Below are positions 1-64,000 of a stretch of DNA of 64,000 nt, in pieces. A model generated the notes under the pieces. That model was not told the origin of the DNA. It ran no database searches and saw only the letters and a list, made by a program, of their open reading frames with translations. Origin of the DNA: Antedon mediterranea (lineage: Eukaryota; Echinodermata; Crinoidea; Comatulida; Antedonidae); the NCBI RefSeq assembly GCF_964355755.1, contig NC_092680.1, positions 17,213,001 to 17,277,000 on the forward strand, written 5' to 3'. Numbering within the stretch: position 1 is the first letter of the stretch; every line of letters begins with the position of its first letter. The position numbers and the translations under genes were made by a program.

Positions 1-163
1 ATTTCCAAGATACAGTTGCAAAAACGTTATATTCAACTTTTTCTAGTCATACTAGATGTTAGGTTTGGAGGCTTTTAGTAGACTTATAAACTGCACCCAT
101 TTGGGATAGCATTCTGTTTTTAATCGATGTTTTTATCAGTCACTTTATTGTTTGGTAAATTAC

Positions 164-3100
164 CTGAATACAAGGCACAAGACAATTACTGAAGTCAAAA
201 GTTGCTATGATATCCTCACCAAGTTTGTAGGCAGATTTGAAGATACAAAAACGAGCAACTGTACCACATGAATTTGTTATATTGTAAGTATCTATAAAAA
301 AGATCACAATCGGTATAATAAACAATGCATTATTCCTAATTAAATAATAATTATACTATACATTTAATTAAATCTCGTTATTAAATCAATGTTGACTTTG
401 TCAAATGGATCTGCTTTTACCCAAGGACCAAAATATAATCATATACATAAAAATGAATAGCCTGTACACCTAGTAAAGTGTGCTGATTGTAGTTATTAAT
501 TTCTGTTTTGGATTGATGTACAAATATCTGCTAGAACATTGAAAGAAGCTATTGTTGCTAATTCAATTTGTGCTATTTTCTCATAAAACAGTGATAGTGA
601 TTAAACCACACAACAATATACAATATGTCAATTTTATTTGGATTCATTTTAAGTTAATAATATTATTAATTTGTGTATGCCTTTTATGTTGTGTATTTCA
701 CATATTTGTTTGGTTAAAGTGGTGCTTGTGTTTGAAGTGGTGCTCGTGGTCTAGGATTTCGCAGACACCGGCATCCCTCGTCGATCGCTAGAACACAAAT
801 CTTCCATGTTCGGGTTTGTTTGTTTAGTGGAATTAAATAGGTTTGCTGATTCAGAAAACTGAACTGGTACATGAACATTAAAATGCTTGTACTATTACAG
901 ACTTGGTATATATTTAGTAAGTACAGTACTGTAATACAGTAGTGCCCCCTACACACGTAATACACTTTAGAAGTCAGGCTGTTAACATAACCCCTAAATA
1001 ATCAACCTCACTCTTAATTATATTTGAACATAACCCTCTAAATACTCTTAATATTACACTGCATTAACAACCTAAAGATGTGTGTGGTATTAGTGTGTGT
1101 TGGTGTTCAATAGGACTGGATATAACAGCAAGTTCATATACACAATCTATTAAAATAAGCAGTAATTAACAATTCATTTCATAGAGCAATCATTAAAAGC
1201 TTACTTGCACTTTTTCTGGAAGTAATTGTGGTCAAAACCTGTACAGCTTGATCAAGAAGTGAATTTGGTTTACGTTCCCCCTCCAAGAACGGGTTATCAG
1301 TATCATAATCATCGTCAGGATCCATAAAGAAAGTATCTCCAAGACCTATCGTGTGAAAATAAAATTTGTGACACGGTTGATACATAGAGTACATTAAAGC
1401 TAAATTTATACTGGTGATGTCATGTGTTAAAGTGATGGCTGAAATTATACAGTAACAGGTGGTTGAAATTATACAGTAACAGGTGGCTGAAATTATACAG
1501 TAACAGGTGGATGAAAGGCCTCTTCTTTGTTTCCTGTAACAAAAGTTTAATCTTTAAAATAAAATTTAATGACAAAAAAGTTTTGGAACCATCATGGAAA
1601 CATTCTCAAGACCAAATTTAGATTTGCACTTTAAAATAATTGACTCGACAGTCAATTGTTTCAAAGTATTCTCTAAGTGCAAATCTAAATTTGATTGTTT
1701 AATTAATGAAATGTTATGGATAAAAGAGTTGAAACTGTCACTTAACAAACAAAATGACTCACAAAGTCAAATTATTTAACAATTAACAAGAGGAGGAGCT
1801 TATCTTTTTAGGCTTTTTTATAGTATTTCCTGTCACCCTTTGGTACTTTGTTAATTGTACTCATTTGTTCTTGAGAATGGTTCCATGATGATTCCGAAAC
1901 GTCGACCTTTTTTGTCACTAAATTTTATTTTAAAGTTGTATAGTAAACGTCCCTTAATTCGTAAAAGTTTAATCAGTACAAAAAATTAATTAATTGTTAA
2001 TTATATTATATAATTATTATGGTATAAAATCAAACAAAGAGAAGAGAGCTGTTTAAAAGAATTAGAGATGAGCTCAGGTGCTTAAAATGTACCATTGATC
2101 TTATCTTTGAAAAGAGAATTCACTCACCATATAATACAAGAACTCTGAACGGGACACGGAGAAGTCTTGTTGGAGAGCTAACACGTTGAGTTCCTATGGC
2201 AACCTTATAAGAATATTTGACTGACTGGCCTTTATATGAGGGAGGAGCATCTTGGGGAATTGTTTCATAATATTTATCTGAAAACAAAGACAAGAATTAG
2301 AGAACAATGTTTGGTAGTTCTTATTACAATATACTGAACTTGTGTGACGTCTTCTCACAATGATACTTTGGTCAGCCCCTGGACACTCAAACTAACCACC
2401 AGTACAATAACCACATCTTGACTAGTCTTGGTTCAAATTAAAATGGCATATTCAACAACAAAAAACAAACCAATATTTTCAGGGAGATAATCTTTACATA
2501 AGGAGGACTAATGAATTATAAATGACATTATTGATTGAAACAGTTGTACTATTGTTTATACAGTGTTTGTTTACGTAAGCTCTTCAAAAACATGATACAT
2601 GTCTGGCGGATATCTTGACAGACCTTCTTGTATTTAAATTATGATTAATGTCAAATTATATTGGGTATTTTAGTGCGTTTGTGTTTTTAATTTTTAGGTT
2701 AAGTTGCTCTTCTGTTAAGGATGCTATGCAGTTTAGTATTCATCTCATTGCTACAGGGTTGGGTAGGTTTGGCCAGTATGCGTACCTTTTTATGGCCAGC
2801 GGGCGTCCCGGATATTGCGCAATATGGCCAGCGGGCGTCCAATTATTGCGCAATATTTTTTCAATGACAGCGTCCGCGCGCTCCATGCGTGTGAAAGATA
2901 CGTACAATGCGACAGAGAGGGCGTTATATTTACATTTTCCGCGCGAGATGCCGGCCGGCCACGTACTATTATTATTTATCAGAACAAAAATATTAAATAA
3001 TGTGAACTTTCATGTTTTTTGATTGACATTATAATAGTTAAAACTATTAATAATTATTGTTATTAATTAGGCCCTAAAATACATTAATATAATTTACTAA

Positions 3101-5095
3101 ATCAGTTTAACTTAGGCTAGCCTGCTCTGAACAGATAGATTGGATTTTAGAGGCCTCGGTTCAGGCTTGCCCTACTTGCAAATTCTGTATATATAAAATT
3201 AATTATGTATATAGCGCCATCTGTCGCATTGTACGTATTTCACATGCACGGAGCGGACGCTGCCATTGAACAAATATTGCGCAATAATTGGACGCCCACT
3301 GGCCATATTGCGCAATTTCCGGGACGCCCGCTGGCCATAAAAAGGTACGCATACTGGCCAAACCTACCCAACCCGTATCTCTCATTGGGAGTGAACGAGT
3401 CGTTAGCCCGATAAAGCGATTAACAACAGAGGCTTAAATGAGACCCTTACTACTTCCTAAAGATGCACCGGGTTATTTTAAGTGCACACAAGCCAGATGC
3501 AAAGCCAAGAAGACGTATTCTACCATCAGAATTATGGCCGAGGAGCACCCAGAACCTGTGTTGGATATTCTTATGGCTGTTTGCTTGGCTACCCGACTGT
3601 AAGTGTACGAATTAGTAATATAGTACTGTATTATGTAGAGATTATACTTACATGTTTTACTTTCCCCTGGGGCCAGCATCAGGTCACAAACCAAGATCTT
3701 TGGTGTAGTGGACACAACACAGATACCCTTTTCTCCTTGAAAACAAATGCAATATTCTTTTCTTATTTACATATAATTAATGTCAAATAAGGATTGCAAT
3801 ATTTTTTCTAGTATTATTTACAGGTATTTTGAATATTGAAGAACAATTTTAGGTTTTTTCAAACATTTTTTTTTTAATAGGCCATTTTATAAATGTCACA
3901 TAATAGTTATTCACTTTTACCAAAAACTGGTTAAAACAAATAATGTCATTTAAACCAAAAACAAGATTTTTTGTTTTGATTTTCTTGATTAAAACTGAAA
4001 AAAATGGCCTATTTAAAATCTGATTTTATTAAGCCTCATAACTCAATATAAATATTTTATTTCAACTAAATTTGATTTTACAATTTTAAAACAACCTCAT
4101 TTCCATCAGAGAGTGTGAGAATTTAAGGCAAATAATATGAACAAAAATATAGTGAGAAAGAAGATACATGAAAAAAAAACAGAAAAAAAAACAAAAAAGT
4201 GTCTCTCTATAATTTTTTTCTGGGGATTCAGATACAGTATTTAATTAACTGTAACTGTATATTAATCTACTTAAACTTCTGATAACAATTCGTCCCAGTC
4301 TAGGGGAAAGCATGCTTGGTGGAAGATAAAGGAAAGCATGCAGTAATAAACAGAAAACAGAATACCATGGTGCAAACATAGATCCATCTCACCCCTGTTT
4401 GGTGTGAAGCTGGTAACACTGTCTATAGGGAAACCAGTGGCATCTTGTTGAATGCTTTTGGGTGTGGGAAGCTTCACCTTTGAGTCACTTACACTACACT
4501 GGCAGTGGACCTGGGCACTTGCCCAGGCAAGTGTCTCATTCCTGTAAAAAAATATTAATCCGATTAAAATTGAATATTTAGAATCCTGGGTCTAGTCTAT
4601 AATTATAAATCTATTATCCAATATATTTTAATGGAAATTAGAATGCTATCTCTTGACTTGCCTTTTTAAATAATTAATACATCTTTTGAACAGTTATGTT
4701 TTATTTTTATTTATTTACTACTACAATCAAGTTCCTATTAAGGGGACACCTTGTTGGGTACCAAAGGCATCGGTTTTAAAAGGAGTTTCTACTGTATTAA
4801 TCACTTAGAATTTGAGGGGAACTAAAATAATTTTAGCACAGTTAGGGGGGGGGGGGAGGGAGGGGTGGATTTCTTAATTTAGACAAGTTTAAAATCATGT
4901 GATGATGATGGGCTTCTTTTTGATTAAGTGTACTAATTTATATTAGTGCTTCATGCATGTAAAAGACCCAAATAATCTATGATTTTTTAAAGGTTACCTC
5001 GACTGTCCTTTGTTTGAGAATGTTATTATACATTCTATAGTCTCTCCTGCTAAGAATACGGAACCACGAACCAGGCAAGCATGTACATCAATCAT
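164..5095 (-). CDS. RGP1: RGP1: RAB6A-GEF complex partner 2, 5' portion (C-terminus beyond left edge)
   Basis: Rgp1-family subunit that with RIC1 forms the Golgi guanine-nucleotide exchange factor for RAB6A (known role). Six exons on the minus strand: 4998-5095, 4393-4541, 3652-3735, 2128-2277, 1205-1345, 164-291. All junctions are GT-AG and keep one frame for 750 nt (250 codons; the human protein is about 391). The start [18 protein letters not shown] matches the family start. Other recognisable stretches are [12 protein letters not shown] (exon 2), [15 protein letters not shown] (exon 3), [19 protein letters not shown] and [11 protein letters not shown] (exon 4), and [14 protein letters not shown] (exon 6), all as in vertebrate RGP1. 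Exon 5 is the divergent acidic segment ([16 protein letters not shown]). Bases 1-163 are intron, so the last third is outside the window. Divergent from the lectin-like gene and from GBA2. Start and exon model are well supported. Confidence 0.93.
1438..1512 (+). repeat. 24-bp tandem repeat, three copies
   Basis: Unit GCTGAAATTATACAGTAAC plus AGGTG, repeated with period 24 at 1441, 1465 and 1489. Within an RGP1 intron. Confidence 0.9.
1553..1938. mobile_element. small foldback element, possibly Penelope-terminal derived
   Basis: Outer inverted arms: 1553-1610 and 1868-1938 (TTTAAAATAAAATTTAATGA at the left end with its complement at the right). Nested inside is a 19-bp perfect inverted pair (1613-1631, 1675-1693; CAAATTTAGATTTGCACTT). 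The right arm has TTGAGAATGG...CCGAAACGTCG, the same TTGAGAA-hairpin-GAAACG layout as the Penelope arms at 15312/16236. Lies in an RGP1 intron. Confidence 0.55.
2756..3374. mobile_element. 619-bp foldback (long-TIR) element
   Basis: Left arm (about 2756-2935) and right arm (about 3200-3374) are inverted copies of roughly 175 bp. They share GGGTTGGGTAGGTTTGGCC, GGCCAGCGGGCGTCC and ATTGCGCAATA. The centre is AT-rich without coding capacity. In an RGP1 intron. GC content of the arms is far above the surroundings. Confidence 0.8.
3840..4050. repeat. core-like relative of the TTAA MITE family
   Basis: TAGGCCATTTTATAAATGTC, CATAATAGTTATTCACTTTT and CTGATTTTATTAAGCCTCAT follow the order of the core at 53323-53634, but terminal repeats are missing. 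In an RGP1 intron. Confidence 0.45.
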
Positions 5096-5181
5096 ATCTG
5101 CTGTTGTTACTTCAATTTAAAGCGTTAAGATCTGAAGAGAAAATAGGCACAGAACACATATAATAATAATGTACTGTAGTA

Positions 5182-5368
5182 TTGCAATTTGTATGACCCA
5201 CTATACGACCCCCGGGAGAGGTAGTGCGGCATGAATGCATCATTTATAAATAATTATTGACAACATGGTCACAATGCTTCACCGAAAGGTTAGTCACTTT
5301 TTGCGTCATTGCTTCATTAGGTATGTCCCACAAATGATGCACCACTCCAGGGAGTCATATAATGCATA
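5182..5368. mobile_element. short hairpin MITE, copy 1 (CCCCCGGGAG family)
   Basis: Left end TTGTATGACCCACTATACGA then CCCCCGGGAGAGGT. Right end CCACTCCAGGGAGTCATATA. Same family as 34041-34378 but with degraded right end. Sits just upstream of the RGP1 start. Confidence 0.6.
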
Positions 5369-5399
5369 AGCAAATAAATAAAAAAAATAAATTCTTGAA

Positions 5400-5850
5400 A
5401 ATCGTTCAAATTGTGCATAGGCTAGGCCTAGGCTATAGCCGGCCTAGGCCTATACTAACTAGGCAACCCAGCCTGCCTAGTTTGTAGTCCAACCAATCTA
5501 CTACTATTTCTATTAATATTACTAGGCTAGGGAGGAGCCTAACTAATTTAAATAAATATATTACAACAAAACAAATAGGCCTAGGCTAGGCCTAGGCCTA
5601 GCTAGCTAGGTAGGGTAGGCTATTTGATATATTTTCATAATAAAATAATATTAATATTAATAACAATAATCACATCAATGGAAATAACAAGCATATAATA
5701 CCATTAAACAAATATATTTGTGAATTGCACACGAACTTTTTACACAGGCCGAAACGACCAAATAAAGTCATGACATTTATTGTTCCTCTGTCGGCCTGAG
5801 TAGCCTAACTAAAAGGCTAGGCCTAGGCCTAGGCCTAGTTAGGCCTAATC
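5400..5850. repeat. TAGGCCTA-rich palindromic tract
   Basis: Clusters of the self-complementary octamer TAGGCCTA and CTAGGCCTAG (5420-5480, 5575-5615, 5815-5850). The same octamer is scattered across the window and is a compositional habit of this genome. A smaller patch is at 20788-20880. Confidence 0.8.
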
Positions 5851-6057
5851 CTCCTGCCTGGCTGCGATAGCAAAGTTGCCTTTGATTTTGAGATTTAAAT
5901 TTAATCAATTTTGAATAATTTTAAGGGGCCAATACGAACCTACATTAGCTCCTTAATTTTGTGTAAACTTTGAATAAAAACCACTGACTCTGTCGTTCGC
6001 CATCTACCTAGGCCTACAACAGGGGGACAAATATACTACTGTATTATCTCCTCTATA

Positions 6058-7812
6058 GGGGACGATTCGGCCCACTTTTGGTGGGACGAATCGGACCACT
6101 ATTGGGCCGAAACGTCCAACTTTGTGGGTCGAAACGTCTCACTTTAGACCAAATTTATATACATTTTTGTGGTATTTAGCTAGCTATACATTTTTTTTAT
6201 CACGCTGCTGCTCTAGCCCGCTACGTCCCATTAGGACTACTCAATCAGAAGCTAAAGCAAGCAGCAGTTAGTTCTAAGGACGACAGTTTTGCGAAAATGG
6301 AGTCAGATATTCATTGAATTATTATCGAAACAGTCCATTCAAGTTTGTGTTTGTAATAGGATACTTCACACTTGAAATATCTTAGCAATAAAATTAACTA
6401 AAGTGACAGAAATTGAGTAGGTCTATTCACTTCTATAACAAAAAAAATAATATTTATTCACATATAAAAAGAAAAAATAAACCCAAAAACCATTGTCTGA
6501 CTGACAATTTAAGTATTTGTTGCTTTAAATTACATTTTTTTTCAGGTAAAATTTTATTTATTTATTTTATTTTATGTCTTTAGGCACTGTGGCCAAGGAT
6601 TACCAATAGTGAATTAATCACTGTCCTATCAGATAGGTGGTAATCCCCCTGATACAGAGGCTATTGTGTGAACCAGTTCACCGGGGTAACCCCCTACTCT
6701 TTTTCGAATAATGAACTGGGTTCTTTAAAGTACACACAGGTTATAACTGTGTACACTGGACCTACGGTTTATAGTCCTTATCCGAGAAGACTTGTTCCAC
6801 CACCAGAACTAGGAGCGAGTCGGCCTCGAACCCTTGCCGATGTTGTTGTTGGCTCTTTAGGTACGATAAACGGCGCCCCTGCCTTAACCGCTCGGCCATA
6901 TGACTCAACTATGTAAAAAACATTTGAAATAAAAAATATTTTTTCAATAAGCCAGCAGCGTTTTTTCTAAGAAATATTTCTTGTTGTATTTTTTTTATTG
7001 ATATTGGCAATGTTAAAATACGTAATTTTCAATTTAATTTATTACTTCGAAAACTTTGTTTATTTCGTGCATTCGCCAAGCAGCCAAACATGTTACATCA
7101 TTCGCGCACGTACGTGGCTAAAAATGATCATTTGCGACAAGGTTTTTTAATTCAGGTACAGGCATAAATTTTAAATATATGGTTAATTGTAATAAATCAA
7201 ATATTTGTAACAGAAATCAAGACGAAAAAACATGAATTTCCCTTAAATAGAAAATTTGGTAAAATTCTGCCATACAAACCCGGAAGACTTGTTTTCAGTA
7301 GTTAGGTAAGTTTAACCTATTATGTAAAAACATGTCTGGTGGATATATGGTGGATAATTTTTGCTATAGCATGAAAATAAAAATCTGAAGTTATATTACC
7401 TATATTTAGTCATCTGATAAAATTTTTTACCACACCGTTTATTTTTCATAGTTTTTTTAAATGCCTCTCTATTTACAAAATTTGTGTACAAAAGAATAGA
7501 GATTTTACTATGTAATTTGAACTATCCCTCCACTGATAAGAAAGTGCTTATTTTCAACAAGCTCGTGTAACACAAATAAAATCCAAAAAATTATAAAACA
7601 TAAGGGAAACTATAGATCGATAATTATTGGAATGTATGATCAATAGAATTTTTTTGCCCGCACCTGGCCTTTAACATGTTTTCTTTTTTGCATCTTTAGC
7701 CATAGTATTACTACCTCTAAATTTTGAGAAAAAAAGCTTATTTATGCTTATAAAATGCATATCAAAGCAGATAAATATAAGTGTGCCGAATCGTCCCGGG
7801 CCGAATCGTTCC
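6058..7812. repeat. region bounded by inverted GGGACGATTCGG-type ends
   Basis: Left end has GGGGACGATTCGGCCCAC plus two further degenerate copies (to 6140). Right end has GCCGAATCGTCCCGGGCCGA. A similar pairing flanks 33786-34491. The interior holds the tRNA(Leu/Ser)-like SINE and AT-rich DNA. A non-autonomous transposon is plausible but unproven. Confidence 0.4.
6585..6906 (-). mobile_element. tRNA(Leu/Ser)-like SINE
   Basis: On the minus strand the element opens with A-box TGGCCGAGCGGTTAAGGC (6881-6898) and B-box GGTTCGAGGCC (6822-6832). Their spacing fits a long-variable-arm tRNA (Leu or Ser type). A body without coding capacity follows. Part of the body recurs at 59083-59190. Not a functional tRNA: no acceptor stem closes. 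Confidence 0.7.
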
Positions 7813-9591
7813 ACAAAAGGGTAAACTAAATCTTACTTACTATCACTGTGCTTAAGTACTGCCAAAATTGGCATAGTTAGCGCACAGTGTTAAACTAAAT
7901 TCTATCTACTAGAGGGTCGCTCACTCCCCCTCTAGGAAGTGTAGACGATTGTTCTCGGAATGATAATGACTAGGGTAAAAAGGTTTTAGAAGGACGTTCT
8001 GGCGGTTAGGCCTACCATTATTAAAATGCTTGATATTCGTAAAACTAAACCTACTCTGTTTCACAGTGTCTTAAGATGATTAATAACATTTTAAAGTATA
8101 GTGTTTATTGTTTGGTAGGGCCCTTGTAGGGCGAAGGTGGGGAGGCGGAGGTCATTTGATTGAGGGAGTTGCTTATTCGAAAGATACGTTTAATTTGTTA
8201 GTTTTAATAATATATGGTAATACAGGTATTTATAATCAAATAAAATCCACTAACAGATATGAAAAGTGGTAAAAAAGAATAACAAATGCTTAGTAAATTG
8301 TAGATAACAGTGCGATGAATTCTAGGCCTACTATAAATAGTATAATTGTATAGTGTTATAAATAAATATAATACAAAATGCGATTATTATTCTAATTGAT
8401 ATTTTATTGGGAAGGTGTTCGGCGTTTATTCAAATAAATCATACCATCCTAATTGGTATTATTAATACATTATTTAGATTAAACATCTTTTGAAAATAAC
8501 TTCTGCGACAGAGTGGGCCCGTTTCGGCCTAAGAAGAAAGACGTTTTAGACGGCTTGCAACATAGGCAGAAGTATCTCAGGGTCCTAACGGGACTCATAA
8601 CAGATAGCCCACAGTATCAGCTTCTCAATAACTCGGCTATCGGGGTTCCACTCGATTTCAATCAAAAGGTCTTCTTATGATCAGTTCTTCCTATGTAATT
8701 TTATATACTAATTCCCCACAACATACTCGGATGCTTTTATGGAGTAAATTTAATTTGATCTTTATTAATTTTCAGTATAATTTTTATTTTGCAGTGCACC
8801 TTCACACGGGTGGTCCAAAAAATACAAAAAATGTAAAATGGCTATCGCCACCAACGGCCAACTTAGTTGAAACCAGGAAGTTGCAAGGTGAACACGTGGA
8901 CTCACAGTGAACCCGGAGATTACTTCTATCGCGCACAAGTTGAAAATCTACCGATGAAATCAGATATTTTGTTTCAAAACCCTTTATAATATCTTTCTAA
9001 GATAGAAACATGGAACAATATCGTAATAGTGGAAACTAAGGTTATCAAATCTACGTTTCACGGTACATCTGAGATAGATAAGGTAGGTATCCAAGACAGA
9101 GATTTGTCCCGAAGTTTTTCCATTGTTTTCGCCTATGTCAGAATTAACCATAATTTAGAATTTATATATATATTATCACTGAGGGCGTGTTATTTAATAC
9201 ATTTCGCCCATGAAGATAAATATAACTAAGAATAAGATTATAATAAGCTTTTATGACGTCACCGATATATCGATTTCCCTGAAAACCAATATGCATGTTC
9301 TTTTTTTGTATATACCTATCTGAAAAACACTTTCTGGACGCTGCAAACAAAATAACTTATACAAAATCAGGTTCCCAATACGACGCAACACAAAAGAAAT
9401 AAATAATTTGACCAACGACTACGCGTCGTGGATTTGAAATACCATCTCATGACCACTAATACGGAGAAAATGTTATTTCTCGAGTAAACAACTTGGAGGC
9501 GCATGATGGAGAAAGAAAGAAATCATGCTGGAGATCATTGAATAAAGCTAAAGCTAAAGTTAGAAAAATAACTGGTTGAAGAGAACGCAGA

Positions 9592-10415
9592 ATGCAAAAG
9601 GATTTGGATACCTTATCACACTGGGGAAAAAAATGGATGATGGAATTCCACCCCGAAAAATGCCAAATCATAACCATCACACGAAAGAAAAACATCATAA
9701 AGTATCCATACATCCTCCATGGTCACCAACTTGCACATGTAGACCACGCAAAGTATTTAGGAATAACAATTTTCAATGACCTCAGATGGAATAAACACTT
9801 GGAAAACGTCGCTGCTAAAGCAAATAACACACTGAATTTCCTCAAACGTAACATAAATATCAAAAACCCCAAAGTAAAAGAACAAACCTACAAATCACTT
9901 GTACGACCAATCCTGGAATATAGAAGTGTAGTCTGGGACTCCCACACAGATGTCCTAAAGAAAAAAGTAGAGAAAATTCAACGCCGTGCTGCAAGATTCA
10001 CTCTCAGTAGATATGAACGTACAGCCAGTGTCATTGCCATGCTCCACGAACTATCTTGGAAAACCCTGGCTGAAAGACGTCAACTCTCAAGACTATCAAT
10101 GTTCTACAAGATACACAACAACCTTGTTGCAATTGATATGGACAAATACTTATGCTCCAAAAACCTCACTGCCCCTTCTCGCACAGAAAACAGCCAAGCA
10201 TATAGTATTCCACGCTCAAGTCGGGACTATCATCGGATGTCCTTCTTTCCCAGAACGTCAAGAGATTGGAACATCCTAGCAGAATCAACTGTAAAGGCAC
10301 CAACTTTTAAATCATTTAAGGGGGTTCTTTACGAAAACTAACTCACTCGCTTCACATCCCACCAAAGTGCTATAGTCTTCAAGTCTGAAGTTTGCACTAA
10401 ATTGGAAGAAGAAGA
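9592..10415 (+). mobile_element. non-LTR retrotransposon 3' remnant (C-terminal part of reverse transcriptase)
   Basis: A 249-codon open frame (9592-10341) reads LSHWGKKWMMEFHPEKCQII, then VDHAKYLGITIFNDLRWNKH, SLVRPILEYRSVVWD and KKVEKIQRRAARFTL. This is the thumb and C-terminal region of LINE reverse transcriptases (CR1/Jockey-like order of motifs). An in-frame stop precedes it and the catalytic YADD part is absent, so it is 5' truncated. It ends in a short GAA repeat tail (about 10399-10415). The long intact frame suggests a fairly young copy. Confidence 0.85.
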
Positions 10416-10472
10416 AGAAGAACAACATCATTCTTGGAGCCTTATGGGACAATCGGTCCAAAAAGTATATTG

Positions 10473-10533
10473 TTAAAGATGTATTGTCCTCCAAAAACCT
10501 GAAAAATAAAAACTAATAAAATCATACTTTGAA
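10473..10533 (-). mobile_element. terminal fragment of a TTAA-flanked MITE (same family as 53323-53634)
   Basis: TTAAAGATGTATTGTCC and the following CCAAAAACCTGAAAAAT.. match the right-hand end (inverted) of the intact element at 53323-53634. Only about 60 bp remain, wedged between two non-LTR remnants. Confidence 0.6.
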
Positions 10534-11219
10534 GTGAGTGTACCAGTTCTCAGTTTTTTCCTCCTTGGTTTTTGACATTTTTCTCCCGCTGACTTCATTA
10601 GTTTCCATGTCATTTTATGTTGTTGGTTCAGGGTTGCATTTTCTCTGAGTTTCTTGTCATGTCAAGGTACTGAGTATTGGTTTCCTCGTAAGCTTTGTCA
10701 AGTTGCCTTTTGCTTTCCTCAAATTCAAGAGCTGATTCTTTGTTGTCTCTGAGGATGTGACTTTTATAAGCAGATTTTAGGTTTGTTTTAGGTCAATTTT
10801 ATCGCTGAAGGAAAGTGCCTTTTGTCTTTTCTTCTGTAATTTTGGGAGAAATTTTTCAGCCGTTGCTTTGTTAGCTGTTATTCCATATTTGGCAGTGGAG
10901 CTATTGTCCTCACACATATCATTGAGAATGGTGTATTTATTCTTTACCTCTATGGTGTACTTTTCCTGCATTTTGGGGTCTTGTTGTAGTATACTCCAAT
11001 CATACTTGCCTTTCTTTGGTGGGGTCTTACCACTGGCATGTAGGCTCAGTCTAACTCTGGTGTTCACAATCATGTGATCAGATCCAGTAGACACAAACGA
11101 ATTATAAGCTTGTGAGTTCATCACGCTATTCAGCCACTTTCTCCTGGTCAATATGTAGTCAAGTTGCACTCTGGACCCACTCGGCAGTATGCAGGTCCAG
11201 AGCTTAGACTCCTTCTGAA
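10534..11219 (-). mobile_element. RTE-type non-LTR retrotransposon remnant (endonuclease end and linker), frameshifted
   Basis: Minus-strand reading from 11219: LWTCILPSGSRVQLDYILTR, then an SDHMIV motif of the APE endonuclease and KYDWSIL. It continues in a second frame as ALEFEESKRQLDKAYEET and in a third as VSGRKMSKTKEEKTENWYTH, the RTE linker before the reverse transcriptase. Stops and frame changes mark it as dead. Truncated at both ends. Confidence 0.8.
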
Positions 11220-11674
11220 ATTGAATAATATAGCGTTATTATTAACAAATCGCGACAAGATAGCTGTTGTGGAATCGGTGAGAGTAAACATGATAAACAA
11301 GTTGTTGCAATATATTTGTCTTTATTTTGTAGTGTTAAAGTATTATTCAACAACTGTGTGTGTGTAGTAGAAAGAAGTAGACCACGTACGCCGACTCAAA
11401 TCAAACGGCATGATAACTAGCGATGCCGAGAGATATATGAAACTGCTTAAACAAACAATTATATAATTCAAAAGGTGCAACAACAAAAAGACTGCACACG
11501 CAGACACTCCCGGCACAACATATAATAATTATTGTTGACTCTAATTCAAACTTACCCTAAAGGGTTCCAAATAACAATATAATATAGATGATAAAAATTG
11601 CATAATATCTCACACGATACCAATTAAATATAGATCAGCCTGCCTATCGTCGTACGCGCAAAGTGAAAAACAAA

Positions 11675-11682
11675 TGACGTCA
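11675..11682. promoter_or_regulatory. consensus CRE palindrome upstream of the lectin-like gene
   Basis: A perfect TGACGTCA (CREB/ATF consensus) lies about 115 bp upstream of the predicted ATG at 11798. The distance suits a proximal promoter element. Function is inferred from the motif alone; one 8-bp match can arise by chance. Confidence 0.35.
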
Positions 11683-11797
11683 TGACAATAGCGTTAGTTT
11701 ATAATATCGCGACTGCGTGATATACAGCATATTCGTTGTTGACGACGTAGTTAAACATTGTTTATTAACAGACTGTAAAGTTAGATTGTTTCTAAAA

Positions 11798-14700
11798 ATG
11801 GCCTGTTGGAAATTCGTCTGTTTTTTTCTTTCTACCTTTCTACATTTAAGTAAAGGTATGTTATTAATATTATTTTAGTATTTACCAATGCTGTAAATAA
11901 ATGTAAAGAAAAGGGTATCTCCGACTAACTGCTTCTCTACATTTAGAAAGAAACTTGGATGTTATGCTCTTCAAAGTAGACTACTGTATATTATAATATG
12001 AATTACTTCGTTATTATTTTAAAACAAAATGTTTTCCGGAATTAGTTTTTTAACATGACTAAACATTTTTAATAATCAAAATGTATTTACACATTAAACT
12101 TTCGGCACTAGTTCCGTTTCGCACCTGTTTTTATTTCGACTTCCTTTCGACTCCAATCTTTGTAACTTATTGTGAATACCACACCTTAGGATTGGGCCTC
12201 ATAAGTACTTGTATGAAGAAAAATCACATAAATCCCTTAAATTGATGATTTTGCAGACGTGTTCGCGAATTTCGCATACACGAAGTTCAATATTTTTATT
12301 TCTGTGGACCGCCGAAAGAGCAACTAAAATAGAGGATTTAAAACTCAGTGGAATGCATCTACTTTTAATGCATCTATTATGAAATACATGTTTTAATTTC
12401 CATTTTTTGTCAATAAAAATCTTGTAACATGTTACTGCTGATAATGTTCTGTTTCCAAAGAACATTAACCAACCCTAAATCAGCATAAATTATTAGTCTG
12501 TGCCCGGGACTAAGACTAAGAGGGATATTATTTAGATCATTGAGGTATATAAACCTACAGTTTATGATGATGAATTTGTCGATTTTTATTCTTAAAAGTC
12601 AACGAAAACCATGTAAAGTATCAACAGTAACATTTCAGTTGTATTGACATTGAGAAAATATATTGAAATTGAATAATGAATAATTAATAGATGCATTAAA
12701 TATACGCATTCCACTGACTTTTTAGAAATTCACAAACCGTGTGCGAGAAACACGTCTGTAAATTCATCAATTTAAAGGATTTATTTGTTTTCTGTGATTC
12801 TCCATCGTAAAAGTACTTATGAGGTCTTATTCTAAATTGCGGTATTCAGGATTAAGTTCGTTAACAAATTTAGAGTCGAAATAAAAGACAGTTGCGAAAC
12901 GGAACTAACTAGAGCGCCAACATTTCTATTGTTCCTGTGGTTCTTGTTATTCGTTCACACACTGATGACGGTAAATTAATCAAATATATCGGTAACTAGA
13001 TATGATATGATATTTAATGCTTTAGGAAAAGATATTTAAAAATATTTTTCCCTAAAGCATTGTACAATCTACCACATGTACGCATCTCGAGTAAACATAT
13101 TGGCACGTAATGGAGCCAGTTTCCATTAAATCGCTTCACTGTATCGGTATCGCCGACAGTTGTCCCCGATTTGGGATATAGTCCATGAGCATTTAGAGTT
13201 TGACCCGCAAATGTTTGGTAACAACCTGATTGGAACATCATACTAAAAGTCCTGAAAAATCCTTCTTGTGCTCTCCAAGAAATCCAAGATGGCGTCCAAA
13301 ATAGCCGCCATAGTTCACAATATACACATTCCTATTTGCTCTAACAGAAAAAGTCTATTAATTATAGAGACAATTTGTTCACAAGATTAATTAATCTTTC
13401 TTATAAACATCCACTAAAAAATGCAGTACTGTACTTTTCATTTTAATTACTATGCTAGGGGTTATGTACTGGTTGGTATGTTGGTCTAGCCTGCTGGACC
13501 TGACCAGCGCCTACTAGACTATGTAAATATTACTAGTAGTGCCTTAGCCTAGCAGAGCATATTGTAGTACAGCCGGCCTATTACACCGGATATATGAATA
13601 TAATGACTTTTAATTATTACCCGACAGAATAACAGTACATATGTTTTATCATGTATTATTACCCACTGCTGTATATCTATTTATGTATATATTTTTTTCA
13701 GATATTTTATCATTTTGTTTATTATGTACACCTCATGTTATATCACAATATATGATTGTATTATGTAAACAAAATGATCATAACTATTTTCATGTAATAG
13801 TCCACTGATGATGCGTATAGAATCATGAGTTATTACATTAACATTATAATGTTTCATGTAAAATAGTTGCATGATGATTGATATTATGTTATCAAGGTAA
13901 ATGACTGTATACTGTGACATATATAAATATTTGTTGTATTACAACTTACAGTAGGCCTAGGCTATGTTATCAAGATAACTGACTGATAATGTGTGCCACG
14001 TTTGACATAATCTATAGTACAGAAATATTGTTTTCGAAAATGGGCCAACCATTATGAATACAAATGTTAATTTCTACCAGGAAAATATAAATCATATAAT
14101 CAATATCGAGTCAATAATTGTTAACAAAGGTAGTGGATTCCAATTGAATCACTCAAAATCAATGAATTTTTATAATCCAATCCTGTTCTCCGAAGATGAA
14201 GCTGCTGTAGTAGCGACAGTGCAGCGATTTAATAGAAACCATGCTGCCGCTTCGATGATTTTCAGGTGTGAAACTGAGACACTGAAGTCGTAACTATACA
14301 GATATTTTAATATTGCGATAGTTGGACTAAACAACGCTTGTAAGAAACATGTTAATGTAAATGTGGAGTGAATGCTTTTAATAAAGAGATCGGCCTTGTT
14401 TTTGTCTTTTTATTTATTTATTTCCACTTTATTTAGGAGCGTAAACCTTCTAGCATATCAGGCCAGCTAATATTCAGAGGTCTTCTTTAAAATTATAAAC
14501 ATATTATATTTAACTAAATTAAACTCTTTACACTATTAAATAAAATATAAAAAATTACATTATATTTAAACAATTATAAACTTAATTAAACCTCTCTAAT
14601 AATGGGTGTTTTATCATTGTTTATATAGGTGTTATATTCAAGTAAGCGGTTTTTTTTTAATACAGGTGATATTATGTTTGTAGTCAACCGGATTCCTCCT

Positions 14701-17700
14701 GGAATATATATGACAAACATTAGTTCCAGTGACAACACAACTTTAATTCTAGCATCAGTTATTCAGAATGTCGGATTAACCCGACCTTTCGCTATCGATT
14801 ATGACATTATCAGATTAACACTGTATTGGTCTGATGTCAGCAAGTACACCATTGAACGGTTTTCACTTGTCACTAACCAACATGAAGTGTTTGTATCAGG
14901 TAATATTCTATTCATTTTTACATTTGTTTTCTTTTAATTCAAAATGTAAGTAAAAAAAATGTATTTTTGTTATGTTAATTTATTTGTTAAGAATATGCAT
15001 AATTATTTGGTAGCAAGTGTATAACTTCACTAGCTTCATCATGTAGTCCAAATACTGATGTCAGCAAGGACTCCATTGAAAGGCTTTCACTTGTCACTAA
15101 CCATGAAGTGTTTAAAACACTTGGGACATTATGCTCGTAATATTCTATATTCATTGACATTGTTTTATTAGGAAAATTAAGCATCATGATATTTGGTAGC
15201 ATTTGTTTCGCTAATTTTTAAATCAAATTGTATGCAAAAGAAATGTATTTTTTTTGTTAATGTTTATTTATTCCTTTTTTGAAAGAATTTCATTTAGCTT
15301 CGATTTTGTATAGATGACAAATTTCGTTTTTGTAAAAGCACAAGTTAACGGAGTACTTACTCGAACGTTTCGATCTCTATCAGAGATCCTTCTCAACTGA
15401 CTGCGGAGTGTTAATGCAGCTTGGTCATTCTTGACGTCATCTGTTGATGACGTTGTACGCCTCCGGTTGTAGGTTGGAGGTTGAAGAACAAAGGACACGA
15501 ACCACAGAAGGAAAAGATCAAGATGCGAGGTAGCATAGGAATCCCCTATGTAAAAGGAATGGCAGAAAGAATACGACGCACTCTCTCCTATCACAATGTC
15601 GGAACCTATTTCCTACCCCAAAATAAAATCAAGAATAGCCTCGTCCACCCAAAAGATAAAATCGAGAAGATGGATACATGTGGAGTAATCTACGAAGTCA
15701 CCTGCCGCAACTGTCCACAAGTTTACATTGGGGAAACAGGGAGGGCATTACAAACACGAATTAATGATCACAAAAAAGATGTTACAACAAACACGGGGGG
15801 AGTAATGACTAGGGCCTCCAGAACATCCACATCTTCGATCATACACAAATCTGCCATTACAGAACATGTCATAAAACACAATCATGTACCGAACTGGGAG
15901 GCTACCATCTTAACCAAAGAGCCTAAACGCAAAGACAGACAGATTAGAGAATCATTACATATAAGGAGAAATAAAGAGAAGACCATGAACCGGGACACTG
16001 GAGCCCACGAACTCTCGCATTTGTACAATGATTTGATAGACACATCACCTGGCCGAGCCCCGCACAACCTCCAACCTACAACCGGAGGCGTACAACGTCA
16101 TCAACAGATGACGTCAAGAATGACCAAGCTGCATTAACACTCCGCAGTCAGTTGAGAAGGATCTCTGATAGAGATCGAAACGTTCGAGTAAGTACTCCGT
16201 TAACTTGTGCTTTTACAAAAACGAAATTTGTCATCTGTTTATTTATTGTTTAAGAATAGGCCTATGCCTAATTATTTGGTAGCAAGTTTATAATATCGTT
16301 AAGTTTACATAGCCCAAATAGACCAACTCTTCAGAGTTATTTCAAGGTTGAACCAAAAGTTGTTGAAATAAACGTTGTTGTTTAATTATCATAAATAAAC
16401 GTTTGAGGATACTAAAGTAAAATAGTGTCGGTAAGAAAATTACGTTTTACCTCTTTTTGCATAGGTGATGTTATAAGTATAAGCAACAATTTATCAATCC
16501 GTATACGATTTTTCCAAAAATTGTAGATAACGGGGTCGGATTTAGGATTTCTGAATCGAAATATTTCAGTAAGCGTTGATAACACTGATGTGAGGTTAGG
16601 ATAGATAGCGCCTAGTCCAAAGGCGTATCAGAAGTTAAACAATTTTATGTATAATTTATATAGGCCAATCTATTATTTCCTGCTTTCGCAAACAAATATC
16701 TTTCTTTTGTCATTTCCTCTGCATACAAGAACTAAAAAACCTGGGATAATCAAGGGTATAATAGAATCAATAAACCCTAGAAAGCAAAACACCAAACATA
16801 ATTAATAATAAAAACTACAGAAATAAATTACACGATTATTATAAATATCATAAACAGAATTTTACAAACAAATTCAACTGAACAATAAAAGTAACTATTA
16901 AAAACAACATGTAAAACAATCAATATATCATGCTCTGTAAAAATAAAGACATTATCTAATTATTTTGTAAATAAATTGCCACGAAATCTAATTAATACTT
17001 TACTGCAAAAGGATCAATGTTCTTGTAAAATGTCACTCACTAATATCTAAGGAATCCCACTAAAACTTGTTTGTACTTAAATCTGAAAATGAGATTCTTG
17101 AAATTTATAATCTAAAATAGTGCCGGCCTTGGCGATGTTGAACTACAATAATTATAAAAAATTGAACCCTTTTTAGGCCTCCGAACGCATAACTTATATA
17201 ATGTTCTCATCATAAAATGTCCCAACTTTTCATAAAAGAAATGATCGTACGGTTCAAATATTAAACTGCCTTGCTTTTTAAAGATACGCCATAAATTATA
17301 TATATATATAACATACTTGTTTTCTTTCGACGTGAGCAAGCATTACGAAAAAAATATAATTAGTTGCGTCGAGCACCTTATTTCTGAAAATTAGTGACGT
17401 GAAAATCGTTAACCAAAGGGTATCAAAACATGGAAGATCATTACATTTCTGCAGAATAATTAAGAAAACAAAATGGTAAATTTAAAGTTATGTTTTTAAT
17501 TAACTCAAACAATAGGATTTGTTCATCGCAATGCTATTTATCAGCTAATAATATGCAAGTTAAAATGCCTAGCTAGGTAGGGTTTTTGCGGCCGAATGAA
17601 ATTGTTTTAATGCGAGCGACATATGATGCGTGCGCGATACATGCGTTGCGTTCAAATCAAATTTATAAAAAAGTACGTTAGCACGCAACTGTTCGCTGAA

Positions 17701-20700
17701 TGATGAACTACACTGTTATGCAAATGAGTAGAATGTTGACGTCATCCGTCAAAGTAAACGTTTATTTCCTCGTTCGAAAGTTTAACCCTAGTCGAGGGTT
17801 GAGCATCATTTGAAATGTGTTAACACAGTTTTAGTCTTTAGCATATAAAGTCAATTTCAGATGCAGATGTGCGTGGTTTAGCCGTTGATGGAGCTGGAAA
17901 AAAACTTTATTGGAAAGATTCTGAAAAAAACAGAATTGAAGTAATCAATCTGGATGGAACAAAGAGAACAATTCTGTTTGACGCGGGATTATCCTATCCA
18001 CGTGCAATTGAGATAGACACAGCTAACGGGTATGTCACTCTCTCTTAACGCGCGTCAGTCTTTTTTTCAAACACCCAAAGGAGATGAACTATGTGATCAC
18101 ATCTCGGATTAACTTGTATTCTGTATATTATTAATGCATCTAAACCACACATTCAAATTCGTTGAAAAATAATAAAAATGTCAAAGAAGAATGATTGCCT
18201 TTACATTTAAAACATTCCAGGAATTAAATTTCATTAATAATATCTCAGCTTTAGTAGTTTTGTAAGTTTCTATATAATCTGTCCAGTATAGGCCAATTCT
18301 GTAAATACATTGTCACATGGCATCTGTACTATGTTGTGGATAAAATTAGTGTAGGCTTATACAGGTGTCACATGTGATACAGATATAACACTGTATTACA
18401 GAATATACTTACAGTACTTAGAATCCTGCCATAAAACCATCGAACCACCTGTATCATAATCTAAATTAGTAAAAGACTGACCCCATTAAAGTAATAAATC
18501 TGGATGGAACCTACAGAAAAATTCTTTTTAGTTATGTTTGATATATCTAACGGGTAATGTCACCATCTATACACAGTAAACCACTTTTCACTTTGCAAGG
18601 AGATCAACTATAAACTTCACATTTCCAATCTTTTGTTTCTTCTTTTTGATTAGTAAGCAAAAACGTAATAATAATAATGCATTAATACAACTCAACAATT
18701 AAGGTAGTAAATATTCGTAAATCATTAATAATTAATCTGCCTCAGTAATTTCGTAAGTTTCAATATATATTTTTTTATCCGTGGAAGGGATGTGAACGTC
18801 TTGTAACAGAACGTTAAATGTAGTAACATAGATTATACTTATACTTAGATACCTGTACTGGACTGATAGAGAAAACCATGTGATAGAGCGAGCTAATTTA
18901 AACGACTTGAGTACAAGGGCTGTCTTAGTAACAAGTGTACCAGTCGCAACCGGACTTGTTTTAGCAGTTCCCGGTAAGTTACTGTAGGCCTATGACCATG
19001 AATGCATATAAGTTATATAATATTACTACCGTATGTAATATATTATGCTTACTATTAGTAACTATTTCTAATGCTGATTGTTTATGAATGTACATAAAGT
19101 CGCTTACTAGGCTATAGTCAAACCTAGAAAATAAATTGTTACCAACTTTTGAGCCCGCAGAGCTTAATGACAAAAAACAACGATCGATTACCGTACATAT
19201 TAAAATAAATTAAATTATGTTTTAAGTATCGTGGCTGGTATCGAGGCCTATTTCTATTGTCATCCACCTATATTAGGCATGGCGGTGGTTGATAAGTGCT
19301 ATGGATGTTACAAAATATTCTTTAATACGTGAAGCTATTGGTACCAACTAATCCCAAGTACATTTTAACATAATTTGACTTGTTAATACGTATAATACAA
19401 TAAGGATCAAGCACGCATGTTTTGAAATACTATTTATAAGAAAGGAAAGATGTAGTATGATGCATGTACTGACGAAATTGAGGAGGCTAACCTTGTGCAC
19501 GCTCCATATTATGTATAGTCAATGTGTGCGCATCCGAGGCATGTGCTGGCTCAGCATTGTATTGCTAGTTCATGATACTATAAATCGTGTAAAATGTACG
19601 TGGGGTTATCACTTTGACATTCAATGTAGGCCTACTGACATTAGCGACTTTGCGTTCACACGACGCGCCACGCGTCTTTCATTCGAGTAAAAAGAAATTT
19701 CCGCGCACGCTCAGAAACACATGAGCATGCGCATAATGACATTTTTACTCGTTAGGCACAAAGTATGTTGCTCAGACCCCATAATCAAAGCTATGCTTAC
19801 ATTTAATTACATTCTCCTCTTTCTCAATGAGTGATAAACATTTTTTTTTACGTTTTACATTCTGATTCATTTTCTTAAATGTTATTTTTCATTTGAACTA
19901 AATGAATGATAATCCATTTTTGCGCGCCTACTAAAAGGTCACGTTCTTGAAATTATCGTTTTATTAAAACTTAATACGCATATTCAAGTACAGTATTCAA
20001 TCGTAAACGTCTCTCTCATTTTTGTTTTTCACTATTCTTAAGATGGAAAGATGTATTGGTGCGACCATATAACTAAGTTAATCGAGGAAGCTAACCTTGA
20101 CGGTACTAACAGAAGAACGATTATAACTCTGCCGAATAGCCCGCATGAAATTGACATTTATGGAAACTATCTGTATTGGACAGGTTATAATGGTGGTATA
20201 TATCGAGTGGATAGAACAACCGGAGTATCATCACGAGAAAGTAGCGATATTAGACTTAATAATCCAAAAGGCTTATATATTTTAACAAGTAAATATTCAA
20301 TTTTAATATTGAAATGAAATTGTTAACTGAAATTGTAGTTAAAGATGCAAATGGCACACGTTCCATTAGCGTTGCTTTTATATTTCTATTTCAGTATAGG
20401 CCTAGTTAATAGTATACAAATAATGAATGTTTATGAGTGTAATGGTACAAATAATGGCACGAGGTGAATGATGAAAGGTTATATTTCAACGAGGCGATGA
20501 GCCGAGTTGAAATATAACCTTTCATCATTCACCAAGTGCCATTATTTGTACCATTACACGAATACAAAACATTCATTATTTGTTTTATATAACATCTAAA
20601 TAAATTCTAGTTATTTGAATCAAATAAAAGGTAGCCCTAGCCAAAGTTTACTACATTTCATTCACACACATTTGATTAAAAACATTAACATTTCGTTTTA

Positions 20701-23700
20701 AATAATTTTATATTAAATGTTATATTTATATGGATTTCGTAAACACACCTACTTTTGTGTTAATTATGTCAACAAACGACCAAACAATCCTAGGCCTAGC
20801 AAGGCTAAAACGCCTAGGCTAGGCCTAGCCTAATACTAGCATGGCCTAGGCTAGACCTAGTAGCCTAGTACTAGCTTGGCTGAAAGGCAAAACTTCGACA
20901 GACAATTGGAACTTATCTAAGCTAATTATGGTTTTTCCAACAATTCCACGTCCTGTAGGGATGTCCCCATTAATTAATCAAAATCCTAAAAACGATCTAA
21001 AGCTAATTTAAATGCCTTTTTGAATGAAATTAGTACATAATGTCCAAATCGTACACAAATATCTGCTGCTGTTGCATATCTCGAGGTGGTGTTTACAAAT
21101 GAAACTCAGACCAGACGACAGGTGGCGCTGTTGTATTTCACAGTACATAGCCATATCATAGGATAATTTGTGTACTAGATTTTTTTTCATCCGCGAGACG
21201 TTTTTTTTTTCGTACACAAAAATGTTTCAAAAAGTACTATTTAACGATCGTTGAATAGTGCGTACTATTGCACGCCATGTGACCCACATTCGTCCAATCA
21301 AATGACAGGAATTTATTTAGGTGTTATATAATAAAGTATATTTGTGGTCAACAAGCCTATTTTTAATTTACCTTTTTTAAGTACCTACATTCACAATTAA
21401 GTCAAATGTGCTAGTAAAAACACTCTTTAGAACAAAACAATGTAAGACGAAATTGGAAATTCACTCAGTTTCCGAAATAATTTAAATCGACGAAATATTA
21501 TTATATTATAATATTATTGGGCGAAAGTTGCTTAATTTTTGGCGAACAAGAGTTCCATCGAGTACATTTTGATAAAAGACGCATTCCTACATATTATTGT
21601 GTTTGGTTATTTTAAGATCACAGACTACATTTTAAGAACCCTAATTGAACCTATATTGCGGTCATTTTTGTTGTATTTAAACGGGTATTAATCTGAAAAA
21701 AGAAGTTCATTATAACAATTTAAGCGACTAGCTTTAAATACCGGTATGCATTGCGCGCAAATTGCTTCAACGATAAACCCCAAAATAGAGGCGATTGTGA
21801 ATAAATTTACCGGATCTTCCCCATTCTGTATGGATTCTGCCACAACGCAAGGATGTATTTTTCTAATGTGAGAACCAAGCTTTAAATGAATACGGTAATG
21901 AATAGTAAGTTGTTTAAAACAATATGATTCAGATTCAAACAACTGTATCTACAAATTATTGCCAATAAACTATTAGGTTGAACACAACGAAATAATTACG
22001 TAAACAAAATAATTAATATCCTTAAAATGTAATTGACTACAAATAATTAAATAATCTGATAGCAGACCATCGTATAGACATTTATAATACACCTGATTGT
22101 ATTCTTGCAATTTCATTGGTCAATTATGCCTCGTTAAATAGTGAAGTCAATTTTTTCAACGAATATAAAACATAAATTATTTGTATAATAATTCTTATTT
22201 TTATTGTTATTATCTAATTGTTTATTAATACCGGCAACGTATACTTTCAGCTCCCATCATCATCATGGATGCGGGCGCAACCGTAGAAGATTCGACAACC
22301 TACTACGGAATTGAAGATGAAGTGAAGACAGATTTCTTGGTGAACACTACTGGATTGACATTAGGAACAGGCATTAAAATCACCCTAACAGCTGAGAATA
22401 TGGAGGTAATTAACTAAATAGTAAAAAGGAACACAAATTTTGTATATACAGTTTTTCTGACCATGTCATTAATTTATATATATCATGTCTATATATAATG
22501 ACAAATTAGGCTATTTTTTGGTAATTCTCAATTTAAGTCGGCGGCTATAGGGTGTAATGTTTTCCACTTCGTTGTACTTTTGGTGGTGTTCATCTAATAA
22601 TCACATACAGTGTCAAAAATCGGATAATTAGTGTTTAAAACTTGCACAGTTGTTGACCTGTGCGTCGATGATTCTCATTTGAGAATGCATATGAAGTTAT
22701 GGAATAAGTAGAATGGAAAAACTTCGTAGTCGCAAGACGATAATTCCGCACGTGATCCGGATTTTATATGCATTTTGTTTGGATTGGATTTTACACGTTA
22801 ACTAAAACTTTGAGATTTAATTTTGAAAATACATTTCTATATCATATTTTATCAGTGACACTGACAGGTTCAGAGTTCTCATAAACATAAACTATTTACA
22901 AGAAAAATGTTTAAATATAACGGCAAAGAACTAATCAAATGTTGGCCGGACATAAAGTCCACCGTAAGCCTACTGAGAACAATGGATAACATGTCTGCCC
23001 TACTGACGGACGTAAAATGAATGTGGCCAAATGAAACAAGCTATGCATTCATGTGTCGTGTGTCGACATGGATAAATACGTTAGTGTTTCCAAGAATTAG
23101 CACACACGGAACATAATGTATATAGTAGGCCTACTATAATACCGGTTGGGTGTAATTATTACCCGATTCACCGTGCTGTATCTTCACGTACTGCTAGATA
23201 TTTTCTCAGTGTCGAAGGAATATTTGGGTGTAATACTATAGGAGAAACATGTGAAACACATGTGATGTTGTATTATCAAATATTCCTATGATACTGGCCC
23301 GGATACTGAGCAAATATAGATACAGCACCGATAATCTGGTGGTAATTATAGTAACATCTTTTTTCAGTTCAACCTGTCTGCAGATCCTTTTATATGGACT
23401 TTAACAGGAAACGGAAATACCGACTCAACCATGACGGTATGGTTCTGTTTTATATGTTCCTAATATACGGTATTGGTTAATTGTGTAATGTTGTGATCAT
23501 AACAAAATAAGTTTGACGTGTGATTTTAGCAGTGAAATAATTAAATATAACTTAATGTAATGATATGTCAAAACCATAGATATATGTATTTTCTCTATAA
23601 TATAATTGGACGTGCGGAAGAAATAGAAGCAGAACCCGACTTTAATCTCAGAGATTCTAAGATTTTTACATAAATTCTGAGTTACTTCTCGATCCCGATC

Positions 23701-26700
23701 TACTGTGTTTTGTTTTTAAGTCAGATTTACCAGGGAGTTATTACAACTTCCTGAATTTACTATCAGATGGTGCTACAGATTCATTGTATTTTTCAGAGCG
23801 ACTTAAATTTCACCCTGATCTCCGCATCAGAAATTACTTTGTCTTTTAGTAATAACAGTTTGTTTTCATCTGACATTCAATTTGAAGGGACCATCAATTC
23901 TACTGTTAATGGTATTTTAACTGAATCTTTTGTTTTTATAATAATAATAATTACCTCCGCCATAAGGAGGTTATATTTTCATCCCTGTATGTTGGTATGT
24001 TTGTGTGTATGTGGGTGACGTGTGTGTGTGTCTGTGAACAGCCTGGAAGTCACAGTTTTTATGCCACAACGATCTATGCCCCAAAAGCTCGGACGAGTTC
24101 GATTTTAAGGGGAAAAGGTCACAACTAACAAAAAAACACAGTTTGTATCCGATTCTCTCCAAACTTAGCCACAATGATCAATGATTCACCATATAATTGT
24201 GGTTAAATTTTGAAGAGTCAGGATCAAAGATTAAGGTCCAAAAAGAAAAGAAATAAAAAAATAATTAAAAAAAAAAACCCTCAGCGGGAATTGAACCAGC
24301 AATCACAACTGTGAGAGGCTGGATACATAGCCATTACACCAAACTCTCATCCACAACTTTATAGTGTGCAGTTAGCCTATTTATACTTAGAACTAATAAA
24401 AAAAAGTAAAACGTTATAATTTCCGGGGAAATTTTATGTAGGGCAATTTTACAGTAGGCGGAGGTTTGTACTCTCGGAGTACCCTCTAGTTTACACTGTA
24501 AGCTGTTTAACCCAAATGAGTGTTACCACATTCTTGTTCCTATAAAACTGATATCGTTAGCGTATAAGATCAGATTTACTATCAAATTGATAATCTTTTG
24601 TAACAGTTTTTTTTTATGAATTAATATGCAGACCATAACCGATTACCATATCACATTATAACAGTTCCTATAGATCCCTCCGGTATCGTAATTACGTCAG
24701 CAAGTGCTAACAAAAACTACTTGACAAGAAATATAACACCAATACTTCTTTGAAGTGAACAGTATAGTTTTAATGTCTTCTTAATTTGAATTACCTTAGG
24801 TATACAATAATAATCTTTATTTATTGTTGTTACATCAATTTCTATGTAGCCGATGTAAAACCTGGAGCTATTTTACGTGTAACTATAACAGTTGAAATAA
24901 CTGACATATTCAATGGCTTAGTCACCGCAGAAGGAGTGTCCAACGCAGTTTTCAGTAAACTACCGCAATTCGTGATGAACATCACCGAGCAATCTGCAGA
25001 TGGCAATGTTTATGTTAACGTTGGTCAAAAAGTGCATATGAACCTTATTGTTGAGTTTCCAAAAGGTACCGCTGATCCTACAATTGAAGTCACACTACCA
25101 TACAACTTCACGACTAACAAGACAAGCGAGCAGTGGAGTATCAACAAAGTGTCCGTTTCGTATGTCAGTGACTCCTTATCCTGTACATATTCGACAGAGT
25201 TCTGCTACTACGCTTCTCAGACGCAGTACATTGCTAACGATGATGATTTAGGCATCCTTAAAGACTGGTCGGTGACACAGTTCGACGGATTTATTGAAGT
25301 GAATGACCCAGATGCTTCCTATAACATCTTGGCGTTAGAAGTTGAAATTGTCCTAGACGATACAGACGCGGTGGTCAATGGATCTGAGCACTGGTTAGGA
25401 CTTGGAATGCAGATTGGCGATGGAGCTCACATCTGGGTTGGAGAAGTACCAGTTTATACGCTGATTAATGAAGTCCCGAAGCCTAAGATGTCGTTCAAGA
25501 TAACATACGAAACTAATTCCTTTTATAAAGGGTAAGTTTAGTATCGGATACAAGCAATGTAGGCCTACTGTAAGAGTAATTGTTCTTATTATTGTAGAAT
25601 AGTATGAATGAAATAAGATAAATTTGAATGATTCAAGTTGACACCAGCGAACACTATCAGAACTTATGATGTATATTATTTAATTGGTAAACAATATTGC
25701 ATTCGTCGTATTTGATCGTTGGCAATCATTGTTTATGTTTGGCAATGTAATGTTTTAATGCAACCAATTTGAACATAAGCGGTTGACATTTTGTTTGCGG
25801 CATTTGACATTTGGGTCGCGACAATATTTTCACATAATTGCTTTTGACGTTCTATAAGTATTGGGATATAATGATTGTGGTACCACTCTAGTTCGAATTC
25901 GATAAGATTGGTTGTTATTTTCAGTGATGATGTAATACTACTGATTAGTATTTGGCACGATGACGATTCAACCGGAAAAGCAGTAAATGTAACTTTCACA
26001 ATAATGACGTCGAAAAATGTGCGATATCTTAGTCTTGAATCAGAATATACAGAGCTGTTCCAGCCACCAGTGGTAAACCCAAGCATGTCTGGACCATCTC
26101 CTGTTCGATTTAATGTAAGTTATTCTACAATCAACCGGATTCAATTATGTGTAGGGCCCATGGTCAGCTTGGTCAATAAGGTTTGGAAGAGTACTTTTAC
26201 TTAGTACTTTCGGTGTTTACCTACAGCGCTGATACATTTTGAAAGATTAGGAAACGGGTGGATGGCCAGCCAGTGTAGTACCTTCAGTAACATGTTCAGA
26301 ATACATTCATACACCTATTAATGAAGTATAACGTCTGTCTGCATTAGGATAACAAATTCGATCTTGGCTGGGTGCGATTTGTTCAGTCTTCAGATTTGTT
26401 ATCATTTAAAAGGTTTACAATTATTACAGCCATATTTCACTGTGTGGTGTGTTTCTTTTTCTCTGTTTTAATGACTTATGATATAAGTGGACAGGGGTTT
26501 TCTTAATGAAATCAAAGACAGGCGTATATGACAACATTTAGTAACATTTTGTATGTATTTTACAGCTCGGAACTATTCAGATTGCTGCCAAACCAACTTT
26601 CCGTGTACGCCTAGGAATCGACAAAAACGGAAACACTGTGCCGGGCACTCATCGATTTTTTGGCGTGGTTGATTTGTTGTGGTTCTCGACTGCTAATATC

Positions 26701-29700
26701 GCTAAAGTTCTTGGTTCCACAAAATATTTTCAATTTAAGTATTCGGACAGACCAGATGGTGGTGGTGGTAAGTGTACAATAGTGTTTTTAATAAGGCGAC
26801 CAAAACATTGAGAATGTTTCTTTCACAACATCAAGCCATTCTTATCAAATCTGAATTATATTTATTATGATTGTAATATCGGTAAAGTATCAACAATTTT
26901 TCCTGTAAACATAGAGAAGTTGTAGATACAGGAACACATGTGTATCATAACGATGACTTGCCTCGACCAAAACAACTTTCGTTGATACAATTAATTTACA
27001 TGTATGTGATCGATATTACGTTGTAATAAACAGTGTGTCTATGATTTTTACAAACATGAATCGGCTGATTGTAATAACTCTATAACTCTTACACTGTACT
27101 TGTAGATTTATGTCGATCTGGTTACACACCTTACGAAGAAACGTGTTACAAAGTGTTCAACGACACGCTAGAAACTTGGGATGCAGCAAAGGCGGCCTGT
27201 GAAGCAGACAATGCGCAATTAGTCATGATTGAAGATACGTTTGAACAGCAATTTCTTCGCGGGCTCGTTCCAGCACTCTCGCCATACAAATACTGGATTG
27301 GGCTAAAAGACGTTGGGGTGAGTATGACTCAGAGATGCCACGTCACTAGTAATCACCGTAATGAACTGACTAAGTAAACGAGGCAGGCCAGGGACGTAAC
27401 TTCGACAGGGCAAGTCTATAACTAATGACATGATATGCCATTCATTATACTCATTATGACTTTTCAATTATAACAATGTATATGTTCTAGGGTACTGATA
27501 CTTTCAAATGGACAAACGGGTCATCGGCGTCTTTTACAAAATGGCTACCAAACAGACCCGGAACAAGTGTGACTGAAGACTGTGGAGCTGCGGCTTTTGT
27601 AGATGTATACGATACCAGGGATTTCAGTACTGATCTTGGTGATTGGGACATTATGGATTGCACCGCTATCCTGCCAGCTATCTGCGAGTATAATATGTTA
27701 GATTTTGAATACGGTACGCTAAATCCAAGGTTCTTAACATACTGCAAAAGACCGTGTTTCTGCAGCCAAAAATTAACCGATAAAACTTAACCGATAATTA
27801 ACCGATGTGGAAACGGGGTTTAACTGATTCCGCTCCAGAAAAATTAACCGATAATTATCTTATTCAAATCGAATAATTATCGGATAAATGCAATAATGTT
27901 TTAACCTTTGACCTAGGACAAATTGTTGCGATGTCATTGTGCACTTGGTTTTTCGATAATGACTACATACTATCATAGACTAGTTCGCCACAATAAACCT
28001 CTAAATGAGTTACAACTGTAATTTTGTAATAAAGTAGCACACAAATATTGTCTATTAGAAAATGGGTTTTAGCAAAATAAATACGGATTTCCATTTTTAG
28101 TTACTTTTTTTCTTCAGATGAGGGAACACCAGAACCAGCATCTTCTTCAAATGAGGGAACACCAGAACCAGTATTTTATTCAGATGAGGGTACACCAGAA
28201 CCAGTACTAGGACCTGCAAAAGAAGCTGTGATGAGGTACAGTAAATGGACCGAATCTCAGACAGACGTCTGCCATTATGAAGGGGGATCGAGCCAGTGCG
28301 ATGGTTGCGTAGCTGGTGCTCATAAGTGTGAAAATGGAAAACATACTGTGTGTGTCAGTGATCTTAGTAAATGCCCAGTTGTAGGTAAGTTTGGAAAAAA
28401 AGAATTCTGTATAGTATAGCTAATATTGCACAAGAAGTTCCGTCGCATCATTAGAAAACTCTAAGAGCTTAAATATATATAACACTTCTTAATCTACAAT
28501 ACGTGTTTCAGTAATGTTAAAACATATCAGTCTAAACTAATATCCCTTAAAACCCCAAAAGGAAACTAGTAAATTAGACGCACTTTTACCAACAATTCAC
28601 ATGGTTTTATCCGTGTGACTTTTAGCAATTTGTCGAAGAATCAACATATTTTTCACACAATACAATTTATCGATTTTTTAAAAATTATTATTTCGACACA
28701 GATTACTATGACCGGGGTTTTGTCATAACTAAGAAGTTGGATGATCCGGATAACGACGTCATTTTTGCTTGTAACCCTTCAGTTGGACGTCTATCAGACA
28801 AGATTGTTCCGTCCTGCTATGTACAAGATAATCCACCAGATGGACGCTGGAAAGGTAACAAAATGAGGATTGTTTTCGTAATGTTCCTCAAAGAATATCA
28901 CTGACCTGAGTCTGTCTGATATATTAAAACACAAAGAACTTTCATACTTAACGCCTAATTTCTACGGGTCATCATACACATCGATATGGACAGCAAGAGG
29001 AATCTCTAACTTGATAAATCGAAAAGTAATAGGCTTAACACTGAAACTTTCTCCCGGAGATCTTTCGTTTTGCAGAGAACTAGCAATGAATTGATTTCTT
29101 TTGTCAATACATCCTGCCTTGAATGCCTAGCGGCCACACATATTTTCCAATTTTTAAAAAAGGCACATAATAAACGGAACATCTAAATCTATCCCAGTAT
29201 TATTACTATTATAATATGTATAAAAAATTAAATATGTTTCAATAGCTCTACCAATGAACCTACACAATGTCATTGGATCTAACCAACTCACAGGAATTAT
29301 CTATGGCATTCACATGGACATGCGCAGTTACATGCGCAGTAAGGATCATGGTGCAACGTGGGTGTTTATCAGTAAAGACGCCTGGGACTCTTTGACAAAA
29401 AGTTTGCCGGACTTCAAGACGGCTGGAACTAGTGAGGGCAACTGGCTGTGTAAGTTATTTATCTTTTTCTATTTGGTTACTGTTGTCTGACGTACGTTTG
29501 ACCAATCTCAAGCGACGGCTCATCTGACCTGTCTCTTGTGATTGGTCAAGTGCTTAAAAATAAGCTGTACTTTGCTTCTGTGGAAATAAATTAGACTTTT
29601 TTTTGTTTTAATATACGGTGACCTTAATTCTGACAATGGAACTAAATAAAACCACGTTAGATTTTAAAGTTACACTTCTATAGTTACTATAATATAAAAT

Positions 29701-29797
29701 TACTATATTTTTGTAATTAATTTCTATCTCATCTGCAGATGACGACAGTGGCCTCAAGTATGATGGCGTTTTGAAAATGAAAAAAGACTGCTGCTAA
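11798..29797 (+). CDS. unassigned secreted multidomain protein: YWTD propeller, beta-rich region, C-type lectin domain, Asp-box tail
   Basis: Seventeen exons: 11798-11855, 14666-14899, 17861-18029, 18849-18973, 20043-20288, 22251-22405, 23368-23436, 23797-23911, 24850-25531, 25925-26114, 26566-26767, 27106-27317, 27491-27713, 28118-28384, 28702-28854, 29246-29449, 29739-29797. All junctions are GT-AG; total 3363 nt, 1120 residues, no internal stop. Residues 1-19 are a hydrophobic signal peptide. Residues 20-277 form an LDLR class-B propeller with blade motifs YWSD 73, YWKD 114, YWTD 157, YWCD 200 and YWTG 240, plus a degenerate first blade. Residues 278-748 are beta-rich with about ten N-glycosylation sequons and one Cys pair; I recognise no family. 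Residues 749-893 are a C-type lectin-like domain (WIGL at 812). Then come three EGTPEP repeats, a Cys-rich patch and a C-terminal domain with an Asp-box, ending in DCC. No membrane segment, so probably secreted. Modules are flanked by phase-1 introns, as in exon-shuffled genes. Ligand unknown. Confidence 0.85.
12107..12911. mobile_element. 805-bp foldback element with long degenerate arms
   Basis: Left arm (12107-12385) and right arm (12685-12911) are diverged inverted copies. Paired blocks include ACTAGTTCCGTTTCGCA, CCTCATAAGTACTT, TTAAATTGATGA, ACGTGTT and CAGTGGAATGC. Divergence of the arms indicates age. In intron 1 of the lectin-like gene. Confidence 0.75.
15050..15120 (+). pseudogene. 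decayed duplicate of propeller exon 2
   Basis: About 65 bp matches the 3' part of exon 2 (14830-14893), including GTCAGCAAG..TCCATTGAA and CACTTGTCACTAACC, ending in ..GAAGTGTTT. It lacks the codons around YWSD and has no matching donor site. Found in the intron directly downstream of its source exon. Confidence 0.7.
15312..16236 (+). mobile_element. Penelope-like element remnant: GIY-YIG endonuclease between 172-bp inverted arms
   Basis: An open frame (15481-16137, 218 codons) carries the C-terminal GIY-YIG nuclease of Penelope-like retroelements: [20 protein letters not shown] with a downstream R..HK. Then come [12 protein letters not shown] and a C-terminal [20 protein letters not shown]-type tail typical of PLEs. 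No reverse-transcriptase part is present, so the copy is 5' truncated. It is bounded by perfect inverted arms at 15312-15483 and 16065-16236 (172 bp each). The open frame ends inside the right arm. Each arm holds a hairpin GATCTC-TGATA-GAGATC followed by GAAACG. Located in intron 2 of the lectin-like gene. Identity of the arms implies a recent insertion. Confidence 0.88.
18485..18790 (+). pseudogene. decayed duplicate of propeller exon 3 and its downstream intron
   Basis: GTAATAAATCTGGATGGAAC (18491-18510) copies the exon-3 text around 17940-17960. The following ATATCTAACGGGTAATGTCA repeats the exon-3 donor region (18018-18036). Downstream intron text is also shared: a GGAGATCAACTAT stretch, and later TTCGTAAGTTTC against TTTGTAAGTTTC near 18258. 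The coding frame is broken. The unit appears to be a roughly 550-bp tandem duplication that has decayed. Confidence 0.7.
19441..19500 (+). pseudogene. decayed duplicate of the start of propeller exon 5
   Basis: GGAAAGATGTA...GAGGAGGCTAACCTTG resembles the first 55 nt of exon 5 (20046-20100), which encode [19 protein letters not shown] stop codon now replaces the YW codons. Lies about 600 bp upstream of the intact exon, in intron 4. Confidence 0.6.
20421..20579. mobile_element. near-perfect hairpin MITE
   Basis: Arms pair across GAGGCGATGAGCC: AATGGTACAAATAATGGCAC and GGTGAATGATGAAAGG are followed by their complements. Possibly part of a larger element, because TTATATAACATCTAAATAAA (about 20585) has a complement near 21315-21336. 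In intron 5 of the lectin-like gene. Confidence 0.75.
23145..23355. repeat. imperfect inverted repeat
   Basis: GTGCTGTATCT and ATTTTCTCAGT on the left pair with ACTGAGCAAATATAGATACA and GCAC on the right; GGAATATTTG pairs with CAAATATTCC inside. A diverged foldback in intron 6 of the lectin-like gene. Confidence 0.55.
23952..24492. mobile_element. interspersed element with ACCTCCGCC/GGCGGAGGT ends and an internal tRNA-like segment
   Basis: Opens ACCTCCGCCATAAGGAGGTT and closes with GGCGGAGGT (24457-24465), then CTCTCGGAGTACCCTCTAGT. I have seen this end signature as a common repeat in aquatic animal genomes, so the family is probably known. Between them, on the minus strand (24278-24352), a tRNA-like block has B-box GGTTCAATTCC and an A-box-like TGGTGTAATGGCTATG. 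Sits in intron 8 of the lectin-like gene. Confidence 0.6.
27106..27713 (+). other. exons 12-13: C-type lectin-like domain with non-canonical sugar site
   Basis: Residues 749-893 carry the CTLD hallmarks: long-form N-terminal Cys pair (C751, C762), C780, WIGL at 812-815, C850, C876 and C884, and W837 before the long loop. In the calcium/sugar site the usual EPN or QPD triplet is replaced by RPG (PNRPG), and WND by WDI. Classical mannose- or galactose-type calcium-dependent binding is therefore doubtful. The module is one intron-split unit with phase-1 introns at both ends. Confidence 0.9.
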
Positions 29798-29802
29798 ATA
29801 AA
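29797..29802 (+). terminator. AATAAA polyadenylation signal overlapping the stop codon of the lectin-like gene
   Basis: The last base of the stop codon TAA (29795-29797) is the first base of AATAAA. If used, the 3' UTR would be only 15-30 nt. Signal seen; use is inferred. Confidence 0.4.
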
Positions 29803-30470
29803 TGTTATGACATTTTAGCGGCCCGACTCTTTTTCAGCTGTCGCAATTAGGCCCTATTAGGAAAATTGGATTTTGTCCTGTTAAATGGCATCGAAAACTT
29901 ATCTTTGAATTTTACTAAATATTTTTGTTTTATATTTGTTTGTGATTGTAATTATGATATTTGCAGCGTATTTAATTAAAACAAAAGTTAAAACAAATGC
30001 AAAACATTTCAGAAATTTACTAATCGTAAGAGAATTACAAGTTTATCACCTTGAGCAAAACAATGTGAATATTTATTATTATTATTACATTTTTTCAATT
30101 TTAAATATGTAAGATGGTATCAGTTATTATTAAGTAAAATAGAAATAGGGTATAGAGACTATGTGACCAAAATACAAATAGAGTAAATTCTGTATAATGT
30201 CTGGCGACAATAAACATTGTGCTGTATCGTGGCTGATGACCGCAACGGCTCATATCATAGCACCTAATATTTATAAACTTAGCCTAAATAATCTCTTACT
30301 ATTACAGTATCCGATAGCGGATAAATATTTTTGTCAGAAGAGGCTGTTTAATGTCACTCACGGATACTTTAAGGTCATTAATGTCACCGTCACTGTATTT
30401 TAGAAAGTAGTCCTAATTATCAATTTCATGAAATTTATGCAACAAAATGCCGTGCTTTTAGTTTAATGTC

Positions 30471-30840
30471 TAGTCCTAGGCCTCTAGATGGCTCTTAGCT
30501 TTCGTGGTCTTAGGTTTCGTGACACCCCTAGTCCTAGGCCTCTAGATGGCTCTTAGCTTTCGTGGTCTTAGGTTTCGTGACACCCCTAGTCCTAGGCCTC
30601 TAGATGGCTCTTAGCTTTCGTGGTCTTAGGTTTCGTGACACCCCTAGTCCTAGGCCTCTAGATGGCTCTTAGCTTTCGTGGTCTTAGGTTTCGTGACACC
30701 CCTAGTCCTAGGCCTCTAGATGGCTCTTAGCTTTCGTGGTCTTAGGTTTCGTGACACCCCTAGTCCTAGGCCTCTAGATGGCTCTTAGTTTTCGTGGTCT
30801 TAGGTTTCGTGACACTCCTAGTCCTAGGCCTCTAGATGGC
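30471..30840 (+). repeat. 58-bp tandem array, about 6.4 copies
   Basis: Period 58 from TAGTCCTAGGCCTCTAGATG through TTTCGTGACACCCC. The first five units are essentially identical; the last full unit has single changes. Lies just downstream of the lectin-like gene. Confidence 0.95.
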
Positions 30841-32064
30841 TTCGGCTTTGTTAAATAATGTCGTATACGTATAAACATCTTTGTGAACATGCCGTGTTAA
30901 TCTTACTGTACAATCACATGGCTTTCCGATTTTTAAGGAAAATATAGGCGTAGGCCAAGTTCTACTAGATCTTATGTACAATTTCATAAGACACACTTTA
31001 ATTAAGCCTTTCGTTCCGCGAACGTATACCGTTTGCCTCCTCACACCAGAAACTCCTTGCAAGAAAAAAACTATAGCCTCAATGTGTTTAAATAAGGAAT
31101 GTATTATTATTATTGTTAAATTGGTGTATTAATTGAATTAATTAACGTAATTCAGCGCTTAAATAAAGTTGTCGAAAAAAAAAATCATTATTACATAGTT
31201 GAATTTTTTTTATGTTGTACTACTACATAACCACAGACATCTGACACTTGACTTGACTACTAACCATTGCAAGAAATTCTCGCTATATTTGAGAATTAGG
31301 ATTCATATTATGACTACAGTATTTTAATTCATTGAAGTTCAAACACCCAATTTGTACGGCCATCTGCGTTGAAATACCGGTTCTCGTCAGTTGGCGTTCT
31401 GGATGGGAGAGCGCGCGTCTGGAATCGCATCGGATGCTCTATATGCTTTATTTTTTCTCCTACAAGAAGAGGCTAAAATCATGAATAATTCATGATTGAT
31501 AAGTCATTATGACATTATAGGGGTCGCTATATATTTACATGGACAGTAATGTGAGTGATGGAGTAATGATAATATCGGGATAGCATGTGGTAGGCATGGG
31601 TATGGGCATGTTTTCTTAAAGTTTTTGAAAAATACCTGAAAACCAGGAGCAACATGCATAATCAAAGTGACAATGAGTGCAGAGCAAAGATTCTCAATTC
31701 AATATAGGCAAGTTATGCTTGACGATAACTTTAAATTGTGGACGTTTATCGCGCAAACAAACATTACAAAAAAAGAGTTAACAATTTTCTGAAATTATTT
31801 GTGTTAATATAAGTTTGTGGGCGAATTTATTTTCGCAAACCGCATGTTCCCTGATCTCTAAATTAATTTTGGTAGCACATTCTTTACTTTCACAACTGTG
31901 ATTGGCTAAATCGTCGTCACTGCTTTGCTCCAATTGGTTGATTGTCTACTCAACAATCACTGTTGCCACCGCGTATTCTAAACTTTCTCGGAACAACGAT
32001 AGTCAACTGCAGAAGAAACACGTCTGCTACCAAGCTCCGCCCCAGAAGAACTTTTAGAAAAGTA

Positions 32065-32140
32065 GAGGGCGCTATAATAATAATAATAATAATTTTTATT
32101 TGGAAAACGCTTTTTGAACAGCGGCACACATAATAATTAA
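32065..32140 (-). mobile_element. short 3' tail of a non-LTR element or SINE
   Basis: An ATA microsatellite (32077-32092) followed by TTTTTATTTGGAAAACGCTT resembles the 3' termini of CR1/L2 LINEs and their SINEs read on the minus strand. No coding part was recognised. Confidence 0.4.
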
Positions 32141-33129
32141 TGGTGCATCCTTAAAACAATTAAACATACAATATAAAAATATATGAGTATCAAAATAAAG
32201 ATAGACTAGATTAAAACAGATAATACTCAGATAAAACGGAAGTTCGATAAAACCAAATTAAAAATAAACTGTAATACTAAAACCAATTAAATGCAACCCA
32301 CATACATAAGCTTGGACACTAAATTAGCATATCAATTAGTATATAAACAAATTATGGAAATGTTGCCAAAATATTGTTTTATGTTGTTATTATGTATAAG
32401 GACCTCAAATCACCGGACAAAAAATGAAGTTATCTAAATCACTTCTTCTATTAAGTTAGGGTGTCTGAATAGGGCCATATGGGGTAAGATTATTCCAAGT
32501 TAAATAACAAATAATAACGGATCGATGTTTCGTAAAATCTTCTTTTTTTTTGCTGTAAAGTTATATACTAACTTGTTTTAATTCATAAGATTTACTGAAA
32601 CTTAAAGCAGATTCAAAAGGCAACAAATAGCCTAACTATACTAAATAAATCATATTTATATAACAGTACCACACTACTACAGATTGTATGAATATTATAA
32701 TTTTAAAATAAATTTATTTAGAAAAATTAATACAAACAACTTGAAATGCTATTTTTCATAAATTAATAAATATAGGCCTGAAATAAAAATAATTATAGGC
32801 CTGCTTTACATTTTGTATACACTACTTGTTTTTAATGTGTTATAGGCCTACTGCGTCTAATAAATTACACATTTATTTAAGATTGAAGAAAATTGGGACT
32901 CATGACTCCTAAAGTTATAGTAATCTTATTTACTTTAGCAGTTCCTGAAAAATTCTCTATATGTATGTTTTACATTTTCTTTTGCTTGTCAAATAAATAA
33001 ATAAAATAAGACATTTTCACCAATAATAACTTTTTAAAATAATTATAATCCGAAATTTGATTAGCGACCTCTATGTATTATAAAAACTAATTACGTCAGA
33101 GTCTGGCCAGCGGTTGTATGACGCATTGA

Positions 33130-33139
33130 TGACGCGTCA
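33130..33139. promoter_or_regulatory. CRE/ATF-like palindrome upstream of GBA2
   Basis: TGACGCGTCA, a ten-base palindrome related to the ATF/CRE site, lies about 370 bp before the GBA2 ATG. A TGACGCA half-site (33119-33125) is just upstream. The flanks are relatively GC-rich for the window, as expected for a promoter. Regulatory role is inferred. Confidence 0.35.
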
Positions 33140-33505
33140 CAAAACCCGATGAACCACAGATTCTCCGGAACTCACATTGTACTCTCGTCGTACGATTGTT
33201 GTAAACAGTGTGGTGGTGCGGTGTGGTATGTTGATATCAGCTGATTGTTGACATTTTGGAACTTTTATTACAGAAGTTGGAAAGTGTTTGTATAAGAGAA
33301 TAAAGGCAAATTATTATAGCGGTCGAAAAATGGAACATTCCCTTATCACACTTTAAGGTTAGGGCCTAGACAGAAAAAAAACGCTAGGCCTTGATAGACG
33401 TTTAACAAATCATCGTCAATAAATTGTTGTGTGACGTGAGGAGAGTCTAAGCTAGGACAGGTAGGCCTACACTACATATAGAGGGAGAGGGATTGCCAGG
33501 GAGAG

Positions 33506-36500
33506 ATGGCATCCGGTGTTGTGGAAGAGGGCCCTGCTGCTGTAGCAACCTGTACGAATGATGCTGATACTACTACAAGCCAGCCTGATGCAGCAGTGCC
33601 TGGGGTTTCGATGTATGGCTGGCGACGTGATTTAGATAAAACCTTTGAAGAAAAATGGGGTCCATTGAGATCAAAACATATACGATTAAGGCAATTAGCA
33701 GAAATGATAGGGCAGGGATTTAGGTGAGTAAACAGCAAGATTTATTTTTTTATTATCTTGTATTCATTATTGTACTGTAGAATCCGATCCGGGACGATTT
33801 GTTTGGCCTGGACGATTCCTTAAGCAGCCAAAGCTGCCGTATCCCTCGTTAACCACAGCGTAAAATAAATTCCTAAAAAAGTCATTTTTTATGCAATTAT
33901 TATTTCAGAAAAAAACATTTGTTTATGCATTCGCCAACAAATTTGTTTAAACATTGTTGACATGGCTATAAAGGAGTATAACATAATCATTTAAACATAG
34001 TTGACATGGCTATAATAAGGAGTGTATAACATAATCATTTATGCACTTGTCAATTGTATGACTACTATACGACCCCCGGGAGAGGTGCGTCATTTGTCCG
34101 ATGTGCGTCATACTTTTGAATACCATGATGCACCCGTGCGTCAAAAAGGTGACTTACCTTTAGGTGACCATGACGCACCCATTTTGACGCACTGTGACCA
34201 TGTTGTTTATGATATGGTGGGTGGTAAAGTGACGGACATTGACAGTACTGTACACACCTTGTTCATTGATGTGACGTACCATCTAGGTTTTTTGACGCAC
34301 CCCTGCATCAGTAATTATTTGTAAATGACGAACCTCTCCCGGGGGTCGTATAGTGGGTCATACAATTGACAAGTGCATTAAACATAGTTGACATGGCTAT
34401 AAGTTGAGCATAACATAATCATTTTCAGCAATGTTTTAGGCTCAGTATTTTAAAAAGTCCCGGACCGAATCGTCCCAGGAGTGAATCGTCTCTTTTTATT
34501 TACAATCTGTAAAAATGTAACTTTAGTTTATTTATTTATAAACTGTTAGAATTGTAAAATATTTAAATGTATGTTTATCTATTTAATTTAATAATTTCAA
34601 TTTAATAAAAGGCCATGTGTTAAAAATGTGCAAACTTTTCAAATTCTGCAATACCTTTTGTGCAGTTTGAAATTGTGCAAAATCCAGAACTGTAGGAAGG
34701 GTTTTTACAGTTCCCATCCCTTAGTGTGCTGATCTGTAATAATACCCCTTTCATATTTCCTAGCAAAACTCTTAGTTTACAAAAACCAGTAATTTTTACA
34801 TGACGTGTACCCTGGTGTGTATTTTTGCTAGGCGATGTGATAGGTGAATAAGTTTGAAAAGGGCACTTCAGGATATATATAACCCAAGCATCCCCGCCCA
34901 CCCCTCCATCACCCCATCTGCCTTGGAAAGTATAAATGATATATCATAACATCATTAATTTTGAAATGTTTGTTGAGATCGTTATTACCCTGACCTTCAA
35001 CTCTGCTTGTTTTTAAGTCATCTGTATCATCCTACTTCCTACCGGATGAATGTTCCGTTAGTTATTTGTTAGCATTTGACGTGCTGACTCTCTTCAGCAG
35101 TGTGAGGGCGAAGATACTTGTGACCTTTCATTTTCACAGCCTTTGATTTTCAAACGCCACGCAACTACACACATGTTGAGTCTAACAGTCATTCTGGGCA
35201 TGCTCATGCGTGACTTCTCGACTCAACACCTACGTAATTGAGTAGCACATGGCGAAAACGAAAGGTCGATAATTGAAAATATGTACAGTCAACATATGAT
35301 AATTCAATACCGATAAATGTTTTCACAACTTGTAAATTGTTTTTAATTATGAATTAATATTTATTAATTTAATATTTTCAGGTATATTCAGCTTTATTAT
35401 AAAATGAAGCGAGAAGGAAGGCGTATATTTATTGATCAAATTGAACCAACAAAATTAAAGCAAATTTATGGTAAGGTAGAATTATTAAGAAGTTCATTTT
35501 ATCTTGATTGATATATTAAAATTGCACTTCGATTATCTAAGACGTATAACATTAACTATATATACTATGTTCAATAAAACATAAACCAGTCAGAAAAATA
35601 CCATTAAAATAATTAGTAGTTTTCATAAAGGTCATAAAGGTTTATATTTATGTTACACTTTACAATAAGATGTTGTGTACTTATCACTATTTATCTTCTG
35701 TTCGTTAAACAAAGTTAAGAATAAACATCTTTATTCTTTCACACACAATTTTGTTAATGATGTGAAAGCTAATCTTCATTAAAACTAGATTTTCAAATAA
35801 ACATTAATAAATTATGAACTTGTAGCACTAAATTTGGTCAAGCATAAATTTCATTCTAGCAATAATTAGACTTCGTTTAGATTTGTGTTTCTAAAGGTAT
35901 GTGTTTTAGTTTCAACAGTTATGTTGTATGTTATCATCCATCTGAAATTTGGTGTATGAATCTGCCTTAAGCTCTGTCTACACTATCAAACTAGTTTGAC
36001 AAAAAAAGTGTGACATCACATCACATTGTTTTAATTGAATAGCAAATGCACTGTTATATGATGTACTGTACTTATTCTATGTTATATTCAACCCATTGAA
36101 GAATTAGTGATATTTTCCCCTATTATTATTCTGAATTTTATTAAATGCATTTAGACAACTGATATGCTAGACCAATGGGCTAGCACATTTTGTTTCTTGT
36201 GGTACTCACTAGTCCTACAAAATGTTAGTAGCCCACTGTTTGCAAAATGGGCAAATAAAACCAGTCAGATTTTTTTAAACATAATAGATGCATTATGAAG
36301 CACAAGATGTCATATGATCAGTCAGTCTCATGAATATTTATGAACATTCTTATGAATATTATGATCATTCTCATAAACCACTGAACTAAAAAATTAAACC
36401 TTTTACAAACATATAAAAGACAATTAGCCTAAACTCTAAAATAGTATGCATTTCATAAAGACTTCATATGATCAGTCAGTCTCATGAATATTTATGAACA

Positions 36501-39500
36501 TTCTCATGAATATTAATCATTTTCATAAACCACTGAATTAAACCAGCTTTTCTCTTTATACAAATATTATATTAAAGACACTTAGCATAAACTCTAAAAT
36601 GGTACAATCATTTAATGTCTATTGTCATCTAAACAATATTATTATCACAAGTTTGCTGGTATGATTGTCCATAATTCCACAATTCATACAAATTGCAAAT
36701 ACACTAATTATTAATTGAAGTATACGATAATTAAAATTATGTTCTTTCATTAATTTCAGGTGTTCCTATTGGTGGAATAGGATGCGGTGCTATAAACAGG
36801 GGTTGGCAGGGTGACTTTTGTCGCTGGTGCCTTACCCCCGGGATGTATAGTTACGATATTGTAGAAGCTGATCAGGTAAATGAAAATATGAATGTAGAGG
36901 AACATGGAAGGGATTAGATTTAAGCTCTGTCTACACTATCAAACTAGTTTGGAAAAAAAAAGTGTGATGTGCCCAAATATGGTAGTGTTATGACATCATC
37001 ATGTCCATATATGGGCACATCACATAAAGTTTGATACTGTAGTGTAGACAGAGCTTTAGACCATTTGCATATGCAATTTTTTAATAAATAAAACAGCAAA
37101 TGGTAAATGCTATACTGGTAGCTTTTGTAATAAAAATGATACAATGTACACAACATGTACAGTTACATCGTACACAGTCAGCATACAGTATGTGTGCATT
37201 GAATAGAGTAAAGTAGTCAATGTACACATGTACAGTTACATCGTACACAGTCCGCATACAGTATGTGTGCATTGAATAGAGTAAAGTAGTCAATGTACAC
37301 ATGTACAGTTACATCGTACACAGTCAGCATACAGTATGTGTGCATTGAATAGAGTAAAGTAGTACAGTATGTTTAACCAGAAATCATAGGCAAAATTTTT
37401 GGCAACAAGAGTAGGTCACAAGAAATCTCTGAATCTACATAGATTATTAATTGAATTCAATAATTGTTTCTGATACTGTATTTTTTTTGTGGGTAGAACT
37501 GGATAAAGATAAAATGTCCATCAATCCTAAAAAAGGCTACAAATGCAAAAACCACACAGGGAAGATTTACAAGAGTTAATTTCCAAGGCCAAAAAATAAC
37601 CTAAATTAGTTTGTGACAATCATTTTGTGACAACTATTTATGTTCAATTAGGGTCAAGGGTCAAGTTGAAAACCTGTTTCATTATTACATTACATGGTTC
37701 ACTGATTAAATATTTTGTAATATCATTTAAAACACTAAAGTTATGGGGAAACCGGAGACCCAACAAATTGTCCCTGTGTGTGCTATATTTCCCTTGTTCA
37801 TTGCATGCCAAGTGGCCCTTTGTGTGCTATATTTCCCCTTGTTCATTGCATGCCAAGTGTACCTGTGTGTGCTATATTGCCCCTTGTTCATTGCATGCCA
37901 AGTGGCCCTTTGTGTGCTATATTTCCCCTTGTTCATTGCATGCCAAGTGTACCTGTGTGTGCTATATTGCCCCTTGTTCATTGCATGCCAAGTGGCCCTT
38001 TGTGTGCTATATTCCCCCTTGTTCATTGCATGCCAAGTGTACCTGTGTGTGCTATATTTCCCCTTCATTGCATGCCAAGTGTCCCTGTGTGTGCTATATT
38101 GCCCCTTGTTCATTGCATGCCAAGTGGCCCTTTGTGTGCTATATTTCCCCTTGTTCATTGCATGCCAAGTGTACCTGTGTGTGCTATATTGCCCCTTGTT
38201 CATTGCATACCAAGTGGCCCTTTGTGTGCTATATTTCCCCTTGTTCATTGCATGCCAAGTGTACCTGTGTGTGCTATATTGCCCCTTGTTCATTGCATGC
38301 CAAGTGGCCCTTTGTGTGCTATATTCCCCCTTGTTCATTGCATGCCAAGTGTACCTGTGTGTGCTATATTTCCCCTTGTTCATTGCATGCCAAGTGTACC
38401 TGTGTGTGCTATATTTCCCCTTGTTCATTGCATGCCAAGTGTACCTGTGTGTGCTATATTTCCCCTTGTTCATTGCATGCCAAGTGTACCTGTGTGTGCT
38501 ATATTGCCCTTTGTTCAGTGCTATATTGCCCTTTGTTCATTGCATGCCAAGTGTCCCTGTGTGTGCTATATTGCCCCTTGTTCATTGCATGCCAAGTGTC
38601 CCCTTAATAGAGGTGTCCCAAAGTAGAGGTTCTACTGTCAAATGCATTGAGTTTCCTTAAAGCTCTGTCTACACTATCAAACACTATTTGCCCAAATATG
38701 GTAGTGATATGATGTATTCCATATAATGGGCACATCACATTTTTTTTGTCACATTAAGTTTGATAGTGTAGACATAACAGACCTTTTCTATGAATCTTTG
38801 ACTTTGAATATTTATTTGTGTCATCTTGAATGTTCTGAATATTCATTACTAATTTTTGTTTATAGTTTACTGTGTGTATACGTAAAGATGGTCAAACAGT
38901 CTATCAACAAGTTCTGTCACCTGGCAAGCCTTCGAGTAAAGTCTTGACTCACTGGAAATGGAACTTCCCCGGGGGTGATGCTACTTATCTAGGCCTCTAT
39001 CCACGTGCATGGACAACGTATCGTATACCAGAGTTTAATGTAACACTGATTTGTAGGCAGATCTCACCAGTCTTCCCAAATGATTACAAGGTATACAAAA
39101 TCTAAATTAATATTGGATGAGATCTTGTTACTAAAAGAAAAATTGTCCCCTACCCCTTTTAAAAAAAAATCTTATTTTCAAATGTAGTTTCCCCATTTTG
39201 AGTGTGTGTATGGAGGCATATAGTAGAAAACTTATATGTACAAACTCTCTCTCTCTCTCATAATTTATAGACAAATAAGAATGCTTTTTTGATGATTTTT
39301 AGGATACTTCTACTCCAGCTGGTGTGTTTGTGTGGGAAATCCATAACAACTCGGACCAACCCCTAGACGTTACTGTTATGTTTACCTTTCAAAATGGAAC
39401 TGGTCAAGCCAGTGATAAACTTGGCGGTAGGTGGAATGAACCATTTTTAACAGAGGAGACATCGGAAGCTTCCACTACTCTAACAGGGGTGCTTCTTCAC

Positions 39501-42500
39501 AATGCTCATCCAACGATGGATTGTACCATGGCTGTATCAGCTGCAAACACAGTAAGAAATTAACAGTTTTGTAATTCTGTCTCCGTCTCCGCTACCCTGT
39601 CTCCACTATCCCGTCCCACACACATACTTAATCTACAACAGGATACAATAAAAAATCTTAAATAAAACAATAGTAGTGTTAACTGAAAACTCGACACTTT
39701 CTTTCTGTCTGTTTTAATTCACTGTTTTGATTTAGTTTTGACCTGCTTTTCTCATTTTTTCCAGTAATTTGCCGTTGGGTTTATAAATAAAAAAAAAATA
39801 TTACCAGAATATTCAATACTACATATTTACACTTTCTGTGTATTTTTAAAAACTTTTTTTCCATTTTTTAGCATTATTTTTCCAAAATAATGTAGATAAA
39901 TCACTGTAAACATTTAGCCGCACAAAAAAAAATTAATACCTGTTTTATTCAATTTTATTACGCTAAAATTAATAATTTTGAATTATTAGTTTCAAAATTA
40001 AAGCACAGAATTGATATTCATATCCTCTCCTATCCCAAAATTATATTGTATATATAATATTTTCCACTTTGGTTGATTTATTTTGCTTTTTGGTAAACCC
40101 AGTCATGTGGAACTCTTCTCTTATATTCTTTGTCTATGTTATAATTTTGATTGATTGATTTTGATAATTTTTTAACTTTTCTGATGAAACAAATGAAATG
40201 AAAAAAGTTTACCAATGTATTATTGTGAATTTTATGAACGAATTTTCCAAAATGCTATGTAGACCGTTTTAACTTCACTTCAATTAAGCATGGTGTGAAA
40301 TTATTGATCAGGTTGGCCTTCAAACTCTTGTATTTAACTCATTGATTCCTGCATTGTGACTGTGCTTTTGTATGTACACATTCAATACATTATTGATTAT
40401 GTGCGTTTGGTGTGATTTACGTTGCTTTCACCTGGACGTGTCTACTGTTCCATCCACCCAGCTGTTTCAGGGTTTTTTTATTCATGTCATTAACAATGTA
40501 GTTCACAATGAAAAATAATCATTTATTGAAATGAGTTATTCAATCATTATTTAGTGTTAGAATATAAATTTCACATTTACTCTATGTTGTCATAATATAG
40601 ACATCCCCCAAGTCTGTATTATTGTCTTTTTTATATTAGTACACTAGTCAATTTTTGTCAGAAATACAGCTCTAAAGGAGTATACGTATGAAATGCCGTA
40701 TGTGCCAAAATATTGATCTTGTTACTAATATTAACTAAAAACTCTTTCTAGAACCTAGGCTAATCATAATATAATGTAGTTCCTTATGAAAAATAATCAT
40801 TTTGAACAGTTAAGAATTCACATTTTAGTTAGGTACCATTCCTGTAACTAGTGGCAGAGTACATAATTATTTAGAAGTTTGGTTTAGACTTTTAAGTGCT
40901 TGCGTACGTTTTAACTCATTAATAACAGTTTTAACTTTTAAAATAAAACTATATTATAGATATTTTAATTATCTCTATGTAGCAATGTGTAAAGTTATTG
41001 TCTGTGAAAAAACATCTTGTTCTTTGTGATGATTTTAGTTCATTTATTTAATAATACTGCGTTAAAAATGTTTAATTACCATGGACCATTAGATTTTCCA
41101 CTCTAAGTTCCCTGTTTTTTTTTAGTTTAGTTTTTAAGAGAATATGAAATAGATTTAGGATATTAGTGCTCTAGGAAACCTGCCCTTGATAGTACATCCT
41201 GTAAAAACTCATAAGTTATTTAAGTGTCATATCCATATATGGTCACAGATCAGATAATACTATACATAATGCAGTACCCATGAAGCTTGGTCTAGATGTT
41301 TTTAAAATGATTTGCGTTCAACCTTTAATACAATGATCACTGTGTATACTATATTCACTATATACGATTCACCCTATTGTTGTGTCTGTATTTCCTTAAC
41401 TTTTGAACCCATTTAATCGTTTTATATTTAATAGTTAATTTAAATGTAACAATGTGAATAATAAATTCAAGGGTCAAAAGGTTTTAAAAATTGATCACAA
41501 TAACATACTGTTGTTTATTCCCATGATTTTTAACAATCACATATTTGACAATTATTATTTTTTTGGTAGACATGTCTTGGTATTTCTCAAAATGTTACTG
41601 TCTAAAATTATTTGATTTTCTTTCTTATATTAGGGGCCCATCTTCCTACAATACATTAGGTCTTTTGAAATGTTGAAAATGTCAAAGAGCTGTAAGTCAC
41701 AAAGACAGCCTTTTAATTTTGTGGAAGTAGTTGTTGGCAACAGGATGTAAGGGAATTATCATTTAAATTCTAATTGTCTAGAAATCACTATTAATAGGCT
41801 ACCAGCAAAAGACAATGAATATACATAGATCATGATTTATCATTACAGTCATTACTTTTAATTGGTAATTAAAATTTAAATACCAAAAGTAGATTCCATA
41901 TAGCAGACACGTGATGGAAATGAAAGCCACAGCTATCGCTCATGTAGTGGAATTTTTTTGTTCTCATTTGATTCATATGAACAATTTTGCATAGTGGAAT
42001 ACACGGTTCACATACGCCTATTCCAACTTCATATAAAGATATAACATGGAGCAGTATTTCTGCTGAATATTGATTCACTACAACTTTTAACCAGGTTTTA
42101 TCTCCCGATTTATTACACGTTTTCATACACACATATGCGAAACCTGAGAAATCTCGAAAAGAAAGCATAGTTGCGTGCTATTTGATTACTATGATTGGTC
42201 AGTTTAATACTAGGGCAATACACGCGCGCTCAGTAAGAACTTCGATTATCTCGCAACAAAAAAAAGGCCTCTCATCAGTGTGTTTTTCTCCCGAGATTTC
42301 ACAGAGGTCTTTTTTTGATTTTCCACAAAATTGTATTTACACTATGTAAACCTGGTTACATTTAGCCTCTAGAATATTATTCCTGGACAACAACTTCTAC
42401 TAATCCTACACTAATACAAATTAATTTTTTGTATCATTTCAGGAAGGTGTATCTGTAAGTCATGTAACTGGTTTCAACCCCTATGACAAGAGCGATCAGG

Positions 42501-45500
42501 GCAAGTTATTATGGGAGGATCTTCACGAAGATGGGCAATTAGAAAGTCCGGCTGGTAAAGCATTAGTGTTTGTTTTGTGTTGTTGACTCTTTTAAAACTA
42601 TCCTCTCATTTCTCCAAGAATTTTTAAAGCTCTGTCTACACTATCAAACTAGTTTGACAAAACAAGTGTGATGTGCCTAAATATGGTAGTGATATGACAT
42701 CATCGTGTCCATATATGGGCACATCACATTTTTTTGTCACATAAAGTTTGATAGTTTTACAGAGCTTTACTTTAGATCGGTCTTTAGAATGATCTTCTTG
42801 TTTTGAATGTGTCAAGTTTTGGCAATGAGAATTGTTCATGACAATTCAGCTTACTACTACAGTATATGGTCAGACATTTGTCATTCTCATAAATTGATTT
42901 TCTCAAATTCAGGACCGACAGACAAGACCAAAAAGGGAACAGCAATCGCTGCCGCCGTAGCTGCTCAAACGACTGTCACCCCAGGCAGCAAAGGAAAATT
43001 AGAGTTTGTACTAACTTGGGATATGCCGAATGTTCATTTTAAAAGCCAGAGGAGGAAATACACTCGTCGCTATGCACGCTGGTTTGGTAACTCTGGTAAC
43101 GCAGCTCCTACCTTGTCTTCTTATGCTATCAATAACTATGCAAGTTGGGAAGAGAAAATCGAGGCTTGGCAAAACCCAATTTTAAATAATCCGTAAGTAT
43201 TGGTATATTCAGTATGAAAGTGAATTATTAAGGCACATAAGTGTACATTTTTTAGGTATTTTAAGCAGAGCTTAAAGGCTCTGTAAACATTGGTAGAGGC
43301 ATAGAGATATTATAGTAAGCTCATCATAATATCTCTATGGTAGAGGCTAGATGTGTTCAACAATGTTTCAATCATTGCATTGTCAATATTATTGTTGTGT
43401 AGTAGCTGTGTGCTGCCAAAATGATACTAATTACTTAAGATGTTACATAACCTTTTATTCAACATTATGTAATGTACGGTATGGCATTGTTTATAGTGAG
43501 CTTCCTGATTGGTATAAATCTGCGTTATTCAATGAACTCTATTACATCTCTGATGGTGGAACTATATGGGTAGATGCATGTGAAGATCAGCCTACCTGTA
43601 ATGGTGAGGTTATCACTGAAAACCCGAAACCAGCTCATGCTAAACTGATCAAGGAGTATGGCAGGTTCGCATATTTAGAAGGTGAGTATACTATATAGGA
43701 TTCGCATTGTGCACGCTCTGTTGACTAGTGACAGGTACGACGCAGCGCAAGTACCTAACACAACATAAGTGATTTGACCAATCACAAGTGATGGATTATT
43801 CGAAGAGTCAAATAGCTTGCGTTGCGCGTACGTCCTGTCTTTGCGTCTCTAGTTGAAACCACGCTTTAATACGAACATAGTAGGTTAGTAAAGACATGGG
43901 CAGTTCTGAAATGTTGTCCTATAACATTATATTACATTACCCTGCAAATGCACTGTAGCTTAACATCATGGATTCTTATCCTTGACAGGTACTAGTATTT
44001 TTATTATGACATAAACGCTACTACTAACTAAAACTAGGAATAGTTTTATTCTTATAATACGTTCAAACCCCTAAATCTCTGTCTACACTATCAAACTTTA
44101 TATGACAGAAAAATATGATGTGCCCATGGACATGATAATGTCATATCTTCACCATATTTGGGCATATCACTACCATATTTGGGCACCTCACTCTTTTTTT
44201 GTCAAATTAGTTTGATAGTGTAGACAGAGCTTTAGGGTTTTGAAACAACAACATTCTATTCCAGCTACAGTGGTCTGTAGGGCATCAGCATATTCAGAAA
44301 ATTCTAAGTTCATGTCAGCATTTTTCACCACACCGTTTTTCTTTATCGTTCATGAAAGAATGTATTTGTTATTGCAGGGCATGAATACCGTATGTACAAC
44401 ACGTATGACGTACATTTCTATGCATCATTCGCACTAGCAATGCTGTGGCCAAAACTTGAACTATGCATACAACACGACTTTGGTAATCATATGTTTTTTA
44501 TGTCCGCTTTTTATCTTAATAAATCAATAGGCATTTTTCTATAAACTGAGTGAAGGATTTGTGACCTAAAAAAAATTGCCCTACAATCAAACACACAGTA
44601 TGTGTTTGTGTTGTGTGGCTATCAATTGGTGTCACATATTATACTTCATCTCCCTATAGAGGGACATACAATAGGTGGACATTTTTTGCAGAATTGTGTA
44701 TTTTAACCAGTAAATTGTATAGTTAGTGTAGAAGTTCATTCATTTTACTTTTATTTCGGAACGTACATCCATAGTTACAAAATCAATTGCATCAGGTAAG
44801 AAAAAATTTAAATAAAAAAGGCAAACACACACAAAAAAGACACCGGTATCAGATTATCTCCATCATTTTGTTACCATAATACATTCTATCATTTCATTTT
44901 TGCTAGCAAACATTCTTAGTAACAACGAAAAGACAGATTAACAAACATGTCACTAGCACTAGGCAATCTTATGAGTTTTTATGACAAAGCAAGATCTATG
45001 TTTTTTTTAAATAGGTATGTTTGTTGAACATGCGGATGAGGAGGTGTTTAAAGAGTTAAACACAGGTAAAGCAACACAAAGAAAACTACTGGGATCTGTA
45101 CCTCATGACATTGGTGATCCAGGTAATATATTTAATTTGCCTTGGCATACCCTTGTTTATTATACTCTGTCCATCAAAATAGAACCAATGAAGAACTTCT
45201 ATGACATTTATTTTAAATGATTAAAAAGATAGAGCGTTGTCTCCCAGATGATCATTGTTAAGCTCTGTCTACACTATCAAACTTTATGTGACAAAAAAGT
45301 GTGATGTACTTAAATACACATACGCAAACCCTGAAAAATCTTGAAAAGAAAGCATAGTTGCACGCTATTTGATTACTATGATTGGTCAGTTTAATACCAG
45401 GGCAATACACGCGCGCTCAGTAAGAAATCTGATTATCTCGGATGATGTACTTAAATATTGTAGTGATATGCTTAAATATTGTAGTGATGTGATATCATCA

Positions 45501-48500
45501 TGTCCATATATGGGCACATCACATTTTGTTGTCACATAAAGTTTGATAGTGTAGATAGAGCTTAAGGCACTGTTCTTTCTGAAGGCCAAATAGAAGACCT
45601 ACTCGAGCACTATCAACATGGATAGATAATAACACAAATTTAATTCCGAAATTGGTAATTTATACTCGCATTGTATTAACAATGATTGACCGTTTGTCAT
45701 GTGTCCTAGCCAAAATACATAAATACATTTCAATTGAATTTTTGTTTTACAGAGGAAGAACCATGGTTAAGTATAAACAGCTACTACCTCCATGATACCT
45801 CACAGTGGAAAGACCTCAATCTCAAATTTGTACTACTGACATATAGGGATTACTATATCACTCAGGACATGGACTTCCTAAGAGAAATGTGGCCACGATT
45901 GAAGGTAAATAGAATTAATGAAATGATAAACAATAAGCTGTCTAAAGCCCTGTCTGCACTATCGAACTTTATGTGACAACAAATGTGATGTGCCCATATA
46001 TGGACATGATGTTATATCACTACCATATTTGGTCACAAAGCATAAGAAACTCTGTCCATTTCAAGAACTGTAAAAATTGTTTATGTTTATGCTAAATATT
46101 ATAAGTCATACATTTACAAGAAAACTGTTAGACCAACTAAACGTACAGATAGATAGTTGTACACGATGTATAATAATTACATGTTGTTATGCAATATAAT
46201 TTGACAGAAACCCTAAACTACACAGGAACAATGGTGAAATGAACAATGAGGTGTAAATTATGAAGATGTTATTTCACTCTTGTTTACACATATTTGAAAA
46301 TATTCTTGTTTATGTCTACTTGTGCTTTGTGACAAGCCTGACACTTATGTATATGTAAGGGCGTGTGGCGCAGTGTGTTGGACGTTGGACTACCGATCGT
46401 CAGACCTAGGTTCGAATCCAACTCTCGCCGCATTGCTTGTATCCGTAGGCAAGATACTTTACTTACGTTGCCTCTCTCCACCCAGGTGTATAAATGGGTA
46501 CCCAGTTAGATCTAGACACAACTTTGCGCTGGTTACCGGCTGCATTATGGGAGTATGTTTCCATACGTGTTTGATCCCAAAAAATACTGGGGTAATAATG
46601 CTTGTAAAGCGCCTTTGAGCATGATTAGGGCGCTATATAAATGTGGTATTATTATTATTATTATTATTATAGACATTTAATTTGTTTATATACCTTATGC
46701 ATATTTTATGTCTATATTTTTAGATTGTCATGGAAACATCCAAGTTACATGATACGGATGGTGATGGCTTGATTGATAACTCTGGCTTCCCAGACCAAAC
46801 ATATGATGCATGGACAGTAACTGGTGCAAGGTATACTAGCAATATATTGTCAAGATGTTATACATGTTTTTAATTAAGAAATTGGGGTGTTATTTATTTA
46901 AGGAAGGCTCTGTCTACACTATTAAACTTTATGTGACAACAAATGTGATGTTCCCATATGTGGACATTATGATGTCATATCACTACCATATTTGGGCATA
47001 TCAGTACCATATTTGGCCACATCACACAAACACTAGTTTGATAGTAGACTACAGGATACAGTATTTACTGTAAAAAGCAACAATGTTTAGCTATCACAAT
47101 GTGGATATCACAATAAGAAATTTATTACTCTTAAACTATTAAAACATTTGTATAATAGAAGATAATTGTAAAGATCTATTGTTTTTTTAGTGCATATTGC
47201 GGTGGGTTGTGGTTAGCAGCTCTTTCTATCATGTGTGAGGTATCACGCATTTTAGGTTACAATCATGAACATGATGAGTATAAGAGTCTGTTAGAACGCG
47301 GAAAAGAATCTTATGAAACTAAATTATGGAATGGTAAGTTCTCTAATTAAAATTGTGTAAAATTGACTACATAACACCTTTCAAATTTTGTCTGTTACAG
47401 AGCTTTTGATTTCCAATGACCGACAACCTAAGTAGGTCAGGTCAATCGCTTTGTCGTCGGTTGTTGATAGAAATCAACAAAACTGGGTTGGGAGGAGGAG
47501 CGAGGAAACGCGTCCCAATATCCATAATAAATTAAAGTGTAATGCAACTCGTTTAAGCTTATGCTGTCAAGTTGCAATATGTGTTTTTTATATCAGAATA
47601 AAATGATGTAGTTGTGGTCATCACTCGTGGTCGTCACTCGTCGCAAATCGAAAACTCTCTATTGTCCTTATATTTTCATATTTATATAATATTATGTTCT
47701 CAGTTTTAACTGTATTATATTTACAGGTAAATATTACAATTATGACAGCAGTGGTAAATACTATAGCAACAGTGTAATGGCAGACCAGGCGGCAGGGCAT
47801 TGGATTCTAAGAGCTTGTAACTTTGTCAGCCCGAGCAATCCAGTCTTCCCTGTCGATAATATCAAATCAGCACTTAAAACTATCTTTGAGTTGAACGTAA
47901 TGGGAATAAATAATGGGACATTTGGTGCAATGAATGGTGTGCGGCCAAGCGGCAAGATCGATCCATCGAGCTTACAAGCGGAGGAAGTCTGGACTGGTGT
48001 AACATACGCCCTCTCTGCTAGTATGATACAAGAGGTATGATCAAGTTACTTTAGTGTTCTCTCAATATCCGGGAAATTGACAAAATATACTGTAGCTTAA
48101 CCTACTACTAGTAGATAAGTGATTTTTTATGTATAATTTTCTTGCACTATTTTTAATACCGTCTGGAGCCAATTAAGTCCGGCAAATCTTGCTGGCAAAA
48201 CCTGCTTCGGGAGAACACTGTGTTTTGTATTATGGTAGGAGCAGTGGTATGAGCAACAATATATTATAAAAATGATCAATTGTTGAATACAGAGAATATT
48301 TTATGAGTTAAAAGATTGACTGCCGCTGAGTTAAATAGAAAAGTGAGTCTTTAACGAATGATGCTATTATTAGCATGTACTGTGATTGGTCTAGTTAAAT
48401 ACCAGTGCAAGTACACATGCACAGTAACAACAACCAGGTCTCTCGCTGGAGAAATTCTTGAAAATTCTCCAAAAAGTTACATTTACAATATTCAAAATCA

Positions 48501-48850
48501 ATTTTTCACAACGGGTTTTGTCATTTTCAGTCATCTTGATACATATTTTTAAATATTTATGGGTTCCGGTCACAAACTAAGGTAATATAGTAATATTAAT
48601 AAATTATCTGACTATGTTTTAAGATAAATGTTTTCTCTTTCAGGGTATGGTGAAAGAAGGTTTCCAAACAGCTAGTGGAGTATATGAGACTTGTTTCAAT
48701 CGGCTAGGCTTTGCTTACCAAACACCCGAGGCCTACATGGCTAAGAAGGCCTACCGATCCCTTGGCTACATGAGGCCACTGAGTATATGGGCTATGCAAT
48801 GGGCTGTTGAAAACTGGCATGAATCAATACCAAATAAGGAAAATCAATGA
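33506..48850 (+). CDS. GBA2: GBA2: non-lysosomal glucosylceramidase (GH116)
   Basis: Hydrolyses glucosylceramide to glucose and ceramide at ER/Golgi-side membranes (known for the family). Fifteen exons: 33506-33723, 35382-35470, 36760-36875, 38866-39090, 39303-39551, 42443-42554, 42913-43192, 43497-43681, 44378-44482, 45015-45122, 45753-45904, 46724-46830, 47191-47333, 47727-48034, 48644-48850. All GT-AG; total 2604 nt, 867 residues (human 927). Landmarks: [22 protein letters not shown] (exon 3), the N-terminal beta domain to about residue 420, then the alpha/alpha barrel. The nucleophile glutamate lies in LFNELYY (E443 here, equivalent to human E527). The acid/base aspartate lies in DQTYD at 637-641 (human D677 region). 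[26 protein letters not shown] and [13 protein letters not shown] are further signatures. The N-terminus is shorter than in human and has no signal peptide, as expected for a cytosol-facing enzyme. Introns carry eight copies of one MITE. Confidence 0.97.
33786..34491. repeat. second region with GGGACGATT/AATCGTCCC ends
   Basis: Left end CCGGGACGATTTG..CTGGACGATTCC; right end CCCGGACCGAATCGTCCC..GAATCGTC. It encloses the hairpin MITE at 34041-34378 and begins about 60 bp after GBA2 exon 1. Confidence 0.4.
34041..34378. mobile_element. hairpin MITE, copy 2, with TGACGCA-rich core
   Basis: Inverted ends of about 55 bp: ATGCACTTGTCAATTGTATG..CGACCCCCGGGAGAGGT, with its complement ending at 34378. 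The core has six TGACGCA/TGCGTCA heptamers between about 34084 and 34305. In GBA2 intron 1. Confidence 0.8.
34742..34862. mobile_element. short hairpin element (CCTAGCAAAACTCT family), copy 1
   Basis: CCCCTTTCATATTTCCTAGC at the left pairs with TTGCTAGGCGATGTGATAGG at the right. Same end type as 56199-56287. In GBA2 intron 1. Confidence 0.55.
35968..36028 (+). mobile_element. MITE-A copy 1 (truncated)
   Basis: Left end AGCTCTGTCTACACTATCAA with the following CTAGTTTGAC and GTGTGACATCACATCAC; the right half is missing. MITE-A is a 120-160 bp element with this 20-mer as its terminal inverted repeat, apparently at TA targets. GBA2 intron 2. Confidence 0.8.
36311..36603 (+). repeat. tandem duplication of about 160 bp
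   Basis: CATATGATCAGTCAGTCTCA..TTTATGAACATTCT at 36311 recurs at 36475, and TAAACTCTAAAAT recurs about 158 bp apart. In GBA2 intron 2. Confidence 0.85.
36921..37058. mobile_element. MITE-A copy 2 (complete)
   Basis: Both terminal repeats present; the core has TGTGCCCAAATATGGTAGTG and its partner CATATATGGGCACATCACAT. GBA2 intron 3. Confidence 0.9.
37153..37364 (+). repeat. 73-bp tandem repeat, about 2.9 copies
   Basis: ACATGTACAGTTACATCGTA recurs at 37153, 37226 and 37299. Within GBA2 intron 3. Confidence 0.95.
37771..38600 (+). repeat. 45-bp minisatellite, about 18 copies, with 90-bp higher-order period
   Basis: The block TTGCATGCCAAGTG recurs every 45 bp. In much of the array two variants alternate, one with GGCCCTTTGTGTGC, the other with GTACCTGTGTGTGC, giving a 90-bp superunit. 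One unit is short (around 38060). The last copies become homogeneous in the GTACC type. As 45 is a multiple of three and the unit lacks stops, long open frames appear on both strands; none is a gene. In GBA2 intron 3. Confidence 0.97.
38657..38776. mobile_element. MITE-A copy 3
   Basis: Left repeat AGCTCTGTCTACACTATCAA; right repeat TTTGATAGTGTAGACATAAC with a decayed tip. GBA2 intron 3, right after the minisatellite. Confidence 0.85.
42127..42255 (+). repeat. dispersed 125-bp repeat, copy 1
   Basis: Shares GAAAGCATAGTTGC, TTTGATTACTATGATTGGTC and GGGCAATACACGCGCGCTCA with 45315-45440 at high identity. In GBA2 intron 5. Family unknown. Confidence 0.85.
42625..42769. mobile_element. MITE-A copy 4
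   Basis: Both ends present, right end shortened (TTTGATAGTTTTACAGAGCT). Occupies a large part of the short GBA2 intron 6. Confidence 0.9.
43497..43681 (+). other. GBA2: GBA2 exon 8: catalytic nucleophile exon
   Basis: Encodes [20 protein letters not shown]. The Glu of FNELYY corresponds to the GH116 nucleophile (human E527), and the DGGTxW segment that follows is invariant in the family. Intact, so the enzyme is predicted to be active. Confidence 0.92.
44072..44233. mobile_element. MITE-A copy 5
   Basis: Flanked by TA on both sides; ends ATCTCTGTCTACACTATCAA and its complement. The core repeats the ATATTTGGGCA block twice. GBA2 intron 8. Confidence 0.9.
45259..45564. mobile_element. MITE-A copy 6, interrupted by another repeat
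   Basis: Ends TTAAGCTCTGTCTACACT and GTGTAGATAGAGCTTAA. The middle (45315-45440) is a different repeat that also occurs at 42127-42255, so this is a nested insertion or recombinant. GBA2 intron 10. Confidence 0.85.
45315..45440 (+). repeat. dispersed 125-bp repeat, copy 2 (inside MITE-A copy 6)
   Basis: Same blocks and order as 42127-42255. Its insertion splits a MITE-A into two parts, each with one terminal repeat. Confidence 0.85.
45943..46036. mobile_element. MITE-A copy 7 (truncated)
   Basis: AGCCCTGTCTGCACTATCGA opens the copy; it stops after ACTACCATATTTGG. GBA2 intron 11. Confidence 0.75.
46359..46670 (+). mobile_element. tRNA-derived SINE with LINE-type tail, copy 1
   Basis: Starts with a tRNA-like head: A-box region TGGCGCAGTGTGTTGGA and B-box GGTTCGAATCC. 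The body follows, then the tail AGGGCGCTATATAAATGTGG and an ATT microsatellite. Such tails are shared with CR1/L2 LINEs that mobilise SINEs. Located in GBA2 intron 11, same strand as the gene. Confidence 0.85.
46903..47056. mobile_element. MITE-A copy 8
   Basis: Opens GGCTCTGTCTACACTATTAA, core CATATTTGGGCATATCAG, closes ACTAGTTTGATAGTAGACTA. GBA2 intron 12. Confidence 0.85.
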
Positions 48851-49407
48851 TGATGATATTTTCATTTTTTAAAAAAATACTGCATGTCAAGGTTAGTTTG
48901 TTAGTTGAAAAAACATGTTGCTGTTACTTTTTTCCGATTGTTAATGGATAATTGGAGTGTAATAAATTCAACTTATTCACAACACTGATGTGAATTTGTG
49001 CGCACAATATGGAAATAACGTAACATGCAATTCAAAATTGTAAAGGTATAGAAAATTCTAGCAATTACTAAATGGTTAACTGCTAGAAACTTTGTGAAAC
49101 TTTAAAAATAGTGTTTAAGCAAGGTAATGATTTCTAGACTAAAATAAAAAAAGAATTTTACAATTATTGATGTGTGATACCAACTATATAAATCCTTCTA
49201 AATAAAATATTATTTGTAATATTATTATTATTGTAATATTATTTGTAAACACAATGAATTCTTTGATTATGAACTTTATGAGCAGTTATTATTATTATTG
49301 TAAATTTAACATACTGAATGTAATTGTTTTAAAGCTACGACTTTTCCAGTAATAATTAGAAATTAAACTGTTTGCTGGGCTAATAAGGATGCATGAAAAT
49401 AAGGGTT

Positions 49408-49535
49408 TATGTCTGTCTACACTATCAATCTAGTTTGACAAAAAAAGTGTAATGTGCCCAAATATGGTAGTGATATGATGTCATTGTGTCCATATATGGG
49501 AACATCACATTTTTTTATAGTGTAGATAGAGCTTA
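49408..49535. mobile_element. MITE-A copy 9
   Basis: TGTCTGTCTACACTATCAAT at the left, TAGTGTAGATAGAGCTTAA at the right, with a shortened right arm. Downstream of GBA2. Confidence 0.85.
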
Positions 49536-49709
49536 AGACAGAAGAAAGATAAAACTTTCCATAATAATGTACAGTAGGCCTAAAGTGTTTTTAATGTGTT
49601 ATGCTTATTCTGATACTAAGCTAAGCAGCCACGTTAGTTGATGGTGACATAAATGTACAGTACACAGTAGAAGCCCCTATACACTTTGGTTCCAAATGTG
49701 TCCTCTTAA

Positions 49710-49978
49710 AGGACAACTTGACCGAGGACCATATTTTTACAACGTATAGGGATGTACCTATGAATTTAGAACAATCGCGAGATTAAGGATATCGCCGCAC
49801 ACGCTCGCCGTACAGCCGTCGCCGTAAATTTTGTGATGCACCTGTGACGTTACAGCAATGTACGGCGACGGCTGTACAACGAGCGCGTGCGGCGATATCC
49901 TTAATTTCGCGATGGTTCTGAAATCATATGTACATCCCTAATACGTTTTTAAAATATGGTCCTCGGTCAAGTTGTCCT
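49710..49978. mobile_element. foldback MITE flanked by TTAA
   Basis: Ends AGGACAACTTGACCGAGGAC and complement; TTAA directly abuts both ends (49706-49709, 49979-49982), the piggyBac-type target. The arms stay complementary nearly to the centre, including GGATATCGCCGCACACGCTC. Confidence 0.85.
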
Positions 49979-50682
49979 TTAATAGAGATTCCACTGCAAT
50001 TTCACTGCCATTTAAAGATTGTTGATATTTATTATTTAATTTGTGCACTAGGTTTTATTTGACACGGGTGACTTAAATATTAAATTAATTATAATTTCAT
50101 TATATAGAATTTATATTTAACATATATAATATTTTATGATTTTTGTGCTGCTGGTCACTGAGTAAGTTTTAGTGTAAGTAATTTAGTTTTGAGTGCTAGC
50201 ATATAGCCATTCATTTTGCAGTTTTTATCTGCAATAAAAAAAATAATAAACAATTTTGAATTTTTTTGTGAGGCAAAAAGTGAATGAATGAATGAATAAA
50301 TTAAATTTATAATAATAATTAATTATATTAAAATTAAATTTGAATAAACAGTAACTTTCATGCTATCCATTATCTATATACAACCCTATTCTATGCAAAT
50401 ATGTATTGTAACATATTGTTTTACTTCGCATATTGAAAATGTGAAAAGGAAAATCCATTTTAAGAAAAAACAAGTGCAATAAAGTAAGATCTGATAAATT
50501 ATTATTATTTAAAAATGTATAGAAAGCATTTTAGTAAAATCATCATTATGCAATCTATTTAATTTTGAAAAAATAATTTTGATAATGTCTATTTTTTATT
50601 CTGATAATTTCTGCATTTATCATCTGAAAGTAAAGAACACACAGGGTAGATAAAACACATTTGTTGGATAAATGGTGGCTAT

Positions 50683-51016
50683 AGGCCTAAAGCCAGTTTT
50701 CCACTAGGCAACCAATCAGAGATCAGGAAATGAGACGGAGGCCTAAAGCCAGTTTTCCACTAGGCAACCAATCAGAGATCAGGAAATGAGACGGAGGCCT
50801 AAAGCCAGTTTTCCACTAGGCAACCAATCAGAGATCAGGAAATGAGATGGAGGCCTAAAGCCAGTTTTCCACTAGGCAACCAATCAGAGATCAGGAAATG
50901 AGATGGAGGCCTAAAGCCAGTTTTCCACTAGGCAACCAATCAGAGATCAGGAAATGAGATGGAGGCCTAAAGCCAGTTTTCCACTAGGCAACCAATCAGA
51001 GATCAGGAAATGAGAT
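50683..51016 (+). repeat. 56-bp tandem array, six copies
   Basis: Unit begins GGCCTAAAGCCAGTTTTCCA and includes CAACCAATCAGAGATCAGGA; period 56. Early units carry GACGGA, later ones GATGGA, so variants are grouped along the array. Confidence 0.95.
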
Positions 51017-51087
51017 ACGAAAACATTAAATTCACAGTCTTGTAACAATTGTCAGTGTCTTCCAATATTGGTGCATTTTACATTGTA

Positions 51088-51236
51088 TAAAGCTCTGTCT
51101 ACACTATCAAACTTTGTGCAAAAAAAATGTGATGTGCCCATATATGGACATGATGATGTCATATTACCATACCACCATATATCACTATCATATTTGGGCA
51201 CATTACACTTGTCAAACTAGTTGGGTAGTGTAGAGG
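51088..51236. mobile_element. MITE-A copy 10
   Basis: AGCTCTGTCTACACTATCAA at the left; the right end GTAGTGTAGAGG is decayed. Confidence 0.85.
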
Positions 51237-51552
51237 TTTCCCCTCAGAGCAATCAACTGTTGCCCAACATGCCATGAAATGTACTGCATATTATATACTA
51301 TACATTCTAGCTTGAAAACAGAATAGGAGAGTTATCACTGCTGAGGCATTTTTGTTATTACCATTGACATTTATGTGCTAATTTGTTAGTTGTCTAGTGT
51401 TCTGCATGGAAGTCTTGGATATTTTATCACTTCACAAGTTGATCTTGAATGGGATATTCAATTAAATTGCTTTTAATATATATTATTTATATTGCTAAAG
51501 TAGAAACCCTTATTAAGAGGACTCTTTTGGCACCCAATAGGGGTGTCCCCTG

Positions 51553-51874
51553 AATAATAATAATAATAATAATACCACATTTATATAGCGCCCTTTTCAT
51601 GAGTAATCATGCTCAAAGGCGCTTTACAATCATTATTACACCAGTATTTGCTTTGGGATCAAACACGTATGGAAACATACTCCCATAATGCAGCCGGTAA
51701 CCAGCGCAAAGTTGTGTCTAGATCTAACTGGGTACCCATTTATACACCTGGGTGGAGAGAGGCAACGTAAGTAAAGTATCTTGCCTACGGATACAAGCAA
51801 TGCGGCGAGAGTTGGATTCGAACCTAGGTCTGACGATCGGTAGTTCAACGTCCAACGCACTGCGCCACACGCCC
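51553..51874 (-). mobile_element. tRNA-derived SINE, copy 2 (inverted)
   Basis: Near-identical reverse complement of the SINE at 46359-46670 over its full length, including tRNA-like head, body (GGTTACCGGCTGCATTATGG) and GCGCTATATAAATGTGG tail with ATT repeat. Confidence 0.85.
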
Positions 51875-52079
51875 TGAAGAGGGGTTGACTATATATATAT
51901 ATTATATATACACTTCTTCACCCCCACATTCGTTTCACACGAAAGTGTCCCTTAAATAGGGGTTTTATTTCAGCAGTATATTTTACAATATTTTAATGTG
52001 AATGTAAAAATAAACTTTAAAAATTCACCTTGTCTTTATACCTTGCCTTAGTCATATGTATATATATATATATATATAT

Positions 52080-52245
52080 GTGTCAATCTTTATAGTGCTT
52101 AATGCTCAAACCGAGTCACATTTTTACCCAGGTCACGTTTGGACCGCTCCCATAACGCAGCTAGTAATCAGCACAATGATGTTTGATTCTACCACGTACT
52201 GTACCCATTTCCACCTTGGTGGAGTGAGTTATGTCACGGTTATAA
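52080..52245 (-). mobile_element. degraded relative of the same SINE family
   Basis: CCGCTCCCATAACGCAGCTA, GTACCCATTT and CACCTTGGTGGAG follow the order of the SINE body seen at 51670-51770 but with many changes. The tRNA head is not recognisable. Confidence 0.5.
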
Positions 52246-53322
52246 TATACTGCTATAGAAATTGATTTCAGGTTTGTGCTGTACTTAATGGTAAAAAGAT
52301 TAAGAACTGTACAGTACCGTACTTACTTTTGAAGAAATTAACAAATGAAAAAAACACTCATTATATATCTAAACATATTTCTTATACCTATAGAATTAAA
52401 CTTGTCTTTTGAAAACTGCACCAGGTCAGTGGTGTATTAAAAATCCAGGTGGCTTCCTGTTATATTTCTTATTTACTTGTTTATGATTTTGTTTCTAAAC
52501 AGTGATTATAATATTACTTTTCTTGTGTAACATATTATAAGAATGAAAACTAAGAAAACCAAAATGAATATTTGGTATTTCAGTGCTGGAGTTTGCATGA
52601 ATATAAGGTTTGCACGAGATGGTATTACATGCCTTGGTATAGTATTTAAATTGCCAATTTAAATCAATCGCAATTTTTACCAAAGACCTTGCTAGAGTTT
52701 ATGTATTACTATGGAAATTGTAATATTAAGACTGTCTGAGCCAGATTGATTTTTATAATTATTTGTTAATAATTATTAGTATATATAGTGCAGTCTCAAC
52801 TGTTTTCTAGTGTGGCTCTGATAATAGTATTTACAAATTATTTTGAGGATCAGATAGAGGTCCAAGGGCTTATGGTTTTTTTATATTTTTTTTAGCAGCT
52901 CTTTGCGAGTCATATGAAACATAGATCAGTGACTTGGCCTACAGTGGCAAATTTCTGCTAAATTACCATTGACATATTTTGTGTATTTATAATCCCTGAG
53001 TGACGTTAAGTCAACGAATCCACCCTACACCCCTTAATAGTAAATGAAAACGATATTATACGAAAATAGCCCCTGTTCTGTCTTGGATTTACTATAGAAT
53101 ATGCCAGGTTCTGTATAGATTACGTTTAGGTTTAAAGTGCAAAATCTTGCCATATTTAAAATATAGCAACAGTGTGCAAACAATGTGTAGTGAACATTGT
53201 ACTAGTCTAAATCAAGTTATTTTACGTATTATTACATACTTTTTATTTCAAAATACAGTAGACCCTTTACACCTTTAAGATCAAACAATATTTCCTCTTA
53301 ATAAAGTTATCTCATTTGTTAA

Positions 53323-53634
53323 AGATGTATTGTCCCCCTGAAAAAATAATTCTGACAATTTTTTTTTTTAATATTCCATTTTAATGCAACATAATAGTTA
53401 TCCATTTTGACCAAAAATTGGATCGAAAAATATGTATTTACCTGAAAAAATTGTAATTGGCTGCTTTTTTTTTATATTTTTGGTTGAATTTAACCATTTA
53501 TTTTGTCATTTTATAAGTGAAAACAATTTTTTTTCCCTATGGAAGTGATTAACTTGATTAAAACTACCAAATAACATATTCAAAGTCTGATTTAATTAAT
53601 CTTCATTTTTCATGTTTTTGGGGACAATACATCT
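53323..53634. mobile_element. 312-bp TTAA-flanked MITE
   Basis: TTAA at 53319-53322 and 53635-53638. Terminal repeat AGATGTATTGTCCCC and its complement. AT-rich core without coding capacity. A terminal piece occurs at 10473-10533, and core-like sequence at about 3840-4050. Confidence 0.8.
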
Positions 53635-54834
53635 TTAAAACATATATTTTCATTCTTTGTTCATTTAAGAGGAAAGTGTCCCCTAATTAGAGGTGTCCCA
53701 AAGGAAGAGTTCTACTGTGTGTGGGTTTTTATATTATTGACCGCTATTCAGAATATCATTTTAGTGGCCATTTTTTAAAATTAGATTTACAGAGGGAGGT
53801 ATATGCTTTATCATGAATTATCTTTCTATATCTTTTTTTTCTTTATTCACTATTTTTTAATATTGTAATTTCAAGATGTATTCAATAAAAAAACAACAGA
53901 ACAAATCAATAAATAGGTGTTATGTTTGATTGTTGTCAAGATTTATATTTTTTTGATTTGTAAAGCCTTGAAAAGAAGCCCATCACAAAATAGATATTAT
54001 TGTAAAGTACTAATAGTACAGTACTAACACGGTACAACAGGTAGGTTCATCGATTAAACATTAATGTTAGAGGATCAGAAACAAACACACGCGTAAGGTG
54101 TCCCCTTAGGGTTTAACTGTTTTTTCTATGAGTGAATATCCATTAATCATTAATTTAAATAAATAACATATTTATCATACATTTACGGAGTATTTTATTC
54201 TAAATACTTCATGACCAAATTGAAAATATCAACTACAAAATCAAATAAAATGTTAAATGCAGTTGTACTTTACTATTTTTATAATGCGAAAATATACCAA
54301 AATGCCACAGACTACACAAACATTTATAATCAAAGAGATAAACTTTAGCTAATATAATATTAATTACCATACTGTTATGATTAACTATACAATTTGGAAG
54401 GCTGTACATACAATTTATCATTGGCCTTCCATACTTCAAGTATAGCACGCAAAACATGCATTAATTTGAAGACTACATACACCTGTTTGCTTTACATAAG
54501 CATATACATGTTTAGAATACACTATAATATAACTACTGTAATAATATATAGAAAATAGATATACAGTATAATTCTTATCCACCAGGAAAAAGTCCCGGAA
54601 AAGATAAAATGGAAAATATTAAACCGATATAATCAAAACATTCCAAAATTTGTAGTTTTGTAACCTAAACAATAATTTACACTATGCTCATTTATTATGC
54701 GTAAACATTTCATTTTCATCATTTACACAGCTTTTACTATAATAAGTTGAAAAGGGGTTTAACATTTCAATTTAAACCACCAAACACAATGTCATAACAC
54801 ACAACTTGTCCATTTGTTCTCTATAAAGCTTTAT

Positions 54835-55012
54835 TCACATCGAGCCCAGATTTGGCCGAGACAACTATGCTATGATTTTTTAGCACTGCGTTCACACACA
54901 CCGTTTTTCCCCAAAATCTCAAATAAGTTAGTGTGAACAGTTCTTCAACACTACACCCATGGCATTTGTAGGCCTATATATGGACCGAAATTCAGGTTCA
55001 GTGTGAATGGAG
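54835..55012. mobile_element. hairpin element with TTCACACTGA-type ends
   Basis: TTCACATCGAGCCCAGATTT at the left pairs with GAAATTCAGGTTCAGTGTGA at the right; an inner GTTCACACACACC pairs loosely with GTGTGAACAG. Confidence 0.5.
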
Positions 55013-56198
55013 TTTTAAACACAAAATCCTTTAATTCACATATTTTAAAATTCTATGTAATTTTCAAAATGTCCTGTTCTTTACTTGTTATGTTTATTAA
55101 GTTTTGGCAAGAATTGCTTTACGTTAATGCTATATTATAAATCAGATAAAAAAATACTTAAATTTACTATTATTTAAGTTAACCTTTGATAGCTAACACA
55201 TTATTTTGGGACGAGCTTTGAATTCAAACTCATGATCTCAAGTCCACAGATTATTTCATTGTGCACAATAATGTTTAAATTTAAGAAAATCAGAAAACTT
55301 AATTTTGTTTACTTATAATCACTCTTATATACTGTACTGACTAATGCATAGCCTATACTGTTATATTTATATGTTTAATATTGCCTTGTTTGTACAGATG
55401 ATCCCTGATGATCAGCTTTAGCTGGATGGACCACCCTTGTTAAATATTGTTGAAATAAATAATTTACCTTAACCCCATCAGACAAATACAATTTACAATC
55501 TAATAACAGGTCCTATCTTCAATACAACTACATCCACAAAATAAAAAAAAATTATTTGTGTAATGTAATGACCAATAGAAAATTGTACAGTTGACCACTC
55601 TCCCTTCTTCCGCTCTCTTTTGGGACACCCCTTTAAGGGGACACTGTGAAACAAAAGTGAGGAAATTTAAATAAAATTACACACTTTGTGTGCCAAAGAT
55701 GTCCCCTTGATAGGGATTCTACTCTATGTCAACTTATACCTGTATAAACATAATCATTCTGTGTATAAACATTCTGAATTTGGAGGTGGGCTTATATTAC
55801 CTAGAGTGGGCTTATATACAAGCCAGTAAGCAAGTTCATTTTCTACAAAATATACTTACAGTTTTATAGCTAAATATTTTTAAATAAAAAACAACAAATA
55901 ATAAAGAACTGTTTACATTTTATATTCCAACATATAATATAAAATAAATATGAATATACTAACTTAAGTTAAATACAGTTGATTCTCAAATATATATATT
56001 TATTTTGTAGAATTTCAGAAATTATAAGAAACAGGGGCCTGCAGGAACATACAACGGATTAATATACAAACTATTAATACACTACATTTAATACACTAAT
56101 GTAAATTATTGACCAATATTTAGTCCAATGCTGATTCAGATATCTTTCCCAGTACAAATAAATATAATTTTATAATTTAAAACATGCATACAACAACA

Positions 56199-56287
56199 CT
56201 CCTTTCACACTAGCATTTTGTATGATGTGCACACCATGCTGTGTATGTGTGAACTCGAGAGTTTTGCTAGGTAGTGTGAAAGGGGTA
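56199..56287. mobile_element. short hairpin element, copy 2
   Basis: CTCCTTTCACACTAGCA on the left and TTTTGCTAGGTAGTGTGAAA on the right are inverted; 90 bp overall. Confidence 0.6.
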
Positions 56288-56659
56288 TAACAATCAATGT
56301 TGTATTAATAGCATAAGCATTTATATATATTGTATTGTCCCAATACTCTACATCTATTAGTTGTAAAATAGCGTTTACAAATGTCATATCAATTTGGATG
56401 AAATTGGCCAAATACTTTACTCAATCATAAGCCCAACTTTCTGTTTGTGGGGTTATGCATTGCAGAACCCCCTCTTTAGGCAACCCTATTATGGGGACAG
56501 AGTCTGAATAAAAGATAATATATGTTTTAACTATACAGCTAACTCCTATTCAGTATACACTCCTATTTGTTGGGTCTCAGGGGTGTCCCCTCAATAGGGG
56601 TTTTACTGTATATTTCACAGACAGGGTAAACTTACTTTTGAATCACCATTAGTTTTTAA

Positions 56660-56798
56660 ACTGAACTAGTTTGATAAAAAAAAGGTGTGATGTGCCCATA
56701 TATGGTAGTGATATTCCCTAATACAGTAGTGATATGACATCATCATGTCCATATATGGGAACATCACATTTTGTTGTCACATAAAGTTTGAGCTTTAG
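56660..56798. mobile_element. MITE-A copy 11 (ends eroded)
   Basis: The core GTGATGTGCCCATATATGG and ATATGGGAACATCACATTTT are clear; both terminal repeats have lost their outer parts. Confidence 0.75.
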
Positions 56799-57982
56799 AA
56801 AAGTATATATATATTTACTGTGAACAAAACTGATATTATAATATTCTAAAGGCGTGGTAGAATCATACTAGGAAAAGTCTACCATGCACCTACATTACAA
56901 CATAGCACCAAACATTTTTGCATCAGACAACATTTTATGAAATACATATAAAAGAGATATCTGCATCATTGGCCTCTTTCAACTCCCAACAGGCTTAAAA
57001 TATAAATGTTAAACTGTTTATCATTTAATATTTCGTGCATGTTCAATTCCCAGTGCTTCTGAAAACTATGTCCCATTTAAATATATATACGTTGGCAATA
57101 CGTTCCAAATACTCTTATTTCTTTCATAAATCAATTTATCTGTGTCATTCTAACTAAAGCCAACACTAAAAAAGACAGCCTGCTAAGTCTAAAATACACA
57201 TTTTTATGAGATGTATGCATGCCATGAATGTTTCTAAATCAATTGCCAAAATTATGGAAGAAATGTTTACCTACTGTTAACATTTTAAATAAATCTGCTA
57301 TTTATTTTAAATATAAAATAATAACATTGATATTTACATAACAGAACTATGTACAATTGTAATGTTTATCAGTTAGTCATCGAATAAGCACCACAGCAAG
57401 TATAATAAAGATATTTTCTTGGTTTTGCAAAATTGATTACGATTTAATCTTAATTTAATTTAGAACATACCCAATACAATTTTACTATCATGTATATTTT
57501 ACCAGGGTATAATACGCAGTCGGCAATCGAATATTAGACACAGCAGGTGAATATAACTAACCATCAAAATGAAACAGATTGTTAGTGCTAAGGTGCTTAC
57601 TCGATCACCTACAGTATGTTTTTTTATCAACTTGATGTTGGTAGTGACCGTAGTACTTTGCAAAAGCCTTGTAATATTGTCAACTTGTATATTACCTAAT
57701 GCATTGTTGAAATGCTGTTGAAATGTCATCCCTCATTAAGAAAATAGTCTGAACCCACAACCCTGAAAAAGTCCATCTGTCGAATATGAAAACTACATCT
57801 TTTAAATATTTCATAGACTTTCAATTGATCATGTTATATGAATTGTTATAGCTTTTATATGCAGCCCTGCAAATCTATAGTAGTCAATGTACAGGTGCTT
57901 ATTCCTCTCAGACTCCAATAAACCACATCAGGCCTACACCAGTTTCAGTTTATCATAAAGCCCCCTATTATGCCACCTTCAG

Positions 57983-60900
57983 TTAGTCACTATCGCTTTC
58001 TTGGCTTTCCTCGTAGTCTGTCCAGTCGACAGCTGGAAGCTTACCGGCACGCTGTAAGCTTTCCAGAACCGCAAAATGACAAAATTCATACTGGTCGGGT
58101 GTCTGTATACTGAAAGCACGCTGTGTTCGCATTTTACGTACTGTGTCGTATATATTTAACTTCTGTGTGATTTCTAAACGGACTAACGTGATATCGATTG
58201 TGCAGAAAGTTCCTAAACATTTTCAATAAGAAAAAAATAATTTTGGTTACAAAGTAGAATAAATTTAATAGAGATGAACATTGATGTGAAGAGAAAGGGA
58301 AATGGAACAGTCCATGTGACATAGCTGACTGTATCAATGTCTATTGCATGCATGACACCACCAAGGTGCAATACAATACAACCCTTCTTTTTCAACAACT
58401 CTGTTCAGGGGACACATCATGTGAAGTAAATGAGAGGAAATATACCCTTTCAGGAATACTTTGTTGGGTATCCATGTGTTTCATTTAATAGGGATTTCAA
58501 TGTAGTAGAAATCAGATTTTTGATATTTTCTTTTGTTGTAACACCATACTGAACAAATTTCTTTAATATAAATTAATAAAATTATAATTTAAATATATAT
58601 TTGTTCATATAAAAAGGTTACATGCCTGTTCTGCCTATACCAGCGCTGCAATGCACCAAGATGGGAGGTCCATTAGGATGTCCTATCCAATCAGATCCCA
58701 TCGACTCAACAGCTTCTCTCTGGTACAGACGAACCTCATTCCTGAACTCCAGCATCGCTATAGCTGAGCGCGGTACCCCAAAGTCTGGCCAACTTGTAAA
58801 TTGATAGTGCGCAATTTTTCGGCATTCTCCTAACTTTTGACAAAATATTTAAAACCAAAATTAACAATCAAAAAAAATAGTTCACTTAAAATTTGAAAAG
58901 AATAGAAAAATGAAATGGATTATAAATAATGTAATTTATGTGGGGAATCAATAACCTGTGTATAGCAGCATAACTGGGCTGAACATACAAATTCACTTTC
59001 CTCTGTGGATTCCTTTGTGTCGTGCATAGTAAAATTGCAATCAAAAAACACCAATTTGTCTGTCCACAATGACAAAGGCTGAGATGAACCAGTACACCAG
59101 GGTAACCCCTACACTCTTCTAAAGTATGCTCTTAAAATTTTAAAGCGCACACAAGCCAGATGTATATAGTGGACCTCAAGTCCTTATTCAATCACTTGAC
59201 TCGATTAACTTTGATAGGAGTAAATGCTATGGTTAAATAAGTGATGTATAAACTGAACAGAAACCATTATGGTGGCAATCAAATAAATTAATGACACTTC
59301 TCACACATTATAAATTAATACACAATTTTCAGAACAATTAGTTACAACTCACTATTTCATCTTAATACAATTACCTTAAATAATTAATAGGAATATACAT
59401 AATTAGGATGGTTCAGTGAGAATTTGGTTTAATAAATTATGCTTAAAATTCCACTTTAGAGGATTTCAGAAAAGAACAACTATCTTCTTTGAAATTAATT
59501 TGTCTTTTAAGATATTTTGTATTAAAGATCATGCCAAGGTTGTTTTTTTTTAGCTTACACAAGAAATTCCATTGCTTGAAATTGCAAGTAAAACTCAATT
59601 TACAATCATAGTTTATCTCTTTTGTTTGAGTATTTTGTATGTCAAAGAATGCGTGGAGACAGTTACGGGATGTCAAAACAATTCTACTGCTTACTGGAAA
59701 AATGAGTGTATATGTTCAAGCTTTATGAAATGCTTTAATATTAGAAGATTGCAGTTATAAATTCAGTTAAATTAAAAACCTAACTGCATTAACTGCAGTA
59801 TAGAAAAGTCATTTTTTTTTAATCAGTTAAATTAAAGAGCAAACTGTGGTAAAATAATGAAGACATGGTGATTGTTTTGCCAAAATATTAAACATTTTAT
59901 TATTATTATTATTATATCAAAATTTATAAAGCGTCAATTCAAAGACCGAGGTACAAAATCAAAGGCGCTGGGCATGTTAGTGGTCGAAAAAATGAGTTTT
60001 GAGCAATTTTTTAAATAAGGCAACAGAAGAGCAGTGTTTAATTTGTGGGGGGAGTGAATTCCAGAGTGTGGGTGCAGCAAAAGAAAACGATCTATGACCA
60101 AAGGTTTTAGTGGCTATGCGTGGAACAGAGAGTAAAAAATCATCAGATGATCTAAGAGTCCGTCCAGGAACATAAAAGGTGATTAATTTACGGATGTAAG
60201 CAGGCTGGTTAAAAAGAAGTACTTTAAAAGTAAGGAGCAAGATTTTGAATTTGATTTGATTGTCAATGGGGAGCCAGTGAAGTTCTCGAAGAACAGGTGA
60301 AATGTGAGAGCGACGGTTTTGGAACTTGTGCCTCATTTCCTTAAATTCATTCATTCATTCATACACATTTATTCAGTTATAACTACTACAACTAGGGCCC
60401 TACAATACATGAAAAGAAATATAGAACATACAGGTAGAAGAATGTAGGTAGCGTTTTACAGATTTTTTTAAAGTAAAACCAGAATATAATGTAATAGTTC
60501 TCACACGAATGTTAAACATAGAAAAGGAAAATATAAGATATTTTGTCTGATTTGCCATTTTATAAGTCATATTTTTTTATTACATTATATGTGTTTTATA
60601 TTTAAAAATCCAAATTACTAAAAGCTAAATGAAACACAGCCAGAAGAAAGAGCCTTGTTTCCAGACAACAACACTCTTTGATTTATATATATATATATTT
60701 TTCAAAAATACTAAAAAAAAAGACAAAAATGCTGCAAAACTTACTATATTATTTTGTACAAAAAGTGTTGACACAATGTAATCTCTTTTCTTCTCAACTT
60801 CTAAATTCACCACTGTCATATTTCCATACTCTTCGGCCGTTTCTGGATCTGGAGGCCAGTACTGCGCGCATTTTGTACGCCCTCGTTCCACCGTCCTTGT

Positions 60901-62971
60901 TGTCATTACGATGACTAGAATATTTTCTTGCCATATCATTCGCCAGTAATCATTTATGGTATTTGGCAGTGGTCCTAAAGATAAAATATGAAAACCATTT
61001 TATTATTTTTTTATAATATATAAATTTGTTACATATCAACACCTCTTTGATACATTAATAAAGAGCTAACTGTAGTGTAAAACTGTATGTACACTACTGT
61101 ATCAAACTTTATGATACAAAAAAATGTGATGTGGTCATATTATGTCATATCACTACCATATTTGGGCACATCACATGTTGTCAAACTAGTTTATAGTGTA
61201 GAGATTTAGGGACTAATAAATAAAATAAAAATCACAGGCCATTGGAATAAATCAATTACATATCCCAGGTCAAAGTTCACTATCAATGTACTATGTTAAG
61301 CTTTGTGTACACTATCACACTTTGTGTGACAAAAAAAGTGATGTGACCATATATGGACACGATGACATCATACACTACCATATTTGGGCACATCACACTT
61401 TTTTGCCCAAATATTTCCATTTAAACAACACAGCGCCGTCTACTGTTCTGTGAAACAAGTGTGAATGAGGCTTTAGAAGCAATTTCTCAAGTAATAGTAA
61501 CAATACCTTGTGCTGCTATGAAGGCATTTTTATGCATAAAACCATCAACATAATTTGCGTTGATATAATCTGTTGCTAGATCATCCTCTAGCGATGGCTG
61601 TAATCGCACCCTACTGTGATCAAAGCATAGCACATCCGCATAGCGGTTCTTGGGAATGTTTCTCTTACTTCTACAGATAAAAAAGTTTAATAATATATTA
61701 TTATGTATAAAATACAACAATAAGCATTAAAGGTAAAATACAACAGATTAATAATATCATATTATCTAAGGAAAAATGATGAATGTCTTACAATTACGTA
61801 GAAAATTATAAGTCTTTTTTAATGAATGCACTGTAAACAAGTTTTTTTCTAATTTCCTTTCTTTGTGAATTTACATCCTTTTGATTCAACAATTAAAGAC
61901 TTTATAGTTTTACCGTTAACTTTACTGCGGAACTTGGACATAATTGTACTAAATACTCAGCACATTGAGAATACTTATTCTTGGATGGAAAGGAAACAGT
62001 GGGTAGTGCACCATTAAAACTAAAAATACTACGGAGTAGATTTGTTTTAGGGAGTGAAGTTATTGGTCAATGTTATTGGACTTTTCTGACATAGCTGGAG
62101 TGAATAGTCAGTACCTTATTAGGTACTTATGCATAATAGAATTACATAGAGCAAGAACTATGGTGGCCTATAGCCTTTAGAATACTATATTTAACTCAAC
62201 TAAAACATGCATTTTTAACAGTACAAGAAACTTGACCACGGCCATCCGTTCTTACTTTGAATATGAAAATGAACCTGAAGGGGGTTCACTCCTTATATCT
62301 GCATATTCCTTATATATTCCTTGCTGTTTCATGTCCTGCATTTGCTGAACCAACTCAGCTGGAGTAATTCCCTTATCTTCAAGCCTATGGATACTTTCGC
62401 CATCTGGAATTGTGCTCGATACCCTCACGGGTACAGGCGGAGGTGGTGAGTTGGCATTCGGGTCGGGTCTTGGTGGTTTTGGTGGCGGTAATGACGGCAT
62501 ATCACCATCTTCATCTTCGCTGTTCGTTTCCAACGATTGCACTAATGCGAATATTTTTCCGTCTATGACTGGATGTACGGCCATGTTGTCACCATTACTG
62601 CCAATACCATTGGTGGAAGGCGAGCTGATGCTGGCCTCAATAGAAGGACTTTGTTGCCACGTGTTCCCTTGTATTGGCACAACAGAGTTCAGCATGTCAG
62701 TTCTTTGGTCTTTGTTTGAGCCAATCGGATTTATCCTTATTTGATTATTGTCTTGTGAAAATAACTCTACAGCCTTCTCATTGGCTGATAGTGCCGTCGG
62801 ACCGTCGTTCAGTACTTCGGAAAAATCCGTAGTTATCCTCTTTTCGTACGAAGCATTCAAACAGGACTTTAACCACTCCATATGGTTGAACGTGGTCGTA
62901 CCGCCTAACTCAGTTGGAAGAGATTCTTTTGGAAGAAACCGGACTAATTTTTCTAAATTTACAAGCATTAC
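57983..62971 (-). CDS. PTPN9: PTPN9 (MEG2-like) protein tyrosine phosphatase, 3' five exons
   Basis: Cytoplasmic tyrosine phosphatase with an N-terminal Sec14/CRAL-TRIO lipid-binding domain, acting on secretory vesicles in other animals. Minus-strand exons in coding order: 62256-62971, 61507-61670, 60745-60974, 58626-58833, 57983-58212; 1548 nt, 515 residues plus TAA. The first exon begins in the CRAL-TRIO end (LPKESLPTELGG), continues into a Ser/Pro-rich linker and reaches PAELVQQMQDMKQQGIYKEY, which is diagnostic of PTPN9 rather than other PTPs. Catalytic landmarks: KNRYADV, DYINANYVDG, WPDFGVP (WPD loop), HCSAGIGRTG (P-loop, catalytic Cys present) and SIQTPDQY (Q-loop). The tail ends DYEESQESDSD. 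The intron after HCSAGIGRT has a GC donor; the rest are GT-AG. Earlier CRAL-TRIO exons lie beyond the right edge. Converges on GBA2. Confidence 0.94.
58626..58833 (-). other. PTPN9: PTPN9 catalytic exon with WPD loop and HCX5R signature
   Basis: Reads LGECRKIAHYQFTSWPDFGVP through to VHCSAGIGRT. Acceptor TCAAAAG is at the 58834 side. The donor is G|GCATGT, a GC rather than GT. The split Gly codon (G|GA) is completed by the last exon, giving GRTGTF as in all classical PTPs. The alternative GT four bases downstream would shift the frame. Confidence 0.9.
59083..59190 (-). mobile_element. partial copy of the tRNA(Leu/Ser)-like SINE body
   Basis: TGAACCAGTACACCAGGGTA and later GTGGACCTCAAGTCCTTAT correspond to 6670-6785 of the SINE at 6585-6906. 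The tRNA head is missing. Confidence 0.5.
59899..60360 (-). mobile_element. CR1/L2-like non-LTR retrotransposon 3' end
   Basis: Minus-strand 125-codon frame (59977-60354) reads HISPVLRELHWLPIDNQIKF, RTLRSSDDFLLSVPR, then SFSFAAPTLWNSLPPQIK, the standard C-terminus of CR1/L2-type reverse transcriptases. The 3' end is an AT-rich tail with an ATT/ATA microsatellite (59899-59915). A TGAA/ATTC microsatellite abuts its 5' side (60345-60362). Lies in a PTPN9 intron. Confidence 0.85.
61083..61208. mobile_element. MITE-A copy 12
   Basis: TGTATGTACACTACTGTATC at the left, TTTGGGCACATCACATGTTG and TATAGTGTAGAG at the right. In a PTPN9 intron. Confidence 0.75.
61296..61475. mobile_element. MITE-A copy 13 (diverged right end)
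   Basis: TTAAGCTTTGTGTACACTAT opens the copy; the core CATATTTGGGCACATCACAC is intact. The right end is replaced by unrelated sequence ending GGCTTTAGA. In a PTPN9 intron. Confidence 0.65.
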
Positions 62972-64000
62972 CTGTAAGATATAAATACGAAAAGTTGTTA
63001 ATAAACATAGTATAGTTGTGTTCACACGGACTAGTGTTAAGCATGCATAAAACAGACTTAAGCTAATCCAAATCACATGAGAGTTACATCCGACAAAATT
63101 GATTGTTTATCGACTAACTCTCTTAAACCTCTGCATTGTTAACTCTGATGTACCTCTATATAACTCTGATAGGTTTCATTCAATGTAAAATTGTACCACA
63201 CATATTTAAATGTAGAACTAAGTTAAACCGATTGATCGACCGTACTATTTAACTCCGATACAAATAAGAACATGTGTAAACATAGCATGGTTAACAGGCA
63301 ATTGGTTTCTCACTTCAAAATACATGATATTTTTTAACCTGACCTCTCTGCCATTCCCACCTCCTAGTACAAAATTAGGTCAAGTTTAGGGATACACGTC
63401 TATACGGTAGTGGTTTGGCTCCATGTAGATTCCTTATACAAAATGATGGTCAAAAGAGCAAGAAAACTGTACATGTGAATTAACTGCTATACCGAATTCA
63501 TTAACTTCATTCGCATGATCAAATGGCAAATTTGTTTTACTTGTCTTTAACACGGCGGTGCATACGGCAATGTAGGTCTATCAAAACAGGTTCAAACGCA
63601 TTCTTTATTACACATTCATTTAAATATTCATGATTTTACATAATTTATACTTCCGGTAAAATCTATAATTCAAAATAATAATCAAATCCTTCGTCGGCTT
63701 ACTAATGTACATTAATGGCTTATAGTAGGTAGCATCATTCCTACCAACACATTTTTTAAATCTTCTTTTTAATGTATAAAGGGAAACAACCTATTTGCAA
63801 GGATTATAGTCATACCTCAGGCAAATCTCTAACATCAATAATTTTACCACCAATCAGATGCGAGGATGAAAACGGTTACTGACTGAGTACGTTTAGACTT
63901 AATTTGTCTTCTTCATTTTAATGTTGGGAAACAACCTATTAGACTGAAGGATATGCTCATGTATTTTGTGAATCTTAAAATATACTATAATTTCACCGCC
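62972..64000 (-). other. PTPN9: PTPN9 intron (upstream part), no exon recognised
   Basis: Neither strand shows a CRAL-TRIO exon here. A short near-repeat is visible: GGGAAACAACCTATT occurs at 63781 and again near 63927. Confidence 0.5.

Follow-up and report, generated by a model that had tools for sequence, protein, structure and literature searches.

The window, a stretch of 64,000 nucleotides from the crinoid Antedon mediterranea, contains a gene of 17 exons at positions 11798-29797 (Table 1). The exons join in frame to a CDS of 3363 nt (1120 residues and a stop codon), and every intron has GT-AG ends. These coordinates, the exon count, the frame and the length reproduced exactly those of an earlier note on the same sequence. 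Domains were called using Pfam, which listed six families up to E = 10; two of them, Ldl_recept_b and Lectin_C, were above their cut-offs. In addition, a search of the window against Rfam gave nothing at gathering scores, and ARAGORN found no tRNA in it.

Table 1. Features of the 17-exon gene, in positions of the window
Feature	Positions	Strand	Basis or remark
Exon 1: signal peptide (19 letters), including the start codon	11798..11855	+	similar exon in copies B, G
Exons 2-5: six-bladed YWTD propeller, residues 20-277	14666..20288	+	Pfam; PDB LRP2/4/6; exon map
Exon 2	14666-14899	+	propeller
Exon 3	17861-18029	+	propeller
Exon 4	18849-18973	+	propeller
Exon 5	20043-20288	+	propeller
Top-face loop codons, 35 in exons 2-5, dN/dS >1 between copies	14779..20269	+	codon tests
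Example loop codons, exon 2	14779-14784, 14836-14847	+	
Example loop codons, exon 3	17920-17931, 17992-18003	+	
Example loop codons, exon 4	18868-18876, 18940-18951	+	
Example loop codons, exon 5	20066-20077, 20135-20146, 20186-20194, 20261-20269	+	
Exons 6-11: 471-residue region, residues 278-748	22251..26767	+	no Pfam/PDB match
Exon 6	22251-22405	+	middle region
Exon 7	23368-23436	+	middle region
Exon 8	23797-23911	+	middle region
Exon 9	24850-25531	+	middle region
Exon 10	25925-26114	+	middle region
Exon 11	26566-26767	+	middle region
Exons 12-13: C-type lectin-like domain	27106..27713	+	Pfam Lectin_C
EGTPEP-coding tandem repeat, 33 bp x 3, spans exon 14 start	28108..28206	+	unit includes acceptor-like TTCTTCAG
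Exon 14: EGTPEP repeats and six-Cys stretch	28118..28384	+	exon map; open in window, D, E, F
Exons 15-17: tail, two more Cys, one Asp-box, C-terminal CC, stop	28702..29797	+	
Exon 15	28702-28854	+	tail
Exon 16	29246-29449	+	tail
Exon 17	29739-29797	+	tail, stop codon

The propeller matched Ldl_recept_b in three stretches (2e-21), and its nearest propellers by sequence in the PDB were those of LRP2, LRP4 and LRP6. No EGF module was present among the Pfam matches up to E = 10, as the earlier note had claimed for this propeller, and the same matches included neither LDL receptor class A repeats nor NACHT or WD40. In six of eight copies, the join of exons 2 and 3 reads ...FVSLGS...; in the window and in copy J, this stretch is shorter. 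The region that follows had been said to belong to no recognisable family, and our searches agree. Residues 278-748 carry 10 N-glycosylation sequons; they gave nothing convincing in Pfam (best PQ-loop, 0.12), and a three-sequence profile found no PDB match at E ≤ 5. A tblastn search with 190 residues of exon 9 found no match in phage records, and an AlphaFold2 prediction for exon 9, made from 13 copies, had a mean pLDDT of 34.3 and yielded no usable fold.

The C-type lectin-like domain (CTLD) is present as predicted (Lectin_C at residues 771-885, 3.2e-16), and the top-ranking PDB sequences for residues 749-893 included PLA2R, LY75 and mannose receptors. The usual Ca2+/sugar-site motifs of C-type lectins are EPN or QPD plus WND. 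In all 10 aligned rows, judged by eye, RPG and WDI occupy these places. Thus, glycan recognition by the CTLD, one of the roles suggested earlier, is weakened by the missing motifs; a recognition role as such is supported in a different way, by the diversified face of the propeller described below.

The tail is Cys-rich with a single Asp-box (SKDHGATW at residue 1065), as had been described, and ends in KMKKDCC. Residues 894-1120 matched no Pfam family up to E = 10, and the tail sequence had no PDB match at E ≤ 5. Exon 14 is open only in the window and copies D, E and F. Five copies (B, C, G, J and P) keep stop codons when the nearest in-frame acceptor is used, and copy L yielded no such acceptor, so the 5′ end of this exon is provisional in most copies. 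Reading across this exon gave the EGTPEP repeats of the earlier note for the window, D and F but not for B, C, E, G or J. Because of this uneven reading, and because the repeat unit includes the acceptor-like TTCTTCAG, any count of EGTPEP repeats in the mature protein is tentative.

Exon 9 was found at 20 places in the 354-Mb genome, 19 of them full-length, with clusters on contig C9. The tail exons occur at the same places and, in addition, as fragments on C8 and C10. In eight of the nine fetched paralogues (seven on C9, one on C3), exons 3-17 have counterparts with unchanged order and strand, at protein identities of 56-100% per exon, so the predicted structure is more than a chance reading. 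Exons 6-11 were present in all 10 copies compared, including the discoidin-headed copy P. The nearest copy switches along the gene, so the copies look mosaic. Copy H lies at C9:20.61M, and there is a partial copy at C9:12.37M.

Furthermore, the head is not the same in all copies. A discoidin (F5/8C) domain replaces the propeller in copy P (1.1e-16, 3.8e-10 and 7.3e-7), which has an in-frame stop, and in copy N (8.4e-17). Propeller-headed and discoidin-headed copies have in common a similar signal exon and exons 6-17, and peptides resembling the exon 1 signal peptide lie upstream in P and N. At C1:6.73M, the propeller is followed by HYR repeats. Downstream of the propeller at C8:3.18M there is a 377-residue ORF (L033), which may be an unrelated gene.

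These partners bear on whether the locus holds one gene, as had been proposed, or a propeller gene and a lectin gene that are neighbours and were duplicated jointly. As two genes would allow, the propeller has a different partner at C1:6.73M (HYR), and copies P and N have exons 6-17 but no propeller. However, both of these propeller-less copies have another secreted head with a like signal peptide upstream of exon 6, the exon phases join in the window, and intron 11 is only 338 bp long. The keeping together of exons 3-17 in eight of the nine fetched copies is also evidence against two genes, which we consider highly improbable. Judged by conservation across the paralogues, the gene appears to be complete, with the domain order originally given. 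Thus the gene looks real, but the single gene of the earlier note is one member of a secreted family of about 20 proteins with a common tail and differing, exchangeable heads. The architecture can be called undescribed, as that note had it, within Pfam, the PDB sequences and full-text searches of open-access papers, and our claim is limited to these. Among the titles and abstract beginnings listed by those searches, none dealt with this propeller-to-tail architecture or with selection on a YWTD propeller face.

Between copies, the propeller differs chiefly on the side with which its relatives hold their ligands, a pattern typical of recognition proteins. None of the 35 top-loop columns was invariant, as against 25 of the 39 bottom-loop columns. 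Ligand-contact positions of LRP6, taken from PMC7585440 and PMC10089208, were mapped onto eight propellers, and 17 columns were usable. These contact columns had dN 0.731, dS 0.364 and dN/dS 2.01 (column bootstrap 1.21-3.75) against 0.53 for the 244 other propeller columns, in a test with paper-derived sites that was not blind, since the variation had been noticed before the contacts were looked up. Of 20000 random column sets, none reached the diversity of the contact columns. In codon likelihood, the top-face sites had a ratio of 2.7-3.4 (2ΔlnL 6.9-9.0, P = 0.003 to 0.009); this was our own script with a one-tree model, which is violated by the mosaicism of the eight related copies that formed the whole sample. 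The same contrast (1.58 vs 0.54) was found in 61 exon pieces from other loci outside the eight-copy set, among which several non-CTLD loci have face residues in common. In the closest trio (C, D and F), the ratio was 6.96 for the contact columns and only 1.28 for the full loop set. It should be noted that dS was also higher at loop columns (0.36-0.47 vs 0.24-0.26) and that 8 of the 37 highly variable propeller columns fall outside the loop set.

The CTLD was rejected as the diversified part, with dN/dS 0.24, dN > dS in 1 of 36 pairs and near invariance between copies. Exons 10-11 had dN/dS up to 0.76, and 13 of their 36 pairs showed dN > dS at low dS, as did 9 of 28 pairs for exon 14; thus, variation goes beyond the head. 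Comparison of the copies supports the propeller, rather than the lectin-like domain, as the diversified part, with the changes at its presumed ligand face. Selection could be mimicked if the duplicates were dispensable and underwent relaxed constraint or gene conversion, with loops free to vary. Pseudogene pieces exist (the C8 and C10 fragments and the stop in P), the copies are mosaic, and loops are generally less constrained than strands. However, neutral drift predicts a ratio of about 1 and not the 2-3.4 found, most bottom-loop columns do not vary in these very copies, and the remainder of the propeller stays at 0.33-0.53, so this explanation is very improbable.

YWTD propellers are known as conserved receptors for lipoproteins and Wnt-pathway ligands. 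Here, we think it probable that they serve as variable heads in a germline-diversified family of secreted recognition proteins with a constant tail, probably in defence. Each copy would bind its own peptide or protein ligand with the top face, where LRP6 propellers hold short peptide motifs. The parts that are conserved (middle region, CTLD and Cys-rich tail) may have one task in all copies, for example oligomerisation, anchoring or effector recruitment, and copy-to-copy exchange together with selection at the face would keep generating new specificities. By analogy, humoral non-self recognition in an opsonin-like defence appears to be the most likely function. More tentatively, the family might form an antibody-like humoral repertoire, in which a constant stem (exons 6-17) carries interchangeable YWTD or discoidin heads and the propeller face is diversified by selection and exchange among about 20 germline copies.

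The same variable-head design could instead serve gamete or self recognition, with the face coevolving with a within-species partner (egg coat, sperm or histocompatibility) and not with microbes. Binding-face selection and copy expansion are equally typical of such families, and the fungal HET-D/E parallel discussed below is itself self/non-self recognition. However, nothing in the sequence indicates gonad or tissue, and the swapping of whole heads fits many targets better than one partner; we regard this reading as unlikely. Less likely still, the proteins may be matrix, adhesive or signalling proteins, with heads for different matrix or growth-factor ligands and a face changed once per copy. 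The closest propellers (LRP2, LRP4 and LRP6) are receptors for endogenous ligands, and HYR and discoidin partners are known in matrix proteins. However, the high contact-column ratio even in the close copies C, D and F and the recurrence of the contrast in unrelated clusters suggest ongoing change.

If the main reading is right, the family would add a new case to the innate repertoires that combine a variable head with a constant tail. It would also be a natural library of propeller binders, in which the scaffold is kept and the LRP6-type ligand face is varied. On the antibody-like reading, a YWTD propeller would here serve as a variable recognition domain, to our knowledge for the first time in an animal.

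Several known systems resemble this family in part. The propeller residues align over their whole length with the YWTD propellers of LRP5/6, LRP4 and LRP2, and the variable columns are the ligand-contact places of LRP6 as given in PMC7585440 and PMC10089208. However, the present protein has a single propeller with a variable face, no EGF among its Pfam matches and about 20 copies, and its propeller is followed by the unmatched region and a CTLD. Residues 749-893 had mannose-receptor-family CTLDs among their best PDB sequences, but here there is one CTLD, nearly invariant between copies, with RPG and WDI replacing EPN/QPD and WND.

Among invertebrate systems, sea urchin SpTransformer (Sp185/333) is likewise a clustered, diversified and mosaic multigene family of secreted immune proteins; it differs, as far as the partial descriptions compared go, in having two small exons with repeats and no propeller or lectin named. 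Coral tachylectin-2 is an invertebrate propeller lectin that is under positive selection and has been assigned a putative role in recognition, but, in PMC2880987, one locus was studied by alleles and the selected sites lie on the surface and not at sugar-binding residues. The fungal HET-D/HET-E (NWD) proteins are intracellular NACHT/WD40 proteins with near-identical repeats, whereas the present one is a predicted secreted YWTD protein, and the exchange seen here is that between copies. Nevertheless, according to PMC1805685, their WD40 propellers form a multigene family for non-self recognition with exchange between copies. Their positively selected codons lie in the top loops between strands d and a and between strands b and c, and both kinds of top-face loop are the variable ones here as well. 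The crinoid family would parallel these fungal propellers, which serve non-self recognition, with a propeller of another class.

Judged from the genomic sequence, the copies of the window gene show a scaffold with constant and variable parts, in which one face of the propeller is under selection, heads are exchanged and nearest neighbours change along the gene. As the earlier note had proposed, the 17 exons join in frame to 1120 residues; they total 3363 nt with no frameshift, and all introns are GT-AG. In the spliced protein, Pfam matched the YWTD repeat at 2e-21 and Lectin_C at 3.2e-16 with no EGF among its matches, which bears out the reading as a propeller without EGF modules together with a lectin-like domain. 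The signal peptide was recognised by eye. Residues 278-748 and 894-1120 gave nothing convincing in Pfam, and no PDB chain matched the middle or the tail region. In addition, phase-1 boundaries were found around exons 2-5 (the propeller), around exons 12-13 (the C-type lectin-like domain, CTLD) and around exons 14, 15 and 16 singly. Such flanking boundaries are common in mobile extracellular modules.

A search of the whole genome (354 Mb) for exon 9, from the middle region, gave 20 places, the window among them. One is partial and 19 are full-length; contig C9 has 14 of the full-length ones, C2 has two, and C3, C5 and C11 have a single one each. The tail exons were co-located with these places, and extra tail fragments were found on C8 and C10. 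Nine copies were fetched (copies other than the window gene are lettered). Exons 3-17 were collinear on the same strand in eight of the nine; exon 2 lay inside the fetched stretch in seven of these eight, and copy L had a match about 11 kb further upstream. Exon 1 was matched in B and G only among the nine. Furthermore, exon 14 as placed by script was interrupted by stops in five copies (B, C, G, J and P), and in L its acceptor was not located. The exon order kept across copies stands in for cDNA and falls short of proving the gene model. An acceptor-like TTCTTCAG lies within each unit of the EGTPEP repeat, and the acceptor used could therefore determine how many repeats the protein carries.

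Positions of features in the window and of further propeller-exon loci
Feature	Position	Strand	Basis
Reverse-transcriptase fragment, just upstream of gene	9580-10341	+	RVT_1 2.2e-4, below Pfam cut-off
Endonuclease-like ORF	10777-11235	-	by eye
ORF of 228 aa with GIY-YIG domain, inside intron 2	15451-16137	+	Pfam 6.2e-5
EGTPEP repeat	28108-28206		
Tandem array, 58-bp unit x 6.4	30470-30841		
Tandem array, 45-bp unit x 16.8	37769-38521		
ORF resembling part of non-lysosomal glucosylceramidase GBA2	47690-48040	+	by eye
Tandem array, 56-bp unit x 6	50683-51016		
Further propeller-exon loci	C1:5.9-7.3M; C2:34.2M; C3:13.8M; C5:21.6M; C6:5.18M; C11:18.15M		genome matches

The GIY-YIG ORF is probably a remnant of a Penelope-like mobile element; the sequences on its two sides resemble a repeat whose copies run in the same or in opposite directions.

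By match position, propeller exons lie upstream at at least 11 of the 20 places (the window, B, C, D, E, F, G, J, L, C9:20.63M and the one on C5), and discoidin matches at at least six or seven. Copies P (C9:12.72M) and N (C2:19.93M) have exon 6 onward, and no propeller was found in the upstream sequence fetched for them. In both, exon 6 is preceded by F5/8C (discoidin) sequence (Pfam 1.1e-16, 3.8e-10 and 7.3e-7 for exons in P, 8.4e-17 in N) and by a putative exon-1-like peptide (MACWTIVCVFLWIILHMSKG; MDCWKFVCIFLSALLHISKE). In P, exons 6-16 were matched and exon 17 was not found; exons 9-16 of N were placed from genome-wide matches, not from the fetched stretch. The first discoidin domain of P contains an in-frame TAA, and the equivalent piece is open at the four next-best places. 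In P, five consecutive matches to exon 7 lie upstream of exon 8 (positions 789-1213 of sequence piece L031).

Meanwhile, propeller exons occur at many further loci with about 50-65% identity, several of them clustered. Downstream partners were looked at for C1:6.73M, C8:3.18M and C9:15.92M. At C1:6.73M, HYR-domain ORFs (Pfam 5e-12, 1e-15 and 3e-15) lie downstream of propeller exon 5. Shortly downstream of the propeller at C8:3.18M is a 377-aa ORF (piece L033, 3233-4366) that begins EP-rich and contains several hydrophobic stretches; it may encode a partner anchored in the membrane or belong to a gene of its own.

Mean pairwise dN/dS, taken over 28 or 36 pairs per segment from at most nine copies, was 0.57 in the propeller (dN > dS in 5/28 pairs), 0.38 in exons 6-8 (0/36), 0.25 in exon 9 (0/36), 0.76 in exons 10-11 (13/36), 0.24 in the CTLD (1/36), 0.53 in exon 14 from KEAV onward (9/28) and 0.36 in exons 15-17 (0/36). 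Mean dS was 0.30 in the propeller versus 0.07-0.10 in exons 10-17; the 3' half would therefore be younger or homogenised. Copy C had D as its nearest neighbour in exons 3-10 and 12, but exons 11, 13, 15 and 16 placed it nearest to E, with C and D up to 0.074 apart in those exons. For D, the nearest copy over exons 4-10 was C, and over exons 2-3 and 11-16 it was F. From these shifts, the copies look mosaic.

The CTLD is almost invariant among copies. RPG and WDI were present in all ten aligned rows, and the classical CTLD motifs EPN/QPD and WND were absent. Because of this absence and near invariance, we would not predict sugar binding of the classical calcium-dependent type.

In the alignment of eight complete propellers, the strands are conserved, and variation falls just after YWxD and near the proline preceding the next strand. 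Ligand contacts and top-surface residues of LRP6, as given in PMC7585440 and PMC10089208, were mapped onto this alignment (17 of 18 columns usable). The 17 contact columns had pooled dN 0.731 and dS 0.364, a ratio of 2.01 (column bootstrap 1.21-3.75), in a test that was unblinded to the alignment, with the sites themselves coming from those papers; the 244 remaining columns gave 0.53. For random column sets matching the contact columns in diversity, the count was 0 of 20,000. One-ratio codon likelihood, in our own implementation, gave 2.67 and 2.88 at the contact columns on two trees (2 delta lnL 6.88 and 7.72) and 3.44 with one tree per exon (2 delta lnL 8.95, p=0.0028). A second set of 35 top-face loop columns, picked by motif, had dN/dS 1.63 versus 0.42 elsewhere (by likelihood 2.25, p=0.0055, and 0.33 for the rest), and included 29 of the 37 columns with at least four residues, the other eight lying outside. 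Once the most diverged copy, J, was dropped, the contact ratio was 3.10. In the close trio C, D and F, the contact columns gave 6.96 and the loop set 1.28. As a control we used 39 columns of opposite-face loops, assigned from propeller topology; 25 of them were invariant, versus none of the 35 in the top loops. Furthermore, 61 exon pieces beyond the eight copies (23 of exon 5, 18 of exon 2 and 20 of exon 3), mutually related and including the nearly identical L051 and L052, had 6.55 residues per column in loops versus 2.95 outside them, and dN/dS of 1.58 versus 0.54 (351 pairs).

We infer that the propeller face would bind a ligand, different ones in different copies, and that the tail would perform a job common to them all. 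The nearest parallel is the fungal HET-D/E family, for which PMC1805685 describes positively selected codons in the d-a loop and b-c turn atop a WD40 propeller. Because of this parallel, defence is our first choice for the use of the family, by analogy; gamete or self recognition would come second, and a matrix or signalling role third. In the open-access literature searched, we found neither an account of this architecture nor a YWTD propeller reported to be under diversifying selection. We know of no diversified recognition family with the YWTD propeller as its scaffold. We class the copies as a diversified recognition family of a known sort, on a scaffold that is, as far as we know, new in that role.
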